A DNA stretch of 64,000 nucleotides. Source: Muricea muricata (Eukaryota > Cnidaria > Anthozoa > Malacalcyonacea > Plexauridae). The first letter of the stretch is position 1. Each line of letters begins with the position of its first letter. Positions 1 to 64,000 of this stretch are shown one piece after another. The position numbers and the translations under genes were made by a program. Location: contig OY979716.1 of assembly GCA_963855995.1 (NCBI GenBank), forward strand, positions 26,217,418-26,281,417. The letters are read 5' to 3'. The notes below the pieces were generated by a model that saw only the letters and a list, made by a program, of their open reading frames with translations, was not told the DNA's origin and made no database searches.

Positions 1-440
1 AAGGTAGCGGTAAAGGTATTGGAAGCCAAATCTGAACCTCTGTATTGTATCTCAGTGCTTCTTTAAATGTTGTTTTGCATTCAGAATTTTATAACGTGTA
101 CAAAATCACCCGTTTTTTAAGCATTTTTGCTACGTTAAACAAATTGTTATGATAATGGCATTTTTTATGACGATGACTTTAAATAAAGTCGAAAATTTAT
201 AGTCTCAACTGCTTGTCTTGTTTTTATTCATATTTTGAATTACAAGATTACTCTATTTTTCACATATATATCCAGAAAACTGAATGAATTATTTAAGATA
301 AAGCCAGAAAAATGCATGAATTAATTAAAACAAGGGGAAATGTTACAATGCTGAGTGACCCTATTGTTTATTTGTTGTAATGCTTTACAACTTTACTCTG
401 TTGTAAACCTTGATCATAATCCAAATATAGAGAAGCCTTG
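1..440. other. AT-rich stretch, no gene seen
   Basis: AT-rich sequence with no sustained open frame, no recognisable domain and no clear repeat structure. It precedes the outer end of the large inverted repeat that begins near 441. Confidence 0.5.
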
Positions 441-1004
441 TTATCAACAGTTGTCTATCTGGCAGGAATGGGGTTGGAAGTAATTAGTATTCAAAACGGC
501 GGCGGCAGTATTTGGCCAAATGACATCATCGATAATGCGTGTGAACGGTGTGCGTACAATTGTCGGACGTCTGCAAAGACATGGTTTACTGAAGTCTGAT
601 TGGCTTTCAGTAAAATTAGTTATCCTAACATGCAGAAAGAACAAGTAATGTAAAAAATAATACAGAAACAGTTTTAGAACACTGTATTTCGTGACACAAA
701 TGAACCCATACGATAGCTATATCGTCTATTTTTTTTAATCACTTATTGCAACATAAAATTTTTAAAATATCCACATTAGCAAAAGGTGGCCGCACAGGAC
801 ATTGTCCCAATTGATTGCAGCTAACCATTTAACTATACATACGTACATGCATAACACATTAATAGCTAAAATACAACACCAGATTTACATATTATTGTCA
901 ATACTAGATATAGGTTCAACCATGTTAAAAATTACTACAATCCACTCTCAAAGAGTAGAATTTCTTTAGCACGGCTTTAAAAGTACTTATTGTACTAATA
1001 GTTT

Positions 1005-2040
1005 TTAAGGTGGAAGGTAATCATTCCATGAGCGTATAACTCTAGGAAAGTATGAATAGCCAAAATAGTTAGTTCTATATCTAAGTCCACAAAAATTATC
1101 CTGGTGTGAAGTTCGTAAATTATAACCAGATTGACGCCTTGCGTCAACACTCCGAGCGTTGTCCTCAAAGTCAAGATTATATAAACCATTCTTGAGTTTA
1201 AAGAGAAATATCGAATCCTTCATTTGCCGTCGAAACTCCAATGGAAGGAGATCAAGCGTAAGCATTCTACTTTTGTAATCAGTGGCCTTTGGGTAATTTA
1301 GTATACATTTAGTGGCTCTGCGTTGAGTATCCTCAATTAACGCAATATCCTTTTTTTCATAAGGAGACCATAATTCATTTCCATACTCTAAAAGTGGACG
1401 AACCAGTGTACAATAGAGTAACCTACTGGTCTGAAAGTCCTTTATATCTACACATGTTCTCCTCACTAGTCCAAGAGTCCTGTTTGCCTTGGAGGTTATT
1501 TCAGAAATATGAGTAGACAACTTTAGATCACTAGTGACATTTATTCCAAGATCTCGTTACGCTTTTTAGCAAGTTGTTATCAATAGAGTAATCAGTCTCC
1601 AACTTGGGAGTTTTCTTTCTCGTAATCCGCATTGATTTACATTTTTTGATATTAAAATCCATATGCCATTCACTGCTCCAAGAGTGCAATCGATTTAGGT
1701 TACACTGAAGGTTAACTCCGTCATTGGAACTCCCAATTATCTGAGATGCCTTAGAATCATCTTCAAATAGCGTAATATCCGTTGGCTTATGTATGCACTC
1801 CGGAAGATCATTAATGTAAAGCACAAACAGAAGAGGCCCCAATATAGACCCTTGAGGTACCCCTAACGTAACATTCAACAAATCTGAGCAGACACTATCT
1901 ATTACAACTTTTTGAGATCTTAAAGTAATATAATCCGCAAACCAATCATGAAGTACACCTCCCAAGCCATGACGTTTGAGCTTAAATTCAGAACAGTATT
2001 TAATTGTAAAACATTTATGAACAGTTTACGATCAAATTTA
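1005..2040 (-). pseudogene. LINE reverse transcriptase, C-terminal fragment (CR1/L2/jockey-like)
   Basis: Two minus-strand frames that belong together. The upstream one (1531-1965, open further to about 2000) carries the RT palm block GVPQGSILGPLLFVLYIND and then LFEDDSK where a catalytic FADD or YADD is expected. The downstream one (1005-1520) carries the thumb/connection signature LYCTLVRPLLEYG, the LWSPY motif and IEDTQRRATK, typical of CR1/L2/jockey-like non-LTR elements. A frameshift near 1520-1560 separates them, and the RT start and endonuclease domain are absent. The substituted FEDD box, the frameshift and the truncation all indicate a dead 5'-truncated copy. Confidence 0.85.
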
Positions 2041-2377
2041 AAAGCATGGGAATTGCAGTGTTATATGACAATGTTTTAATACAATCTGAAAAAATGTTTT
2101 ATCATCAACTTTCAAATGTATGTAATAACTTTTAAGTCCGTAAGGAATTACTTTGAGGGAAATGTTTCATTTAAACACGCTTTGAAATCGGCCACTAAAT
2201 CGGTCAAAAGGGCGAAAAGGGGGTATGGCGAGTGCGCAATTGTACTGATTTTGGAGCAAAATATTGTTGCGAAGATTGACAGCTTAAATGAATACGGACA
2301 CAGGTTAACGTTTGAAATAATTTATTATGTAAAGTATTACGGGAAATACAGTCTTTAAAGTTTCTTTCATACAATAA

Positions 2378-2710
2378 TTAAAGCTTGTTCAATTCGACTC
2401 TCTTCGTTTCTGTCATGTGTTGACTGGGTTTGGCTGCTGCAGTGCTTACGGGAACGTTTGTCAATTTTTCTTCTTGCTTTGTTAAAACACTTCCCTTCTT
2501 TTCCGCACCAAGTGTGGTGCCCATTTTTATTTGCTTGGTTTCTTGTTCGCCTCCAGAAGACCAAGGTAGGTTAGCGTACGGATGGCATGACGACGCCCAG
2601 GCTTGCTTAGGATATGGTTTTCTCTCTTTGGAAGATAAGGCATGTACTTGGTAAAGATGAGTACTGATATTTTTTAAATCAGGTCGTCTGCAAACTGGAC
2701 AGGTCCGGCG
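2378..2710 (-). pseudogene. Zinc-finger-like exon fragment (CPVC ... HLxxxH)
   Basis: Read on the minus strand from about 2701, an open frame begins with a C-x2-C-x12-H-x4-H module (CPVCRRPDLKNISTHLYQVH). It continues for about 85 further residues with a polar, Lys/Glu-rich tail and stops at 2378-2380. A stop lies a few codons upstream of the first Cys, so this is an internal or 3' exon, or a truncated gene. The parent gene is not recognised. It sits inside the 632-2926 insertion and may be a captured or element-encoded exon. Confidence 0.35.
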
Positions 2711-3324
2711 ACATCATCTCAGCATGACTGCTATCGCAAATTATTCATGTTTGTATGTAAGTTTACCTTTATACTCTCTCTCTGTCGCTTTCTTTAGCGT
2801 GCCGCATAGGAGGCTGTGCGAGATTTCTTTACGGAACTATAGGTTCATTTGTTCCACGAAATAAAGTGTTCTAAAACTGTTTCTGTATTATTTTATACAT
2901 TATTAATTTTGTTCTTTCTGCATTAGGCCGTATTCTCTCTACCAAATAGTCGCTTGAAAAAAAAATTGTGTCCAGCTTCGAGCACTACTTCCAATTTACA
3001 AAATTCTATAGGTTTTTACATGCTGAATTCGATTTCAGTTGTTGTCACGCGTGCTTACCTGCAGTTTTTTCGTATTTTACGGTCAATTTCACTTGCTTTC
3101 AATTTGTGCAGCCACCATTGTTTCTATGATATACTTCATTTGATATTAATCTATTAGGCTAATTTCAGTCCTTAAACGTAGCTATTTTGCGCTCAGTTTT
3201 TCGCGCCATTTTTTAAGAGCAAAATTGAATACAGCTTTGCCGAGCAAAACAACTTCTGTTTATCTCTTATATTATCTTTTGGCTGAAACGTGAAAGATAG
3301 TCGTTAAAACGTAGTTACCTAGCA

Positions 3325-6300
3325 ATGGCAGAGAAGGCGCCCGAGGCTGCTGGGCAATGTTTAATTCATTTTAAAGGTGAAGGAAAAGGTGCGCTTACCC
3401 GGTTTACCGAGACATCTTTCAAAAAGATTTCAATAAACCATGAACTTTGGCTGTCACTGGATGGTGAGCAACAAGAAATTGCCACGAAATCAAGCAGTAT
3501 ATTAAAAAATATCCAGAGCACCGAAGAGTCGTTGCCAATGATTCAGGGTTTCTACTACCACCGTAACTACTATGCAAAATTTACAAACGTTAACTACATC
3601 AAGCGTCCTCAGGCAAGGTGTTCGAAACGCCAAAACGATGGAAATGACAAGGACGTTCCAGCACAGAAAACTCTAAGATCTTCAACAGCAAAAACCACTT
3701 CAGTCAAATCTCGAAATCTGCAACTTTTACCACCTGTTTGCATAATTTTTAAACAGGAGAAGGGATATTTTACTGAAATAGTAAGCACTTTTTTACATCC
3801 AGTTATTTTTTATTCTTTATATCCTGTGCCGGTCTATCCAGGCACTTTCTAATTAGGAAGAGTACACTGTGATTCTGCGACAAATCGATATAATCAATTT
3901 CCTGTAATTATTAATTTTATAGGTTTCAAGAAAGCGCAAAGTAGACAAACTGGTATCCGCGGAAACTGTCGATGGTGGAATGCTTCGAGAAGCAGCAACC
4001 ATGAAAAATGACCAGCGTATCCTTAGGCATATCTTAGACGGTGACTTTAGAAGTCATGTATCACAAACGCTGCTACGAACGTTATACTTAATCAGTTAGG
4101 CACATCAGTCCTGAGAACGAAGAAGTCAAACACGAATTGCACAACTACAAATATCGCAAGTCCTTTGATTTGTTTTGCGCTTTCGTGCAGCACAAGTTGG
4201 TGGAAAATGAAAGAATATATTACACGACAAGGCTCAAACATGAATTTGTGATGAAAGTAAAAAACACCGAGAATGATGACGCGTCAAATTTTAAAACCTG
4301 TCGTTTATGAAAGAGGCTACAAGAGAGATTCACCCAGCTTGTGTTCCACAAACCACACTAAGGACGAGAAATTGTATATGCAGAAAAGTCAAACTACAGT
4401 TTTGTTGCCGAGAGAGCGTTAGGTGCTGAGGATCAAAGCGAGTTGGATGAAACGGATGACGATGAGGAGGAAGAAGATCTTCTAGACGACACAAAGCTGA
4501 GAAAGGAAAGCCAAAAGGTGACGATCAAAGATCTGTATTTTGCTGCATTGGAGTTAAGAAATAACATTCACAGTAATAGTGAATCGTGGTATAAGCAGTG
4601 GCCTTCAGCAGCGTCTGATATAAGGGGCGAAATTGTGAGAAAAGTTGTTTCTCCTCTTCTTTTTAATTTCATTTCGTGGTTACTCGGATATTCGGATGAG
4701 CTGCAGGAATCAGGATATGTTGACATGGATGAGGAACTTGCCGTCAAAGTATTTTCTGTCTGCCAAGATCTCGTTTACAACAGCAGTAAAGGAAGAAGTC
4801 AGACGCCAAAATCTCTTGCGATAGCAATCGCCGTAAGGCAGCTCTCTGGATGTTCTGATGTTATTCGTATTTTGAATGGATTAGGCCATTGTGTGTCTTT
4901 ATCTTCCACCTTGAGTTATGACACCGCTATCGCACAGTTAGCCTTTGACAAAACTGACATTATTACCGAGACAGTTTATAGCTAATGAAGCAATCAATTT
5001 AGTATATCACAACATAGATTTTGGGGAAGACATCAAAAAACAAACGGATGTTACGAGCGGCATTATCACCCGGAAGATCACATCGCAGAATCATAGCAGA
5101 GAAGCACAGACATCTAGAATAAGTAAGTCCCTGCGTTCTTTGAAAGTACCTCAGTCCGATGTTGTACAGTTTAGCATTGGAGTCAAGAAAGCACCCAAAT
5201 TTAACGACGAAGGACAAGATGTAGTTACGATCATGGCTTCACGTGAGCTTGCCTGGAAAATCGACTTAGCATATGTTTTGGCGAGGTTGCTACCCTTAGA
5301 TAATGATATTCTTTCTGGATGGACAGGTTTTAACACCAAGCTCTGTGAAAATAGTATCCCCGTTGTTTCAAGAATAGGTTATCTTCCTGTTGTCGATGCA
5401 TCTCCAACAGAGTGCTCAACGATAAAGACAATTCTCGAAAGAACCTATGCCATTACTGACAAGTTGCAGCTACGTTATGCTACATTGGTGTTTGACGAAG
5501 CCGTTTACTCAAAGGCGCAACATGAAAGATGGAAGAGTGATCTGTTTTATAACCGTTTTGTTGTGCGATTGGGAGAATTTCATGCCGTCATGTCGCTTCT
5601 GTCCGCGTTATCGAAGATTTTTGTAGATGGAGGTTTGAGGGTAAGTTATTAGCAACAATATATGTCACCTACCATAATTGTAACTGTCTATTAATATCAG
5701 AACATTAAGTAATAACATCTACATTTTTTAGGATGTGTTTGTCGAATCAGGGATAGTAAGCGAGGGCTCAGTCAAAAGAGTTTTGTCAGGGAAACATTAC
5801 AACAGGTCGGTACTTTGCCACAAAACCGTGTACGAGGCCTTGGAACGTCATCGATTTGAAGCATACCTTGACACTTTGGAGGACGAATCTCGAGGACGCA
5901 TTCTTTCGCTCACCATGGACTTGCGAGACTCGTTTCACGAAGGGAAATTTCATGAATATGTGGAAAATGAACTGTTCCATAAGCTTTTCCTGGATTACGA
6001 GATGTTCGTTTCTGAGTCGTCTCGAGAAAACGTTTGCGTACTGGAGTATGTACATGAAAATGGCAGGTAAGAAGTGCTTCATAATTTAGCGCGCAGACGT
6101 AGTGGGAACCAATTTGCAAAAATTTCACAACAATATTTGTTTCGCAAATTCAGCTAATTTAATAAATGTTGTCCTTTCAAAAGCGTAAACTGTAAACCAT
6201 GAGCGCCCAATAGATGACGGGCTATTGCTTATTTTCACCTGTAAACTCGGAACTATTTCTTCAAACAGCATTGAGGGCGCATAGGAAACTTACGATGGCT

Positions 6301-7545
6301 AACTTACAAGCTACAAAGGTAATTCCCTGGGTATTTGGACCTAAATAAACAATAATCAGCCATCCCTTGTGCGCTCATAATTCACAGTTTACGCTTCTGG
6401 AAATCATTGAATTAGCTGTATGCAAAACTAATTATCTTCTTTTTCAGGAATACTTCCTACGTTGATACGAGCCACAAGAGAAGTTGACTGGGAACTGGAT
6501 CTTTCCACATTTCGGTTGATGATTCCATGGTTCTTCGCTTGTGACAAAATCAATTACGCCAGATACGGTTCCGCCTACTGGTTGGAAATGACTTCGTTGG
6601 AAACAACCCATCCAGGTTTGTTCTATTTAACAATACAGGGACAAATTATCGTGCAGCGTTGACATGGCTCTCATTATAAGCAGAATTATTCCTTCATTGC
6701 CTTATCATCTTCATTTTTTCTTAAATTTTGAGGAATCCTCCCCGACATATCTTCTAACTTCTCAGTTCAACAACAAAATAATAACGGTTTTGCTGTAATA
6801 GCGTGCGATCAAACCATCGAGCAAACAGTCAACCGTGATTATTCGAAGACAAAAGGTGGTTTGATTGGCATTTCTATGAACCCCGCTGCAGTCCACAGAT
6901 GGTTACTATCGCAATCAGAGAGAGCTGCAATCACAAACCAATGTAAATCTATGTCTGGAATGAATGGTAAATCACGGTACGTACTCAACTACGTAATTCG
7001 AAAAAATACACAGTTTCTCATTTCGAGCACTCGCTAAATACTCATGTATATTTTATTTGTTATTATTTTTAGAGAAAGAAAAGATCTTGATGAGAGCAAG
7101 CGCCTAAATTATGAAAAGTCTGTTTGTGATGTTATGGCCAACATCTCTAGCATGGCAAATTTTTTAGTTTCAAATCAAGCAGAGCTCGTCTGTATTTCCA
7201 GTGGTATTAAAGTCCAAACTGACGTTGCTGACAATGTCCTGCAAGCTGAACAGCTTGGTGAGCATCAGTTCTCTGAATTATGCCAACACAACTTATTTTC
7301 TGACAATCCAGATGTTTTCACGAAATTCAAGAAAAATAAGCTACAAACGTTTCCTTCTAAAAAGCTGACGGCGAGTCGAGAGACAGCAAGGGTCGACAAG
7401 TAGCAATGAAGACAAGCAGAGATCTCTTTGCTAGAGTGCTAATTTTGTCAAAAACTCGCGAGATCAACTAGGAAGAACTGCTCTCGTATAGACTGAGCGA
7501 TTATCCACTTTCGCTGGCGACTGTATCGGGAGGTCTAGTGAAGAC
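3325..7545 (+). pseudogene. Broken copy of the YHxxCY / PIN-like / CXC-tail gene, 5' part
   Basis: A multi-exon paralogue of the intact gene at 55291-60650. Exons by splice site and frame: 3325-3780, 3923-5640, 5732-6066, 6448-6615, 6766-6976 and 7073-7545. Matching landmarks include a first YHRxxY module (about 3565-3590), a second YHKRCY module (about 4057-4075), the GWTGFN...IGYLP block (about 5320-5390), RLGEFHAVM (5568-5595), GKHYN (5790-5805) and DQTIEQTVNR (6806-6840). The copy is dead. There is a frameshift near 4050, stops near 4088 and 4305, a frameshift near 4975, a stop at 7401-7403 and a stop near 7469. It has more introns than the intact copy. The frame ends where a ~15-kb insertion begins, and its 3' part resumes after 22612. 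Confidence 0.8.
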
Positions 7546-7554
7546 AGCAATATT

Positions 7555-7877
7555 TACGTTTCAACTTTTTTTTTACGTTTCAACTTTTTTTTTACGTTTC
7601 AACTTTTGTTTTACGTTTCAACTTTTTTTTACGTTTCAACTTCTTTTTTTTACGTTTCAACTTTTTTTTTTACGTTTCAACTTTTTATTTTTACGTTTCA
7701 ACTTTTATTTTTACGTTTCAACTTTTTATTTTTACCTTTCAACTTTTTATTTTTACGTTTTAACTTTTCATTTTTTTAGTGAGGTGAAAATTTTTTCAGT
7801 GAGTCAAAAAATTTTTTGGTGAGCATAGACCATGATGCTTTGCGTCTTAGTATCAAGTTGCAAAAATATAGCTCAGA
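7555..7877 (+). repeat. Left terminal inverted repeat of the giant element (subterminal array + TIR core)
   Basis: About eleven tandem copies of a 19-22 bp unit with constant core TACGTTTCAACTT and variable T-rich spacing occupy 7553-7770. A non-repetitive TIR core follows, up to ATATAGCTCAG at about 7867-7877. The core matches the complement of 21883-22080. The open frames running through the array (reading FYVSTFYFYVSTF-like) are an artefact of the repeat. Confidence 0.85.
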
Positions 7878-8330
7878 TTTCCACCGGAAACATACAAAAA
7901 TTACCAAAAAAAATGACAGTAACACGCAAAGTATTGAAATGTGTTTTGTAAAATGGCAGCGAATTCTTCCTACGTAAGACTAATATGCAATCGATTTTGA
8001 CTCATATGTTGTACTCATATTTACAAGATCGTATAAAAACTTTTGCAGATCACAATAATGTTTTACGTGGGAAGTGCTCTACGTGCACATGCACCCAATA
8101 TTCATTGAAGAAGGCATCAAATGCATGTGGCAAATGTTGCCATCCTGCGAGTGTTCATGTAAGACAGCCATCACAAAGTTACTTTCTTTTTTTACATTAC
8201 AGGTTTTTGTAAGCATTGTCTAAAACATTAATTATCTTGTATAAATAGTTAATGAGAAGTGGGTGCAAAGATGCAGTTGGCTGCAGCTGTAAAGAATACG
8301 CATATGTCGTCAATACGGATGACTGTTATA

Positions 8331-9897
8331 CACTGCGACTCACGATATTAGTGAGAATACAAATTCGTGTAACAATAAACGTTAGTAAGCGCTTTGATCT
8401 TCCCGAAGTTATGAATTTTTCAAGTGGAATACTGGAAGCATGTCCTCAATGTTTACATTCGCTAAGTCACGTGATTACGGAATTATCGAGGCTTTCTATA
8501 TAAAGGGCGGTCCACGATAATAGTTTTTCTAGTTGAGTATGACCATGAGACGCCGCACAGATCTCACCGACGATGAAAAACGAATAATTGTAAAAGAATT
8601 AGCAAATGCAACAACCCCTGAAATGATTGCAAGCAAAATCAATCGTCATGTCGTTACAATGAACAAGTTTGTGAATGATCCTTTGAAGAAGAGGAAGATC
8701 CGCGCTGATTGCGGGTCCAGGAAGTCTGTTTCAAAGCGAGACTTAAATTCTTTGAAGAGAAAACTACGAAAACTACCAGGAGCAACCAGTGCCAGAATAT
8801 TTAAAGAAGCTGGTGTACCAGACATTTCTAAAAGTGCACGAAATAGAATTCTAGCAAAGATGGCCGAGACCAAATGTCCAAAGAAAATTCCTTTACTAAC
8901 GAGAAGACATAGGACCTTGCGCATCGATTGGGCTAAAACATACATGAAAACAGATATATATGAAATATGTATTGTTTACAGATGAGTCACGAGCAACATT
9001 AGATGGCCCTGATGGTTGGTCAAGAGGATGGGTCATCCGTGGCGACCAGTGTCCAACAAGAATCATACGTCAACAGGGAGGAGGTGGAGTCATGCTACGG
9101 GCTGGTATTGTCGTGTAAAAGAAGGTGTTAAACTAACATCACAAACTTACTGCCAGTTTCTTAAGAGCTTTCTTGAACCATGGCTTGAAGACGTCCCATT
9201 GTCACGTTTGAGAAACCTGATTTATATGCATGACAATGCTCCCTCTCATGCCGCTAAACCAATAACTCACTACTTGGAGTCAATTGGTTTTAAGAACAAA
9301 ACAATGATGATTTGGCCTCCTAACTCACCAGATCTAAACCCAATAGAAAACTTATGGGCAATCGTTAAGCAACGAGCTTATGCGGTTGGAAAGCAATATT
9401 CTTCAAAAGATGCATTGTGGGAAGCCATAAAACAAGCAGCAGACTCTATACCAAGATCCTTGATAAGAAAACTTACAGAATCAGTGAATGAAAGATTGTT
9501 TGACATTTTAAGACTTAATGGATCTCACGTTGGTAAATGACCTACTTTCCTTTGCTTAAGGCGCTGTTTTTTGTATTGATAGTTAACTACATGTTAATAA
9601 TGTTGTGAGAACGTTGTTAACTTCGAAGTATGTACCCATATAACGATTAATAATTGTGTTTGATAAGCAAATTTGTTTTTTTCCAATATACAAACTATTA
9701 TTGTGGTTCAGGTAAAAATGAAGAAAATTAATAATTAAACTGTTTTGTATTATCTTGAATGCGTCACACGTTTTTTATTCATCTTAAGTATAGGTAGGCT
9801 CCCTGCATAGCCTCTGTATAATTCTCCCTACAATATGCAAATTCACTGGTTTTTTATCCCTAAGTTAGAATTTTCACTAATATCGTGAGTCGGACTG
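8331..9897 (+). mobile_element. Tc1/mariner-like element with TA target duplication
   Basis: The terminal inverted repeats begin CACTGCGACTCACGATATTA at 8331 and end with the complementary stretch at 9897. They are flanked by TA at 8329-8330 and TA at 9898-9899, as expected for the Tc1/mariner superfamily. It interrupts the second Cys/His-rich exon of the alpha-kinase gene: with the element and one TA removed, the reading frame continues directly and completes the zinc motif. It is 1567 bp and encodes a broken transposase. Confidence 0.92.
8533..9540 (+). pseudogene. Tc1/mariner transposase, frameshifted
   Basis: Three frame segments make up one transposase. The N-terminal part (8533-8965) is a helix-turn-helix region, TDDEKRIIVKELANA through RHRTLRIDWAKTYM. 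The middle (about 8970-9118) has the first catalytic Asp in LFTDESRATLDGPDGW and then QQGGGGVM. The C-terminal part (about 9118-9540) has MHDNAPSHAA and WPPNSPDLNPIENLW. Counting residues between the second Asp (HDNAP) and Glu (PIENLW) gives 37, so a D-37-E spacing rather than the classical 34. Frameshifts near 8965 and 9118 make this copy non-functional. The TIR-to-TIR layout is complete. Confidence 0.9.
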
Positions 9898-9899
9898 TA

Positions 9900-10190
9900 C
9901 TTGTGGCCATCTTCTTAAAGACCATATCGGTTTAGGAAGAGTGTCTGTGTCAAGTGGTGAGTAATTAAATAAAACGTTTTAAGACAACTATAAAGCAACT
10001 CTCAACAAAACCCACTATAGCAAATTAATAGTACATATGCATAACCTTGAACCATTCGTGATGCATTAATATCATGTAATCACATAAACATGAATGCAGG
10101 TCCACCCAGTGGAGGGCAGGCAATAGAGCTATTTGCCATAGGTTTGAGTGGGCCCAAATAGCCCAAAATTTTACAAAGGAATAGGAAGTG
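9900..10190. other. Intron of the alpha-kinase gene
   Basis: After the rejoined exon 2 ends at a GTGAGT donor (about 9956), the sequence is intronic. A possible short exon near 10101-10131 (CCACCCAGTGGAGGGCAG) fits a phase-1 frame, but its downstream phase does not match the next exon, so I do not call it. Confidence 0.4.
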
Positions 10191-10195
10191 CTATA

Positions 10196-10979
10196 CAGAG
10201 TGTATCAAAAAAAAGTAGACAAATCTGAAATCGCTCTCTGCTCCGCGAAGCGCCTCAATATACGATGTTTCTTTATTAAAATAGATTGTTTTGGTACTTA
10301 TAATCTAGAATAAACTGAAAAAATAAGAAATTTAACACTTCAATACCCGGGGGGGGGGGGGGTTCTGTCTTTTACAGCAATATAAATATGCCTTGCGCAC
10401 AAAACTTAAATGCTTAAAAGTAATTTTGACTTGGTAGATGGAAAATTTGTCGGGTGTTGTATTGCTGAACAAAATTTCAGAAAATTTGCTCGAGTCTAAG
10501 CCGTTCAAAACGTCACGCGAACTTCCATATTTTTAGCAAAATTAGCTTTGTGCATGTTTAATCTATGTATTTACTTAATTTGCATACAACTCCCAAGGGA
10601 CATTTAATTGAAATTGGAACATTTCTTCAGAAAAACAATTCTTATTGAGAAAAAATATACGTTTGCACGACGTTTTGAGTGGCTTAAACTCAATCAAATT
10701 TCTTGAAATTTTGCACAGCAATAAAACACCTAACATATTTTCTACCTACCAAACTCAAAATTACTTTTAAGCCCTTAAATTTCGTGCGCAAGCCATTTTT
10801 AATGTGTTTCAAAATACGCACACCTCTGGGTTTGAAACATTTAAACTTCAGAATATTTTCATTTATTCTACACCGTAAGTACCCAAGCAATGTACATTAA
10901 TAAAAAACTTCATACTTCAAGCCGCTTCGCGAGGTTGAGAGCCGTTTCAAAATTGTCTACTTTTTTTTTATACACCCTG
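10196..10979. mobile_element. Palindromic mariner-type MITE (CAGRGTGTATMAAAAAA ends)
   Basis: The ends CAGAGTGTATCAAAAAAAAG at 10196 and the inverted counterpart at 10979 are flanked by TA (10194-10195, 10980-10981). The inverted similarity runs far inside: 10395-10515 mirrors about 10625-10800. The element is therefore a long foldback without coding capacity. It lies in an intron of the alpha-kinase gene. Its terminal motif is shared with the element at 43411-44592. Confidence 0.8.
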
Positions 10980-10984
10980 TATAG

Positions 10985-12160
10985 CTGGGTTTCAGTCACA
11001 AAGAATTGATATAAATAAATAATTTTTATCTTTTTCCAAGGCTCAAAAGTAAAAAGTGATGCTGGGGGTCCAAAAAGTAGGTGAAAAATAAAAGTTGGCA
11101 CAACTATTTATGTACATAGAACATTAAGTAGTCACATGTAGCCCTATTAAGCATTGATAAATGCTGCCAAGATTTTTCTTGATACAAATATTTGATTTGA
11201 TGTTTGATATATGGCATTAAAAAGAAGAAAATATACCATAATGGTTCTAATCAACACGTATGAAACAGTTCATGTACAAAAATGTAGATTGGTTATGAAA
11301 TATAATTTAAATGCTGTTTATGTTTGCTTAGTTGTTGATATGAATTTTTACATAATAGCATTTAGTGAAATGAAAGAGTATAATAAAAGAAAAAGGCAAG
11401 AGTACATTGAAGCACTCCCAAGTAAGCCAAGAAAGGCGAATTCTGCAAGAAGGTTAGAAAGGTACATTTAGTATGACTATAACAACCAGTATGCAACTAA
11501 TAGTTTTTAACATAAATCAGGGGCTTTGGAAGGACAATGAAAGTGGGGGGGGGGGATGCATACCCTGACTCAAAGAAATTTTAAACCATGTTATACCATG
11601 TATGTGAACAGCAGTATGTATATTGCACCACAGTGTGTGTATTGTAATCATGTAAGAATGGTGGATCTACTATGCTACTATAGATGCCTCTATAAAATCT
11701 TAGTTTAATACAATACATGGATAAGTGAACTCTCCCCCATAATATTTCATTTTACTTGTAACTGCATATAGTTCTAGCTACTGTAGTTAATTTTAAAATA
11801 TTTATTGTCGGTTTTTTAAACTTAGGGTTTTAGTTTATACCTGTAAATTATTCAAATTTACTTTAAAAAATCTCACACTGTCTTTACAGCTAGTGCCTTG
11901 CCCCTAAAAAGTCTTTTCTTTACGTGAAGTTTTGATTTTTAATCTGTTGACAGTGTCTTTTTAATCCCTGTTTACAAATACTGATGTCAGCAAAATATTT
12001 TTACTTTCCTAAATGAGCCAGTAATGGCAGTAGCAACCTCCATGCTATTAAGTTTTAAAATATAGATACAATAAGAATATAAAACAAAACAACCATCAAT
12101 GTTACTGGTGTTACATCAATGTTATTATATACTGCAGACTATAAAAGTGCAACTTAAAAG
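10985..12160. other. Alpha-kinase introns with one short exon
   Basis: Intronic AT-rich sequence apart from the exon at 11366-11452 (frame EMKEYNKRKRQEYIEAL, donor GTTAG) and the exon starting at 12161. A stretch starting GCTGGGTTTCAGTCA at 10984 resembles the ends of the small repeats at 19497 and 29147. Confidence 0.4.
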
Positions 12161-13179
12161 GCCAAAGTATTTGTGTGGAGGAAACAAGAAGACCTATACT
12201 GCAGATGGGGATCAAAGACAGGTTTGATTTCTTTTGTAGTTCTTGTTGTTACTAATTACACAACCATAATAATAATAGACATTAGTCACAATGAACATGA
12301 AGAATCACATGGATTGGTAATTCTGAAGCATCATTATTGTTTGTTTCTGTATGACAGCATGAAATATGAACTAGTCATTTGTCAGGCTCTAACATGGCCA
12401 GTGCTTTAGCTTTTTTTTAGAACAAACTGGATAATGACTCTACAGTTTGTTTTTTAAATACTTCCAGTGCTCTTATGTGTGGTCACCATATGCCAATTCA
12501 GTAGTTGAATTTTTTATTTGTTATATATAGATATCTTTTAACACAGCTACAACTATGGCAAATGTGCTAAAAGCTTGTGCTGAGGAATATTTAAACATAA
12601 ATAAAGCCGATTATGATGAAGAAATTGAAAATCAGGGTCTTGAACTGTTCTTACTGGATGGAAAAGCTGTGGTGAAGGACCCTTCATTTATTACTTACCA
12701 GAAGACTAGTTTTAGTTTTGTCTACATTAAGGTAGATGGTTAATTGTTGTTTAATAAAGATGAAAGTTACATAAAGGGCTAATTCTTTGGGATAATGTTA
12801 AAGAGATTGATGCCTATCACCTGTGTTTTTTAACCTCCCACAGAAAATATTTAACAGCAGACGAACTCAACTTAACACAACTACTGTACAACCCAACTTA
12901 GTTTAAGATTGTAATGCTTAATCTATCATCTGGCTAAAGTACTGTACTGTACTTACATGCTTACAGTACAGTAGCTCTTAACCTTGAATGAACTTGGCAA
13001 CAGTAAACACACTTTTCAATGTTTTTTTATAGAAAGAAGAACACTCCTGGGGTAGCATTAGCAGCAAATCATCTGTTCAAAGTAGCACAAGTATGCAAGC
13101 AGGAAACAAAAATACTACAGAGCCAGAGGATGACAATGTCAGTGTAATACCTTTATCAAAAACAGAAGGTACAGTGCTA

Positions 13180-13345
<166 letters not shown>

Positions 13346-13389
13346 GATATGTTACGAAAAGTACCATATATATGACTGGAACTAAAAGA

Positions 13390-13713
<324 letters not shown>

Positions 13714-14092
13714 TATTCATTACATAATATTTTTTTCTATTAATCTCAGTTAGGTTATCTTTGGATGATGTCTTGAGGTGTGGCAGATCAATGATTCCTC
13801 GAACTATAGAAGAACTTGTAGGAATAGGTAAATAGCTATCAATAATTGGTTAATCAGTATGGAACTTTTTTGTAACATAAAGTAAAGTACGTGCTCTAAG
13901 CACTAAGCTATGGATATTGAAATTTGGCCATGCTATTTGGTTTACCACTATATTTAAATGCTATGTTTATATAAAATTTTATGGAACTCTTAATGAAATT
14001 GTTAAATTTGAATAAATTAACCTTAAGGCTTTACTACATTTCTTTGATTTCAGCAGGTGCTCGTGGTCTTACATATAGCTTTATTATTATTA

Positions 14093-14764
14093 CAGTCAGG
14101 GACATTTTCAAGCACCTTTCTACTACCAGTTCATGGTAACAAAAACTCATTCTTCAATTGAGTTTTCAAACTCAATCTTCCCCCATAATTTTTTCACAGC
14201 TTCTCTTAGCTTTTACACGAAAACATTTGACACAAATTCCAATTTCTCCAAGAGGCAGCTACTTTGTTTTCACAGGTGATAAATATCATAGTAAGCACGA
14301 ATACAGCAGTGAGTCATTGTGTACTCCCAAACAACAGAAAAACATCCAGTAAAACTTGAGATTAGCAAGATGCAACTTTTTATGTATATATAGCATAACA
14401 TGATAATGTTACTCACTGCCAATTTGTTTTCTCATTAAGTGTTCACATGTTTTATATAAAGTAACTAGTACTTTAAGGTCCTTCCCTATTTATGTTTGAA
14501 TGGAATGGAGTGCCCCCCACTTCTTTCTGAAAAATTTCAGATTCCCCCATTTTATCACCCATCTCCTCCCCTCCCATAAGTAATGAACAGTCCCTAAATA
14601 TACATGCATTTAACAAATTTACTGAAGTATTCTCATTTGTTGATTTGTTGAATCCATGAAAAGTCGTGCCAAAGTGCGGACTGAAAATACATTTCTTTCG
14701 TTCAAAACTCAATCTTCTTCGAAAAACGGTAGTAGGCAAAAATGTCTGGAAATACCCCTGACAG
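14093..14764. mobile_element. MITE with TA flanks and CAGTCAGGG/CCCTGACAG ends
   Basis: Starts CAGTCAGGGACATTTTCAAG after TA (14091-14092) and ends ...ACCCCTGACAG before TA (14765-14766). Subterminal TCTACTACC and AACTCAATCTTC blocks are also mirrored. There is no coding capacity. It lies in the intron between the phase-1 alpha-kinase exons 13750-13827 and 14796-15056, which join correctly once it is spliced out. Confidence 0.75.
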
Positions 14765-15056
14765 TATGTATTAATCTTTACTGTGAATACTATAGGTGAT
14801 ATTTTTCAAGTATCAACGTTTGCTGTTCAAAACAAATCATGGACCATACTTGGATATATGAGATTAGATGTTGAAGAGAAAGAATTTGGTCATGGTGGTA
14901 TGAGAGTGGTAAAAAAGGCCATAGTTAATGAGGGTCTCGATCATCCCTGCTGCGCAAATTTGCACGTGGGACAAGTGTTTTATTAAAAAATACAAAGAAA
15001 CAGTTGAAAACGCAGCAGAAGCAGCCAACAAAACTATAAAGTCTATTGCAAAAAAG

Positions 15057-16403
15057 GTACAATACGTTAAGATTCAGTAAACACTTTAAACAAAAATTGC
15101 TTAAAAAGGTTTTGAATGTAGGCTATTTAGTCCCCGAGCCAACGGCGCGAAGCGCCGTTCCGGGCGTAAGCCCGGGGCGAGGGTTACTAATTTCGTATTA
15201 GCGGAGTTCAAAGTCGTTGCTCGTGATAGGTAGTAAAAGTGGTATGTCCTCACTGATCTCAACAATATGGCGGATTATCATGAATGGCTAACACTGATTG
15301 GCCGGATTTAAAATTTATTGTTGATTGATTAATCACGAATTCAACTGACAGCAAGCAAATATCTAAATTTGCTTTTTGCTTTTCAATATTTTGTATTTTT
15401 GCAAAAAGATTTGGCAACTTTCACAACCAACGAAGGGTGGTCATTTATGATCTCAAGAGTATGGCGGAATATCAGGAGTAGCAAACACTTAAGGCATTCA
15501 AAAAGGCGAGAACTGAGACGAAAACGACTGCGACAAGACTCTTGAAGAGAGATTAACTCTGGGAAAATACACAGAAGCGCCAAGAATTGACTACGGCGTG
15601 AAACACAAGGCAAGTTTGTTGATAATGCGTATTTATACTTGTGTTTTAATGCTTTATAAGGGCCGGCGTAGCCGTACTCCTCCAGTCTATTCACTGTTTA
15701 AATTCCAGAGTAAGTTTATGTTTTGTATTAAAATGCAAGACTGTCTTCTTATTACTGCATTTCAAAATATTGACGAAGTTTACATGTAAAAGAATATGAG
15801 CGAAGATACAAAATTGGCTTGAAACGGTTTTATTTCAAACTCAAAGTTTATGTAGATAAAAATTTAGTTTCATAGATATTGCAAAACGTCTAATATATGC
15901 AATTAATAGGTCGTATTTTATACCAAATTTAAGCTTACATTAGGCGTAATAACATACCGATGACAAATGTTGTGCCATTTTAAAAAAATGTCAATAAAAC
16001 AAGGATTAAAAACTCAATATTTTGTCATTTTGAAAAAATATACAGAAAGAATAACAATTGCCGTGTTGCTATGACAACAACCTATAACAGTACTTCATGT
16101 AATTCCGTAAATATAGTTGCATGCTCTTAGTTAGTGGCGAGGGGTTGCTGCATGCATGTATTTCTAGTAGTTTTCTAATTTATCATTTTACGTTATGAAA
16201 CTTGCTGAGATAGTTGAAGCAACAGGGCCATGCCGTAGCAAGGACGTTAATTAGAGGGGGGTTATGCTATTCATATATTCATGTTCTGGCAAGCGAATTT
16301 CTTTTAATATCAAATTCAAATTTTAAAAAAAACATGATTATGTATATGAATGTACCCCCCCCCCCAATGCAAAATACTATAGATGCGAATTCATTTTTTG
16401 GAG
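15057..16403. other. Alpha-kinase intron with repeat debris
   Basis: Holds a GC-rich island (15128-15190) of small palindromes such as GGCGCGAAGCGCC and CGGGCGTAAGCCCG, unlike the AT-rich surroundings. Two imperfect direct copies of a ~40-bp stretch containing TATGGCGGA lie at about 15255-15295 and 15450-15490. Near 16235-16370 is a short element whose start resembles the MITE near 41445 (CCGTAGCAAGGACGTTAAT, then a G run). No coding exon is supported here. Confidence 0.5.
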
Positions 16404-17543
16404 AAAGTTGAAGCCCAAATGGTGTGCCGTTCATTGGTTGAACAGTTCTGTCAGACACACAAGGACTCTCTAACCCAGTTTCCAGAGTAAGTAAAACTTT
16501 TCTGTAATGGACTATTGCATTGTGAATGGAGAGAAATATAGCCCACGAACTGCCATACTGATGTACACATACTTTACATGAAAATTATTGTATAACAATA
16601 GGATCTTAGCTATTGATGAAAGAACAAACGTCATATATATGTTGGAAGAAGAACTCCAGGGGAAGTTTGAAAAGTACATGGGCAATGCTGGTAATATAAT
16701 TGGTACAAGCGAAGGTTTACCTGCATCGACATGTTTGGCACTGGCTCATTGGTCATTAATTTTCAGCAATCGCAATTTTATGGTTACTGATTTGCAAGGT
16801 ACAGCAAGCAGTCTGCAGTTAATTGTAACAGTTTAAGTTGTTTATTATTGTAACAGTCAAAACATTATCCAAACTGCAGAATCTCATAACAGTTACAGTA
16901 CTATTAATAAAACCTCTTTTTATATCTACGTTTTGCACATGAACTACCTGACGTGTAAACTTTTTGCTGTAGGTGTGGGTTTTAAATTGACTGATGTTGA
17001 ACTGGCAACAAAATAGAAAGGGTATGGTTTCTTTTGGAGCTAATGATGTCATTTGTTAACTGATAATGTATTCATTGAATTAAGACTTACCTGAATGATA
17101 GTTTGTGCAGATAGATGTATGCCAATTGTATGTGTATTTACAGATATTATGGCATAGGCAATGTTGGGCACGAAGCGATAAAAATGTTCGAAGACACACA
17201 CGTGTGCAACAATGTTTGCCAAAGCCTTCATCTACCACCATTAGTCACTAATGGTAAGTTATTTTTGCTTTGGCGGTATTAAAAAACTGTTACAGCCAGT
17301 TGCAGGAAGGTGTCTATACAGTAGAACTATAATCAAATACATACTGTTCCTCTTATTTTCGTACAAGGAAATCTAGGTAGAAAAGTGTGTATTAAAACAT
17401 TTTTTTTAAATTTGAGTAATGTGCACATTACTTTCTTAATTTATTTCAAATTGTACATGTACATACTCTGATTTTTACATGCTTGGCTCTTTTTAGATAA
17501 AGGTGAAAACAATCCAATATCTCAGAGTCGCTTCAGTCTGTAA

Positions 17544-18470
17544 ATATTGAAATAGTTGAAAATTGTTGCACTTATTTAGCACAAACTCTATTGTTATATT
17601 GGTTTTGTTAATGTTAATTGAAGTACAAATTTTACATATGAAACAAGTGCATTCATGCATACAAATTTTTAAGCTCAAAACAGGCCTAATGCCAATTTCA
17701 CCATAAACTGATTAAAAACTGTCATACAGATTGTCCCAATAAAAGGTAATCCAACTTTAAGTGACTTTAAAAATTTCTGTTAATCGTTTGTTCGCCTTGG
17801 GGAATTTAGCTGAAGATTTTGAAAATAATTATCTTGTTTCCCTTCACGTGAATGCAGAACTTTGGACGTTGAACTTAATGTTAATTCACAATCTTTAAGC
17901 AAACTGGATTGTTTCATATGATAGATACTTAGTTTTACTTGTTATTTAATGGACTGTTAATTGACAATTGTTCTTCTACTTTTATTAAAGTAGTGCCACT
18001 TAATAGTTAAAGAGCATATGACACCAAACTTTATACTTTGGAATCAGAATTCTTTGTGTGGTGATGAACGCAGTATAATTTATTTTTAAAAGGCACGATG
18101 CTGAGAGACTACTTGAACGTTGTAATATGTGGCTGTGGGATAAAAACTGTTCCTGTGTCCCATTCATTGGAACTAATTTGCACCAAACTGATGCCATAAT
18201 GCAATTTCACTCTCAGACAAAGGGCATTTCTGCCTCATCACCACATATTCCAATGCTTAAATAGTTCCCTTGGCATTGTGTTTTTCAAAAATAAATAACA
18301 CTACAATAATCACCACACAAAGAATTCTATGATTCTAAAATATTAAATTTCATGTTATAAACACTTTTAAAAGCTTGGTTTTTCCAACTGTTATTCTTTT
18401 CAATACAGTGAGTATTAAACAACCCACAGTTTGATTACCTTTCTTTGAGAAACTTTGTATGTTATTATGT
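17544..18470. other. Interval between convergent genes, with a foldback MITE
   Basis: The alpha-kinase stop (17541-17543) and the integrase stop (about 18471) face each other. Arms at about 18025-18100 (containing CAGAATTCTTTGTGTGGTGAT) and 18270-18350 (the inverted counterpart) define a small palindromic repeat. Nothing coding is seen. Confidence 0.55.
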
Positions 18471-19494
18471 CTATAAGTTCATATCCAAGTACTGGACAAG
18501 GCAAGTGTAAACTTCTTTTGCATTGTTAATATTAATTGGTTCGTTCACAAATTCGTCAGCTAATCCAATAAGTCGTTCATGGTCAAAGAAAATGGTATTG
18601 GCCTGTCAAATCCATTTTCCTCTTTAATAACGTGAATGTCTTCATCGAATGGTTGAAACCCTGCATTACGAAAGCCTTTAAAAAAAACATGAGATTCAGA
18701 CATTGATTGCAATGGAAACATTTGCACATGGTAGAACAATATTGTATGTTATAAAACTATGTGAACGTAATAAATTATCTTAGTTAAATTGTTTTAACTT
18801 TGGAACTTTTAATGCATAATTAGCACTTTAATATAATTACTATACCAAATTGTTCTGGGAATGCATACAAATCTTCAGGTAAATCCTGTGGAGTTTTTCT
18901 GTCGTTTTGTTTCCTGATTCTGTGACTGTTATATGCTGTAACAAACCAGGTCAACTCATTTCTAATGAGTGGCATGTACACATAACGAAGACACAATCTG
19001 AAAAAAAACAGTAACAGTACAATACTACGGTAACAAGTGCATATGCGTCACTGAATTGAAATGGAATGTTCAAAGACATACATGTACTTGGCAAAATGCA
19101 GTTCTTAAACTTCCTTATAAAGTTCACTTACTTATGAAGTTCACAATCTTGCTGGAACAAGCCTTGTTGTTCAAGACACTAAAACAGATAAACATTTCAA
19201 TAAAGCATCTTTCATTTTTCACTGTGTCTCCATACTATTACAACTGGATTGTATTCAACTAGTACCTGAAATTCTGACTCCCAAAAACCAGTGTGATGAT
19301 CCCTTTGCTGCCTCCAAAATCGCTCAATTCTCTATACCGGTATTAAAAAAACAACCAGTGATCCAAGAATAGTTCAAAGTCTCTGGATTGACTGTCCAAG
19401 AATAGTATAGCTTCTGAACTGACTTGTCTGATGTGAATTTTTGCCACTCACCAACTGCATGGGGTAATTTCTTAAAAAATTCTTTCTTAGTGTA

Positions 19495-19700
19495 GGTATG
19501 CAAGTTTCACTCAATACTTGTATATAGAGAAATGAGATCAACATTACGCATATTGCCACTTTAATCACTTTAATTGCCTTGCCGAAACTTCTACTTTCAA
19601 TCAAGCTAAGCTCAATAATAATGAATTATTCACTTGACTGTTGACTGTGCTTTTATTTAGAATTTTTCCAAATATCACAGGGTTGAAACCCAGCTACATG
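19495..19700. repeat. Small MITE in an integrase intron
   Basis: A ~200-bp unit starting near AAGTTTCACTCAATACTTGT and ending GGGTTGAAACCCAGCTACA. It shares its interior (TACGCATATTG, CTTTAAT) and end motif (GCTGGGTTTCA) with 29147-29380. It lies between integrase exons 6 and 7. Confidence 0.55.
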
Positions 19701-21033
19701 TGGTACTATTCATTCAACTGAAAAGAGGTACTGGTACACTTGCTTTTCATTAAATTAACTATGACCAATATGACTCTAACCCATACCTGGTTAAGCATGG
19801 AAGTACCATAAACATGACTTTTCTCCCCAGCCAGGCTATCCTCAAAGTTTTGCCGAAGAAAGGTCTGACATGTTGCTAAACTACCATTTTCAGTGCCTGC
19901 ATCTGTTCTTGTCAATGCTGGTATTACTATATATTACAACATTTAATTCATTATTCAATTTTGGGCTATTTCAATAAGGGAATGCATAATGCAGAAGGTT
20001 GGTATTACACATAAGTTTAACCTTTCTTTTAGGTAGAGTACTTAACTCTTAACCTTTCATGTAAGATAAATAAATTCACTATACAGTTCTCACCATGATG
20101 ACTGCTGAGGTAATCGTAGTAGTACTTTGCTATGTACCACGGATCGTTGTTCGTCTGGTCTACATGACACCATAAATCTTCTACGAAAAGCCATCAATAG
20201 CACCATGGATACAAAACCCATATGGCTTCAACTTGTCGTGGCCATCGATGTGCCAAATCCAGTTACTATACTACAATTTTTTTTTACTTTATTTAGAACC
20301 AATAAGTTTAAATGCCAAAATAATATATAAGCTATGTGTTTATCATTGTTGCCATTACCACTGATACATAGTCCCGTCTTTGGAGAACTCTGTCTCTTCT
20401 CATTTGCAATCCATCCGGGTCTAAGTATTTCATTGTTTCGTACACATCTTCCCTTTATTTCAACTAAAAAATGGTAATTTAATTCTGTATTTTTAATATT
20501 CAAGAAATCTAAAAAAAATATATGTTTACAAAAATTACTATACAATGACATAAAAACAGTCACATATATACCTCTTTACCCTCAAATTGTACTTTTGACG
20601 CAAATGCTGATGCATGCGTGTGTAACCAATTTTTTGGGCAGGACCATTTAGTTCATTCTGATTAATAAAGTAAAAACATAGTTTGACTTACATGTAAAAT
20701 AAAAAACTTAACTAAAAGACTATAAAAAAGGGATGTCAAACTGCACAAAACTTGGATGCCAAAAAGCTTGTTTGCCATTCTCTTTTCTGTTGATTTCACT
20801 TTCATTGCCACTGCTTAGGGTAGAATTACCTGATCACTTTCAACTGCATGATATCAACTGAGTTTCCACCAAATTAATCAGTAACATTCTACATAGATGT
20901 AGGCAAATAGGCAATGGTCGGTCATTCATTAAAGTAACTCACTGAAACAGCTTCTATGACATCCATTGGTCCTATGAGTTCATCATGTCTTCTAATATTC
21001 ATTGCTTTTAAACGTCTTTTCAATGTGGATAAA

Positions 21034-21830
21034 CTGTGAAGAAACGAACCATGAATAATGACGATGCAATAAAATTATGGGCAAAGAAGCCATAACTCAC
21101 TATTAGCTAGGCTTCCTCATTTCTAAATATTAATTAATGTGAAGTAGTAATAAAATCAATTAGAAGTACACTGCTCAGGTGCTGTGGAACCCTTATCCAC
21201 CCCTATGTTTTGATGAGATGCCTAAATTTGTTTGAGAGGGGCATGGCTGCCCTGTATAAAAAATTTCAGCCTCTTCACTTCCAAATGGCTTTTGTGGCCC
21301 CTGTAATTAAATACTTAAATGCCCAGTTCTATACATTTGGAAGTGCATGTAACAACAGTTATTGGACTTATTGAGGGTCGATTCACGTTGATGTGATCAT
21401 AAACTTTAAGTTCTATTTATATCATTTTCTAATGACATAAATTTTTAAATCCTATCCTTCTTCTGTGAGGTGGGGCACTCCACATCTTGAAATAGTAGCT
21501 ACAAATACAATTCAGTCAAATCTACATTTGAAATTGTGACCTTAATTATTTTAATGCTTCCCAAGCATTTTCCAATTTATTTATTATTTACTAATGAAAC
21601 AAATGATATTTTATAAGTTCTTACTATTAAACAGTTTCTACCTCCAAGTACATCCATATTCACTTTCTAAATATCTTAATAACATTTTATTTGATTTCAT
21701 TGCGTTGACCATATCTTTAAGACGCGCGTACATCTCTACAACATTTTATTTACAATTTGCAATTACTGTTTCAATATAAAAGCGAATGCGTATGTAGGTT
21801 TTACAACACATTTAATATTTTAAAAAATAC
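21034..21830. other. First intron of the integrase gene
   Basis: AT-rich non-coding sequence between integrase exons 1 and 2; no structured repeat is evident. Confidence 0.4.
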
Positions 21831-21882
21831 CTTGTGATACATCGTTGAAAAGTTCGCCAACTTCCTCCATCTTTAATGGTTT

Positions 21883-22633
21883 CTGAGCTATATATTGCAA
21901 CTGGATACTAAGACGCAAAGCATCCTGGTCTATGCACACCAAAAAAATTTTTGACTAGCTCACTGAAAAAATTTTTTGACTCACTGAAAAAATTTTTAAC
22001 TCGACGAAAAAAAAAATCAACTGTTGGTTAAAAAATGTACAAAAAATTTTCACCTCGCTAAAAAAATGAAAAGTTGAAACGTAAAAATAAAAAGTTAAAA
22101 CGTAAAAAAAGTTGAAACGTAAAAAAAAAGTTGAAACGTAAAAAAAAAGTTGAAACTTAAAAATAAAAAGTTGAAACGTAAAAAAAAGGTTGAAACGTAA
22201 AAAAAAAGTTGGAACGCAAAAATAAAAAGTTGAAACGTAAAAAAAAAAGCTGAAACGTAAAAAAAAAGTTGAAACGTAAAAAAACAGTTGAAACTTAAAA
22301 AAAAGTTGAAACGTAAAAAAAAAGTTGAAACGTAAAAAAAAAGTTGAAACGTAGAAATAAAAAGTTGAAACGTACAAATAAAAAGTTGAAACGTAAAAAA
22401 AAAGTTGGAACGTAAAAAAAAAGTTGAAACGTAGAAATAAAAAGTTGAAACGTAAAAAAAAAGTTGAAACGTAAAAAAAAGTTGAAACATAGAAATAAAA
22501 AGTTGAAACGTAAAAATAAAAAGTTGAAACGTAAAAATAAAAAGTTGAAACGTAAAAATAAAAAGTTGAAACGTAAAAATAAAAAGTTGAAACGTAAAAA
22601 TGAAAAGTTGAAGTGAGCCTCCTGGGCTTCCAT
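21883..22633 (-). repeat. Right terminal inverted repeat of the giant element
   Basis: Complement of the left terminus. The TIR core (21883-22070) is longer than its left partner because of internal AAATTTTTT-motif duplications. It is followed by about 27 tandem units with core AAAAGTTGAAACGTA (22069-22612), against eleven on the left. The repeat core includes the coding part of integrase exon 1 (minus strand). Confidence 0.85.
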
Positions 22634-22639
22634 AATATT

Positions 22640-23749
22640 CGCAGCAAGGATCAAAGCGTCCCCAAACAGTGGAAGAAATATATGAGCTGTGGTAAGAACA
22701 AGGAGCCGTTGATCGTATTTTTGTGTGAATATTGGAGTACGTACAAGTCCTTGCGTCTATGCGGTATACGATCTATGTGCATCACATCAAAGGATAAATG
22801 CTACTTGTTAACATCTGAATCTTCCCCGAACGATTGCGTTTTACATCATGAAGTTTTTCAACTTCACTGTGATCATGAAGAAGCTAATACACGTTTACTT
22901 CTTCATTCGAGGCATGCAGCAGAATCTCACGATACCATCATTGTTAAATCCCCGGATACGGACGTGTTTTTGCTTTATATTGCCATGAGCAGGACGATTG
23001 GCAAGAATCTATTCGTGATGGCAGGGACACGTAGCTGATTTCGAATCATAGATACTTCAGCCATATCCGACGCTCTTGGAGAAGAGCTATGCTCTTGCTT
23101 GCCTGGATTTCATGCCTTTTCACCTACATAGATGTTTTCTACTGCATGTATACGTAGCTGGAGGAAGTACAAAATATTATAACAAGTATGATATCTTATA
23201 TTTTGCTAGGTTGTGACTCCACAAGGGCCTTTTGCGGAAAGGAAAAGCGAAACAACAGAAAATACTTCAAGAGAATCCAAACTTCGCCAAAAGTTTCTGC
23301 GATCTGGGAAAATCGTCTACACCACCAGAAGATTTTGTCATCTCGCTGAATGTACTTGTTTGCTTGCTATATGGCAACAAATCTTCAAGAACTGTAAATG
23401 AGTGTAGATATGTCTATTTAAAGCAGGGAAATGCTCAGACGAGTCTCTTCCTCTGACCTGTGACAGCCTGCTGAAACACATCGAGAGAGCGAATCTTCAA
23501 GCAGCTACATGGAAACGTTGTTTATCACCCCAGTTACAACTTTTCCCCCCAGTAGGCAATGGTTGGAAATTATCAGATGGACAACTAGAGGTTCTCTGGA
23601 TGACTCGTCCCTCCGCACCTGATTCACTTCACGAGTATGTCGATTGCAAGTGCGAGACGGGTTGTGGGACACAGCGCTGCTCCTGCCTAAAAGTGGGCTT
23701 ACCATGTACTGACTGTTGTGGTTGCGCAAATGTACCATTCCCCAATTAG
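22640..23749 (+). pseudogene. Broken copy of the YHxxCY / PIN-like / CXC-tail gene, 3' part
   Basis: Resumes the frame cut at 7545. It carries KQWKKYMSCG (matching KQFKKYLSDG of the intact copy), HCDHEEANTRLLLH (matching KQEEADTKMFLS), SPDTDVFLLYIA (the nuclease-like acidic block), LPGFHAFS (23098-23120) and GCDSTRAF after a probable intron with acceptor at 23210. The tail has LEVLWMTRPSAPDSLHEYV and a Cys-rich CKCETGCGTQRCSC block, stopping at 23747-23749. Lesions: a stop at 23036-23038, a frameshift near 23235 and another near 23430. Relative to the intact copy, about 85 codons around the insertion point are missing. Confidence 0.8.
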
Positions 23750-24532
23750 ACAAACTTTCAAACTGGAATACGATTTTAGCACAATTGGAAAGATCTTTCT
23801 AAATTTAGTGAAACTGTAAAGTTTGGTTGTAAAATATTGTAAAATGTCGAAAATACAGTAATGTAAAGATTGCGAATTTGTATACTTTTGTATTACGCGG
23901 GAAAAAGTGTTACCACATTTCCACATAGAACGATGGTCGGTTGCTATGCATTTTTCTCCCACAGGATATTTTGGTCACGTGGTTAGCGCGCGCTTGCTTC
24001 TATGGAGCGCAATGCGGTCGATATAGGGCCAAGTTTGCGACAGTACTGACAGCACATTTTAAACAAACAAAAAGCTTTTATGCTTTTTAAAAGACATCAT
24101 TACACTGTGCATCTTTAGAGACCATGAACGTTTTCAATCATAGCGCCGTTGCTGCGCAAGATGGTGGCAAAGTAGCCGATTTAAATACGCTTTACAGTCG
24201 AAATACGCATACTTCCGGGGCAAAAATTTTCTTTGTAGGGGTACCCACAGTTGTAGAATCAATATTTAAGTAAAGTGACTTCCCCATCTCCCCACAGTCG
24301 TACGTATTTCTTGCGCAATTTTCAAATTTGTAAGAATTTCGCAACATTTCGTATATTTTACTTAAATTTATCTTTATAATTTACCGATGGTTATATCTGA
24401 GGAACTTAAAAGAAAATAAATGATATTACAAGACTTTCAAGCTGGATAACAGCGAAGCAGAGCGGTAAGAAACTACCTTGTTTCAACAACCTAATTTTCA
24501 TATATTAATAATTGTGGTCGCCATATTGGCTT

Positions 24533-27500
24533 GATGGTCTTCGATGAATACTATATTCATCTTAAATTAGCTCTCTATCGCCTCAACAACTGTGTTCAAG
24601 AAGTCGTAAGTGTAGCAGACCCCGGTTTCATTCTGGAAGATGTAATTCCGAAAGAAAATCGTTTAACTTTTGGGAAAATTCTCCAAGTCATGTTGCGAAG
24701 GGTTTAAAGCAAGTTGAAGAACAACATGCCACTAGACTTGCCCAGGTTGAATCACGAGAAGTTGAATTAACGCAAGCTCGTTCGGTTTTGAGGGAAAGGG
24801 AGATTCAGTTGGAGTCTTTTACTCAACTAGCAGAGGAAAGAGCTGAGAAAGCTAGTAAGTTTTATTTTGAGTTGCTTGTATTCAGGATTATAATTATATT
24901 TTAGTACAAATCTGATAAATTGATATGGTCTTTTAACATTGTGAACTCGTTTACTTTGAAATAGGACGCGACTTAGAAAGCTGCAAAATAAGGCAAGAGG
25001 AACTAGAATTGGACATTTTATCCAAAACAAAGCACCTAAAGCAAGTTACTGGCCAATATGACAAGCTGAAAACCCTTGTGGACCAAACAGAGTTTTCTCG
25101 TAGCCGTCGCAAAAACACACCAACTACCTCTGAAACAATTTCTTCAACATTGTCAAGTACTCGATACCGAAGGCGTCAAGAGAGCAACAATGTTTTGGAG
25201 TATATTCATGGTGGAGAAGAAGGAGCTGTTTTAGGTGTCTGGGATGTTGTTTCCTCAGGTGCTAGTCCTCAATTGATGAAGACCTTAATTGGTAATTATA
25301 AAAGAGGAAAATTCTTGCAAAATGTTGTGACACATGCTTTGAAAGAGTACCATGAATCTGACCAATCACTTAAGCAGGCAATAGCTTTTAAATACCAGAA
25401 CTTCTTGTCGTGAAGGAAGTTTAATTTACTATGTAAAACTCAGTCCTCAGCCTTTGATGCTGACCAAGTAGTTTGGGTGCCACGTAATATGAAGGTTTTA
25501 GGGAAAGATGTCAAGATTGCTCCAGACCAGATATCATATGAAAGCATAGACAAACTTGTAAAATCTCTAGATATTGGTCATATTAATCAAATCCCAAATG
25601 TCCCTGGGCTACTAAGACAGTCAGTAGGCTTGTGTTCATGATATTTAACCTACACCTCAGACTTTCACACTTGTTTCGTAAATTGGTCTGGTTCAATGAT
25701 AATACTAATCATTTTGTGTTTCAGTTTTCTGACGATGGTGCTCCAGAAACTAGTCAAGTGTCAATGTCCATAGGTAGTCTTACAATGTGGAATTTAGGAG
25801 AGAGGGTAAGAAGTAGAGAGTTCCAATATCTTTTGCACTGTGTTAGCCTTAGTGAAAAGCATGATATTTTAGAATTATTGTGGAAGCAACATTCAGATGA
25901 AATGAAGCTATTAGAGTCTAGTGTCTTCACTGTGTGTGGAAAGGAGTGCACTATGGAATTTCAGCCAAGTGCAAATATGAGTTGGCAGAGTTGGGCTTGC
26001 AATGAGTTGACTCAAGCTGCCACATATCCATCTCCTTATGCTAATGTTAATAAAGCAAATCTCTCTACAATGGGTGGCAGCATTGGATGTGAAAATGGGT
26101 TGTGGAAACCATACACAAATGATGTTAGGGAAAGTAATTTGTCAGCTGTGAGGGAATTTTGTAACTCTCTTCCTTCTTCTCTTAATGGTAAGCAAATTCA
26201 TGAAAAGTTGTTGCAATTTATGCCAAGTCATGGTATTCGACAGCTTGGTGAGCCTCGTATTGGCATATTTGCTGAACGTGTGCGTCCTGATCCTTTGCAC
26301 TGTGAAATTTACGCATGGCAGAACATCTTAGATATAATTTACTGTGAGGCAGTGCAACGAAATCTTTTTTGTAATTTTATACAGGTTTTGTCTTCACCAG
26401 TTGGCACTGAGGATCCTGCTTTCAGTTCCAGACAGATGCAGGTAAGTACCAGTAGCTTAGGCAATGAGGTTGCTGAAGAACAGAGCTGTAATGATCTTAG
26501 TGAGGCGCACAATGCTCTTCTTGATCATCTACCCAATTTATCCTCCCCCAATTTTGACCTAACATCTTTAGGCTTAGCAACTCATGCTAGTTTGCAGATG
26601 TCTAGTGCTCTTGAGCAAGTAACCCCTGATTGTTCAGTCGGTGCAGAGAAAAACTGTTTTGGATGTGGGCTGCCATATCTTGCTAAAAAAGTGAAGGAGC
26701 ATTTTGAAGATGAAAAAAAGCGCTTCAATAAACTGCCGGTAAGATTGATTGGTGATCAGGCAATAACTATTGCAAGGCATAGTTATCGTCTTGTGGATTC
26801 CCTTGAAACAAGCAATGAGACAGAGGGGCAGAGGCTGAGAAGGCTAGCTCTGTCAAAGGCAATTGATTACCTTAGAAATGCTTGTCGCCTTTTCAATAAG
26901 ATTAACACCACTTCTGCTGAAATTGACCAACTGTTGAGTTCTGGACGTGAATATTACTTTAATCTGCTGTCGTTGTTTTTCCCTGGGAGTATTACTGTTA
27001 CTACTTGGACAGTTGGGTATGCTATTCCTTATCATGCAAAGGAATTATTTCATAAGTACAAGGTTGGGTTGGGGATAATTTCTTTACAAGCTAAAGGATC
27101 CAAACATGCAGGTATTAAGAAGGAGCTATCTTTGACCAACAGATCAGCAGATGCTTCAGCTAGTGGTAAGTGGTGGCAGATAATGAGATCAAATTATGTT
27201 AGGTCTTTTTATCTTCCAGAGCACCAGCCTTCTCCACCTTCGTACTATTCCCACTTTAAAGCTCGCATTCCTTCCCACTGTGTTGACAACCAATTCTTCT
27301 GCAATTGTGGTAGAGAGAAGGAACAATCTTCTCTTTATTGTGATCTATGTAATCATAGTACACTTGTTGTAGAATGTGCCATGCAGAAAAAGCTGCTGCC
27401 TTCAGTCATTGCAATTTTAAAGCCATACACCTGCAAAGTCTGTGAAAAACGCTTTCCTGATATAAACACACTTGATGCCCACTCTTCAACACATAAAGCA

Positions 27501-27665
27501 GGCCTAGATAACAAAAATGCAAGTGTGCTTATCCCCAAGAATGTCTGTTGAACAGCTTAAAAATGCACTTCGTGAACGAGGAATGTCGCCATCTGGTAGA
27601 AAAGATCTTTTAATCAGGCGTCTTGAGTGCAAGTTCTTAGCACAATTAGGGTATTATTTTGTTAC
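24533..27665 (+). pseudogene. Unrecognised coiled-coil / zinc-finger / SAP protein
   Basis: First exon 24533-24854 from an ATG (MVFDEYYIHLKLALYRLNN), leading into a coiled-coil segment (HATRLAQVESREVELTQARS). A second exon starts at 24965 and runs on: VLEYIHGGEEGAVLGVWDVV, WVPRNMKVLGKDV, then the long open frame 25632-27551 with WNLGERVRSREFQYLLHCVS, MSWQSWACNELTQAATYPSP and GIRQLGEPRIGIFAERVRPD. A Cys cluster (CNCGREKEQSSLYCDLC) and a C2H2 finger (YTCKVCEKRFPDINTLDAH) follow, then in another frame a SAP-like helix pair (VEQLKNALRERGMSPSGRKD). It is disrupted by a frameshift near 24700, TGA at 25411-25413, a frameshift near 25610 and a frameshift near 27530. I do not know a characterised homologue. 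The finger plus SAP suggest DNA or RNA binding. Confidence 0.7.
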
Positions 27666-30270
27666 AGTATAGCAACAGTATAATAAGTACTTAAAAAGAT
27701 GCACTTTCTTAAAAAAGTAGAATGATTAATCTTAATGTGTAGACAGAAGCAGTCTTTATAGTTGTGAAATGCAGTGTTCCCAGAGAAGACCTATTTAGAG
27801 CAAAGTTCAGTTTCTGAGTACCCGGGAGGAAACCAACCAAATGGATATTGACATTTGGACAGTTTATTTTTAAATGTCGTGTCACCATTGTCTTTTTTAT
27901 TACAAATCATGTTTAGTTATATTGTTTGGTATGCAGTGGTATTGTCACACTGTTGGGGCCAGGACTAATTTTGAATTGTAAGTTTTTAGATGAAGACAGC
28001 TAAAGGATGCAGGTCAATTATTGTCATGTCACATTTTTTACTGTTTCTTATTATATATTTGTACATTAGCTGAAATTAACAGCTCATATTACCAGGTCTG
28101 CACATATCTGTGTGACATCTATACTTCCCAAGTATTTTTAATTACTGCAAAAGTCACCATCTATAAAAGCAGCATATACTTTTGTTCGCTCCTGTTTGTG
28201 CTCAGACTTATATAAATTGTATTTTTTTTTTGTTATTCTTGTTTCATTTATATAATACATGCAACAGGAACTTATTGTAAAACATTATAGTTTCATGCAG
28301 TTCATGTTGCATCATAAAAGAGCACAAACTGGATGAAAATTTGTTACAGTGGTGGAATGCAAGCTGACTGACTAAATGTGTTTAATATACTGAACCAGTT
28401 TGTCCTAACATGCCCTACCTATTAATTTTTCTTCTCCATAGCCAGATGAGATTACTTGTCAGGGGGAAGCTCTAAAGCTTAATTAGACTGATCTCAGACA
28501 CTCTTTGTGCACTGAGCCCACAAAGAGTGCCTGAAATCAGGTTAAGCTTAATGGTTAATCCATGGAGCTACAATGTGCCCCATTTATGCTTTTACTTGTC
28601 TAATGCCAAATGATTTTATTCATTAGTAAGGAAGCTTTGTAGCTTTATGGGATAAAGTATCAGATGTTAAAATGCCCATGTGCTGGATTTTCTAAATATA
28701 TGGCATATTCCTGTGAACCAAAATCAAAGTCATCAACAAATAACAGTTGTAACTGCTACAATCTAAAATTGAAAATTGCATATCCTACCAGCATGCTGAG
28801 AAGCAACATGTAAGTGTATAATTGTCAATTGTACCTTACTACTGTCATCTGTAACTGGTATTTTTGCCACGGTAAAGTGCACTTTTTTTAGGAAAACTGA
28901 AAAACTTTACCATGTGAAAGAGATCTTGCAACGTGTAGGAGGATGGAGATTTAAATGCTAATTCATTCTCAATAAAAAGTAGCCTGTCTTGGTTTGTGTA
29001 AGCTATTAGATACAAAGCAAGAAACTGCAAATTTATTAGAAATAGCAATATATATTATTATCTTGAAATACATAATTATAAAACATATATGAAGTACAAT
29101 TATACAGATTTTTAGCATTAAATTGACATAGAACTTACTATTAGTATAGCTGGGTTTCACTCAATACTTTTACATCGGGAAACGCTTGGTGGTCAAATTT
29201 ACGCATATTGCTTATCCATTCCTTGAAAAAGCGAGCAAATGTTGTGAAATTTCATGAACCTGCTATCCTACACAAGATCAATTTATACATTAATATTTAA
29301 CTCAACTGGTAACTGTGTCTTCATTTTGAGTTGACCAGCAACTGCTAAATGTATCACGTGACTGAAACCCACCTATTTCAATATTTACAGATAGCTTATA
29401 TTATCCTAGCTTTGCATATATGAAAAATGTAAAAAACAATAAAAGCATTTACGTTGGGATTCGTTTATTCATTGTAGACTTCTCATTCTTAGGTGAGTAG
29501 ATTTTCATAAATCTATCACACATGGGATACCAAATTTTCAGGGATCCAATTTACCTATAACTTTAACATCCTTATATTGTTTTCTACCTGGCTGTTTATG
29601 TTAGTACATATCATTACCAAGTATGAAATAGTGCACTAAACCTTACCCAATAGATGGCAATACAAGCTGGTCTACCCTTCAGCAGCTTGTTATTTTACTC
29701 TGTTTAATTCCAAACTATTTTGCTCATTAAATAGGATGACCTGCCACTTGAATGAGTTAACATGTAAAATAACATAGTATCTTTTTATGCTAGCCAGCCA
29801 GCCAGTCATACACTAAGCATAGCTGTTGAAATGCAAGGTGCTTCACAGATGGTTTAACTGCTGCCACAACTAGCTTGATAAATGTGGAGGGGACATATCC
29901 ATATACTTGTGTTCTACATAATTGATTGTTAATAACTGAAATTGATTGCTCTTACACTCTGTAAACAAAAATATATGAATATGCCCTTCCCTTGCCTTAT
30001 AAGAATCTCAGGTTGTACAGCAATACACTTTTGAGACAAATGAAAAGTCAATGAAAATGGAAGGAAATATAAGAAGCTACATGCTGCCTGCATAGTTGGT
30101 TCTTAAATAATTGACTGTTTATATGGCTGGTCTAGTCAATAATAGTTAGTAACCAGCAAATTTACATAAATAATGACAATTAAGTAATACAGGCCACAAT
30201 AGCTGCTATCCCAGCCATATAAACAGTTCAGTTGATTGTACAGTAAGGACAAATTTATATAACACTAATA
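27666..30270. other. Interior of the 7.2-kb element, gene-free
   Basis: AT-rich. Contains a ~230-bp MITE at about 29147-29380 with GCTGGGTTTCACTCAAT and TGACTGAAACCCACC ends (related to 19495-19700). There is a small inverted pair CTGTTTATATGGCTGG (about 30116) and CCAGCCATATAAACAG (about 30211), and a short hairpin built on CACTCTTTGTG near 28500-28535. No coding exon is supported. Confidence 0.5.
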
Positions 30271-30272
30271 TA

Positions 30273-30990
30273 ATTTAATTTTTGTCAGCACTGTTGAGAA
30301 GAGCTTGAAGACTGATGTCAAGGGAGAAATCATCCTTGTCGTACCTTTGCACGTAGAATAATACAGTCAGTTTTTCTTGCTTTGTATTGTACTGTAATAT
30401 TAACGGGGTTGACTGGCTCACAACAACAGCTGCCCTTCCTGTATATTTAAAAACATTCCTTCCATTCTCATTGACTTTTAGGAACTGTCTTTTCCTTAAA
30501 AAGTTGTTCCCTGCAAATCGCACGGGTGAAAAGACCTTCGAAACACCCTCCATTTTTGTCATTTCAACAGCAATCTGGCTTTTCTTTTCCGACAAAGAAC
30601 CTCCATAGCCGACAGCGATGTTGCATTGGATAAATGCCTGAAGATATTATAAGGCACAAACAGTCGCAAGGGTGGCATCAGGCCAGTGTTTCGGGATCGT
30701 CCCAGTTTAGAGAACATTCCCCTGCCGATTTCGCGAAAAAACGAATCAATTAGGGGACCAACCAGCTCTAGTTTGTAGGATGCTCGCTCCTCAAAAATTG
30801 GATCGAGATCTCGCATTCCAAGGTTTGGCTTTTTCTCGCACTTCCAAACAGCATCCAGCCATGCTCGTTCAACACCAAACTTTAATTCTACTGTCGAAGC
30901 ATTCCAGAAACGCTCCGACCGCTCTGTATCTTCGCCAGACGAACCAAGTTTCATGTTCAACAAGCATTCAGCCAAATTTGATTCCGCCAT
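30273..30990 (-). pseudogene. Unrecognised protein, second gene of the 7.2-kb element
   Basis: Two minus-strand frames join into one product. 30990 to about 30640 reads MAESNLAECLLNMKLG, then ERFWNASTVELKFGVERAWL, then GLMPPLRLFVPYNIF. A 1-base shift then leads into the frame ending at 30275 (SEKKSQIAVEMTKMEGVSKV, RKRQFLKVNENGR, SADKN). Together they give about 235 residues with no signal peptide and no recognised domain. It starts about 70 bp inside the right terminal repeat, a position typical of transposon genes. The frameshift suggests decay. Confidence 0.55.
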
Positions 30991-31284
30991 TTTGCCTTCG
31001 ATAATTTAAATTCTGGAGGGAAAGGGGGGAAGCCGCTGCGCAGTGCTGAGCCCGCGTATCCGGGAGAAAAATGCATAGCAACCGACCATCGTGATAGTGG
31101 TAAAGGCGGATTCATACTTGTATACAGTAGTTACTCATTATTTTTATATATTTTGTATAACTAATTTAGTCTTATCATTGTAAAGTATAGTAGTTTAATA
31201 CCTGTAATTAAGCACGGCCAGTTGGAAGATCACTTTCGAGTATTTTTTTGTAATTTTAAGTAGTGAAACTGTACCGTGTAAAAA

Positions 31285-31291
31285 TATTGTG

Positions 31292-31324
<33 letters not shown>

Positions 31325-31325
31325 T
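31285..31325. repeat. (AAT)n microsatellite
   Basis: About ten AAT repeats at 31291-31322. Confidence 0.9.
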
Positions 31326-31458
31326 TCCATTCAGTGCAAAATGTCGCGCTATCGACTTTTAGCGAGCGCTTTCTTTGACTCTCTTTGACTTCACACATTT
31401 CAAAAGAAAGCGCTCGCTAAAAATCGATCGCGCGACATTTTGACCTGAATGGAAATCC
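31322..31458. mobile_element. Hairpin MITE with ATTTCCATTCAG ends
   Basis: The arm containing ATTTCCATTCAG, AAAATGTCGCGC, TAGCGAGCGCTTTCTTT is mirrored by AAAGAAAGCGCTCGCTA, GCGCGACATTTT, CTGAATGGAAAT. The loop is about 30 bp. It lies in the interruption between two inverted matches to 23735-23960. Confidence 0.8.
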
Positions 31459-31640
31459 GCCTTGACGCTTTTCCGTGCGTAATACAAAAGTATACATAAT
31501 TCGCAAACTTTACAGGACTATATTTTCCACATTTTACAATATTTTGGAACCAAACTTCACAATTTCACTAAATTTAAGAAGCTCTTTCCAACTGTGCAAA
31601 AATTGTTTTCCAATTTAAAACTTTGTCGAATTGGGGAATG
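31455..31640 (-). repeat. Inverted copy of the 3' flank of the broken gene (23735-23920)
   Basis: Reverse complement closely matches 23735-23920, including ACCATTCCCCAATT at the gene's last codons. It could be the partner terminus of the element family or a partial duplicate. Confidence 0.65.
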
Positions 31641-31962
31641 GTCTATTGCCAAAACAGGAACGAAGGAGACACAACTGATGCGAACGAAATTAGTGATGAC
31701 GAATTATGTGATGCAGATTCGTTGGAGAGCGATAATGAAATATTTGAAGAATTTTAAAGCATCTAAAGGTTTACAAGTAGAAAGCGCATTGTTTACACTC
31801 TATTTTACACTTTGTGTTTGGTCGGCTTCTATGCTGGGTGAGTAAAAAACGTCATCTTTTTAATTTTCCTTATGGCAATAATCTCCGACTTAACAGTGCG
31901 TTGACAAACAGATGCAGTCGTAGTACAGGAGGCAAAATTACTCAAAAAAATAGTGGGAACTG

Positions 31963-33505
31963 CGAAAAACTGAGCGCAAAATAGCCATGTTTAAGGACTG
32001 GAACTAGCCTAATAGATCAATATTACATGGTATATTGTAGGAGCAATGGCGGCTGCATAAATTGAAAACAAGTGAAATTGACCGTAAAATACAAAAAAAC
32101 TGCAGGTAAGCACGCGTGACAACAACTGAAATCGAATTCAGCATATAAAAATCTATAGAATTTGGTAAATTAAAAAGTAGTGCCCGAAGTTGGACAACAG
32201 CATGGACGAAAATCAGCCCCGAAATACGACCTACATGTTGGGATAACCATAGAGATTGTAAATATCACTAGAGGAGGCATCGTAATCTTTTTCACTGAAA
32301 ACAAAAGGGAACGCGTTTTTTTGGAGGCAAATTCAAGTCCCGGATGCCGGTTCAGGCGCTTATTGGCTGAGCTGATGCTTCCTAAGCAACCACCTTAGCA
32401 ACAGCAGAAGTCTGTATGAATTTTTTTCCTCATCGTTGTTGAGGTCGTTTTGCCGGTTTTGTGAGCAAAATAGTACTTTTTCAATTGTTTTTAATATTTT
32501 AGACAATCTGGAATGATATTTTCAATATTTTTACGAGGAAAAACATTTCAAAAAGCAGAAAAACTCGTCTAAAATGACTTTTTTGCCTGGGACATCGTGA
32601 ATGAGTAAACATTCGGGACTTGAATTTGCCCCCCAGTCGCCGAGCTCCCAAATTTTACCCTCGATGTCCTCTCTAGTGCTATTTATAATCTCTATGGGGA
32701 TAACTAATTTTACTGAAAAACATGCAGATTTCAGTAAACTATGCTTTCGCAGATACGACTTTTCTGCGCATGCCGTACGCACGCTTTATCGATAACATAA
32801 CTTGGCCAATTACTACCGCCAGAGGCATAGGAACGAATTAAAAGTTGGGGGGCTGAACATACGAGCGCTGAAGGCGCGAGCTCTGTAGAGGGGTCCGGTG
32901 GCATCCTCCCCCGGGAAATTTTGAAAACTAGAACCCCGGAAATGCCATTTCCGGCGATTTGGGCACTTAATTTGGAGTTTATTTTGATTGCAAAAATGAA
33001 CTAAATTTGGCACATTTTTTACAAAAAATGTGAATAATGTATAACGATTTCAAAAAAAAATGCATCAGTTGAAGTTTGGATATTGAATAATGATTGTAAA
33101 TTTCTGATATCTATACTAAATGCTTATTGACGTCAAATACTGATTTTATGGGTCCTATAACAATGTAATTAGATATTGACACGAGAACAGGGAAATTGTG
33201 AAATTATCTGGTTAATCTTGGTGTATTCTTCCAGGGAAAAATGTATTTTTTTTAGGCTCTAAATTGCTCTAAGAACCAATCTGGGAACCAATCTAACATT
33301 CTAACCATTCTAACACACTATCTAACACAACATTCACGTCATTATAAGCACGCCGGACGGATTTTTTTTGGGGGGCTTAGCCCCTCCATAAAAAATTTTG
33401 GGGGGGCTTGAGCCCCCCCCCCCCTGTTCCTACGCCACTGACTACCACCACCATTTGGAATACTAATTACCTAATACAGAGCAGATAGACTACTACTGCA
33501 TCTCG
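31963..33505. repeat. Right arm of the large inverted repeat
   Basis: 31963-32190 is the inverted match of 2985-3216, and 32700-32819 plus 33441-33505 is the inverted match of 441-640. An internal palindrome is present: 32238-32345 (AACCATAGAGATTGTAAATA, then GGCAAATTCAAGTCCCGGAT) is mirrored at about 32600-32710. A third copy of the inner 50 bp (AAAACTGAGCGCAAAATAGC) lies at 33901-33955 in direct orientation. Confidence 0.65.
32820..33440. mobile_element. Non-autonomous hAT-type MITE with 8-bp target duplication
   Basis: Ends CAGAGGCATAGGAAC and GTTCCTACGCCACTG are inverted repeats of the CAGTGGCGTAG class. They are flanked by ACTACCGC (32812-32819) and ACTACCAC (33441-33448), an 8-bp duplication with one mismatch, as expected for hAT elements. 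It is 621 bp without coding capacity and splits the right arm of the large inverted repeat: the left arm's uninterrupted counterpart runs straight across the junction. Confidence 0.93.
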
Positions 33506-34358
33506 ACCTGATAAACTTTTGTGCTGTTCTGTTGGTGTTTGTATTGACTGGAATACCGATTTAAGTCAAGGAAATCATAATCTTTTACCATTTTCGGTGC
33601 AAAAACGGTGGAAGTGTCTTCTGCACTTTACAATAATACGAAGGAAATATCTGCTTGGGACCGAATAAATGTATTCCGATCAATAAGTTCTTGTAGCTAT
33701 CAATGCTTATCATGAGTAAGTTAGGAGTATATAAACATGTTGATTTATTGATTATTTTTACTCCCTCTAGTTCAGTTTTAGACTTTTTTCAGACTATCCA
33801 TCAATACTCTTTGACATCTATATCGAGAGACTGTTTGCTATCAATAAAACATAACATGAGCGGATTATATGCTTGAACTCCAACCCTTCGTCGGTCCACT
33901 ACGAAAAACTGAGCGCAAAATAGCCATGTTTAAGGACTTGAACTAGCCTAATAGGCTTCCACTTAGTGTTTCCACTTAATCCGATTAGCATCACGCAAAA
34001 TTCAGGTTTTTTCAGATGTAAAGAAGTCAGCATTGTTTAACTGAAAGAAATGAATGATTAATGATAGCCAATTTGACACACATACAATTATCTCTTATTC
34101 AAGCTTTCTAACCGAATGAGATTACTATTTTGAGGATACAGCTCATCCTATATCCTATAAGGATGCGACTATAAGACATTTGCAATTTTTTACCCCTATT
34201 AATTGTTTGCAAATGGCAGCATGTTCAGTTTTTGAACCCAGTATAAAAATGAAATTTATTATACAAAATAAAAGCGTTATGTTATTAGAGTATATACATA
34301 TACCGGTATAATATACAGTATAATATAGTCAAATTTGACAATCTCTTATTTCGTCTTC
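33506..34358. other. Non-coding stretch
   Basis: Apart from the 50-bp repeat copy at 33901-33955 I see no gene or clear element. Confidence 0.4.
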
Positions 34359-37300
34359 TTAGGCGATGATTTGCTCAATAAATGGTTCATGAGGTAAAGC
34401 TTGTCGTCTTGGGTAGAAGGTAACATCATTGGGATAATTAAGGAGATTTGAGATTGATGAGGAATATATGTCAGCAAAACGAACCAGTCGTCGAGTAAAG
34501 TAAGAAGGATTGTGGTAAGTACGAAACACACTTCCAAACTGTGGATTAAACATCCTTTTCAATTCCTCCCTAAAAAATAAGGGGAATTTTTCTCATTATT
34601 GACGTGCAAACAATGAACCGATATATCAAATGCATTTTCTGCCTTCTTTGTAAATGCAATTCTTGTCAAAGAGCTTGTTTTCGAACATAAAGAATCGATC
34701 GAGCAATGACCATGTCGTCAACAAAAAAATAAATTTTTTTATTCAAAGTTTCACACAAATCTTGTTACATTGACAATTATTTAACGTAGTACAATGCAGG
34801 AACAGATTTTTTTTGGTGCATGGTATTCGGCTAATGTCAATTGACACTCATTTGCTCAAGATTTTCTTCATAAAAAAACAGATTATTTAATAGTTTGTAG
34901 TTTAGAAACAAAAGTCTACCTTGTTGGGCACTCATGCGGAGAAATTTAAAATAACTCCCACGCAATTGTGGCTGTGGTAGCGCGACATGAATGCAAATAA
35001 ATGATGGATGCATTGTAAACAAAACACCTTGTTAAATATAATTTCAAGACCTACAATAATGTCGCTCGTCCAACGAAGCAGTGTGAGTCATCATGACGTG
35101 AATGATTTACGCCAGATACGTAAGCATCTCAGAATGGCAAATAGTTCTATTTTTTGTGGATTGCACCAAAGTCAATCTAAATCTGGTCTGGACCAACGTC
35201 TTTGCTCAAGATCTTTGTTCGTGTTTTTGCAGACTTCATCATTCTATTGTATTGTCTAAACACTGATCTTAGTAAAACTGAATGAAGCATCATTTTGAAT
35301 TCATTGACCCTACTTTGAAGCCAGAATATTTATAATGAGATGATATACTAAATTGATCAAATCATTTCTGGCCAAATAATCAAGTAAATGTCTTTTCTAT
35401 ATTGATTGCGAAGACATAGCTTGGCACAACTTTTCTAATTGTTTCGAGAAGGTTAAAAACTCTTGATAATGAACTCATGGCGGCCATCTTGGACTATAAT
35501 CATCTTTTATTCATAGTCAAATTTACAGAGAACAGAGATTATTTTTGGCACAATGTTTATCCATTCCCACCGATAATAGTCCGGTCGCTTAGCGGCAAAA
35601 ATTGGCAAGATCTGTACAAAGCGGACAAAGTCAGTATTTCTTTCCCCGCGACTCCTAAGTCAAATTGAAATGTTTTTGGGGGTGTAATGAAGATATTCAC
35701 AAAATTTATCATCCCGGGGGGAGTTCCGTTTTTGAAATAACGGTTCGGGATGCTTGTTCATGTTTTACTCAATCATTGTATTTAATAATAAGGTGTTGGG
35801 ATATTGTTCAAAGACATGGACTTGACAACAGATAAATGGGCATATAAAATTTCCTGTTTGATGTTCTCATATTAAATATCATTGACTGGCAGAGAAACAT
35901 TGCCAACCGTTAACGTACCACCTCACTGTGGTAACACCCCCCTAACTTGAAAATTTTAGGCACCCGTTCTTAAATTGATTAGGAGGCATAGTTAATCAAT
36001 TGTAGAGGGGGTGCCCAAGTTTGTACTCGCCAGTACAGATCGTTTGGTTAAGCGACTTCACTATAACCTAAAACCTCTTCTTTGCATTAAAGGATTACTG
36101 AATGGTTTTCCGTGCAGGATAGCGTAATCCATGCACGCGGGATGTTGCGAGATTTTCGGAAAGCGTAAAAATACACGAGCCGCAGTCGAGTGTATTTTTG
36201 CGCTTTCCGAAAATCGAGCAACATCCCAAGTGCATGGATCACGCTATTCTGCACGAAAACCATTTAGTAATTGTTTTATGAAATAACTACAATAAAACAA
36301 CGGTTAACACTTCTTAAACCATTGATGAAAAACGCAATTCTCCCAAGAATCGTCCACTTTAGCTTTGTCGGCATTCGACCGCACGCTACAATTTACACAA
36401 TTTTAAAACTTTTCGCATAACTTTTTTGCTTTGTGTTCTTTTGCTCGAAAACTTGGTGAAAATATAGCATTTTAACAGAGACATAGACTGGTACTAAGCC
36501 GAAGAGCAGATGTTGTTAAAAACCGATGTTATTAACGGCCAAATGTGGCAGATATGCTAGTTTTATTTTGTAATTTTGTATTTTTTCGTAAACAAACCAC
36601 TAAAAACTTATCGGCATTTGAAGTGTGGTATGTGTGTAAGAAAGCATAGCAGGGAAATAAAATTTAGTTTTTTATAGGCAGTATTGTATGTTGATTCGAA
36701 CGGCTACAGCATAAACTGAAACAAAAATATGCGAGTGCTAAAAATCGTATTTCACTTAAATTTATAACGTAAACAAAACAAAAATACAAGTATACAAGAC
36801 ATTATAGAAGTTTGACAACATAAAAGATTATAATTTCTCTACCTTGTGCTTTAGTATTTGACTTTATCTTTATTCTCTGCTAATTTCAGAAGTTGAAATG
36901 GTTTTTTGTCGGCAATTCTAAGCCCGTAACAAGCTCGTAAAATGCGAAGCGATGTCAACTTTCAAATTTCCCGTGCAGGATTGTCTCATCCTGCACGGGT
37001 ATTGACCAATCAGATTGCGTGTTTTACTGTAGTTATTATATTGGTCAGGGAGGCAGAGGTAATTATATCTACCTTCTCGAGAGGAAAATCCATTGTCCAT
37101 TAGATCCCTAATATAACAATTCTTATTGTTTTTTGGCTCGATTTACCTTGTGGGCTTCGATCAACACTTTTTCTCTTCAATTTTTTAATAAAACTACTAT
37201 GTGGCATACAAATATAAATGTTTCTGAGGGCAATAGTAAGAATATTTTCCTTCGGTGAAAGATTGATTGTTCCATTAATCGAGGCAAAAGCTGAGTTGAA

Positions 37301-40300
37301 TAGAACAATCAATCTTTCACCGAATGAAAATATTCTTACTGTTGCACGAATAAAAAGCATTCATTATTTGTTTTATATAATACCAGACTATTGTTTTTCA
37401 AAACTAATTTATTCGACATTTAAAACAACACGCACTTGAGTCGTATTTTAGTATTTTGATTATTTAGCATTCATCTCATGACCGAAACCAGCCTAAAGTA
37501 AACTACGAAGACCGTGCGAAGAGCTTTTTGACAGATGGGAATTGTGAGAGTGCAATGGAAAATACTATTGCACTCTGGAACGTTTTCCACTGCACTCTTG
37601 GAAAATGGAACTTTTTATTTAATATCACGTGACCATAATCAACCAATTAAACGACCAGAATTTAATAAGGTATTATATAGTCAAAAAGACCAAAACTTTC
37701 AAGTTCGCTCATTTGAAAAATGACTGGTATCGTCAGAAAGCTTATGAAAAACGACATCTAAGACACCATTACGGTTACCCTAATTTTTCAATTCGTTTTT
37801 GGATTATTGCTGCTTCAAAATGGGAAAATATTCAAAATGGCACTAGTGTCCTGGGCACTAGTGTCCTGGGCACTAGTGTCCGGGCACTAGTCTGAAAACA
37901 AGTTTTCAAATGCTCATAACTTAATAAAAATGTGAAAAATAAAAGTAACCGTAACAATGTGCTATATTTAGTATTTCATTACCTTTTGATAAAGTAAGTG
38001 CTTTTTTCTAGAAATAAATTTGAAATTTCCCTATTTTGGACAAAAACGTGTTGACTGGAGTTCATAAGAAATTTTCTTGCGTTCAACATGCAGAAATATA
38101 TTTATTAGACCTAAGGGTACAATATAAACATAAAATGAAATGTGCCCTCAATGTGGTAAGTAAACATGTATTTTTGTACCTCGACCTCCCTGACCATGTA
38201 CATAGCAGACGTTTTATCTAGTTCTAGTTTCAGATCAGTGCGTCTAAACTATTCGGCGACAGGCTTTTCAAAAAGCCTTTTCTGCTTTACAGTGACGTAG
38301 CCAGCTCGATAATAGTTGGGAGGGAGAAATATCAATATTTTCGCACAGAACACGAATATGACGATTTCGTTTCAAAACACGAAGAGTTGAACATAGACCG
38401 CTTTAATTGTTGAGCAAGATTCAAGGATTAGAGCTTTTTTCATTAAATGTCGAGCTTGGGCTTTCGAGTTTGATTTTCTTTTCGACAAACGTGCTCATAA
38501 CATCATACCTTAAAACGTAACGTTCTCTTTTCCATTCCCGTAGCAGCTCATATGCTTGATCGGAGTTGTCAGTCTGTAGGAAATACATGACATAAAATTT
38601 TGACAATATTCACTTAAGCTTTGTTGATCAGGCACAAGAAAAAACATCTTAGTCCTGTTTCATAATACGCAGTATGTACATATACAGAGTACTTGATGGA
38701 AACTCGTGTTATTACTAAAACTTTGTTTTTTAAAGTATATATACAAGTTTAGATTTAACAAATATACTGAAATTTTGAAACAGGGCATCCCATATGCGAG
38801 ATTCGAAGGAGCGGATTCTAGAACTCACTGCAGGATGGGCTGAAGTCACGAATTGAGCTAGTTGTTAAAAACACTTCTACATTCAGAGGTCTATTTAACC
38901 GCTTAACACATCCTAATGCTTAAGCCGTTTTTTTTCTACACGCATTATGGTGCTGCACGCATTCGACAACCTCGACACACCAACCTGGAGCGCTTCAATC
39001 AATTCCTGGAGATATAGCAGCCACGTGACGGAACGGCGAAACTGTTCAGTATTTGATATCCTGATTTCATTCTAAAAGCAATTGAGGTAAATTTATTGTT
39101 CGGTTTTCATTCAATATGTAGCGGCAGAAGGTATACTTTGCTGATAGAGGAATTTCAAGCCTGGATATAGTACCTCAAGGTCATGAATTATAGCGCCAGT
39201 TCGCCATCCGTGCTTTAAAATTGGCCCCTGTCGTAAAAAAGAAAATAATTTGGAGGCATTCGATCATTTAAGTCCATCCTTTCATTTGCTTATCCTGGCA
39301 TCACACTGGCGTAATCGCACCTGCTATACATGGCCTCATTTTTCGTAACTCTGACCCTGTTAACCTGAGGGGGAAACTGGAGTACCTTGGGCAAACCACT
39401 TTCGGAAAAACGTTACTTTAGGTAAAAAGTCGACACATTTGATGTTATTGTGCTTACCATTAAGTCACTGTAAACGTGGTCACCGAAGTATAGTACCTTG
39501 GGTCCATACCAGCCTGTAAACTTCATGAATTGCTCCACATTACCCTGTAAGGACGCAATAATTGACAGAAAAATCCGCAGTTGAAAATCCGCTGTAAAAA
39601 ATGTCTCAATTCTTTAGATTTACTGATGCAATTCAACGTTGTGGATCTTACAGAATCCATTGGCTAACCAGACGGAAAGTTTTTCATTACACGACAGTTG
39701 CCACCACTAGTTAATAAACTAGCAATTTGGTGTTTACGCTATTAGCAAAAAATATTAAAAATGCAGAGCATAGAAATTTTACTTAGTGATAACTGTTGGT
39801 TACAAACAGTCGAATAGACAAAACTCTTGTCTGGAAAGTCTGTCGGGGAATACGAAATTCTCCGAGTTTCGAAGTGCAAATCTCGTATACCCACAGACCT
39901 TTGAAAATAGCTGTAATGTTTACTTTTTTCGAAGCATGCCTTGAACATGATCACGACTTTCGTTTCTAACCTCAGTATAAAGCTCTCCGCCGTGAAAATG
40001 CGTCACCCGCTCCCAGGTTTTCACGCCTTTGCTATCTAAACTTCTGAAGGGTCTACAAGAAATTCAGCAATGGAGAACGTTTATTATCACGAATATAGAA
40101 AATACACGAACTGCAGCACTGAATAAGTTTATTAAATTCATTTTTGGTAAGAAGGCAAAAAATATTTTTACAAATATTTAATCAGCGAATATTTGCGAGC
40201 TTTGAAATATGCTGGTCTTTCGAACCTGTCTGTTCGTTGATAAAATGATGGTTTTCTAGCGCTGGTGATGATGACATCAAATAATTTCATCCATGCCTCT

Positions 40301-41068
40301 CCCATGATGTGACACATTCCTTTATTTCTATGCAAAGAAAGATCGATTCTTATTCATTAAAAAAATTTGATTGGTTAATTAAGAGTTATGACAACATCAT
40401 AAAATACTGAAAACCCATATACGACCTTACGACGTAATTTATTCGTATACTCGAAACCCTTACGCGACGTTATGACATCACACTAATTTTTGCTGCTTAT
40501 GCTAAATGATGAGAAATGCAAATGGCTTCTTCAATAGTTTGCGTATTGTTTAGAAAGCAAGCGTCTTATCTGAGTCCGATATAAATATAAAAAAATAATG
40601 AAACAATTATTAAATTCGGTTCTCGTAGCATATGAGAAACGATTAAGGCGTCGGTTTATGTTTTCTATCTCAGCCTTTCGGCATTCCTCATATCTTACTC
40701 GACCTCATTTAATGATTTAATATTTACAAAATATATACAAATTGAATTAGATATTAACTCGTTTATACATCTATTAACATCATACATATTAATTAATCGA
40801 TAATAAAAATAAAAAAGTAACAAACAATGTAATTCACCCCATTTCCGCAACAACCTCGGATGATCAATAACTCGAGGGGGGGGGGGGGTTACAGAAATAT
40901 TAGCCCTCCTCAAGACTGATTTTCTACTCTTATTCAAACTAATCGATTTGCAAATAAGAGCTTACACAAAATTGAAGTCGCTATTTGTGATCAAGAACGT
41001 TTGTTTTCCACTGTCAATTAAACTTTGCAACAGTTCTCGTAGTTCCGGGTTTGGACGAAGATAACGAC
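34359..41068 (-). CDS. 5'-nucleotidase domain protein (NT5DC2/3-like), C-terminal exons
   Basis: A HAD-superfamily 5'-nucleotidase-domain gene recognised from six minus-strand exons with consensus splice sites. 40966-41068 has [15 protein letters not shown] and [11 protein letters not shown]. 39971-40052 has [10 protein letters not shown] and [14 protein letters not shown]. 39458-39544 has [15 protein letters not shown] and [11 protein letters not shown]. 39174-39227 has [14 protein letters not shown], 38509-38573 has [12 protein letters not shown], and 34359-34569 has [19 protein letters not shown] and [19 protein letters not shown] to the stop. The order and spacing match the second half of NT5DC2/NT5DC3 proteins. 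The N-terminal exons with the DxDxT nucleophile motif were not found up to 47 kb; they may be diverged, interrupted or missed. No lesion was seen in these exons, so it is probably a live host gene. Confidence 0.85.
36105..36262. repeat. Near-perfect foldback (~158 bp)
   Basis: Arms contain GGTTTTCCGTGCAGGATAGC, CATGCACGCGGGATGTTGC, CGGAAAGCG and their inverted counterparts ending GCACGAAAACC; the loop is about 12 bp. A related short palindrome (CCCGTGCAGGAT...ATCCTGCACGGG) lies at 36970-36999. Confidence 0.85.
37229..37343. repeat. Foldback MITE (~115 bp)
   Basis: Arms GCAATAGTAAGAATATTTTC...GGTGAAAGATTGATTGTTC and their complement, with a ~28-bp loop. The overlapping open frames on both strands reflect the palindrome. 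Confidence 0.85.
37844..37893. repeat. Short tandem repeat, ~17-bp unit x3
   Basis: GGCACTAGTGTCCTGG-type unit repeated three times; the last copy is missing one T. Confidence 0.85.
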
Positions 41069-41129
41069 CTGAAAAAAATTACGTGCTAGAGGATAATTCA
41101 TTGCATAGAGAAAGTAATAAAAGATTAAG

Positions 41130-41440
41130 TGCAGGCGGTGGCAAAGTGTTTAGGCAACTTGCTTTCCACCTCTAAGGTCGCGGGTTTGATTCTCAATACG
41201 AAATTCTCAATCTCACTTAAAACCAGTCCTCATGTGAAGAAAGGACTATTGTAGCACTTCCTTGGAAGCTCTTACCGAAATGTTTTATATAAGAACGACA
41301 CATTTCATTGTCCATTGGTCAATGAAACTCAAAAGAGCCGAGTAAGTGCCACGCGTCCCCAAAACGTATGAGTCAACGCTTTGCCTAAAACCATGAGCGG
41401 GGTTTTCGTGGGCACCGGCTTCTTCCCACAGAGAAATTTG
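41130..41440 (+). mobile_element. tRNA-derived SINE
   Basis: GGTGGCAAAGTGTTTAGGC resembles a Pol III A box. AAGGTCGCGGGTTTGATTCT, about 35 bp downstream, resembles a B box (GGTTCGANTC with one change). A ~250-bp non-tRNA body follows. This is the usual head-plus-body layout of a tRNA-derived SINE. Confidence 0.65.
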
Positions 41441-41442
41441 AG

Positions 41443-41570
41443 ACAAGGCCGACGCTAGAACGTTAATAAGAGGGGGGGGGGGTGTTTATTCATATATTCA
41501 TGTAAAAGAAATTCTTCGGGCAGAACAAACACCCACCTGTTAACGTTGCAGCTACGACCCTGGTTGAGAG
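41443..41570. mobile_element. Small MITE related to one near 16240
   Basis: Inverted ends CAAGGCCGACGCTAGAACGTTAA and the complement of ...AACGTTGCAGCTACGACCCTGGTTG flank a G-run and TATTCATATATTCATG. Similar end and core motifs occur at about 16235-16300. Confidence 0.55.
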
Positions 41571-43408
41571 GATGAGTTTTGTGATATGGAGCATCAGCAG
41601 CTGACGTACAGGCTCACGCTACTGTTCTTGTTGGGAAGTTAAAAAGTATTTGATGACATATAAGTCTACTTGCAGTCTATCATAGCCGACATGAACTGTT
41701 GATCCGTGTTTGAAGCAGTTATTTCTTTTTGATAAAACTTTGTTTCAAATAGCAGTCCGAACTGCATTTGAAAGTCGGCGGTGTTGAGGTTAGCCCTATC
41801 TTTAGGTCACCATTAGTTAGGGATTCGTTACCGGAGATTTTTCAACCGGAAACGGGTCAGTCAAAAGCTTGAGTATCCAGAGAAAAATTCCTAATGCCCA
41901 GGAGAGGCCAATCCGGGATGTTACTTTACCGTAACTTACAACTAAAGACATCAAGCATTGTCATTTTCATTTCCAATATTTTCCTAGCGCTATTTTTGCG
42001 AATATTGTTCGAAAAAAAATTCTTAAGGGAATTAGCAAATATCTTAAATTGGTAAAAACAAGTAAAAGTCAATTCGAGCACAAAATATACTTTTTTTTCT
42101 TTCGTTTTGATTGAGTAAGCAACAGGGTGGCTGGTGAATTTTGCAGGTTACAAGTTGCATGTTATAGGGCACTGGCAATAAAAAATTTTATTGTTTCATA
42201 TGAAAGAGCGTGAAAAAGTAAGCCGATTGGCCGTTTACTGTAGTATCTTAGTTGTAAAAATGTACAAAATATAAACTGCCGATTCGGCAAAAGTTGTGAA
42301 GTCACTATAATAGATACCTTTAGTTTGGCGTTTACGGCAAACGGCAAGCCTCAAGCGTGTTCATTATTATAAAAACGAAATCATGAACCGTGAAGTGCTC
42401 AAACTAAACGATGTATTCAATAAATCGAAAATACTGATCTACGATGTACTTGTATGACCACCCAAAGGTATCACTGACGGAAAGCAGTTTAGGGCCTCAA
42501 TCGCTTGACGTTCGAGTTGACGTTTCACGTTTGTAGTGAGCCGCTATGAGCATGTCTAGCAGTTCAATTGTAGAATTCAAACATGAAACGCCACAATTCA
42601 AACGTGAAGCCATGTAAGCAGGAAAATAATTGACGTCAGTCAGCAAGTGTCTGTGATCGAACGATCTATCTATGTGCAGTGTATTTATTCTTATTAATAG
42701 TTCGTATAGGTAAAACATTTCACGGTCACTAGTTTTATTTCTATCTCAAAGGACGTGTCTCAGGTTTGCCCTTTGCCGTAAACGCCAAACTAAAGGTCTC
42801 TAATAACTACATAAATGAGCATAGCTCAGTTATTATTCACTCAAACTAAATAACATTTTGCATTTTGTTATACTTATCCACGTGGACATTTTTTTTCGAA
42901 CAATGATCTTCCCATTAAATTTAAAGCATTCCTATATATAGCAGACAAACTGCTGACATAATGTTATTATAACCAGTTCCAGTATACATCTGTTTTATAA
43001 AAACCATTTGCGGGGCCTAGGGACGACAGTGTTATCTTAGCAATGACGGTGGAAATGTTTTTTGTGTGTCTTGCAATGTACAGCACCAGCCGCGAGTAAA
43101 TGTACCTCCACTCACGCGTAGCGAGTACTCGCGAGTGCGCGCGAGTCAAAGTGAGTATGCGTTCCGACTGGCAACTAGCGAGTACTCGAATTTCGTCTCA
43201 CTCGCAAGCACTCGCGTCTCGAAACTTTCGAGTGCTCGCGAGTCAAAACGCTCAGATAACTTGTACATATCGAAGTTATATGCGAAGTTATATGAAACGC
43301 AATAGTGAATAGTCATATGGAACGTAGTAAAATTATGGATATTATAGCCTGTTTATAAACGACTGCCATATGACGGGACATATTTTCTACGATATCTTTC
43401 TATAGATC
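41571..43408. other. Gene-free stretch with a CGCGAG-rich patch
   Basis: No coding exon is supported. At 43095-43260 the motifs GCGAGTACTCGCGAG and ACTCGCGAGT recur in both orientations, giving an unusually CpG-rich, self-complementary patch in AT-rich DNA. Confidence 0.45.
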
Positions 43409-43410
43409 TA

Positions 43411-44592
43411 CAGGGTGTATAAAAAAAACGGAGCCCATCTTTTGTGTCAAATTATTTCTAAATTACTGAAGCTTATAGCACAATTTTAGACTCGTTTTAA
43501 GCCACATTCTTTTATCTTTCGAACAAGCCGTAATTCGTATTTTTACTCCCAGTAACGTATGTGCTATGACAAATTTAGTAAAAGCTATCGATTTGAGATG
43601 CCCTCCAATTATGCAAATTCACTATGTCTTTCATGGTCGCCAGTTAAATTTTTAACTTTTTCGCTTATTACATGAAATGGTATTTCTGTTAAACTTAATA
43701 AAACTTGTTATAAAGCTTTACAGAAGATAACGGACCGTTAACGTGCACTACGAACGGATAGTTCAAGCTTGTATCGACATGAATACTGACATCAAAGAGT
43801 AGAGACTACAAAGAGGGACCACTTCATTCAAAAAAGCGTAAGGTGTTGTCGTCATGATACGTCATGGGCGCCATGTTCCTAGCCAGTGCCCTAAACAGAA
43901 GCATTTCCCCCCGGTATTAATAGCCATTTTTAATATTTCCGGGGGGAACGAGCATGCAATATTCGTCATGGGCGCCATGTTCCTAGCCAGTGCCCTAAAC
44001 AGAGAAAGACACCTCCCGGAAATATTAAAAATGGCTACTAATACCGGGGGGAAATGCTTCTGTTTAGGGCACTGGCTAGGAACATGGCGCCCATGACGTA
44101 TAATGACGACAACACCTTACGCTTTTTTGAATGAAGTGGTCCCTCTTTGTAGTCTCTACTCTTTGCTGACATTATGCAATTTCGACAACATTGTGCACGC
44201 GTGGATAAACAAAACGCTAATTTCGATCAATATTTTGGCATAAACCTAAGGTTTTTGTTAAAGTAAACGGTCCGTCATCTTCTGTAAAGCTTAATAACAA
44301 GTTTTATTAAGTTTAACAGAAATACCATTAATGTAATAAGCGAAAAAATTGAAAATTTAACTGGCAACCATGAAAGACATAGTGAATTTGCATAATTTGA
44401 GGGCATCTCAAATCGATAGCTTTTACTAAATTTGTCATAGCACATACGTTACTGAGAGTGAAAATACGAATTACGGCTTGTTCGAAAGAGAAAAGAACGT
44501 GGTTTAAAACAAGTCCAAAATTGTGTTAAGCTTCAGTAATTTAGAAATGATTAGACACAAAACATGGGCTCCGTTTTTTTTTATACACCCTG
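43411..44592. mobile_element. Palindromic mariner-type MITE, 1.18 kb
   Basis: Ends CAGGGTGTATAAAAAAAACG and the complement at 44592, flanked by TA (43409-43410, 44593-44594). Both halves mirror each other along almost the full length. Near the centre GGCGCCATGTTCCTAGCCAG occurs three times, twice direct and once inverted, around GGGGGGAA blocks. The end motif is shared with 10196-10979. A lone similar end (TACAAGGTGTATCC) lies at 44953. Confidence 0.85.
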
Positions 44593-44594
44593 TA

Positions 44595-47140
44595 TATACT
44601 ATTACTAACTGTGTGTGCAAAATTTTATTGAATTTGAGTTAATAATAACTGAGCTGTGCTCGTTGTTTATGTGTTTATTCACTTGAAATTTATATTTTGT
44701 ACGTTTTTGCAAATAACTTCGGAACTAAAAGAGATAGTCTATTGCAGTAAGCGGCCGATCGGCTTATAAATTTTTTTATTGCCAATAACCTTTGACAAAT
44801 AATTACTCGCAACTCAGAATATACACTAGAGCGGTGAAATAGATCAATGATTGATCTATTCCTGGTAGATTATATCCCCATGCATTCCTATTTCTGAAAA
44901 ATAAACAGGTACTATTTACCATATGACTAGAATTAATCACGCAAAGAGATATACAAGGTGTATCCAAAAAACTGAAAATTGCATTTAAATTTAAGTTTTC
45001 AAAAGAATATTAACTGAGCTATAAAACTATTGTTTTCGTTTAAAAGTCTGTATATTCTGATTTATTTGGATAGGTTGTTCATAAATTTTGAGTGAGAATT
45101 ACATTAATTCATCGCGACTGGAATTTTTTAAAATTGGGATAGTGTTTTAACTACATCATATGTACAGGACCGTATTCAAAGTGGCTATCTGGGTTTCATA
45201 ATTGAAAGTTTGTTGATCTTCTGAGGTAATAATTGTGCTTAAAACAGTGTCTTTGAGACAGCTCAAAAGAAAGTACTGAGCAATTATGCATTAAGTCAGA
45301 TATATATGAATAGAAAATATTTTGACGGTTTTCAGCAAGCTCGTTGTTCTTTAGTCGTGTTAGCGTGCGATTTCTGCTGGAACAGGCAGGGGCTCGAATG
45401 CTGCGGCTATTTTATTTTCGTCTCACTTTTTTCAAAACTTATTTCACATTTATACGATTTTGGTAAGGGTAGGGTTTAGGGTTTTGGTCAGGGATTTAAT
45501 TTGACGCAAAACCCATTAGTTTTATCAGACACTCGGGCTTGAGAACGAGATCAATGATGCCACCAACCAATGAAGATGCCACTGGCCGTCTACAGAATCC
45601 AAATTTGCTGGGTCAGCATGTGTTCTGGCTTCTATCTTATGTGTAGCAGATGCAAAATGTTACATACCGATGTCTTTTTCAACACTGGAGCCAATTTGTC
45701 CAGATCTGTGGACCTTTCTAACCGTTTCCTAAATATAACCAACGTATTATCACATTACAGCGTGTTAGTATAGAGTATCAGACGATATAAATTTGTGGGA
45801 TTAGTATCACCTGATACTTTTTAAAAGGAAATCATTAGTTTTAAATTGCATACTGTGTACTTTTTCTCTGTTCGTCACACTTAAGGTTCTATGAATAATA
45901 AATTCCTCCCTAGATGATGACGAATGACTTTTTTATGAAGTGAGTCTTGTACCGTAGTAAGATTATATAATCTAAATGACATTTTACCATTAATTTTCGG
46001 GGGGAAATGCCCTTATTGGAGAGCTTATGAAAGCAACGTTTTTTGATAAAACCCTCACCGGAGGCTTCTGGTATTTATCATAGAGTGGTGGAAAAACGCG
46101 TTCTTTTATAAAATGACGAATATGAAACTTCTTGAGCTGCTGTTTTTGATTTAAAAAAAAACAAGGGATGTAATGAACCACTGCTTGCCATCTAAGACAA
46201 AGGTAAGATTCGTTGGCGTTTAATGTTCTCAGAAACGTTGTTTGTTTAAACTTAGTGTTACCGTGAAATACAGCACCTGACAATCTCGAAAAACGTAAGC
46301 GGGATCATATTCAATATTCTTTTGCGAGAAATACTACAAAGTAAGAAAATAATAATTACGCAAGCACCATAAATATTATTGTGTGATTGTATGTGATTAT
46401 AAGTTGAGTGCATTTTTGGGGTACATACGGGTAGGGGGGGAATGATTAAGAAAAATGAACTAAAAAGGCAGTTGGCATTTCGCTGATGAATATTCGAAAG
46501 GTTAATTCGCATTAGGCGCAATTAGACTTCTATACAGTTGCTAGGCTAGAAGAAACTTAGAGAGATTGCACATTTCTTTAAGTGCCACAGATTTTTTGTA
46601 TAGTAGTTGTCTTTCGCCTAAAAGCTTTATTCGAAATTATTTTTATGCATCCAAACAACAAACTTATTTATTTGTAATATTATATCTGAAAAATATTTAC
46701 AAGTGCAATAGTGTAATACAGAGCGTAATGTAAAAATATTCGCCAAGCACGTGGATAACTATTATTATAAAGGCTTTATAATGAATGTACTTTTACAATT
46801 AGAGTATTACAGATATGCACAATATCAACGCCGACTTTGTTGAGATTCCCCTCGTTTACCAACCCGTTCACTATTGCTCTGCTTTTAAAATTAATAAACT
46901 CAGGCAATAAGAAAACAGACAGACTGTAGCTTAAAAATAACATTTAGCCGACATTGATAACCTTCATTTGAGGTGACGTAATGTTTTGAAGGGATTGACA
47001 TATCATGCTTTTCGGATTGCTCATTGGTTATCATATTACAATGGAATTTATACATCTAACTCACTAAAACCAATAGCTGCATATCCGATTTGATTTCGAT
47101 TTGTTAGCTTGTGCGGTTTGTTATTTTTTGCTTTTTTCTA
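44595..47140. other. Intergenic stretch
   Basis: No supported gene. A minus-strand open frame at 45990-46283 (RHFIKERVFPPLYDKYQKPP) looks like decayed repeat protein, but I cannot name it. GGTAGGGTTTAGGGTTTTGG at 45467-45486 is a short telomere-like motif. Confidence 0.4.
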
Positions 47141-47143
47141 GAA

Positions 47144-50100
47144 ATGTCTTGCGATTTGAAACTTGGGGATTTACTTGAGCTTTCGAAAGTCTACGCTCCT
47201 GAGTACAATATGCCAGAGCTACATGATCGAGTGCTAGTTTTTGATGTTATGCAAGACGGTTGGGAGACAGACGCAATTCTCGCCAGTAGTAAACGCAGAG
47301 ATGACTCAGAGGAAAATTCAGGCGAAAGTTCAGTCACTAATTCAAACGAAGTACAAGCAACAAATATCAAGAACGAAAGTAATGTCAGTGAGGGTGAAAC
47401 CGTAGATTCTAAAGCAGAAATCAAAGGTATAATCAAACAAGATGCCCAGACAGGAAGCACTTACGGGGAAGATTCTAGCTCAAAGATTGATATAAGTAAT
47501 GATTCTTTTACTTTAGTCGTAACCGATGAAAGTCCTGCCTGTTCGGAGGAAGGTATTCTTCGACAACACAAGATATTCGTCCACAGTTCCTGGCTAGCTG
47601 TACAAAGCAAATACTTCCGCTCTCTGTTCTGTTTAGGTATTGAAAGTAAAATATAATAGCTTCGTTGTAGCTGGCATAGTTGACACTTGACAATAATACA
47701 AATTTTGTTTGCATCACGTCACTAAGTTTTGCCAGAGCTACAGTTTAACCCAGTTAAACCAGCTATGCTGAGTTGGATGTCCCTGATTAAATATTGTCAT
47801 CATCATCATCATCACTGAAAAGTACAGAACACAATGCTGAATAGCTCGTACTGCTCAATATAGTTTCTCCGACACTCCCCTTCTTAATATCGTAAATTTA
47901 TTTTAAATTGAAAGCATTTTTAATCTTAACTTTACTGCTACCCAGAAATACCGCTACAGAAAGTGGGAACATCCGCTTATTTCACAGTGCACGGGATTTA
48001 GTTTCTCTGGCCATCAAAATCACTTTACCTATACAACACAAAGCAAAATTCACTTCTGAAGACTATTATTATTTTGGACACATTGTGCATAACTATTTGT
48101 GACACTATTTAGTCACACATGTATAAAAACATTGCTGAACCATGGTGGAACATTGAAATTGTGAAATCACAATATTTGGTTATGTATTTTTGCATTTTTT
48201 GTCGCGCAGGCTGTGTGGTCGGGTAATACAGCAACGCGATACAACGCGGCGAATCTTTATCACGACTCGTATATTCGCAAATTGCTTTTTAATTTTCTAA
48301 ATCTTCCCGCGGACGATGGACCGCAGACGGCGGACGGTGGAACGCGGAGAATTCGACAAGATGAAAATGGCGCAGGTGTTTTTTTATTAAGCGCAATTAA
48401 AAAGGACTTTCCAAAAAATTGAGGACCAGTTTTTCAAGGAGTTTTATTTACGTCTCAAATTGTTCTCATAGTAACCGAGATTTAATCCCCACGAAGGATT
48501 TCTTCACAATAAATCACAATAACAGCGGAAAACAACCATGAATTTGTTACTCACAACAATGTCCATGCTGTTAATTAACTATAGGACCTTTAAATTCCAG
48601 CCAGGGCCTTTTTAAGGATTCATTGCATACATAAAAAAGAAGAGGAAAAAAACAATGTGATCTTCCAATAGGCCGTGTGCTTAACTATGTTAAAACGCTA
48701 TGTCTACAATATACATTTACTTCATTTTAGGAAAGTTCATTTTAATTGCGCTAAAAAAAGCCACGTGTGCCATTTTCATCACGTCGAATTCTCCGCGTTC
48801 CACCGTCCGCGGTCCGCTGTCCGTGGTCCACCGTCCGCGTCCTGCTAATATCCACACCCATTGCTATCGTCAGGGTGGTAAGGGGGAAAAACGTGTGGTA
48901 CAGGAAACCTGGGTGGGGCCAAAACAAATACCAGCAGCTTTCCAACAAAGCTTCTATATTACAACTAAATGATTAAACCACTGGTAATACGCAAAACAGA
49001 GCTGACCATTCTAGCATTTTTGAAATATTTGTTTATCGCTTTTCAATCAGTTCAGAATGCTTTCATGCAAGATATTTTTTATTGTTAATCTTGGAATAGT
49101 GCTTTCAATATTTTTAAGATGTAGGACTGTTAGCGCGATTTACATATTTGCAACCGCAGGGAGGCAAACAGAAATGTCCTTCTATATTTTTGTATTTGTT
49201 TACTCCATTTCAATCTCTCACACGATTGTGAGTTTTTTTTTAAGTGTTAATCTTGGAAAAGAGCTTTTAGCGATTGTTTGTTTGTTGTTGTTTTTTTGTC
49301 CCTGGCTAGAACAGAAGTAATTTGGTATATTAAGACATTGTTTTACCATGCTCTTCATTCTCAATATTTATGGAAACTTTGTCGTTAATTTTACAAATCG
49401 CCTGCGCTTTTATTCATATACTGAAGCTTGTACTTTGCAATTCCGCGAGCAGCGCGCGCAGACTGACAGTTAGCTTGGCTTAACTCACTGTGCAAGCCAC
49501 ATGTCTCTCGAGTCAGTATCCCTTTAGTGCACGAGGTACTTCTAGCGTATCAAATTTATTGATATTTTGCAAAAATGCTTATTTCCTATCATATTTTAAG
49601 AATATAAAAAAAATTTGGAAAAATACCTTCCAGGGGGGAGAAAATTTTGTCCAGTACACTGGACAATGTGCATTATAGGAATGAAATCATAAAAATTTAC
49701 AATATTATAAAATATATTTATGAAATAATATTCTTACAAAATCTGTTGACCAATTACACTAAATACAACTAGATGTTAATACAAATTAATTTTAATTAAA
49801 ATTTTACAAAAAAAGTGCATTCGCTACAGCATAAATAGGAATGCCCATCCTTATATGGGCATGGTTTTCGGCATGTCCTACAATTTTCAGCTACATATGA
49901 CAAACAGCTGACCATAAAGTAAGCCGACGATGACATTTATCATACACAGAATGATCAGGAGTGTTCACTGCCATAGCTTTTGCTGGGGTTGTGGTATTGT
50001 CTGGTAGAGATTCACTTCGTGCCACCTCATGATATGATTGAAATCATCCAATGTGAGGATCTTTGTCAGACCCACAATATAACCTAAATACACAAAAAGG

Positions 50101-53100
50101 CTAACTAAAAGCATAGCAGTAAGAAAACATTAACTCTAGTAAGAAATTAATGTTTTATGCCTTTTCTTCAATATCATTATAGACTGTAATAAAGCATCAA
50201 ATTACACACTATATTGATTCCATAAATGCACCATGTCCAGTACACTGGACATCGACAAAACATTCAAATTTTTTCGAAAATATTGTCCATTATCGGCTGA
50301 GAATCATATACAAACAACCTGTAAACGTTCCTCTAAGTATCTATATATAGTTCACTACATTTGACAGCAACTTGTTGCTTTAAGAGACATTTACAAGCAG
50401 AATTCTTACCTCGCGAATGCATTGAACTTCGGCGCCATCTTGAATTCGAAATAACTAAGGCTGCGTCAGCATTTCGGTTTGTTTCTCGAGTTCATATGCC
50501 CACGCGTGGAAATCAAGAAATCGCGAAATTACGGCAATTTATTCTAACGCAACAGCTCAAAATGCCATGTCCAGTACACTGGACGTCGTGCAAGGTTTGG
50601 TTATTCGACTCAAGCAGAAACTAATTTGAAGTAAATAAACTGTGTCAAAATGTAGCTGTAATAACTAATAAGATGCCGATGCCGCTAGTATTAGTATTAA
50701 TTTTTGAAAGCAAAGAGTGAAATTTAAGTATGGTACGAAGAAATAGACTTAGATTCGCTTGTGTGCGTAGAAAATTTTTCCACTGGTCTTAATTCAGGGA
50801 TAGAATTTTTTGACATGTGTCAAATACAGATCTTGTGCTCAATATTCTCAAGATACATGTATCTCATGCAGGCAACCCATCATTTTTGAATCGCATGTCT
50901 AAACCGCGTTAAACTGATTAGATTACACATTAATAATATCCTTAAGCAAACCTTATTTACGACCGAGTTCTATTACACATGACAAATTGTGTGCACTTTG
51001 ATTAGATTTTAAACCAAACTGCAATAAAAATTTTGGAATGCCCGGAATGCTCACGATACCATATATAGCTAGCGCACGCCATGTTAAATGTAATATCAGA
51101 TGCGACACTCAACTAGGTGCCACAATCCGCTTCAGATCAACGTTCGTGTTGTTACAATATCTGCTGTGCCGTAGTGGCACATTTTCATCGCTAATAACCA
51201 TGAACCAAATTATTTTTAATTGCTACACGTTGTTGTATTTTGTTGAGGCCTCGAGTTATACGTGGCTTCAACTGCGGCACGGACCACATTGCTTGCTATC
51301 TTTGTCACTGAATGATCGACGCTGCGGTTCGTGTGACAATGAATTGTCGAACACACCTAGTCTTCAGTAGATGGCGGCGACCGAGTATCGTTAAGTTGAG
51401 GCGAAGTCGATGCTGAACGAGTGGCTTTGCAATCCTTTCTCGACACACTAACGCCGTAATTTTGCTGTAGCATTCGCGTCTCTACTTGCACTGGTTGAGG
51501 TTTTCCTTTTCACTGCTTTTGTGGTATTTACACGGCGAAGAAGAGCCATTTCGAATGAACAGATCGCAAAATATTTTAAAAAATGGTTAGGCAGCTCTCG
51601 TACTTCTATCTCTGTGACAAGGTTAGGACAATGAGATACCTAACACATATGCATCACCAGCCTATGTCTTACCAGACCAATTCTATTGGTTAATCTAATG
51701 TCATCAAAAAATGACTTTATCAGGTCACCTGGCATGATGTACAGTTGTACACATGCTTGCTTTGTGCGCAGAGCGTGATCACTGATGTCCTAGGTTACAT
51801 GAATGACAGCTGTGCACGACGTGAAATAAGCCCGGCGCACACTAGAGCTATCAGCTGAGCTGAGCGTCAGTCGTGACTGTTGGCGTAAGCTGTTTTCTCA
51901 AGTAGGCGGTGTCATATTAATTCTGTGATTTTCGCCACGCTTGCCATCGGCGTCGGATATTCAACATGTTGAATAATTTTGTGCACGAATAAACCTTCAC
52001 TCACAGTGTGCGCGCGCTCTGAGCTGACAGCTCAGTAATCGATGCCAGTGCGCATTTTTTTATCACTTATTTCATCGAGTCAAGATGGCGACCAGCAACT
52101 CAATAGTAGCTGAAGCAATCTTGGGAGATAAATTAGCTGATATTTAGCCAGATTATCCCTGTCTTTACGACGTGCGCTGTCCTGAATTTAAGAACAAAGA
52201 CATTCAACATTCGCTATAAAATTCCTTCAACAGTCGCAATTTCCACCTACAATATAAAAAAAATTCTAGCTTGACACTGGGCAGCACAATTCAATACCCA
52301 AATTGCAGGAACTGGTCGTAATATTAATTAAGTGTTAATTTTTTCCATGATGATAGAATCAGTTTCCATGGGTGAATTTCCTCAGCACCCTTCTAGAGAA
52401 CACAAATACTGTGTGGGTTCCCAAGCACAATTAAGACACAACTAAAGTGTTTTCCGGAGTCGAACCCCCCTCCCCCCCCCCCCTCACAATACAAATTCTT
52501 TTGAATTTGCACCCTTGCAAAAGTATATTATTAATGAACAACTGTTCTGAAAGCAAAAGAATAAAGGAATTTTTTTCCTGAAATTTAAAGCAAGTAATGA
52601 TTATTCTGTATCCATTTCTGATATATTATTGCGAGTAGTACACAACCTTGATGCAGTATTTTCTTTCTTTGTTTAATGCAGGTATGAAGGAGACTAGCAG
52701 CGACGAAGTGCATGTTAAAGTAAGCGAATCTGAAGAGGCAACTCACTTGATGTTGCTGGAAGCAATCTACAAGGCAGATATCTTGAATGATGCATCTGTA
52801 GATGAACTGTTAGCTGTTTTGGAGCTGGCTGACAAGTACGATGTGAAATTTGTGTTCAAGAAATCTAAGTACGTATTACAAACACGTGTGAACTCTTTAG
52901 ATGTCTGCAAGCAGGTTATGTATGTGATTAAGGAGAAACACAGTTTTGAAGATGTCGAAGATCTAGCCGAAACCATGCAAGTCACGATGGGTCAGGATTT
53001 CACGCCTTTGGAAAATCACTGGCAGACAGAGAGATTCACCAGTCAGTCACAGCCGTTTGTGCAATATCTATTGGCGAGTACCAGTCTCCAGACTCGCTGT

Positions 53101-53724
53101 GAAAATACCGTTTTTCAAAGCTTGATGCATTGGATAGAAGTCAACAACGTTGATCCTGAAGCTCTTGAGAAGAATTCTGGTTTGCTTCAAGCAGTTCGAT
53201 TCGAGAAACTGACCATTGATTATTTGTACAATGTTGTCAGAATTCATCCAATCGCAAGCAAGATGCCAAGTTTCCAAGATCTCATGCTTCAAGGTATGAC
53301 GTATCATGCCTTGTCACCGCAACTTAAGCAACGACTTGTAGAAGAAGTAACACCTCGACAACGACAAGTTCTTAATGCTGGTACTCCTCAATTTACTTGG
53401 AAAATTTCAAAAGCGCAACTGTTTACTCATAACGCGACTCGTATTGATTCAGAAAAATTTTGGATCTGCGGATACAAAGCGTACATGCAGGTGGAGTACT
53501 ATTCGGGATCAAGCGGTGCCGGTAATTACTCGACCAAAATACATTTCAACTTATTGGAGTTAACAAACAAAAGTTATGTTCCTTTAACCTGGAATGTTAA
53601 TGGATCAAGCTGCAATTTCAATTTTTCGAACACTTCTAACAGTCGTTGCGTGACGGTAATTTTTAATTCGCGACACATTGCTGATCCTGCAACTATTTCT
53701 ATCACCGTTACTGAGCCCCTATAG
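47144..53724 (+). CDS. BTB/POZ-BACK domain protein
   Basis: Two exons, 47144-47636 and 52682-53724, join in phase 1 at GT/AG sites to give 511 residues. An acceptor-like TTTTTTCTAG stands just before the first ATG, so a 5' non-coding exon is likely upstream. Residues about 1-45 form a conserved-looking start (MSCDLKLGDLLELSKVYAPE), followed by an acidic, Ser/Glu-rich linker to about 115. The BTB fold then runs to about 235: FTLVVTDES, LRQHKIFVHSSWLAVQSKYF, and after the intron EAIYKADILNDASVDELLAV. A BACK-type helical segment follows (ENTVFQSLMHWIEVNNVD, LLQAVRFEKLTIDYL). The C-terminal ~120 residues are beta-rich and unassigned. BTB-BACK proteins commonly serve as Cullin-3 adaptors; no Kelch repeats are present. 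No lesion was seen, so it is probably a functional host gene. Confidence 0.85.
48299..48842. mobile_element. MITE with ~105-bp inverted arms
   Basis: The left arm (CGGACGGTGGAACGCGGAGA, GAAAATGGC, AAGCGCAATTAAAA) is mirrored at 48735-48842. The outer ends are rich in GGACGGTGGACC-type tandem motifs. Confidence 0.75.
49648..50585 (-). mobile_element. Candidate piggyBac-derived fragment bounded by an 18-bp palindrome
   Basis: TGTCCAGTACACTGGACA occurs at 49648-49665 and 50234-50251, and with one end change at 50568-50585. Between them on the minus strand lies a short MAPKFNAFAR start followed by a GTAAG donor (about 50441-50411). There is also a Cys-rich reading YVAENCRTCRKPCPYKDGH then YLCCSEC (about 49820-49905), reminiscent of the C-terminal zinc ribbon of piggyBac transposases. 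There is no catalytic core, and no TTAA duplication was seen. The family assignment is tentative. Confidence 0.4.
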
Positions 53725-54087
53725 TTTGTAATGTAAGTGATATTTTTTTTAACTTTGCCGCATTTCAATTCATTATGTTTAAAGCAATGTTGAAATACAA
53801 AATTAACATCAAGAACATTAAAGAAAAGTTTAAAATATCATTCCCAATGGCACAAATTTGAGGACAAATTAATTTTGTCACTAACAAATATCACATTATT
53901 TTTGTGTTAGCATTGGTAAAACCTGTCATTTTTCGATTACACAAACGGTTTTAAGTAGAGGTCGTACGTAAAAAGACGAGGAAAAGCAGATAGCTACTTG
54001 AACGTGCAAGTGCAATGTTAATCATCTCTACGTTCTAAATTATTAGTAATATCTAAGTTGGAACCTAAATGTTAAAGACATAGTATG
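53725..54087. other. 3' flank of the BTB-BACK gene
   Basis: AT-rich; presumably 3' UTR and intergenic DNA. No gene. Confidence 0.4.
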
Positions 54088-54540
54088 CAAGGCGTCAAAG
54101 AGACTCTTCTTTCTTCGTGTACTCAAACGGAGTTCTTTAATCCAAGTCTACACTACATGCATACAACCTCTGCTGAAATATTCATGCCAAGTTTGGAACT
54201 TTTACCCCCCTGACTACCTAAAAGGAAGAAATCGAACTGGTTGTGAAAAATAACGCATTGCTTTTATGTTCATCAAACGGATGCGTTTGTACATTCCAGA
54301 AGCAAGTCTACAATACCATATCCTTTATGGAAAGTGCAACCTCTTAAAAGAAAGAAATACTCTTCTTGATCAAGCTAAATTACTTTATATACAAAAGCTG
54401 TCAGTGGGCGCCAGCACCCAGCCCATAATCTCCGGTACCTCAACCGACGTTGAATCCGCCAAACAGCTATTTCAAGGGTGGCCATTGAAGCAATAAAAAA
54501 AACTCTCGCGTTAATGACAACTAAAAATCTTATCTTGATG
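54088..54540 (+). pseudogene. LINE reverse transcriptase tail (CR1/L2-like)
   Basis: The frame KASKRLFFLRVLKRSSLIQ, then YTTCIQPLLKYSCQVWNFYP, shifts into FIKRMRLYIPEASLQY and LLKERNTLLDQAKLLY. This is the thumb/connection region of a CR1/L2-type RT (the 'RLFFLR.LKR ... LEYASPVW' signature). Only the C-terminal part remains and it is frameshifted. Confidence 0.75.
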
Positions 54541-54938
54541 AAAGGTTTAAGATCGGTCACACAACTGGAATAAAAGCTGATCCACTGCAAGTTTCTCGTA
54601 ATTTCCGCCATGCAAGGAACGAGAATGGAGAGCGTCGTTTTGCCATAAATGAGTGTTTGAGCCCAGAACATATCATATTTTTCTAGGACTGCAAAAAAGA
54701 ACAAATCATTGGGAGTGGAGAAAGTAGTCGAAGATGAAGAGTTTATAAAAGACGAGAGTGCCTATCATTTATTGTTTATTTGTCAGCTCGATGGTAGCAA
54801 AATAATTCTACGTCATTTCTGCAGCTATTTTAATATGGACGGCGTTGAATCACTGTCAGATCGTCGTAAGACACCATACTTTTTTGAGCAATTTAATCCA
54901 ATCATCTACATGTTGTAATAGGTGATAATTAAAACTTT

Positions 54939-55161
54939 AGTCAGGGAGGCAGAGGGCCAAAAATGTATGCACACTTACTTTCTCGAGGGACTAATTCTAT
55001 TGTTGATAATATTGTAGTTTAGATGTCCCTTAATATGAATTCGAATGTTGTTTCGGCAGATTTTTCTTGAGTAATGTGTTAAACATGGTTTTCTGCATCA
55101 CTTCTGTCCTCTCGAAACGGCGCCATTTTGTTTATAATTTTGGCGCAAGAAATGAGCCCAC
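54939..55161 (+). repeat. Left terminal inverted repeat
   Basis: Shares blocks ACTTTCTCGAGGGACTAATTC, TTGTTTCGGCAGATTTTTCT and TTAAACATGGTTTTCTGC with the complement of 62929-63141, over about 220 bp. Confidence 0.9.
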
Positions 55162-55290
55162 GTTACTTTACTCATCGGGCCCGCAAGGAAACTTCAAATA
55201 TGCAAATTAATACGCAGGATATTTATACCTTCGCACGTGTATTAAAAAGGTGCCAAATTACAAAGTTATTCTTGAAAAATTTCACAAATT

Positions 55291-56918
55291 ATGTCGGAAA
55301 AGACGAAAAAAACTTCTTTAGAAGTTAAGTTGAGTTTAACACCATCAAAACGGAAAAAAAAGCTCCAAAAGACCAAATGCATCCTTAAATGTAAGCTTGA
55401 CAAGGATGAATACAGTATCAGGTTTAGTAAAAAGTCGCGAGAAGCTGTTTATCGAGCTGCACAAATTCGGAACGATGACACTGTTATTTCCATCCTTGAT
55501 TCCTTTGGGGAAGAGCTACCCTCAGTTGATTATGGATATCACAGAAAGTGTTACCAGAAATACACCAATAAGCGGCTGTTAGAAAATTTAAATGAGGAAG
55601 TCATCGAGCCTGAGGAAATCGTCGAGCTTGAAGAGCTTGAAGCATCGACTTCTGCCGAAAGTATCTTGCAAACTCCACGTACCTCGTTAAGAAAAAGAAG
55701 TCGTCAAGGTAAAGCTCTTGCGTTATAAATGTCGTATATTGCCTAGGTTTGTAAAAATACCAAGATAGACGGGCTTTAAAATTTACCGTACTATACTTCT
55801 TCTTCTGAGCATTTAACCGTCGGGAAAAAATATTGTTAAGGCGTATAAACATAACGATTTGTATCGTACGATTCGTATGCTGGCGTATGAAAATTTAACT
55901 TGAGTGTCCGCCTTAGTAACGAAAATTGGTGTCACACTACAATTCAATTGTATTTAGTTTGTGAAGAGATTTGAAATGCAGTCAATTTTCGTCTGCTCAG
56001 ATTATATACGCCTAAATGCAAATCATGTCCGACAAATTGTTGTCTGTATATGTACCCTAACAGTAAAATCGTCATGATGTAGGAAAAATTTTGGCTGATC
56101 ACGAGTGCTGCATCTGTACAGCAAAAAAGACAGCGCGAAGTGGGAGTGGATATGAACCGTTAAAAAAGTGCGTTACGGAAAATGGCGCAGAAACATTGCA
56201 ACAAGCGGAAAACGATGACGAGTATCCTTCTTTACGAGCTGAAGTTGCTGGTGTTGATTGGCAGACCATAATAGCAAGAGAATATCACTATCACAAATCT
56301 TGTTACAAGAAACTTTCCAAAAAACGAACACCAAAGAAGATAGCAGTCGTAGATAACGTCGACGCAGATCTAGATGTAGTTTTTGACGAAGTTACAAGGC
56401 ACATCGCTGAAAAAGTTATAGATGGCTGTGAAGTCCTGCAGATCAGTGATATTGCAAAGATGTACTTGGAGATATCCAATCGACTTTCTGGCGACGAAGA
56501 TAATGTTGTTTTGATGACGAATCACAAATTAAAAGAGAAAATTCTAAATTATTTTGGGGAGAAAGTAGGATTCTGGCGTCCATCGCATGGTAGCGAATTG
56601 GTGTTTAATAACGATATCGAGAAGGGAAAGTTGGTCGAAATGACCGTGAGAGCAAAACTGGCAAACCGAAAGTGGGAAGACAAAACGCTCGAGGAGAAAA
56701 CAACAGAAGTCGCGCGAGCAATCCGAAAAGAGTTATTAGAAATTCCAAACACTTATAGCAGGTAAAATGACTTGAAACCACATTTTTCTTGAAACAAGCA
56801 TACAAAGAAAACTGGCGTCATTCTTTAAAATCTTGTTCTCTTTTATCTTTGAACTTCTCTGACATGTAAAATCCGTTCATCTTGGCGAATATTTTTTCTT
56901 CCCATTTAGGATACATGT

Positions 56919-56981
<63 letters not shown>

Positions 56982-59900
56982 TTTAGTTGGCCGCCATCGG
57001 AAAAGGAATTGTTATTGAATGAAACGCCCATTCCCAGATTCACTACTCGTTTATTGGAAGGAATTCTCGTCAAGAAAAAAGCAAAGTCAGCCAAAGTCTC
57101 GCGCCTAATTTCTTCAATTGGACAAGACCTTATATACCACACTAACAACGGTCAGAAGCACACATCAAAACACACCACATTTTCATTTTTGATTAAAAGG
57201 AAGACCGGTTCGAAGCAAGTTATTGGTTGGACAAATAAGTTTGGACATGGAATCTCTTACAACGATGTTCTTCTCATTGAAACGCACTTGGCGATAGAGC
57301 ACACCCAAGACCAATTCCATAAATCTTTTACTCCTTCGATCATTCAGCCTTCGCATTTCGTTACATTTGTTTGGGATAATAATGATATCAATCCTGAAAG
57401 TCTTAAGGGTCTTACGCTGCATTGCACAAACGGAATTGTTATACAGTCATCGACAGCTCACCTGAATGCGCCTGAGCAGCCATCTCCTACGCGTATAGAA
57501 GCTACTACGAAGAGGAAACCAAGGTCGTTTAGGCCCATGCATAATGAAATTGCCCCCTATATCCAAGTTAAACGTAAGTGTACCGAAGCTCCAACGGATG
57601 TCGATTTAAACTTATATGAAGAAGAAGTTCAGTACTCCCGCGAGATTGACACTCTTTGGGTTGTTGCAAAAAGCCAGTCGAGCAAACTCGGTATCGAACA
57701 GAAAATTCCCAATTGGACTGGATTTAATTATTTGATATGCGGCGATGACTATGACAATTTCCACAATATTGGATACTTACCGGCTATTAATCAATCTCCA
57801 ACATCACACGACACTGTTCTAGAACTCCTCTCGCAATCTAAAGTGAAAGCAGAGAAGCTTGGACTGACAGAAACCGACGTTGTTTTGGACATGGCAATCT
57901 ACGCCAAAGCTGTTGAAATTATCATGAATCCAAGGTATGTAGACCTTAAGAAGTTCATTGTGTTGCGTCTTGGAGCTTTCCACACCATGTGCATTTTTAT
58001 CGCCGTTATTGGAAAACGATTTGGTGATGCTGGCCTTCGCGATATAATTGTTGAATCAAATCTTCTTGGAGAAAGTTCTGTGGAACAAATGTTTAAAGGG
58101 AAGCACTACAATAACGCGATGAGAGTTCTGAAATACTTGTATGATGCAATGAAGAGGCATATGATTGAAAGCTATGAACAGTCGATTAACAATGGCAATC
58201 TGGAGACAAGTTATAAAGATTTTATCGAGTCAACAGAGCTTCAAAAGCTTATTTTCTCTCCATCAAAAGAATCGCTGGAAACCTTTCGTGATGATCACCA
58301 GGATGTGATTAACCATATCCACGCGTATGAAAGTACTCTTTTGGCAGGTTCCCTAGGTCCAACAGCGAGTGTTTGGTCTTCATTCTTGCAAATGGTACAA
58401 ATTCTGCTTGATTTTTCCCGATCGATAAAGCTCGGTGACTGGAAACTGCATCTTCAATCAACGGAGAACATGTTGCCGTGGATGTTTGCCTACGATCGAC
58501 CAAACTACGCGCGCTTTTTGACCTACTATTTAGTTTCTATGACGAAATTGCCAGAAACACACCCGTCTATCCACCAACAGTTTGAAGCAGGGCATTTCTC
58601 CGTTCGAAGACAGCATGGTAAATTTAATAAGATACCATCGGATCAAGCAATCGAGCAGACCATCAACAGGCAGCAGAAGTGTGCAGGAGGTATCATTGGT
58701 TTTAGCACATCAGAAGGTACTGTACAAAGATGGGCGTTGACAAGCCATGTTGCTGCTAAATGCCAATCTCGTGTAGAAGAATTTCTCGGAATGTCTGATG
58801 ATAAATGTGTTACAAAAGATTTAGCTGCGAAAAGGATTTTACACGACGAGGAATGTGTAATTCGAAGTTATGATCTTGTCAAAGAGTGGGGAACACCATT
58901 TAAAGAAAACAATCGATTGATACACCTTAGCTCTGGGTTGGAGTGCAGCTCGCAAGTTGAACACGACATGGTAAACGCAGAAGCGAGAGGAAAGGAGGCA
59001 TTTGTAAATTTCATAGAGAAGCGCATAGAGTCCAGTGACGAAGACTTGTACACCACAATCCCTAAAATGAAGTTAAATACATTTGCATCAATGAAGGCGA
59101 AAAAGTCTTGCTCCGTAAAAGAACGAAGTGTGACGCTAAAAGCTGATAGAGATGTCTTTGCACGATTGTTGGTAATATGCGGGAAGCGAGAAATTACATT
59201 GAAGGAGGTACTTACATACTCGTTAGGCCCTATTCCTTGGTCGTTAGCCACATTGGATGGACATGTGTCGAAGACAATTAAATCAAAGTTATTGGACGCC
59301 ATTGAAAACGCAGTCGATGATCCAACCGTTGATGTTCTTCCAAGTAATTGTGTACGGGTGTTTGATGGCATGGTCATCCTGCAACAACTGAGTTCCTTAT
59401 GTTTGGCGACATTTGGTGAAATTTCTGAGTACGTACTGAAACGGATTACATCGCATTCGTCAAAAGTGGTCTATTTTGTCACTGACCAATATTATGAAGA
59501 TTCTTTGAAGGGCTGCGAGCGAAAACGACGAGCATCTTCTGGAAGTATTCGCATACAATTAACCAGGAGAGATCAGAAGCCGCCGAAGCAATTTAAAAAG
59601 TATTTAAGTGATGGTTGCAATAAAGTAGATCTTGTCAAGTTTGTGCTGGCTGACTGGTCCGATCCTCATCGTTTCAAAGCAATGATAGCAGATCGGATTA
59701 TATTCTTGACAGTGGAGAGCGTAGCATACCGACTGCAAGTAACCTCCGATAAAGTTGTGTCATCGCCAGAAGAAGCTTTACACTCTAAACAGGAAGAAGC
59801 AGATACGAAGATGTTTCTTAGTTGTCAACATGCGGTTCAACAATTTTCATGCGAAAATATCTGCATTGCAACGGTCGATAGCGATGTTTGTATTCTTTCT

Positions 59901-60650
59901 ATCTACTTCAAAGGTCGATTCCAATGTGACCTTTTTGTAGAAATTGGTTCGAAAAGCAAGAAACGAATTCTGTCAGTTACTAAGATTTTTGATCACATTG
60001 GAAAAGAGATGTCCGACACCCTTCCAGCTTTGCATGCAATAAGTGGCTGCGATTTCACGAGTGCGTTTTATGGAATTGGAAAGCAAAAGATGTACAAGAT
60101 TGCAAAGAGTTATGATCGTTTCAAAGAGGCTCTGTCGAAGATAGGAGACAGCGTTAATTTTGATTTGAATCTTTTTCCTGTAGTTCAAGAGATGATCGCA
60201 GAATGTTATGGTGTTAAAGGCTGCAATAGTATCAATGACGCACGTTACAGAAAATTCTGTTCGAAAGCTAAAGTACCTGATCCACAACAACTACCACCGA
60301 CTGAAGACGAACTACTTCTTCACTGCCAGCGGGCCAATTACGTTGCCAAAATTTGGAAGTCTGCGTTAATAGCTGATGCTAATCTTCCACACCCAGCAGG
60401 ATATGGATGGCGTGAAGTAAATGGTTTACTGGAAATAAAGTGGATGAGCCAAAAACCGGCACCAGATTCTTTATTAGAGTTTCTAGCTTGTGGCTGCAAA
60501 AAATCAGGCTGTCAAAACAACCGGTGCCTTTGCGTTTCGAATGGATTAAGTTGCACAGATTTGTGTGATTGTACTACATGCACAAATACTACACCAGATG
60601 AGGATGATGTCAATGCTCGTTTTGAACAAGATGAGGAAATAGATGACTAG
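55291..60650 (+). CDS. 1586-residue YHxxCY zinc / PIN-like / CXC-tail protein (intact)
   Basis: Exons 55291-55708, 56083-56761 and 56987-60650 join in phases 1 and 2 at GT/AG sites: 1587 codons without a stop. Two N-terminal Cys/His modules end in YHRKCY (about residue 83) and YHKSCY (about 207); the second begins ECCIC. A long middle region has NWTGFNYLICG, IGYLPAINQSPTS, LRLGAFHTM, FKGKHYNN and DQAIEQTINR. Around residues 1326-1385, TVDSDVCILSIYF followed by LPALHAISGCDFTSAFYGIGK resembles the acidic and helical motifs of PIN/FEN-type nucleases; this is inference from pattern. The tail (about 1533-1567) is Cys-dense (CGCKKSGCQNNRCLC...CDCTTC), like CXC/tesmin zinc domains, then acidic. A broken paralogue lies at 3325-7545 plus 22640-23749. 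The TIR-bounded location suggests an element-encoded, possibly mobility-related, DNA-binding nuclease. The function is otherwise unknown. Confidence 0.85.
56932..56974. repeat. (TA)n microsatellite in intron 2
   Basis: About 25 TA units just upstream of the exon 3 acceptor TTGTTGTTTTTAG. Confidence 0.95.
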
Positions 60651-60824
60651 ATTTATAATGTCTTTCGGAACCTTATTTTATTTCATTTCCGACAGACCCA
60701 GTGACTGAATAAGATGATTAAATGAATGCATTTCTGCGGTGGTGATGTATGAAAGCGATTATTACGTAACTGAAAAGTTCCTCCCTTTCAGTACTGTGCG
60801 GGTGTATTTAGATGATTTTGAACG

Positions 60825-62108
60825 GTTCCTTCCTTTTCTACTGTGATGATGTTTAAAGAAGATAATTACATAAACAGTTCCTTCCTTTTCTACCGTGGTG
60901 ATGTTTAAAGAAGATAATTACATAATAAACAGTTCCTTCCTTTTCTACCGTGGTGATGTTTAAAGAAGATAATTACATAAACAGTTCCTTTCTTTTCTAC
61001 CGTGGTGATGTAAGAAGATAATTACATAAACAGTTCCTTCCTTTTCTACTGTGATGATGTTTAAAGAAGATAATTACATAAACAGTTCCTTCCTTTTCTA
61101 TCGTGATGATGTTTAAAGAAGATAATTACATAAACAGTTCCTTCCTTTTCTATCGTGATGATGTTTAAAGAAGATAATTACATAAACAGTTCCTTCCTTT
61201 TCTACTGTGATGATGTTTAAAGAAGATAATTACATAAACAGTTCCTTCCTTTTCTATCGTGATGATGTTTAAAGAAGATAATTACATAAACAGTTCCTTC
61301 CTTTTCTACTGTGATGATGTTTAAAGAAGATAATTACATAAACAGTTCCTTCCTTTTCTACCGTGGTGATGTTTAAAGAAGATAATTACATAATAAACAG
61401 TTCCTTCCTTTTCTACCGTGGTGATGTTTAAAGAAGATAATTACATAAACAGCTCCTTCCTTTTCTACCGTGGTGATGTAAGAAGATAATTACATAAACA
61501 GTTCCTTCCTTTTCTACTGTGATGATGTTTAAAGAAGATAATTACATAAACAGTTCCTTCCTTTTCTATCGTGATGATGTTTAAAGAAGATAATTACATA
61601 AACAGTTCCTTCCTTTTCTATCGTGATGATGTTTAAAGAAGATAATTACATAAACAGTTCCTTCCTTTTCTACTGTGATGATGTTTAAAGAAGATAATTA
61701 CATAAACAGTTCCTTCCTTTTCTACTGTGATGATGTTTAAAGAAGATAATTACATAAACAGTTCCTTCCTTTTCTATCGTGATGATGTTTAAAGAAGATA
61801 ATTACATAAACAGTTCCTTCCTTTTCTACCGAGGTGATGTAAGAAGATAATTACATAAACAGTTCCTTCCTTTTCTACCGTGGTGATGTTTAAAGAAGAT
61901 AATTACATAAACAGTTCCTTCCTTGTCTACTGTGATGATGTTTAAAGAAGATAATTACATAAACAGTTCCTTCCTTTTCTATCGTGATGATGTTTAAAGA
62001 AGATAATTACATAAACAGTTCCTTTCTTTTCTACTGTGATGATGTTTAAAGAAGATAATGACATAAACAGTTCCTTCCTGTTCTACCGTAATGATGTTTA
62101 AAGAAGAT
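60825..62108 (+). repeat. 52-bp satellite, about 25 units, with 468-bp higher-order period
   Basis: The unit carries CAGTTCCTTCCTTTTCTACT, GTGATGATGTTTAAAGAAGA and TAATTACATAAA. Unit variants (ACTGTGATG, ATCGTGATG, ACCGTGGTG, a 5-base-shorter form and one with an ATA insertion) recur in the same order: the CATAATAAAC variant at 60921 and 61389 is exactly nine units (468 bp) apart. It lies 0.2 kb 3' of the intact gene and inside the terminal repeats. Confidence 0.95.
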
Positions 62109-62568
62109 TTGTCCTTCACATGGTTAGTTAACACTGTCCGATGCATGCGTTCTCGTTTTCTTAAGCGCTGTGGGCTACTATGCATATGTCGATGATCTGC
62201 GAGGGAGGCCCATGGTAAATCGATACTTTCTGCTTTTGCAGTCATATCACTTTACTGTGTATTTTCCTCGCAAAACCGCAATGCTCAGGACTTGGTAAGT
62301 ATACGCAGTTCAGTAATAATGGGCGTGGCTGTGTAACAATGATTCGTGATGAATACTTGCAAGTTGCAACACTCATGTGCTTGATTGATTGTAAGAAACT
62401 ATTAACGGATGATGAAAAGGCTATATAACAGCACACATTTCTTAATTTGCAAAAAATATGCCAGTGCTCTGGAACGTTTATACCGCTTTGTGAGTGTTAC
62501 ACGATCAGATTAACTAAAAATTACACGAAGTATTCTCAAATATTACACAGCGGTGGTCAAAAATTTGC
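62109..62568. other. Gene-free stretch between satellite and right terminal repeat
   Basis: No coding or repeat structure is supported. Confidence 0.4.
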
Positions 62569-62773
62569 GGGCTCATTTCTCCTTTGCCGCCATTTTCTTT
62601 AAAATTTGACCTGTGCCGAGTGAGGAATAAAATGCATGTTTACGAAGTCACGCAAGAAAAATCTACCGAAACAACATTTGAATTCGTAGTGAGGGGCATC
62701 TAAACTATACTATTATCAACAAAATAATTTGTCCCTTGAGAAGGTAAGTAAAATTCCCTCTGCCTCCCTGACT
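62569..62773 (-). repeat. Right terminal inverted repeat, inner copy
   Basis: 205 bp, from GGGCTCATTTCT to CTGCCTCCCTGACT, in the same orientation as the outer copy and about 156 bp from it. More diverged than the outer copy from the left terminal repeat. Confidence 0.85.
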
Positions 62774-62928
62774 AAATAAATTATATATATTTCACGAATC
62801 AGAATAACTATAAATTATATAAAATGTTTTGAGTATTAACGCTATGACTACCCATGCGAAAGCATGAATATTTTGCGTATTAATGTGCATACATGAAGTT
62901 ACCCCATGGCCCGCTGATCGAAAATATC

Positions 62929-63141
62929 GTGGGCTCGTTTCTTGTACTATAATTAGAAACAAAATAGCGTCTTTTGGAATGTTTTGAAGTCAAGCAGAAA
63001 ACCATGTTTAACACATTACTCAAGAAAAATCTGCCGAAACAACATTCGAATTCATATTAAGGGACATCTAAACTACAATATTATCAACAATAGAATTAGT
63101 CCCTCGAGAAAGTAAGTAAAATTCCCTCTGCCTCCCGGACT
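62929..63141 (-). repeat. Right terminal inverted repeat, outer copy
   Basis: 213 bp, the closer match to 54939-55161, from GTGGGCTCGTTTCTTG to CTGCCTCCCGGACT. Confidence 0.88.
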
Positions 63142-64000
63142 ACTTCAATAATAGGAATATTACCATACAAGCCAATATAGTACTATTATCCATCGATATT
63201 TGATGTTTTTCTAGGTTTGAAAATTGCAAGATGTGAAAGTTACGTAGCTACTTGTTGTTTAAGGGGGGAGATATTTTACGGTTAATTGTTTTGGCAAAAC
63301 TTCACAGTGAGGATCTGAACCAAATTAGTTCTGCCCTAGTTGTGTATGTCCTGTGTATAATAACACATTCGGCCAGGGAAAATCCCTGGGAAAACACACC
63401 CGACTAGGGAAAACCTCTTCCTTCTAAATTCTGCAATACAAGTAACATGAAATAGACCAACTCAGCTGTCACTCACTAATATGAGTACGCAGATACTGAA
63501 CATAAATCAATTTGATTTGTAGAAGAAAAACTTATAGGCTGTATGACGTTTACTGCGTGGAAAACAAGCGTGAACTTCTGGCGTGTAAATTTAGATTCGG
63601 CTTGCTGATTTTCAAAGAGAAGTATTAGGATTAGCACGGGACTTACTAAATACATTTGAAGTTGCAGTATTGAATGTTTTTATAACTTTTAATAGCAAAG
63701 AGTAGCTCCGTAAATATTGTTAATTTCTATCAATTTGTTAGATGAACGGTTGACAACCCGTTACACTTGCTGTGAAGATGCAGTACAGACAATTATGTAC
63801 ACAAATTGCTACATTTTTAAGGAAAATATGCCTTGCAATTGCTAAGTAGATGTCTGACACGGTTGATAGTATTTTACTGTACTTTCTAATACCTGTTGAA
63901 GTTTTAATTAACTAGTCAATATGTGACTTATCGATTGTTAAATGACGTTTTTTTTGACATAATTAGTACAAATGTCAAGGGCTCTAAAATTATATTTTTT
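63142..64000. other. Non-coding flank
   Basis: AT-rich. An inexact pair AGGGAAAATCCCTGGGAAAA / AGGGAAAACC near 63376-63410 is the only local structure. No gene. Confidence 0.4.

Follow-up and report, generated by a model that had tools for sequence, protein, structure and literature searches.

Transposons of the IS3EU/GingerRoot superfamily are described as having TA...TA ends, usually 6-bp target duplications, and an integrase-like DDE transposase that lacks the HHCC zinc domain. A kinase goes unmentioned for the superfamily in the accessible text of that description, where the word "kinase" occurs 0 times (PMC10045372). For fungi, the accessible text of a 2025 paper makes the link between kinase and transposase in two sentences: in all TET+ IS3EU families (rusts, Tuber), an alpha-kinase gene lies opposite the transposase gene, and a TET/JBP dioxygenase gene separates them (PMC12730594). 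That dioxygenase is read as a means of escape from methylation-based silencing, and the paper describes passive transfer of TET/JBP genes from one fungal transposon to another. The rust families have TAYGG..CCRTA ends, 6-bp target duplications, and inverted repeats of more than 30 bp (PMC12730594). Inverted repeats around an integrase-type DDE transposase are also found in Polinton/Maverick, Ginger1 and Ginger2; Polinton shares the 6-bp duplications, whereas those of Ginger are 4-5 bp (in the accessible text of PMC10045372).

It is unusual for a DNA transposase to be regularly accompanied by a protein kinase, and the literature searched, mostly outside subscription papers, yielded no study on the role of a transposon-borne alpha-kinase. 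The window analyzed here, 64,000 nucleotides from the cnidarian Muricea muricata, holds such a pair. Positions 7,546-22,634 are a decayed DNA transposon in which an alpha-kinase gene (plus strand) and an integrase-type transposase gene (minus strand) converge:

4362..7545, plus strand: left part of an interrupted multi-copy gene; paralogue match up to residue 788 at 7,543
7546..7877, plus strand: left inverted terminal region, in which a unit of about 20 bp (TTTTTACGTTTCAACTT) is repeated in tandem, followed by the inner inverted repeat
7985..17252, plus strand: alpha-kinase gene, matched by a hand-made model in at least 11 pieces (tblastn)
near 8,040-8,330 and 9,893-9,955, plus strand: two Cys/His modules of the kinase (by eye)
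8329..9899, plus strand: Tc1/mariner-like transposon nested in a Cys/His exon of the kinase, with its own transposase frame broken
11,364-11,462; 12,531-12,731; 13,021-13,167; 13,749-13,829, plus strand: middle pieces of the kinase (tblastn)
14,792-15,062; 16,401-16,487; 16,603-16,815; about 16,976-17,018 (by eye); 17,154-17,252, plus strand: catalytic pieces of the kinase
18556..21870, minus strand: integrase/transposase gene of the IS3EU type, with about 10 exons counted by eye
exon about 20,267-20,092, minus strand: catalytic D (WHIDGHD)
19,918-19,787, minus strand: catalytic D (RTDAGTEN)
19,331-19,266, minus strand: catalytic E (RIERFW)
21882..22634, minus strand: right inverted terminal region, made up of the inner inverted repeat, an array of 27 units (at most 2 core mismatches) and the tip ...GTTGAAGTGAGCCTCCTGGGCTTCCATA
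22636..23749, plus strand: remainder of the interrupted gene, whose match to the paralogue picks up at residue 887 (22,646)
56910..60650, plus strand: uninterrupted 1,246-aa paralogue of that gene, the reference for missing codons

The long inverted termini claimed in an earlier note on this DNA are borne out by two features: the inverted arrays of the 20-bp unit and an inner inverted repeat of 355 bp at 81% identity. The array core TACGTTTCAAC occurs in 9 exact copies at 7,555-7,712 and in 20 reversed copies at 22,073-22,586, and, searched in those orientations, is absent from the rest of the window. The right end lies at 22,634, and its tip ...GTTGAAGTGAGCCTCCTGGGCTTCCATA is seen again in other copies; this intact tip (...GGGCTTCCATA) ends CCATA. 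The outermost left tip (TATGGAAGCCC...) has been lost. Nested inserts and long introns swell the earlier span of about 15 kb; two complete relatives measure about 5.1 kb.

The element interrupts a gene, as the earlier note had argued from the broken frame of the neighbour: paralogues at two other loci (L002 and L003) continue without the element, at about 92% identity up to window position 7,550. The frame does not resume without loss. Compared with the paralogue at 56,910-60,650, about 98 codons are gone at the insertion, which indicates a deletion there and makes the target duplication unreadable in the window copy. The sequence AATATT was considered as a 6-bp duplication (left ...GCAATATT/TACG, right CCAT/AATATT) and rejected on three counts: this copy has lost its left tip, its two flanks match the paralogue at places some 98 codons from each other, and CCATA, not CCAT, closes the right tip.

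Both genes are intron-rich and convergent, as first proposed, with Pfam matches on opposite strands. The kinase matches PF02816 at E 4.3e-25, well over the curated cut-off, and PDB chain 1ia9_A, a TRP-related kinase, at E 4.8e-15; eEF2K and ALPK1 are also among the PDB matches. With the alpha-kinase family (1ia9, eEF2K, Dictyostelium MHCK-A) it shares the catalytic domain, the DLQG motif, and the zinc ligands H...HxCxxxC. It differs in being transposon-encoded and in carrying, by eye, two Cys/His modules in front. Among the element kinases, three catalytic features are conserved: the region of what we take to be the ATP-site lysine (FIKKY / FVVKRY / LVVKEY); the DLQG motif; and the H...HxC...C residues, presumably zinc ligands. 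The integrase matches PF24764 (rva_4) at E 7.5e-33, also well over the curated cut-off. Its D, D and E sit at three exon positions, confirming that they fall on separate exons, and all three residues are present in the integrases of the window and of two further families, C and D. No zinc domain (HHCC) was found among its Pfam matches. Scans of viral contigs gave no relative of either protein: 29 pattern matches with a two-sequence integrase core alignment and 6 with the kinase frame, 0 confirmed in both cases.

The window copy is a dead element, since both genes carry apparent frame breaks: in the kinase around 14,950-14,980, in addition to the nested Tc1-like insertion, and in the integrase near 20,176.

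At least two further families with the convergent pair are present in the same genome, at 24-65% protein identity depending on the stretch; kinase identity to the window kinase is 27% in family C and 46-65% in family D. Family C is compact and has two near-identical 5.1-kb copies (C and L035), each with a stop-free 429-codon kinase frame, and only about 700 bp separates kinase and integrase in C. Both copies have TATGG...CCATA at their ends. Copy C is flanked by CAACAC on both sides and has 248-bp inverted repeats at 93.5%; L035 is flanked by GATCAC/GACCAC (5/6) and has 238-bp repeats at 81.5%. The convergent order is the same in the window element, in both compact copies, and in D. Kinase catalytic sequence was found in five of the seven integrase-catalytic loci read. 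At locus B, only the last kinase exons remain beside the integrase. No kinase was found beside integrase fragments E and F (15-16 kb read at each), which lie within or beside retrotransposon frames.

These copies bear directly on whether a kinase gene of the host and an integrase gene unrelated to it simply came to lie between inverted repeats at one locus. The window copy alone, heavily rearranged and with its left tip lost, might allow such a chance nesting. But C and L035, whose ends are complete and flanked by target duplications, enclose the two genes in the same order and orientation, and D repeats the arrangement. Chance nesting is refuted by the two compact copies, and its probability is negligible.

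As originally proposed, the partnership is therefore not accidental: three families of one genome show it. Its appearance in all three, with no TET gene alongside, suggests that the kinase belongs to the element, and the kinase is probably a regular part of IS3EU-type transposons. The earlier note also had the pair as undescribed, a claim overtaken by the account of fungal TET+ IS3EU in PMC12730594, as far as its accessible text goes. The pair itself is already known in fungi. Where the fungal elements have a TET/JBP gene between the other two, none was found in the window: the three listed frames of at least 60 aa between 17,252 and 18,556 gave no Pfam family at E 0.01, a scan that short exons would escape. 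Further differences from the fungal elements are the animal host and, in the window family, terminal regions built as long tandem arrays.

Other copies do have termini without the kinase, the observation named in the earlier note as damaging. Four two-ended copies (L011, L012, L023, L024) are without kinase catalytic sequence and also without integrase catalytic sequence, as internal-deletion derivatives would be. One of them, L012, has CCATAC on both sides, an exact 6-bp duplication. Among the six two-ended copies, the duplication is exact in C and L012, matches at 5/6 in L035, and was not found at L011, L023 and L024.

The window element fits the IS3EU (IS3EU/GingerRoot) kind, an assignment made from the printed superfamily descriptions rather than from a tree. 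The fit rests on the ends, the duplication length, and a weak IS3-like helix-turn-helix match, the sole NCBIfam match of that region (transpos_IS3, NF033516, E 0.0013, scoring 18 bits where the cut-off is 160); HTH_21 matches are sub-threshold (E 0.03 and 0.017). That weakness leaves some room for placement in a separate superfamily, such as a relative of Ginger, that borders on IS3EU/GingerRoot without belonging to it. PDB sequence matches to integrases are weak as well (best E 0.15), and the right tip of family D ends CTTCAATA (CAATA), not CCRTA; its left tip was looked for and not found. (The right tip of L022 is CTATA.) Such a separate placement is nevertheless very unlikely, given that the TATGG..CCATA ends, the 6-bp duplications and the kinase partner match the accessible printed description of IS3EU. 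Polinton/Maverick was rejected: a protein-primed DNA polymerase B was not found among 30 further element frames of at least 60 aa. That scan, which left out AT-repeat frames and a few overlapping ones, returned 0 Pfam families at E 0.01, including no match to polymerase, protease or capsid genes.

We favor, as a likely reading, an autonomous two-gene IS3EU-type transposon in which the kinase is a regular trans-acting helper, not passive cargo. The integrase product would cut the element out at its TA ends and insert it with a 6-bp stagger, and would also mobilize internally deleted derivatives in trans. The most likely single step for the kinase would be to phosphorylate the element's own transposase or transpososome, gating integration; a host factor would be the second choice. 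The transposase as target is a tentative assignment, which we hold at somewhat less than even confidence.

The alternative that the kinase hitch-hikes as cargo (an ancestor would have captured a host alpha-kinase a single time, and the gene would do nothing for transposition but perhaps alter host signaling) must be weighed against the pattern of change in the two genes. Between the window and family D, differences at codon positions 1/2/3 are 0.33/0.28/0.57 for the kinase (177 codons) and 0.31/0.19/0.49 for the integrase (234 codons). Both genes look selected between families, because change is least at position 2 and greatest at position 3. Closer comparisons are near neutral: the C and L035 kinases differ by 5 synonymous and 15 non-synonymous changes (dN/dS 0.8), and the window and B integrases by 20 changed versus 9 silent codons.

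Alpha-kinases are indeed host genes in animals (the PDB matches given above are cases in point), kinase-less deletion derivatives exist, and TET/JBP genes offer a fungal example of passive transfer. In addition, the Cys/His modules are not the fixed part of the kinase that they were first taken for: the compact-family frame has just 3 scattered cysteines before residue 230. (A narrow Cys/His pattern found a module in L023 only and had no match in family D; it also misses L013 and L022, which match by tblastn, so its silence on D carries little weight.) Pfam reported no channel, calmodulin-binding or WD40 parts for the compact frame, and a single-sequence AlphaFold model was uninformative (mean pLDDT 37.6). 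However, useless cargo should decay, whereas the kinase catalytic motifs are kept in three diverged families, positions 1 and 2 of its codons change less than position 3, and a kinase also lies beside the transposase in fungal TET+ IS3EU. Hitch-hiking is accordingly improbable.

A counter-silencing or host-manipulating kinase would phosphorylate chromatin, small-RNA or stress factors of the host (one example is translation, on which eEF2K acts), and not the transposase. Characterized alpha-kinases act on cellular proteins. The fungal dioxygenase, read as countering methylation-based silencing, offers a parallel, although this reading is inseparable by sequence from that of a transposase regulator; we consider it rather doubtful. 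It amounts to the helper role in a more restricted version.

Returning to the kinase as helper, its broadest version is a speculative possibility, less likely than not: the alpha-kinase would be an ancestral core gene of IS3EU, from fungi to animals, and integration would depend on the element's own kinase. If so, reported alpha-kinase expansions would be transposon load, not host signaling genes. In the accessible text of one study, two columns of a basidiomycete table give 79 and 39 alpha-kinase copies, and the family is called highly expanded in rusts (PMC4469406). The compact copies suggest looking for transposon ends around such expanded genes first, before host biology is read into them. 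Moreover, with two near-identical copies that combine a stop-free kinase frame and complete ends, the kinase question becomes testable.

The count of exactly two enclosed genes overlooked the nested Tc1-like element at 8,329-9,899. It has 30-bp inverted repeats at 90% identity and a TA target (read by eye). Its transposase matches DDE_3 (PF13358, E 6e-12) and, under the curated cut-off, HTH_Tnp_Tc3_2 (E 2e-4), with 2 stops in the read-through reference.

The alpha-kinase and the transposase of this element form a pair without a detected TET gene, found in three families within one genome of 453 Mb, and this is what is new. PMC12730594 (2025) states that all TET+ IS3EU families, fungal transposons with a TET/JBP dioxygenase gene, have that gene between transposase and alpha-kinase genes of opposite orientation. 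The pair is thus already in print, and the earlier note's remark that it knew of no described element with it falls away; a difference lies in the TET gene, which stands between the two genes there and was not detected here. The same paper gives rust families with TAYGG..CCRTA ends and 6-bp duplications, and PMC10045372 describes IS3EU by TA..TA ends and usually 6-bp duplications, in a lineage common with GingerRoot. These printed features mostly fit the element and its relatives. The genome is probably that of an animal, to judge from its retrotransposon content and from a BTB-BACK frame that also matches MATH weakly.

Features of the window copy and its surroundings
7,546-22,634: DNA transposon
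7,985-17,252, plus strand: alpha-kinase gene, at least 11 matched pieces (PF02816, E 4e-25)
21,870-18,556, minus strand: integrase-type transposase gene, ~10 exons counted by eye (PF24764, E 7.5e-33)
8,329-9,899: Tc1/mariner-like transposon, nested; inverted repeats of 30 bp, DDE_3 match at E 6e-12, transposase broken
56,910-60,650: uninterrupted paralogue of the neighbouring gene, 1,246 aa

At each end of the element a ~20-bp unit is arrayed, the two arrays inverted relative to each other; its core, TACGTTTCAAC, is present in 9 exact copies at the left and 20, in reverse, at the right; in the same orientations the rest of the window has none. A further inverted repeat spans 355 bp at 81%. The right end is GTTGAAGTGAGCCTCCTGGGCTTCCATA at 22,634, and other copies elsewhere in the genome show it too. 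Insertion had been deduced from the broken neighbouring gene, and that proof holds. The paralogue matches the neighbour to residue 788 (window 7,543) and resumes at residue 887 (window 22,646). About 98 codons of the neighbour are therefore missing, and with them the left tip of the element, so that a target duplication is unreadable in this copy. The neighbour is a multi-copy gene; two paralogues, L002 and L003, share ~92% identity with it as far as 7,550 and then run on with no element in them. In the window its family is represented at 4,362-7,545 and 22,636-23,749, the two parts of the interrupted gene, and at 56,910-60,650. Close to its C-terminus the uninterrupted frame matches the TCR/CXC Cys-rich family (PF03638, E 2.6e-5), and it matches DUF6589 below threshold.

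The two genes converge between the inverted ends, and the integrase residues D, D and E each fall in an exon of their own (WHIDGHD, RTDAGTEN and RIERFW), both as the earlier note described. In NCBIfam the integrase has a single match, IS3 family transposase over its helix-turn-helix region, and a weak one at E 0.0013 (18 bits, where the cut-off is 160). Thirty further frames of at least 60 aa in the element, the AT-repeat and a few overlapping frames being left out, matched no Pfam family at E 0.01. The window copy is dead. The Tc1-like element interrupts a Cys/His exon of the kinase, and kinase and integrase each contain an apparent frame break.

Relatives were sought with window 7,000-8,000 as query, which gave 49 matches; 40 of the 49 candidates were scored. 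Twenty stretches surrounding matches were read, then 2, 3 and 2 more, and joining adjacent ones left 21 places besides the window. Integrase catalytic sequence occurs at seven of these 22 places and kinase catalytic sequence at five of the seven (the window, B, C, D and L035), counts that are no census because the sample is small and was picked by terminal sequence. The kinase points toward the integrase in all five, and none of the 22 places has kinase without integrase catalytic sequence. The other two, E and F, hold integrase fragments within or adjoining retrotransposon frames, with no kinase in the 15-16 kb read.

The five pairs fall into three families. Family A comprises the window copy and B (94.6% over 5,373 bp), which retains the last kinase exons only. 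Family D is, by stretch, 46-65% identical to the window in the kinase and 36-65% in the integrase. The compact family (~5.1 kb) consists of C and L035, which agree at 98.5% of aligned bases when indels are not counted; C is 27% identical to the window in the kinase and 24-44% in the integrase. C entered the sample by good fortune, through a piece of family A, a terminal fragment, in its integrase intron. This insertion probably predates the spread of the compact family, since the fragment is present in the copies seen. It lies at ~4,880-4,995 of locus L020; L021 has the same tip and flank. L035 is collinear with C across it.

The transposon kinase is, as far as sequence can tell, a genuine kinase. 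Among solved structures its best relatives are the TRP-related kinase 1ia9 (E 4.8e-15 with the window kinase, 5.2e-14 with that of C), Dictyostelium MHCK-A and eEF2K. Kinases of all three families share a DLQG motif, the ligands H...HxC...C and, in the ATP region, a lysine; the roles of these residues are those assigned in work on TRPM7. The Cys/His modules are not a fixed feature: two were recognised by eye in the window-family kinase, whereas the compact-family kinase lacks such a cluster, its cysteines ahead of residue 230 being just three and scattered. In C and L035 its frame runs for 429 codons, stop-free in each, with the first Met at codon 6.

Differences between window and D at codon positions 1/2/3 are 0.33/0.28/0.57 for the kinase (177 codons) and 0.31/0.19/0.49 for the integrase (234 codons), and both genes seem to have been under constraint while the families diverged. 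Against C the positions rank alike, but the values are near saturation (kinase 0.56/0.46/0.65; integrase 0.50/0.42/0.66). Changes within families appear neutral, which is what copies should show once inserted: between the window and B integrases 20 codons are changed and 9 silent, and B has a premature stop, while the C and L035 kinases differ at 15 changed and 5 silent sites, a dN/dS of 0.8 that neither supports nor excludes recent selection.

Of the two genes the kinase is the unusual one. Because it is maintained beside the transposase across families, the comparison argues for a helper role. Passive cargo, a kinase simply carried along, is improbable. That it controls the transposase or transpososome directly is the leading, if tentative, candidate; action on host silencing or stress factors seems rather unlikely. 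In the proposed mechanism, the integrase product would bind the element's terminal regions, make its cuts at the TA ends and integrate with a stagger of 6 bp; it would also mobilise internally deleted copies in trans.

Such copies retain ends and first exons, of the integrase in L011, L012 and L024 and of the kinase in L013 and L023, and must have been moved in trans. Both ends were read in six copies: an exact 6-bp target duplication occurs in two (CAACAC at C, CCATAC at L012), a 5-of-6 match in one (GATCAC / GACCAC at L035) and none in the other three, L011, L023 and L024; the chance odds of one exact match are 1 in 4,096. C and L035 both end TATGG...CCATA. The right tip of family D is CAATA, unlike the CCRTA of the printed rust families; its left tip was sought and not found. 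The flanks of L011 (G000:C1:20966500-20973500; ends 2,185 and 5,148) are ATATAG and CTATAT, which are 6-bp reverse complements of one another and not a direct duplication. L023 (G000:C4:17035400-17040700), a 2.4-kb element with the kinase 5' exon and its Cys/His module inverted at both ends, appears to have arisen from two left ends as a fold-back derivative.

PMC4469406 describes the alpha-kinase family as highly expanded in rusts, two columns of its table giving 79 and 39; as a guess, these may be IS3EU transposon genes instead of host expansions. A kinase intron of the window copy contains, at 13,186-13,729, a short sequence able to form a hairpin (CCTGGGTTTCACGCACTAG with its reverse) between a pair of (AT)n arrays of ~150 bp; this resembles a palindromic insertion into a microsatellite.
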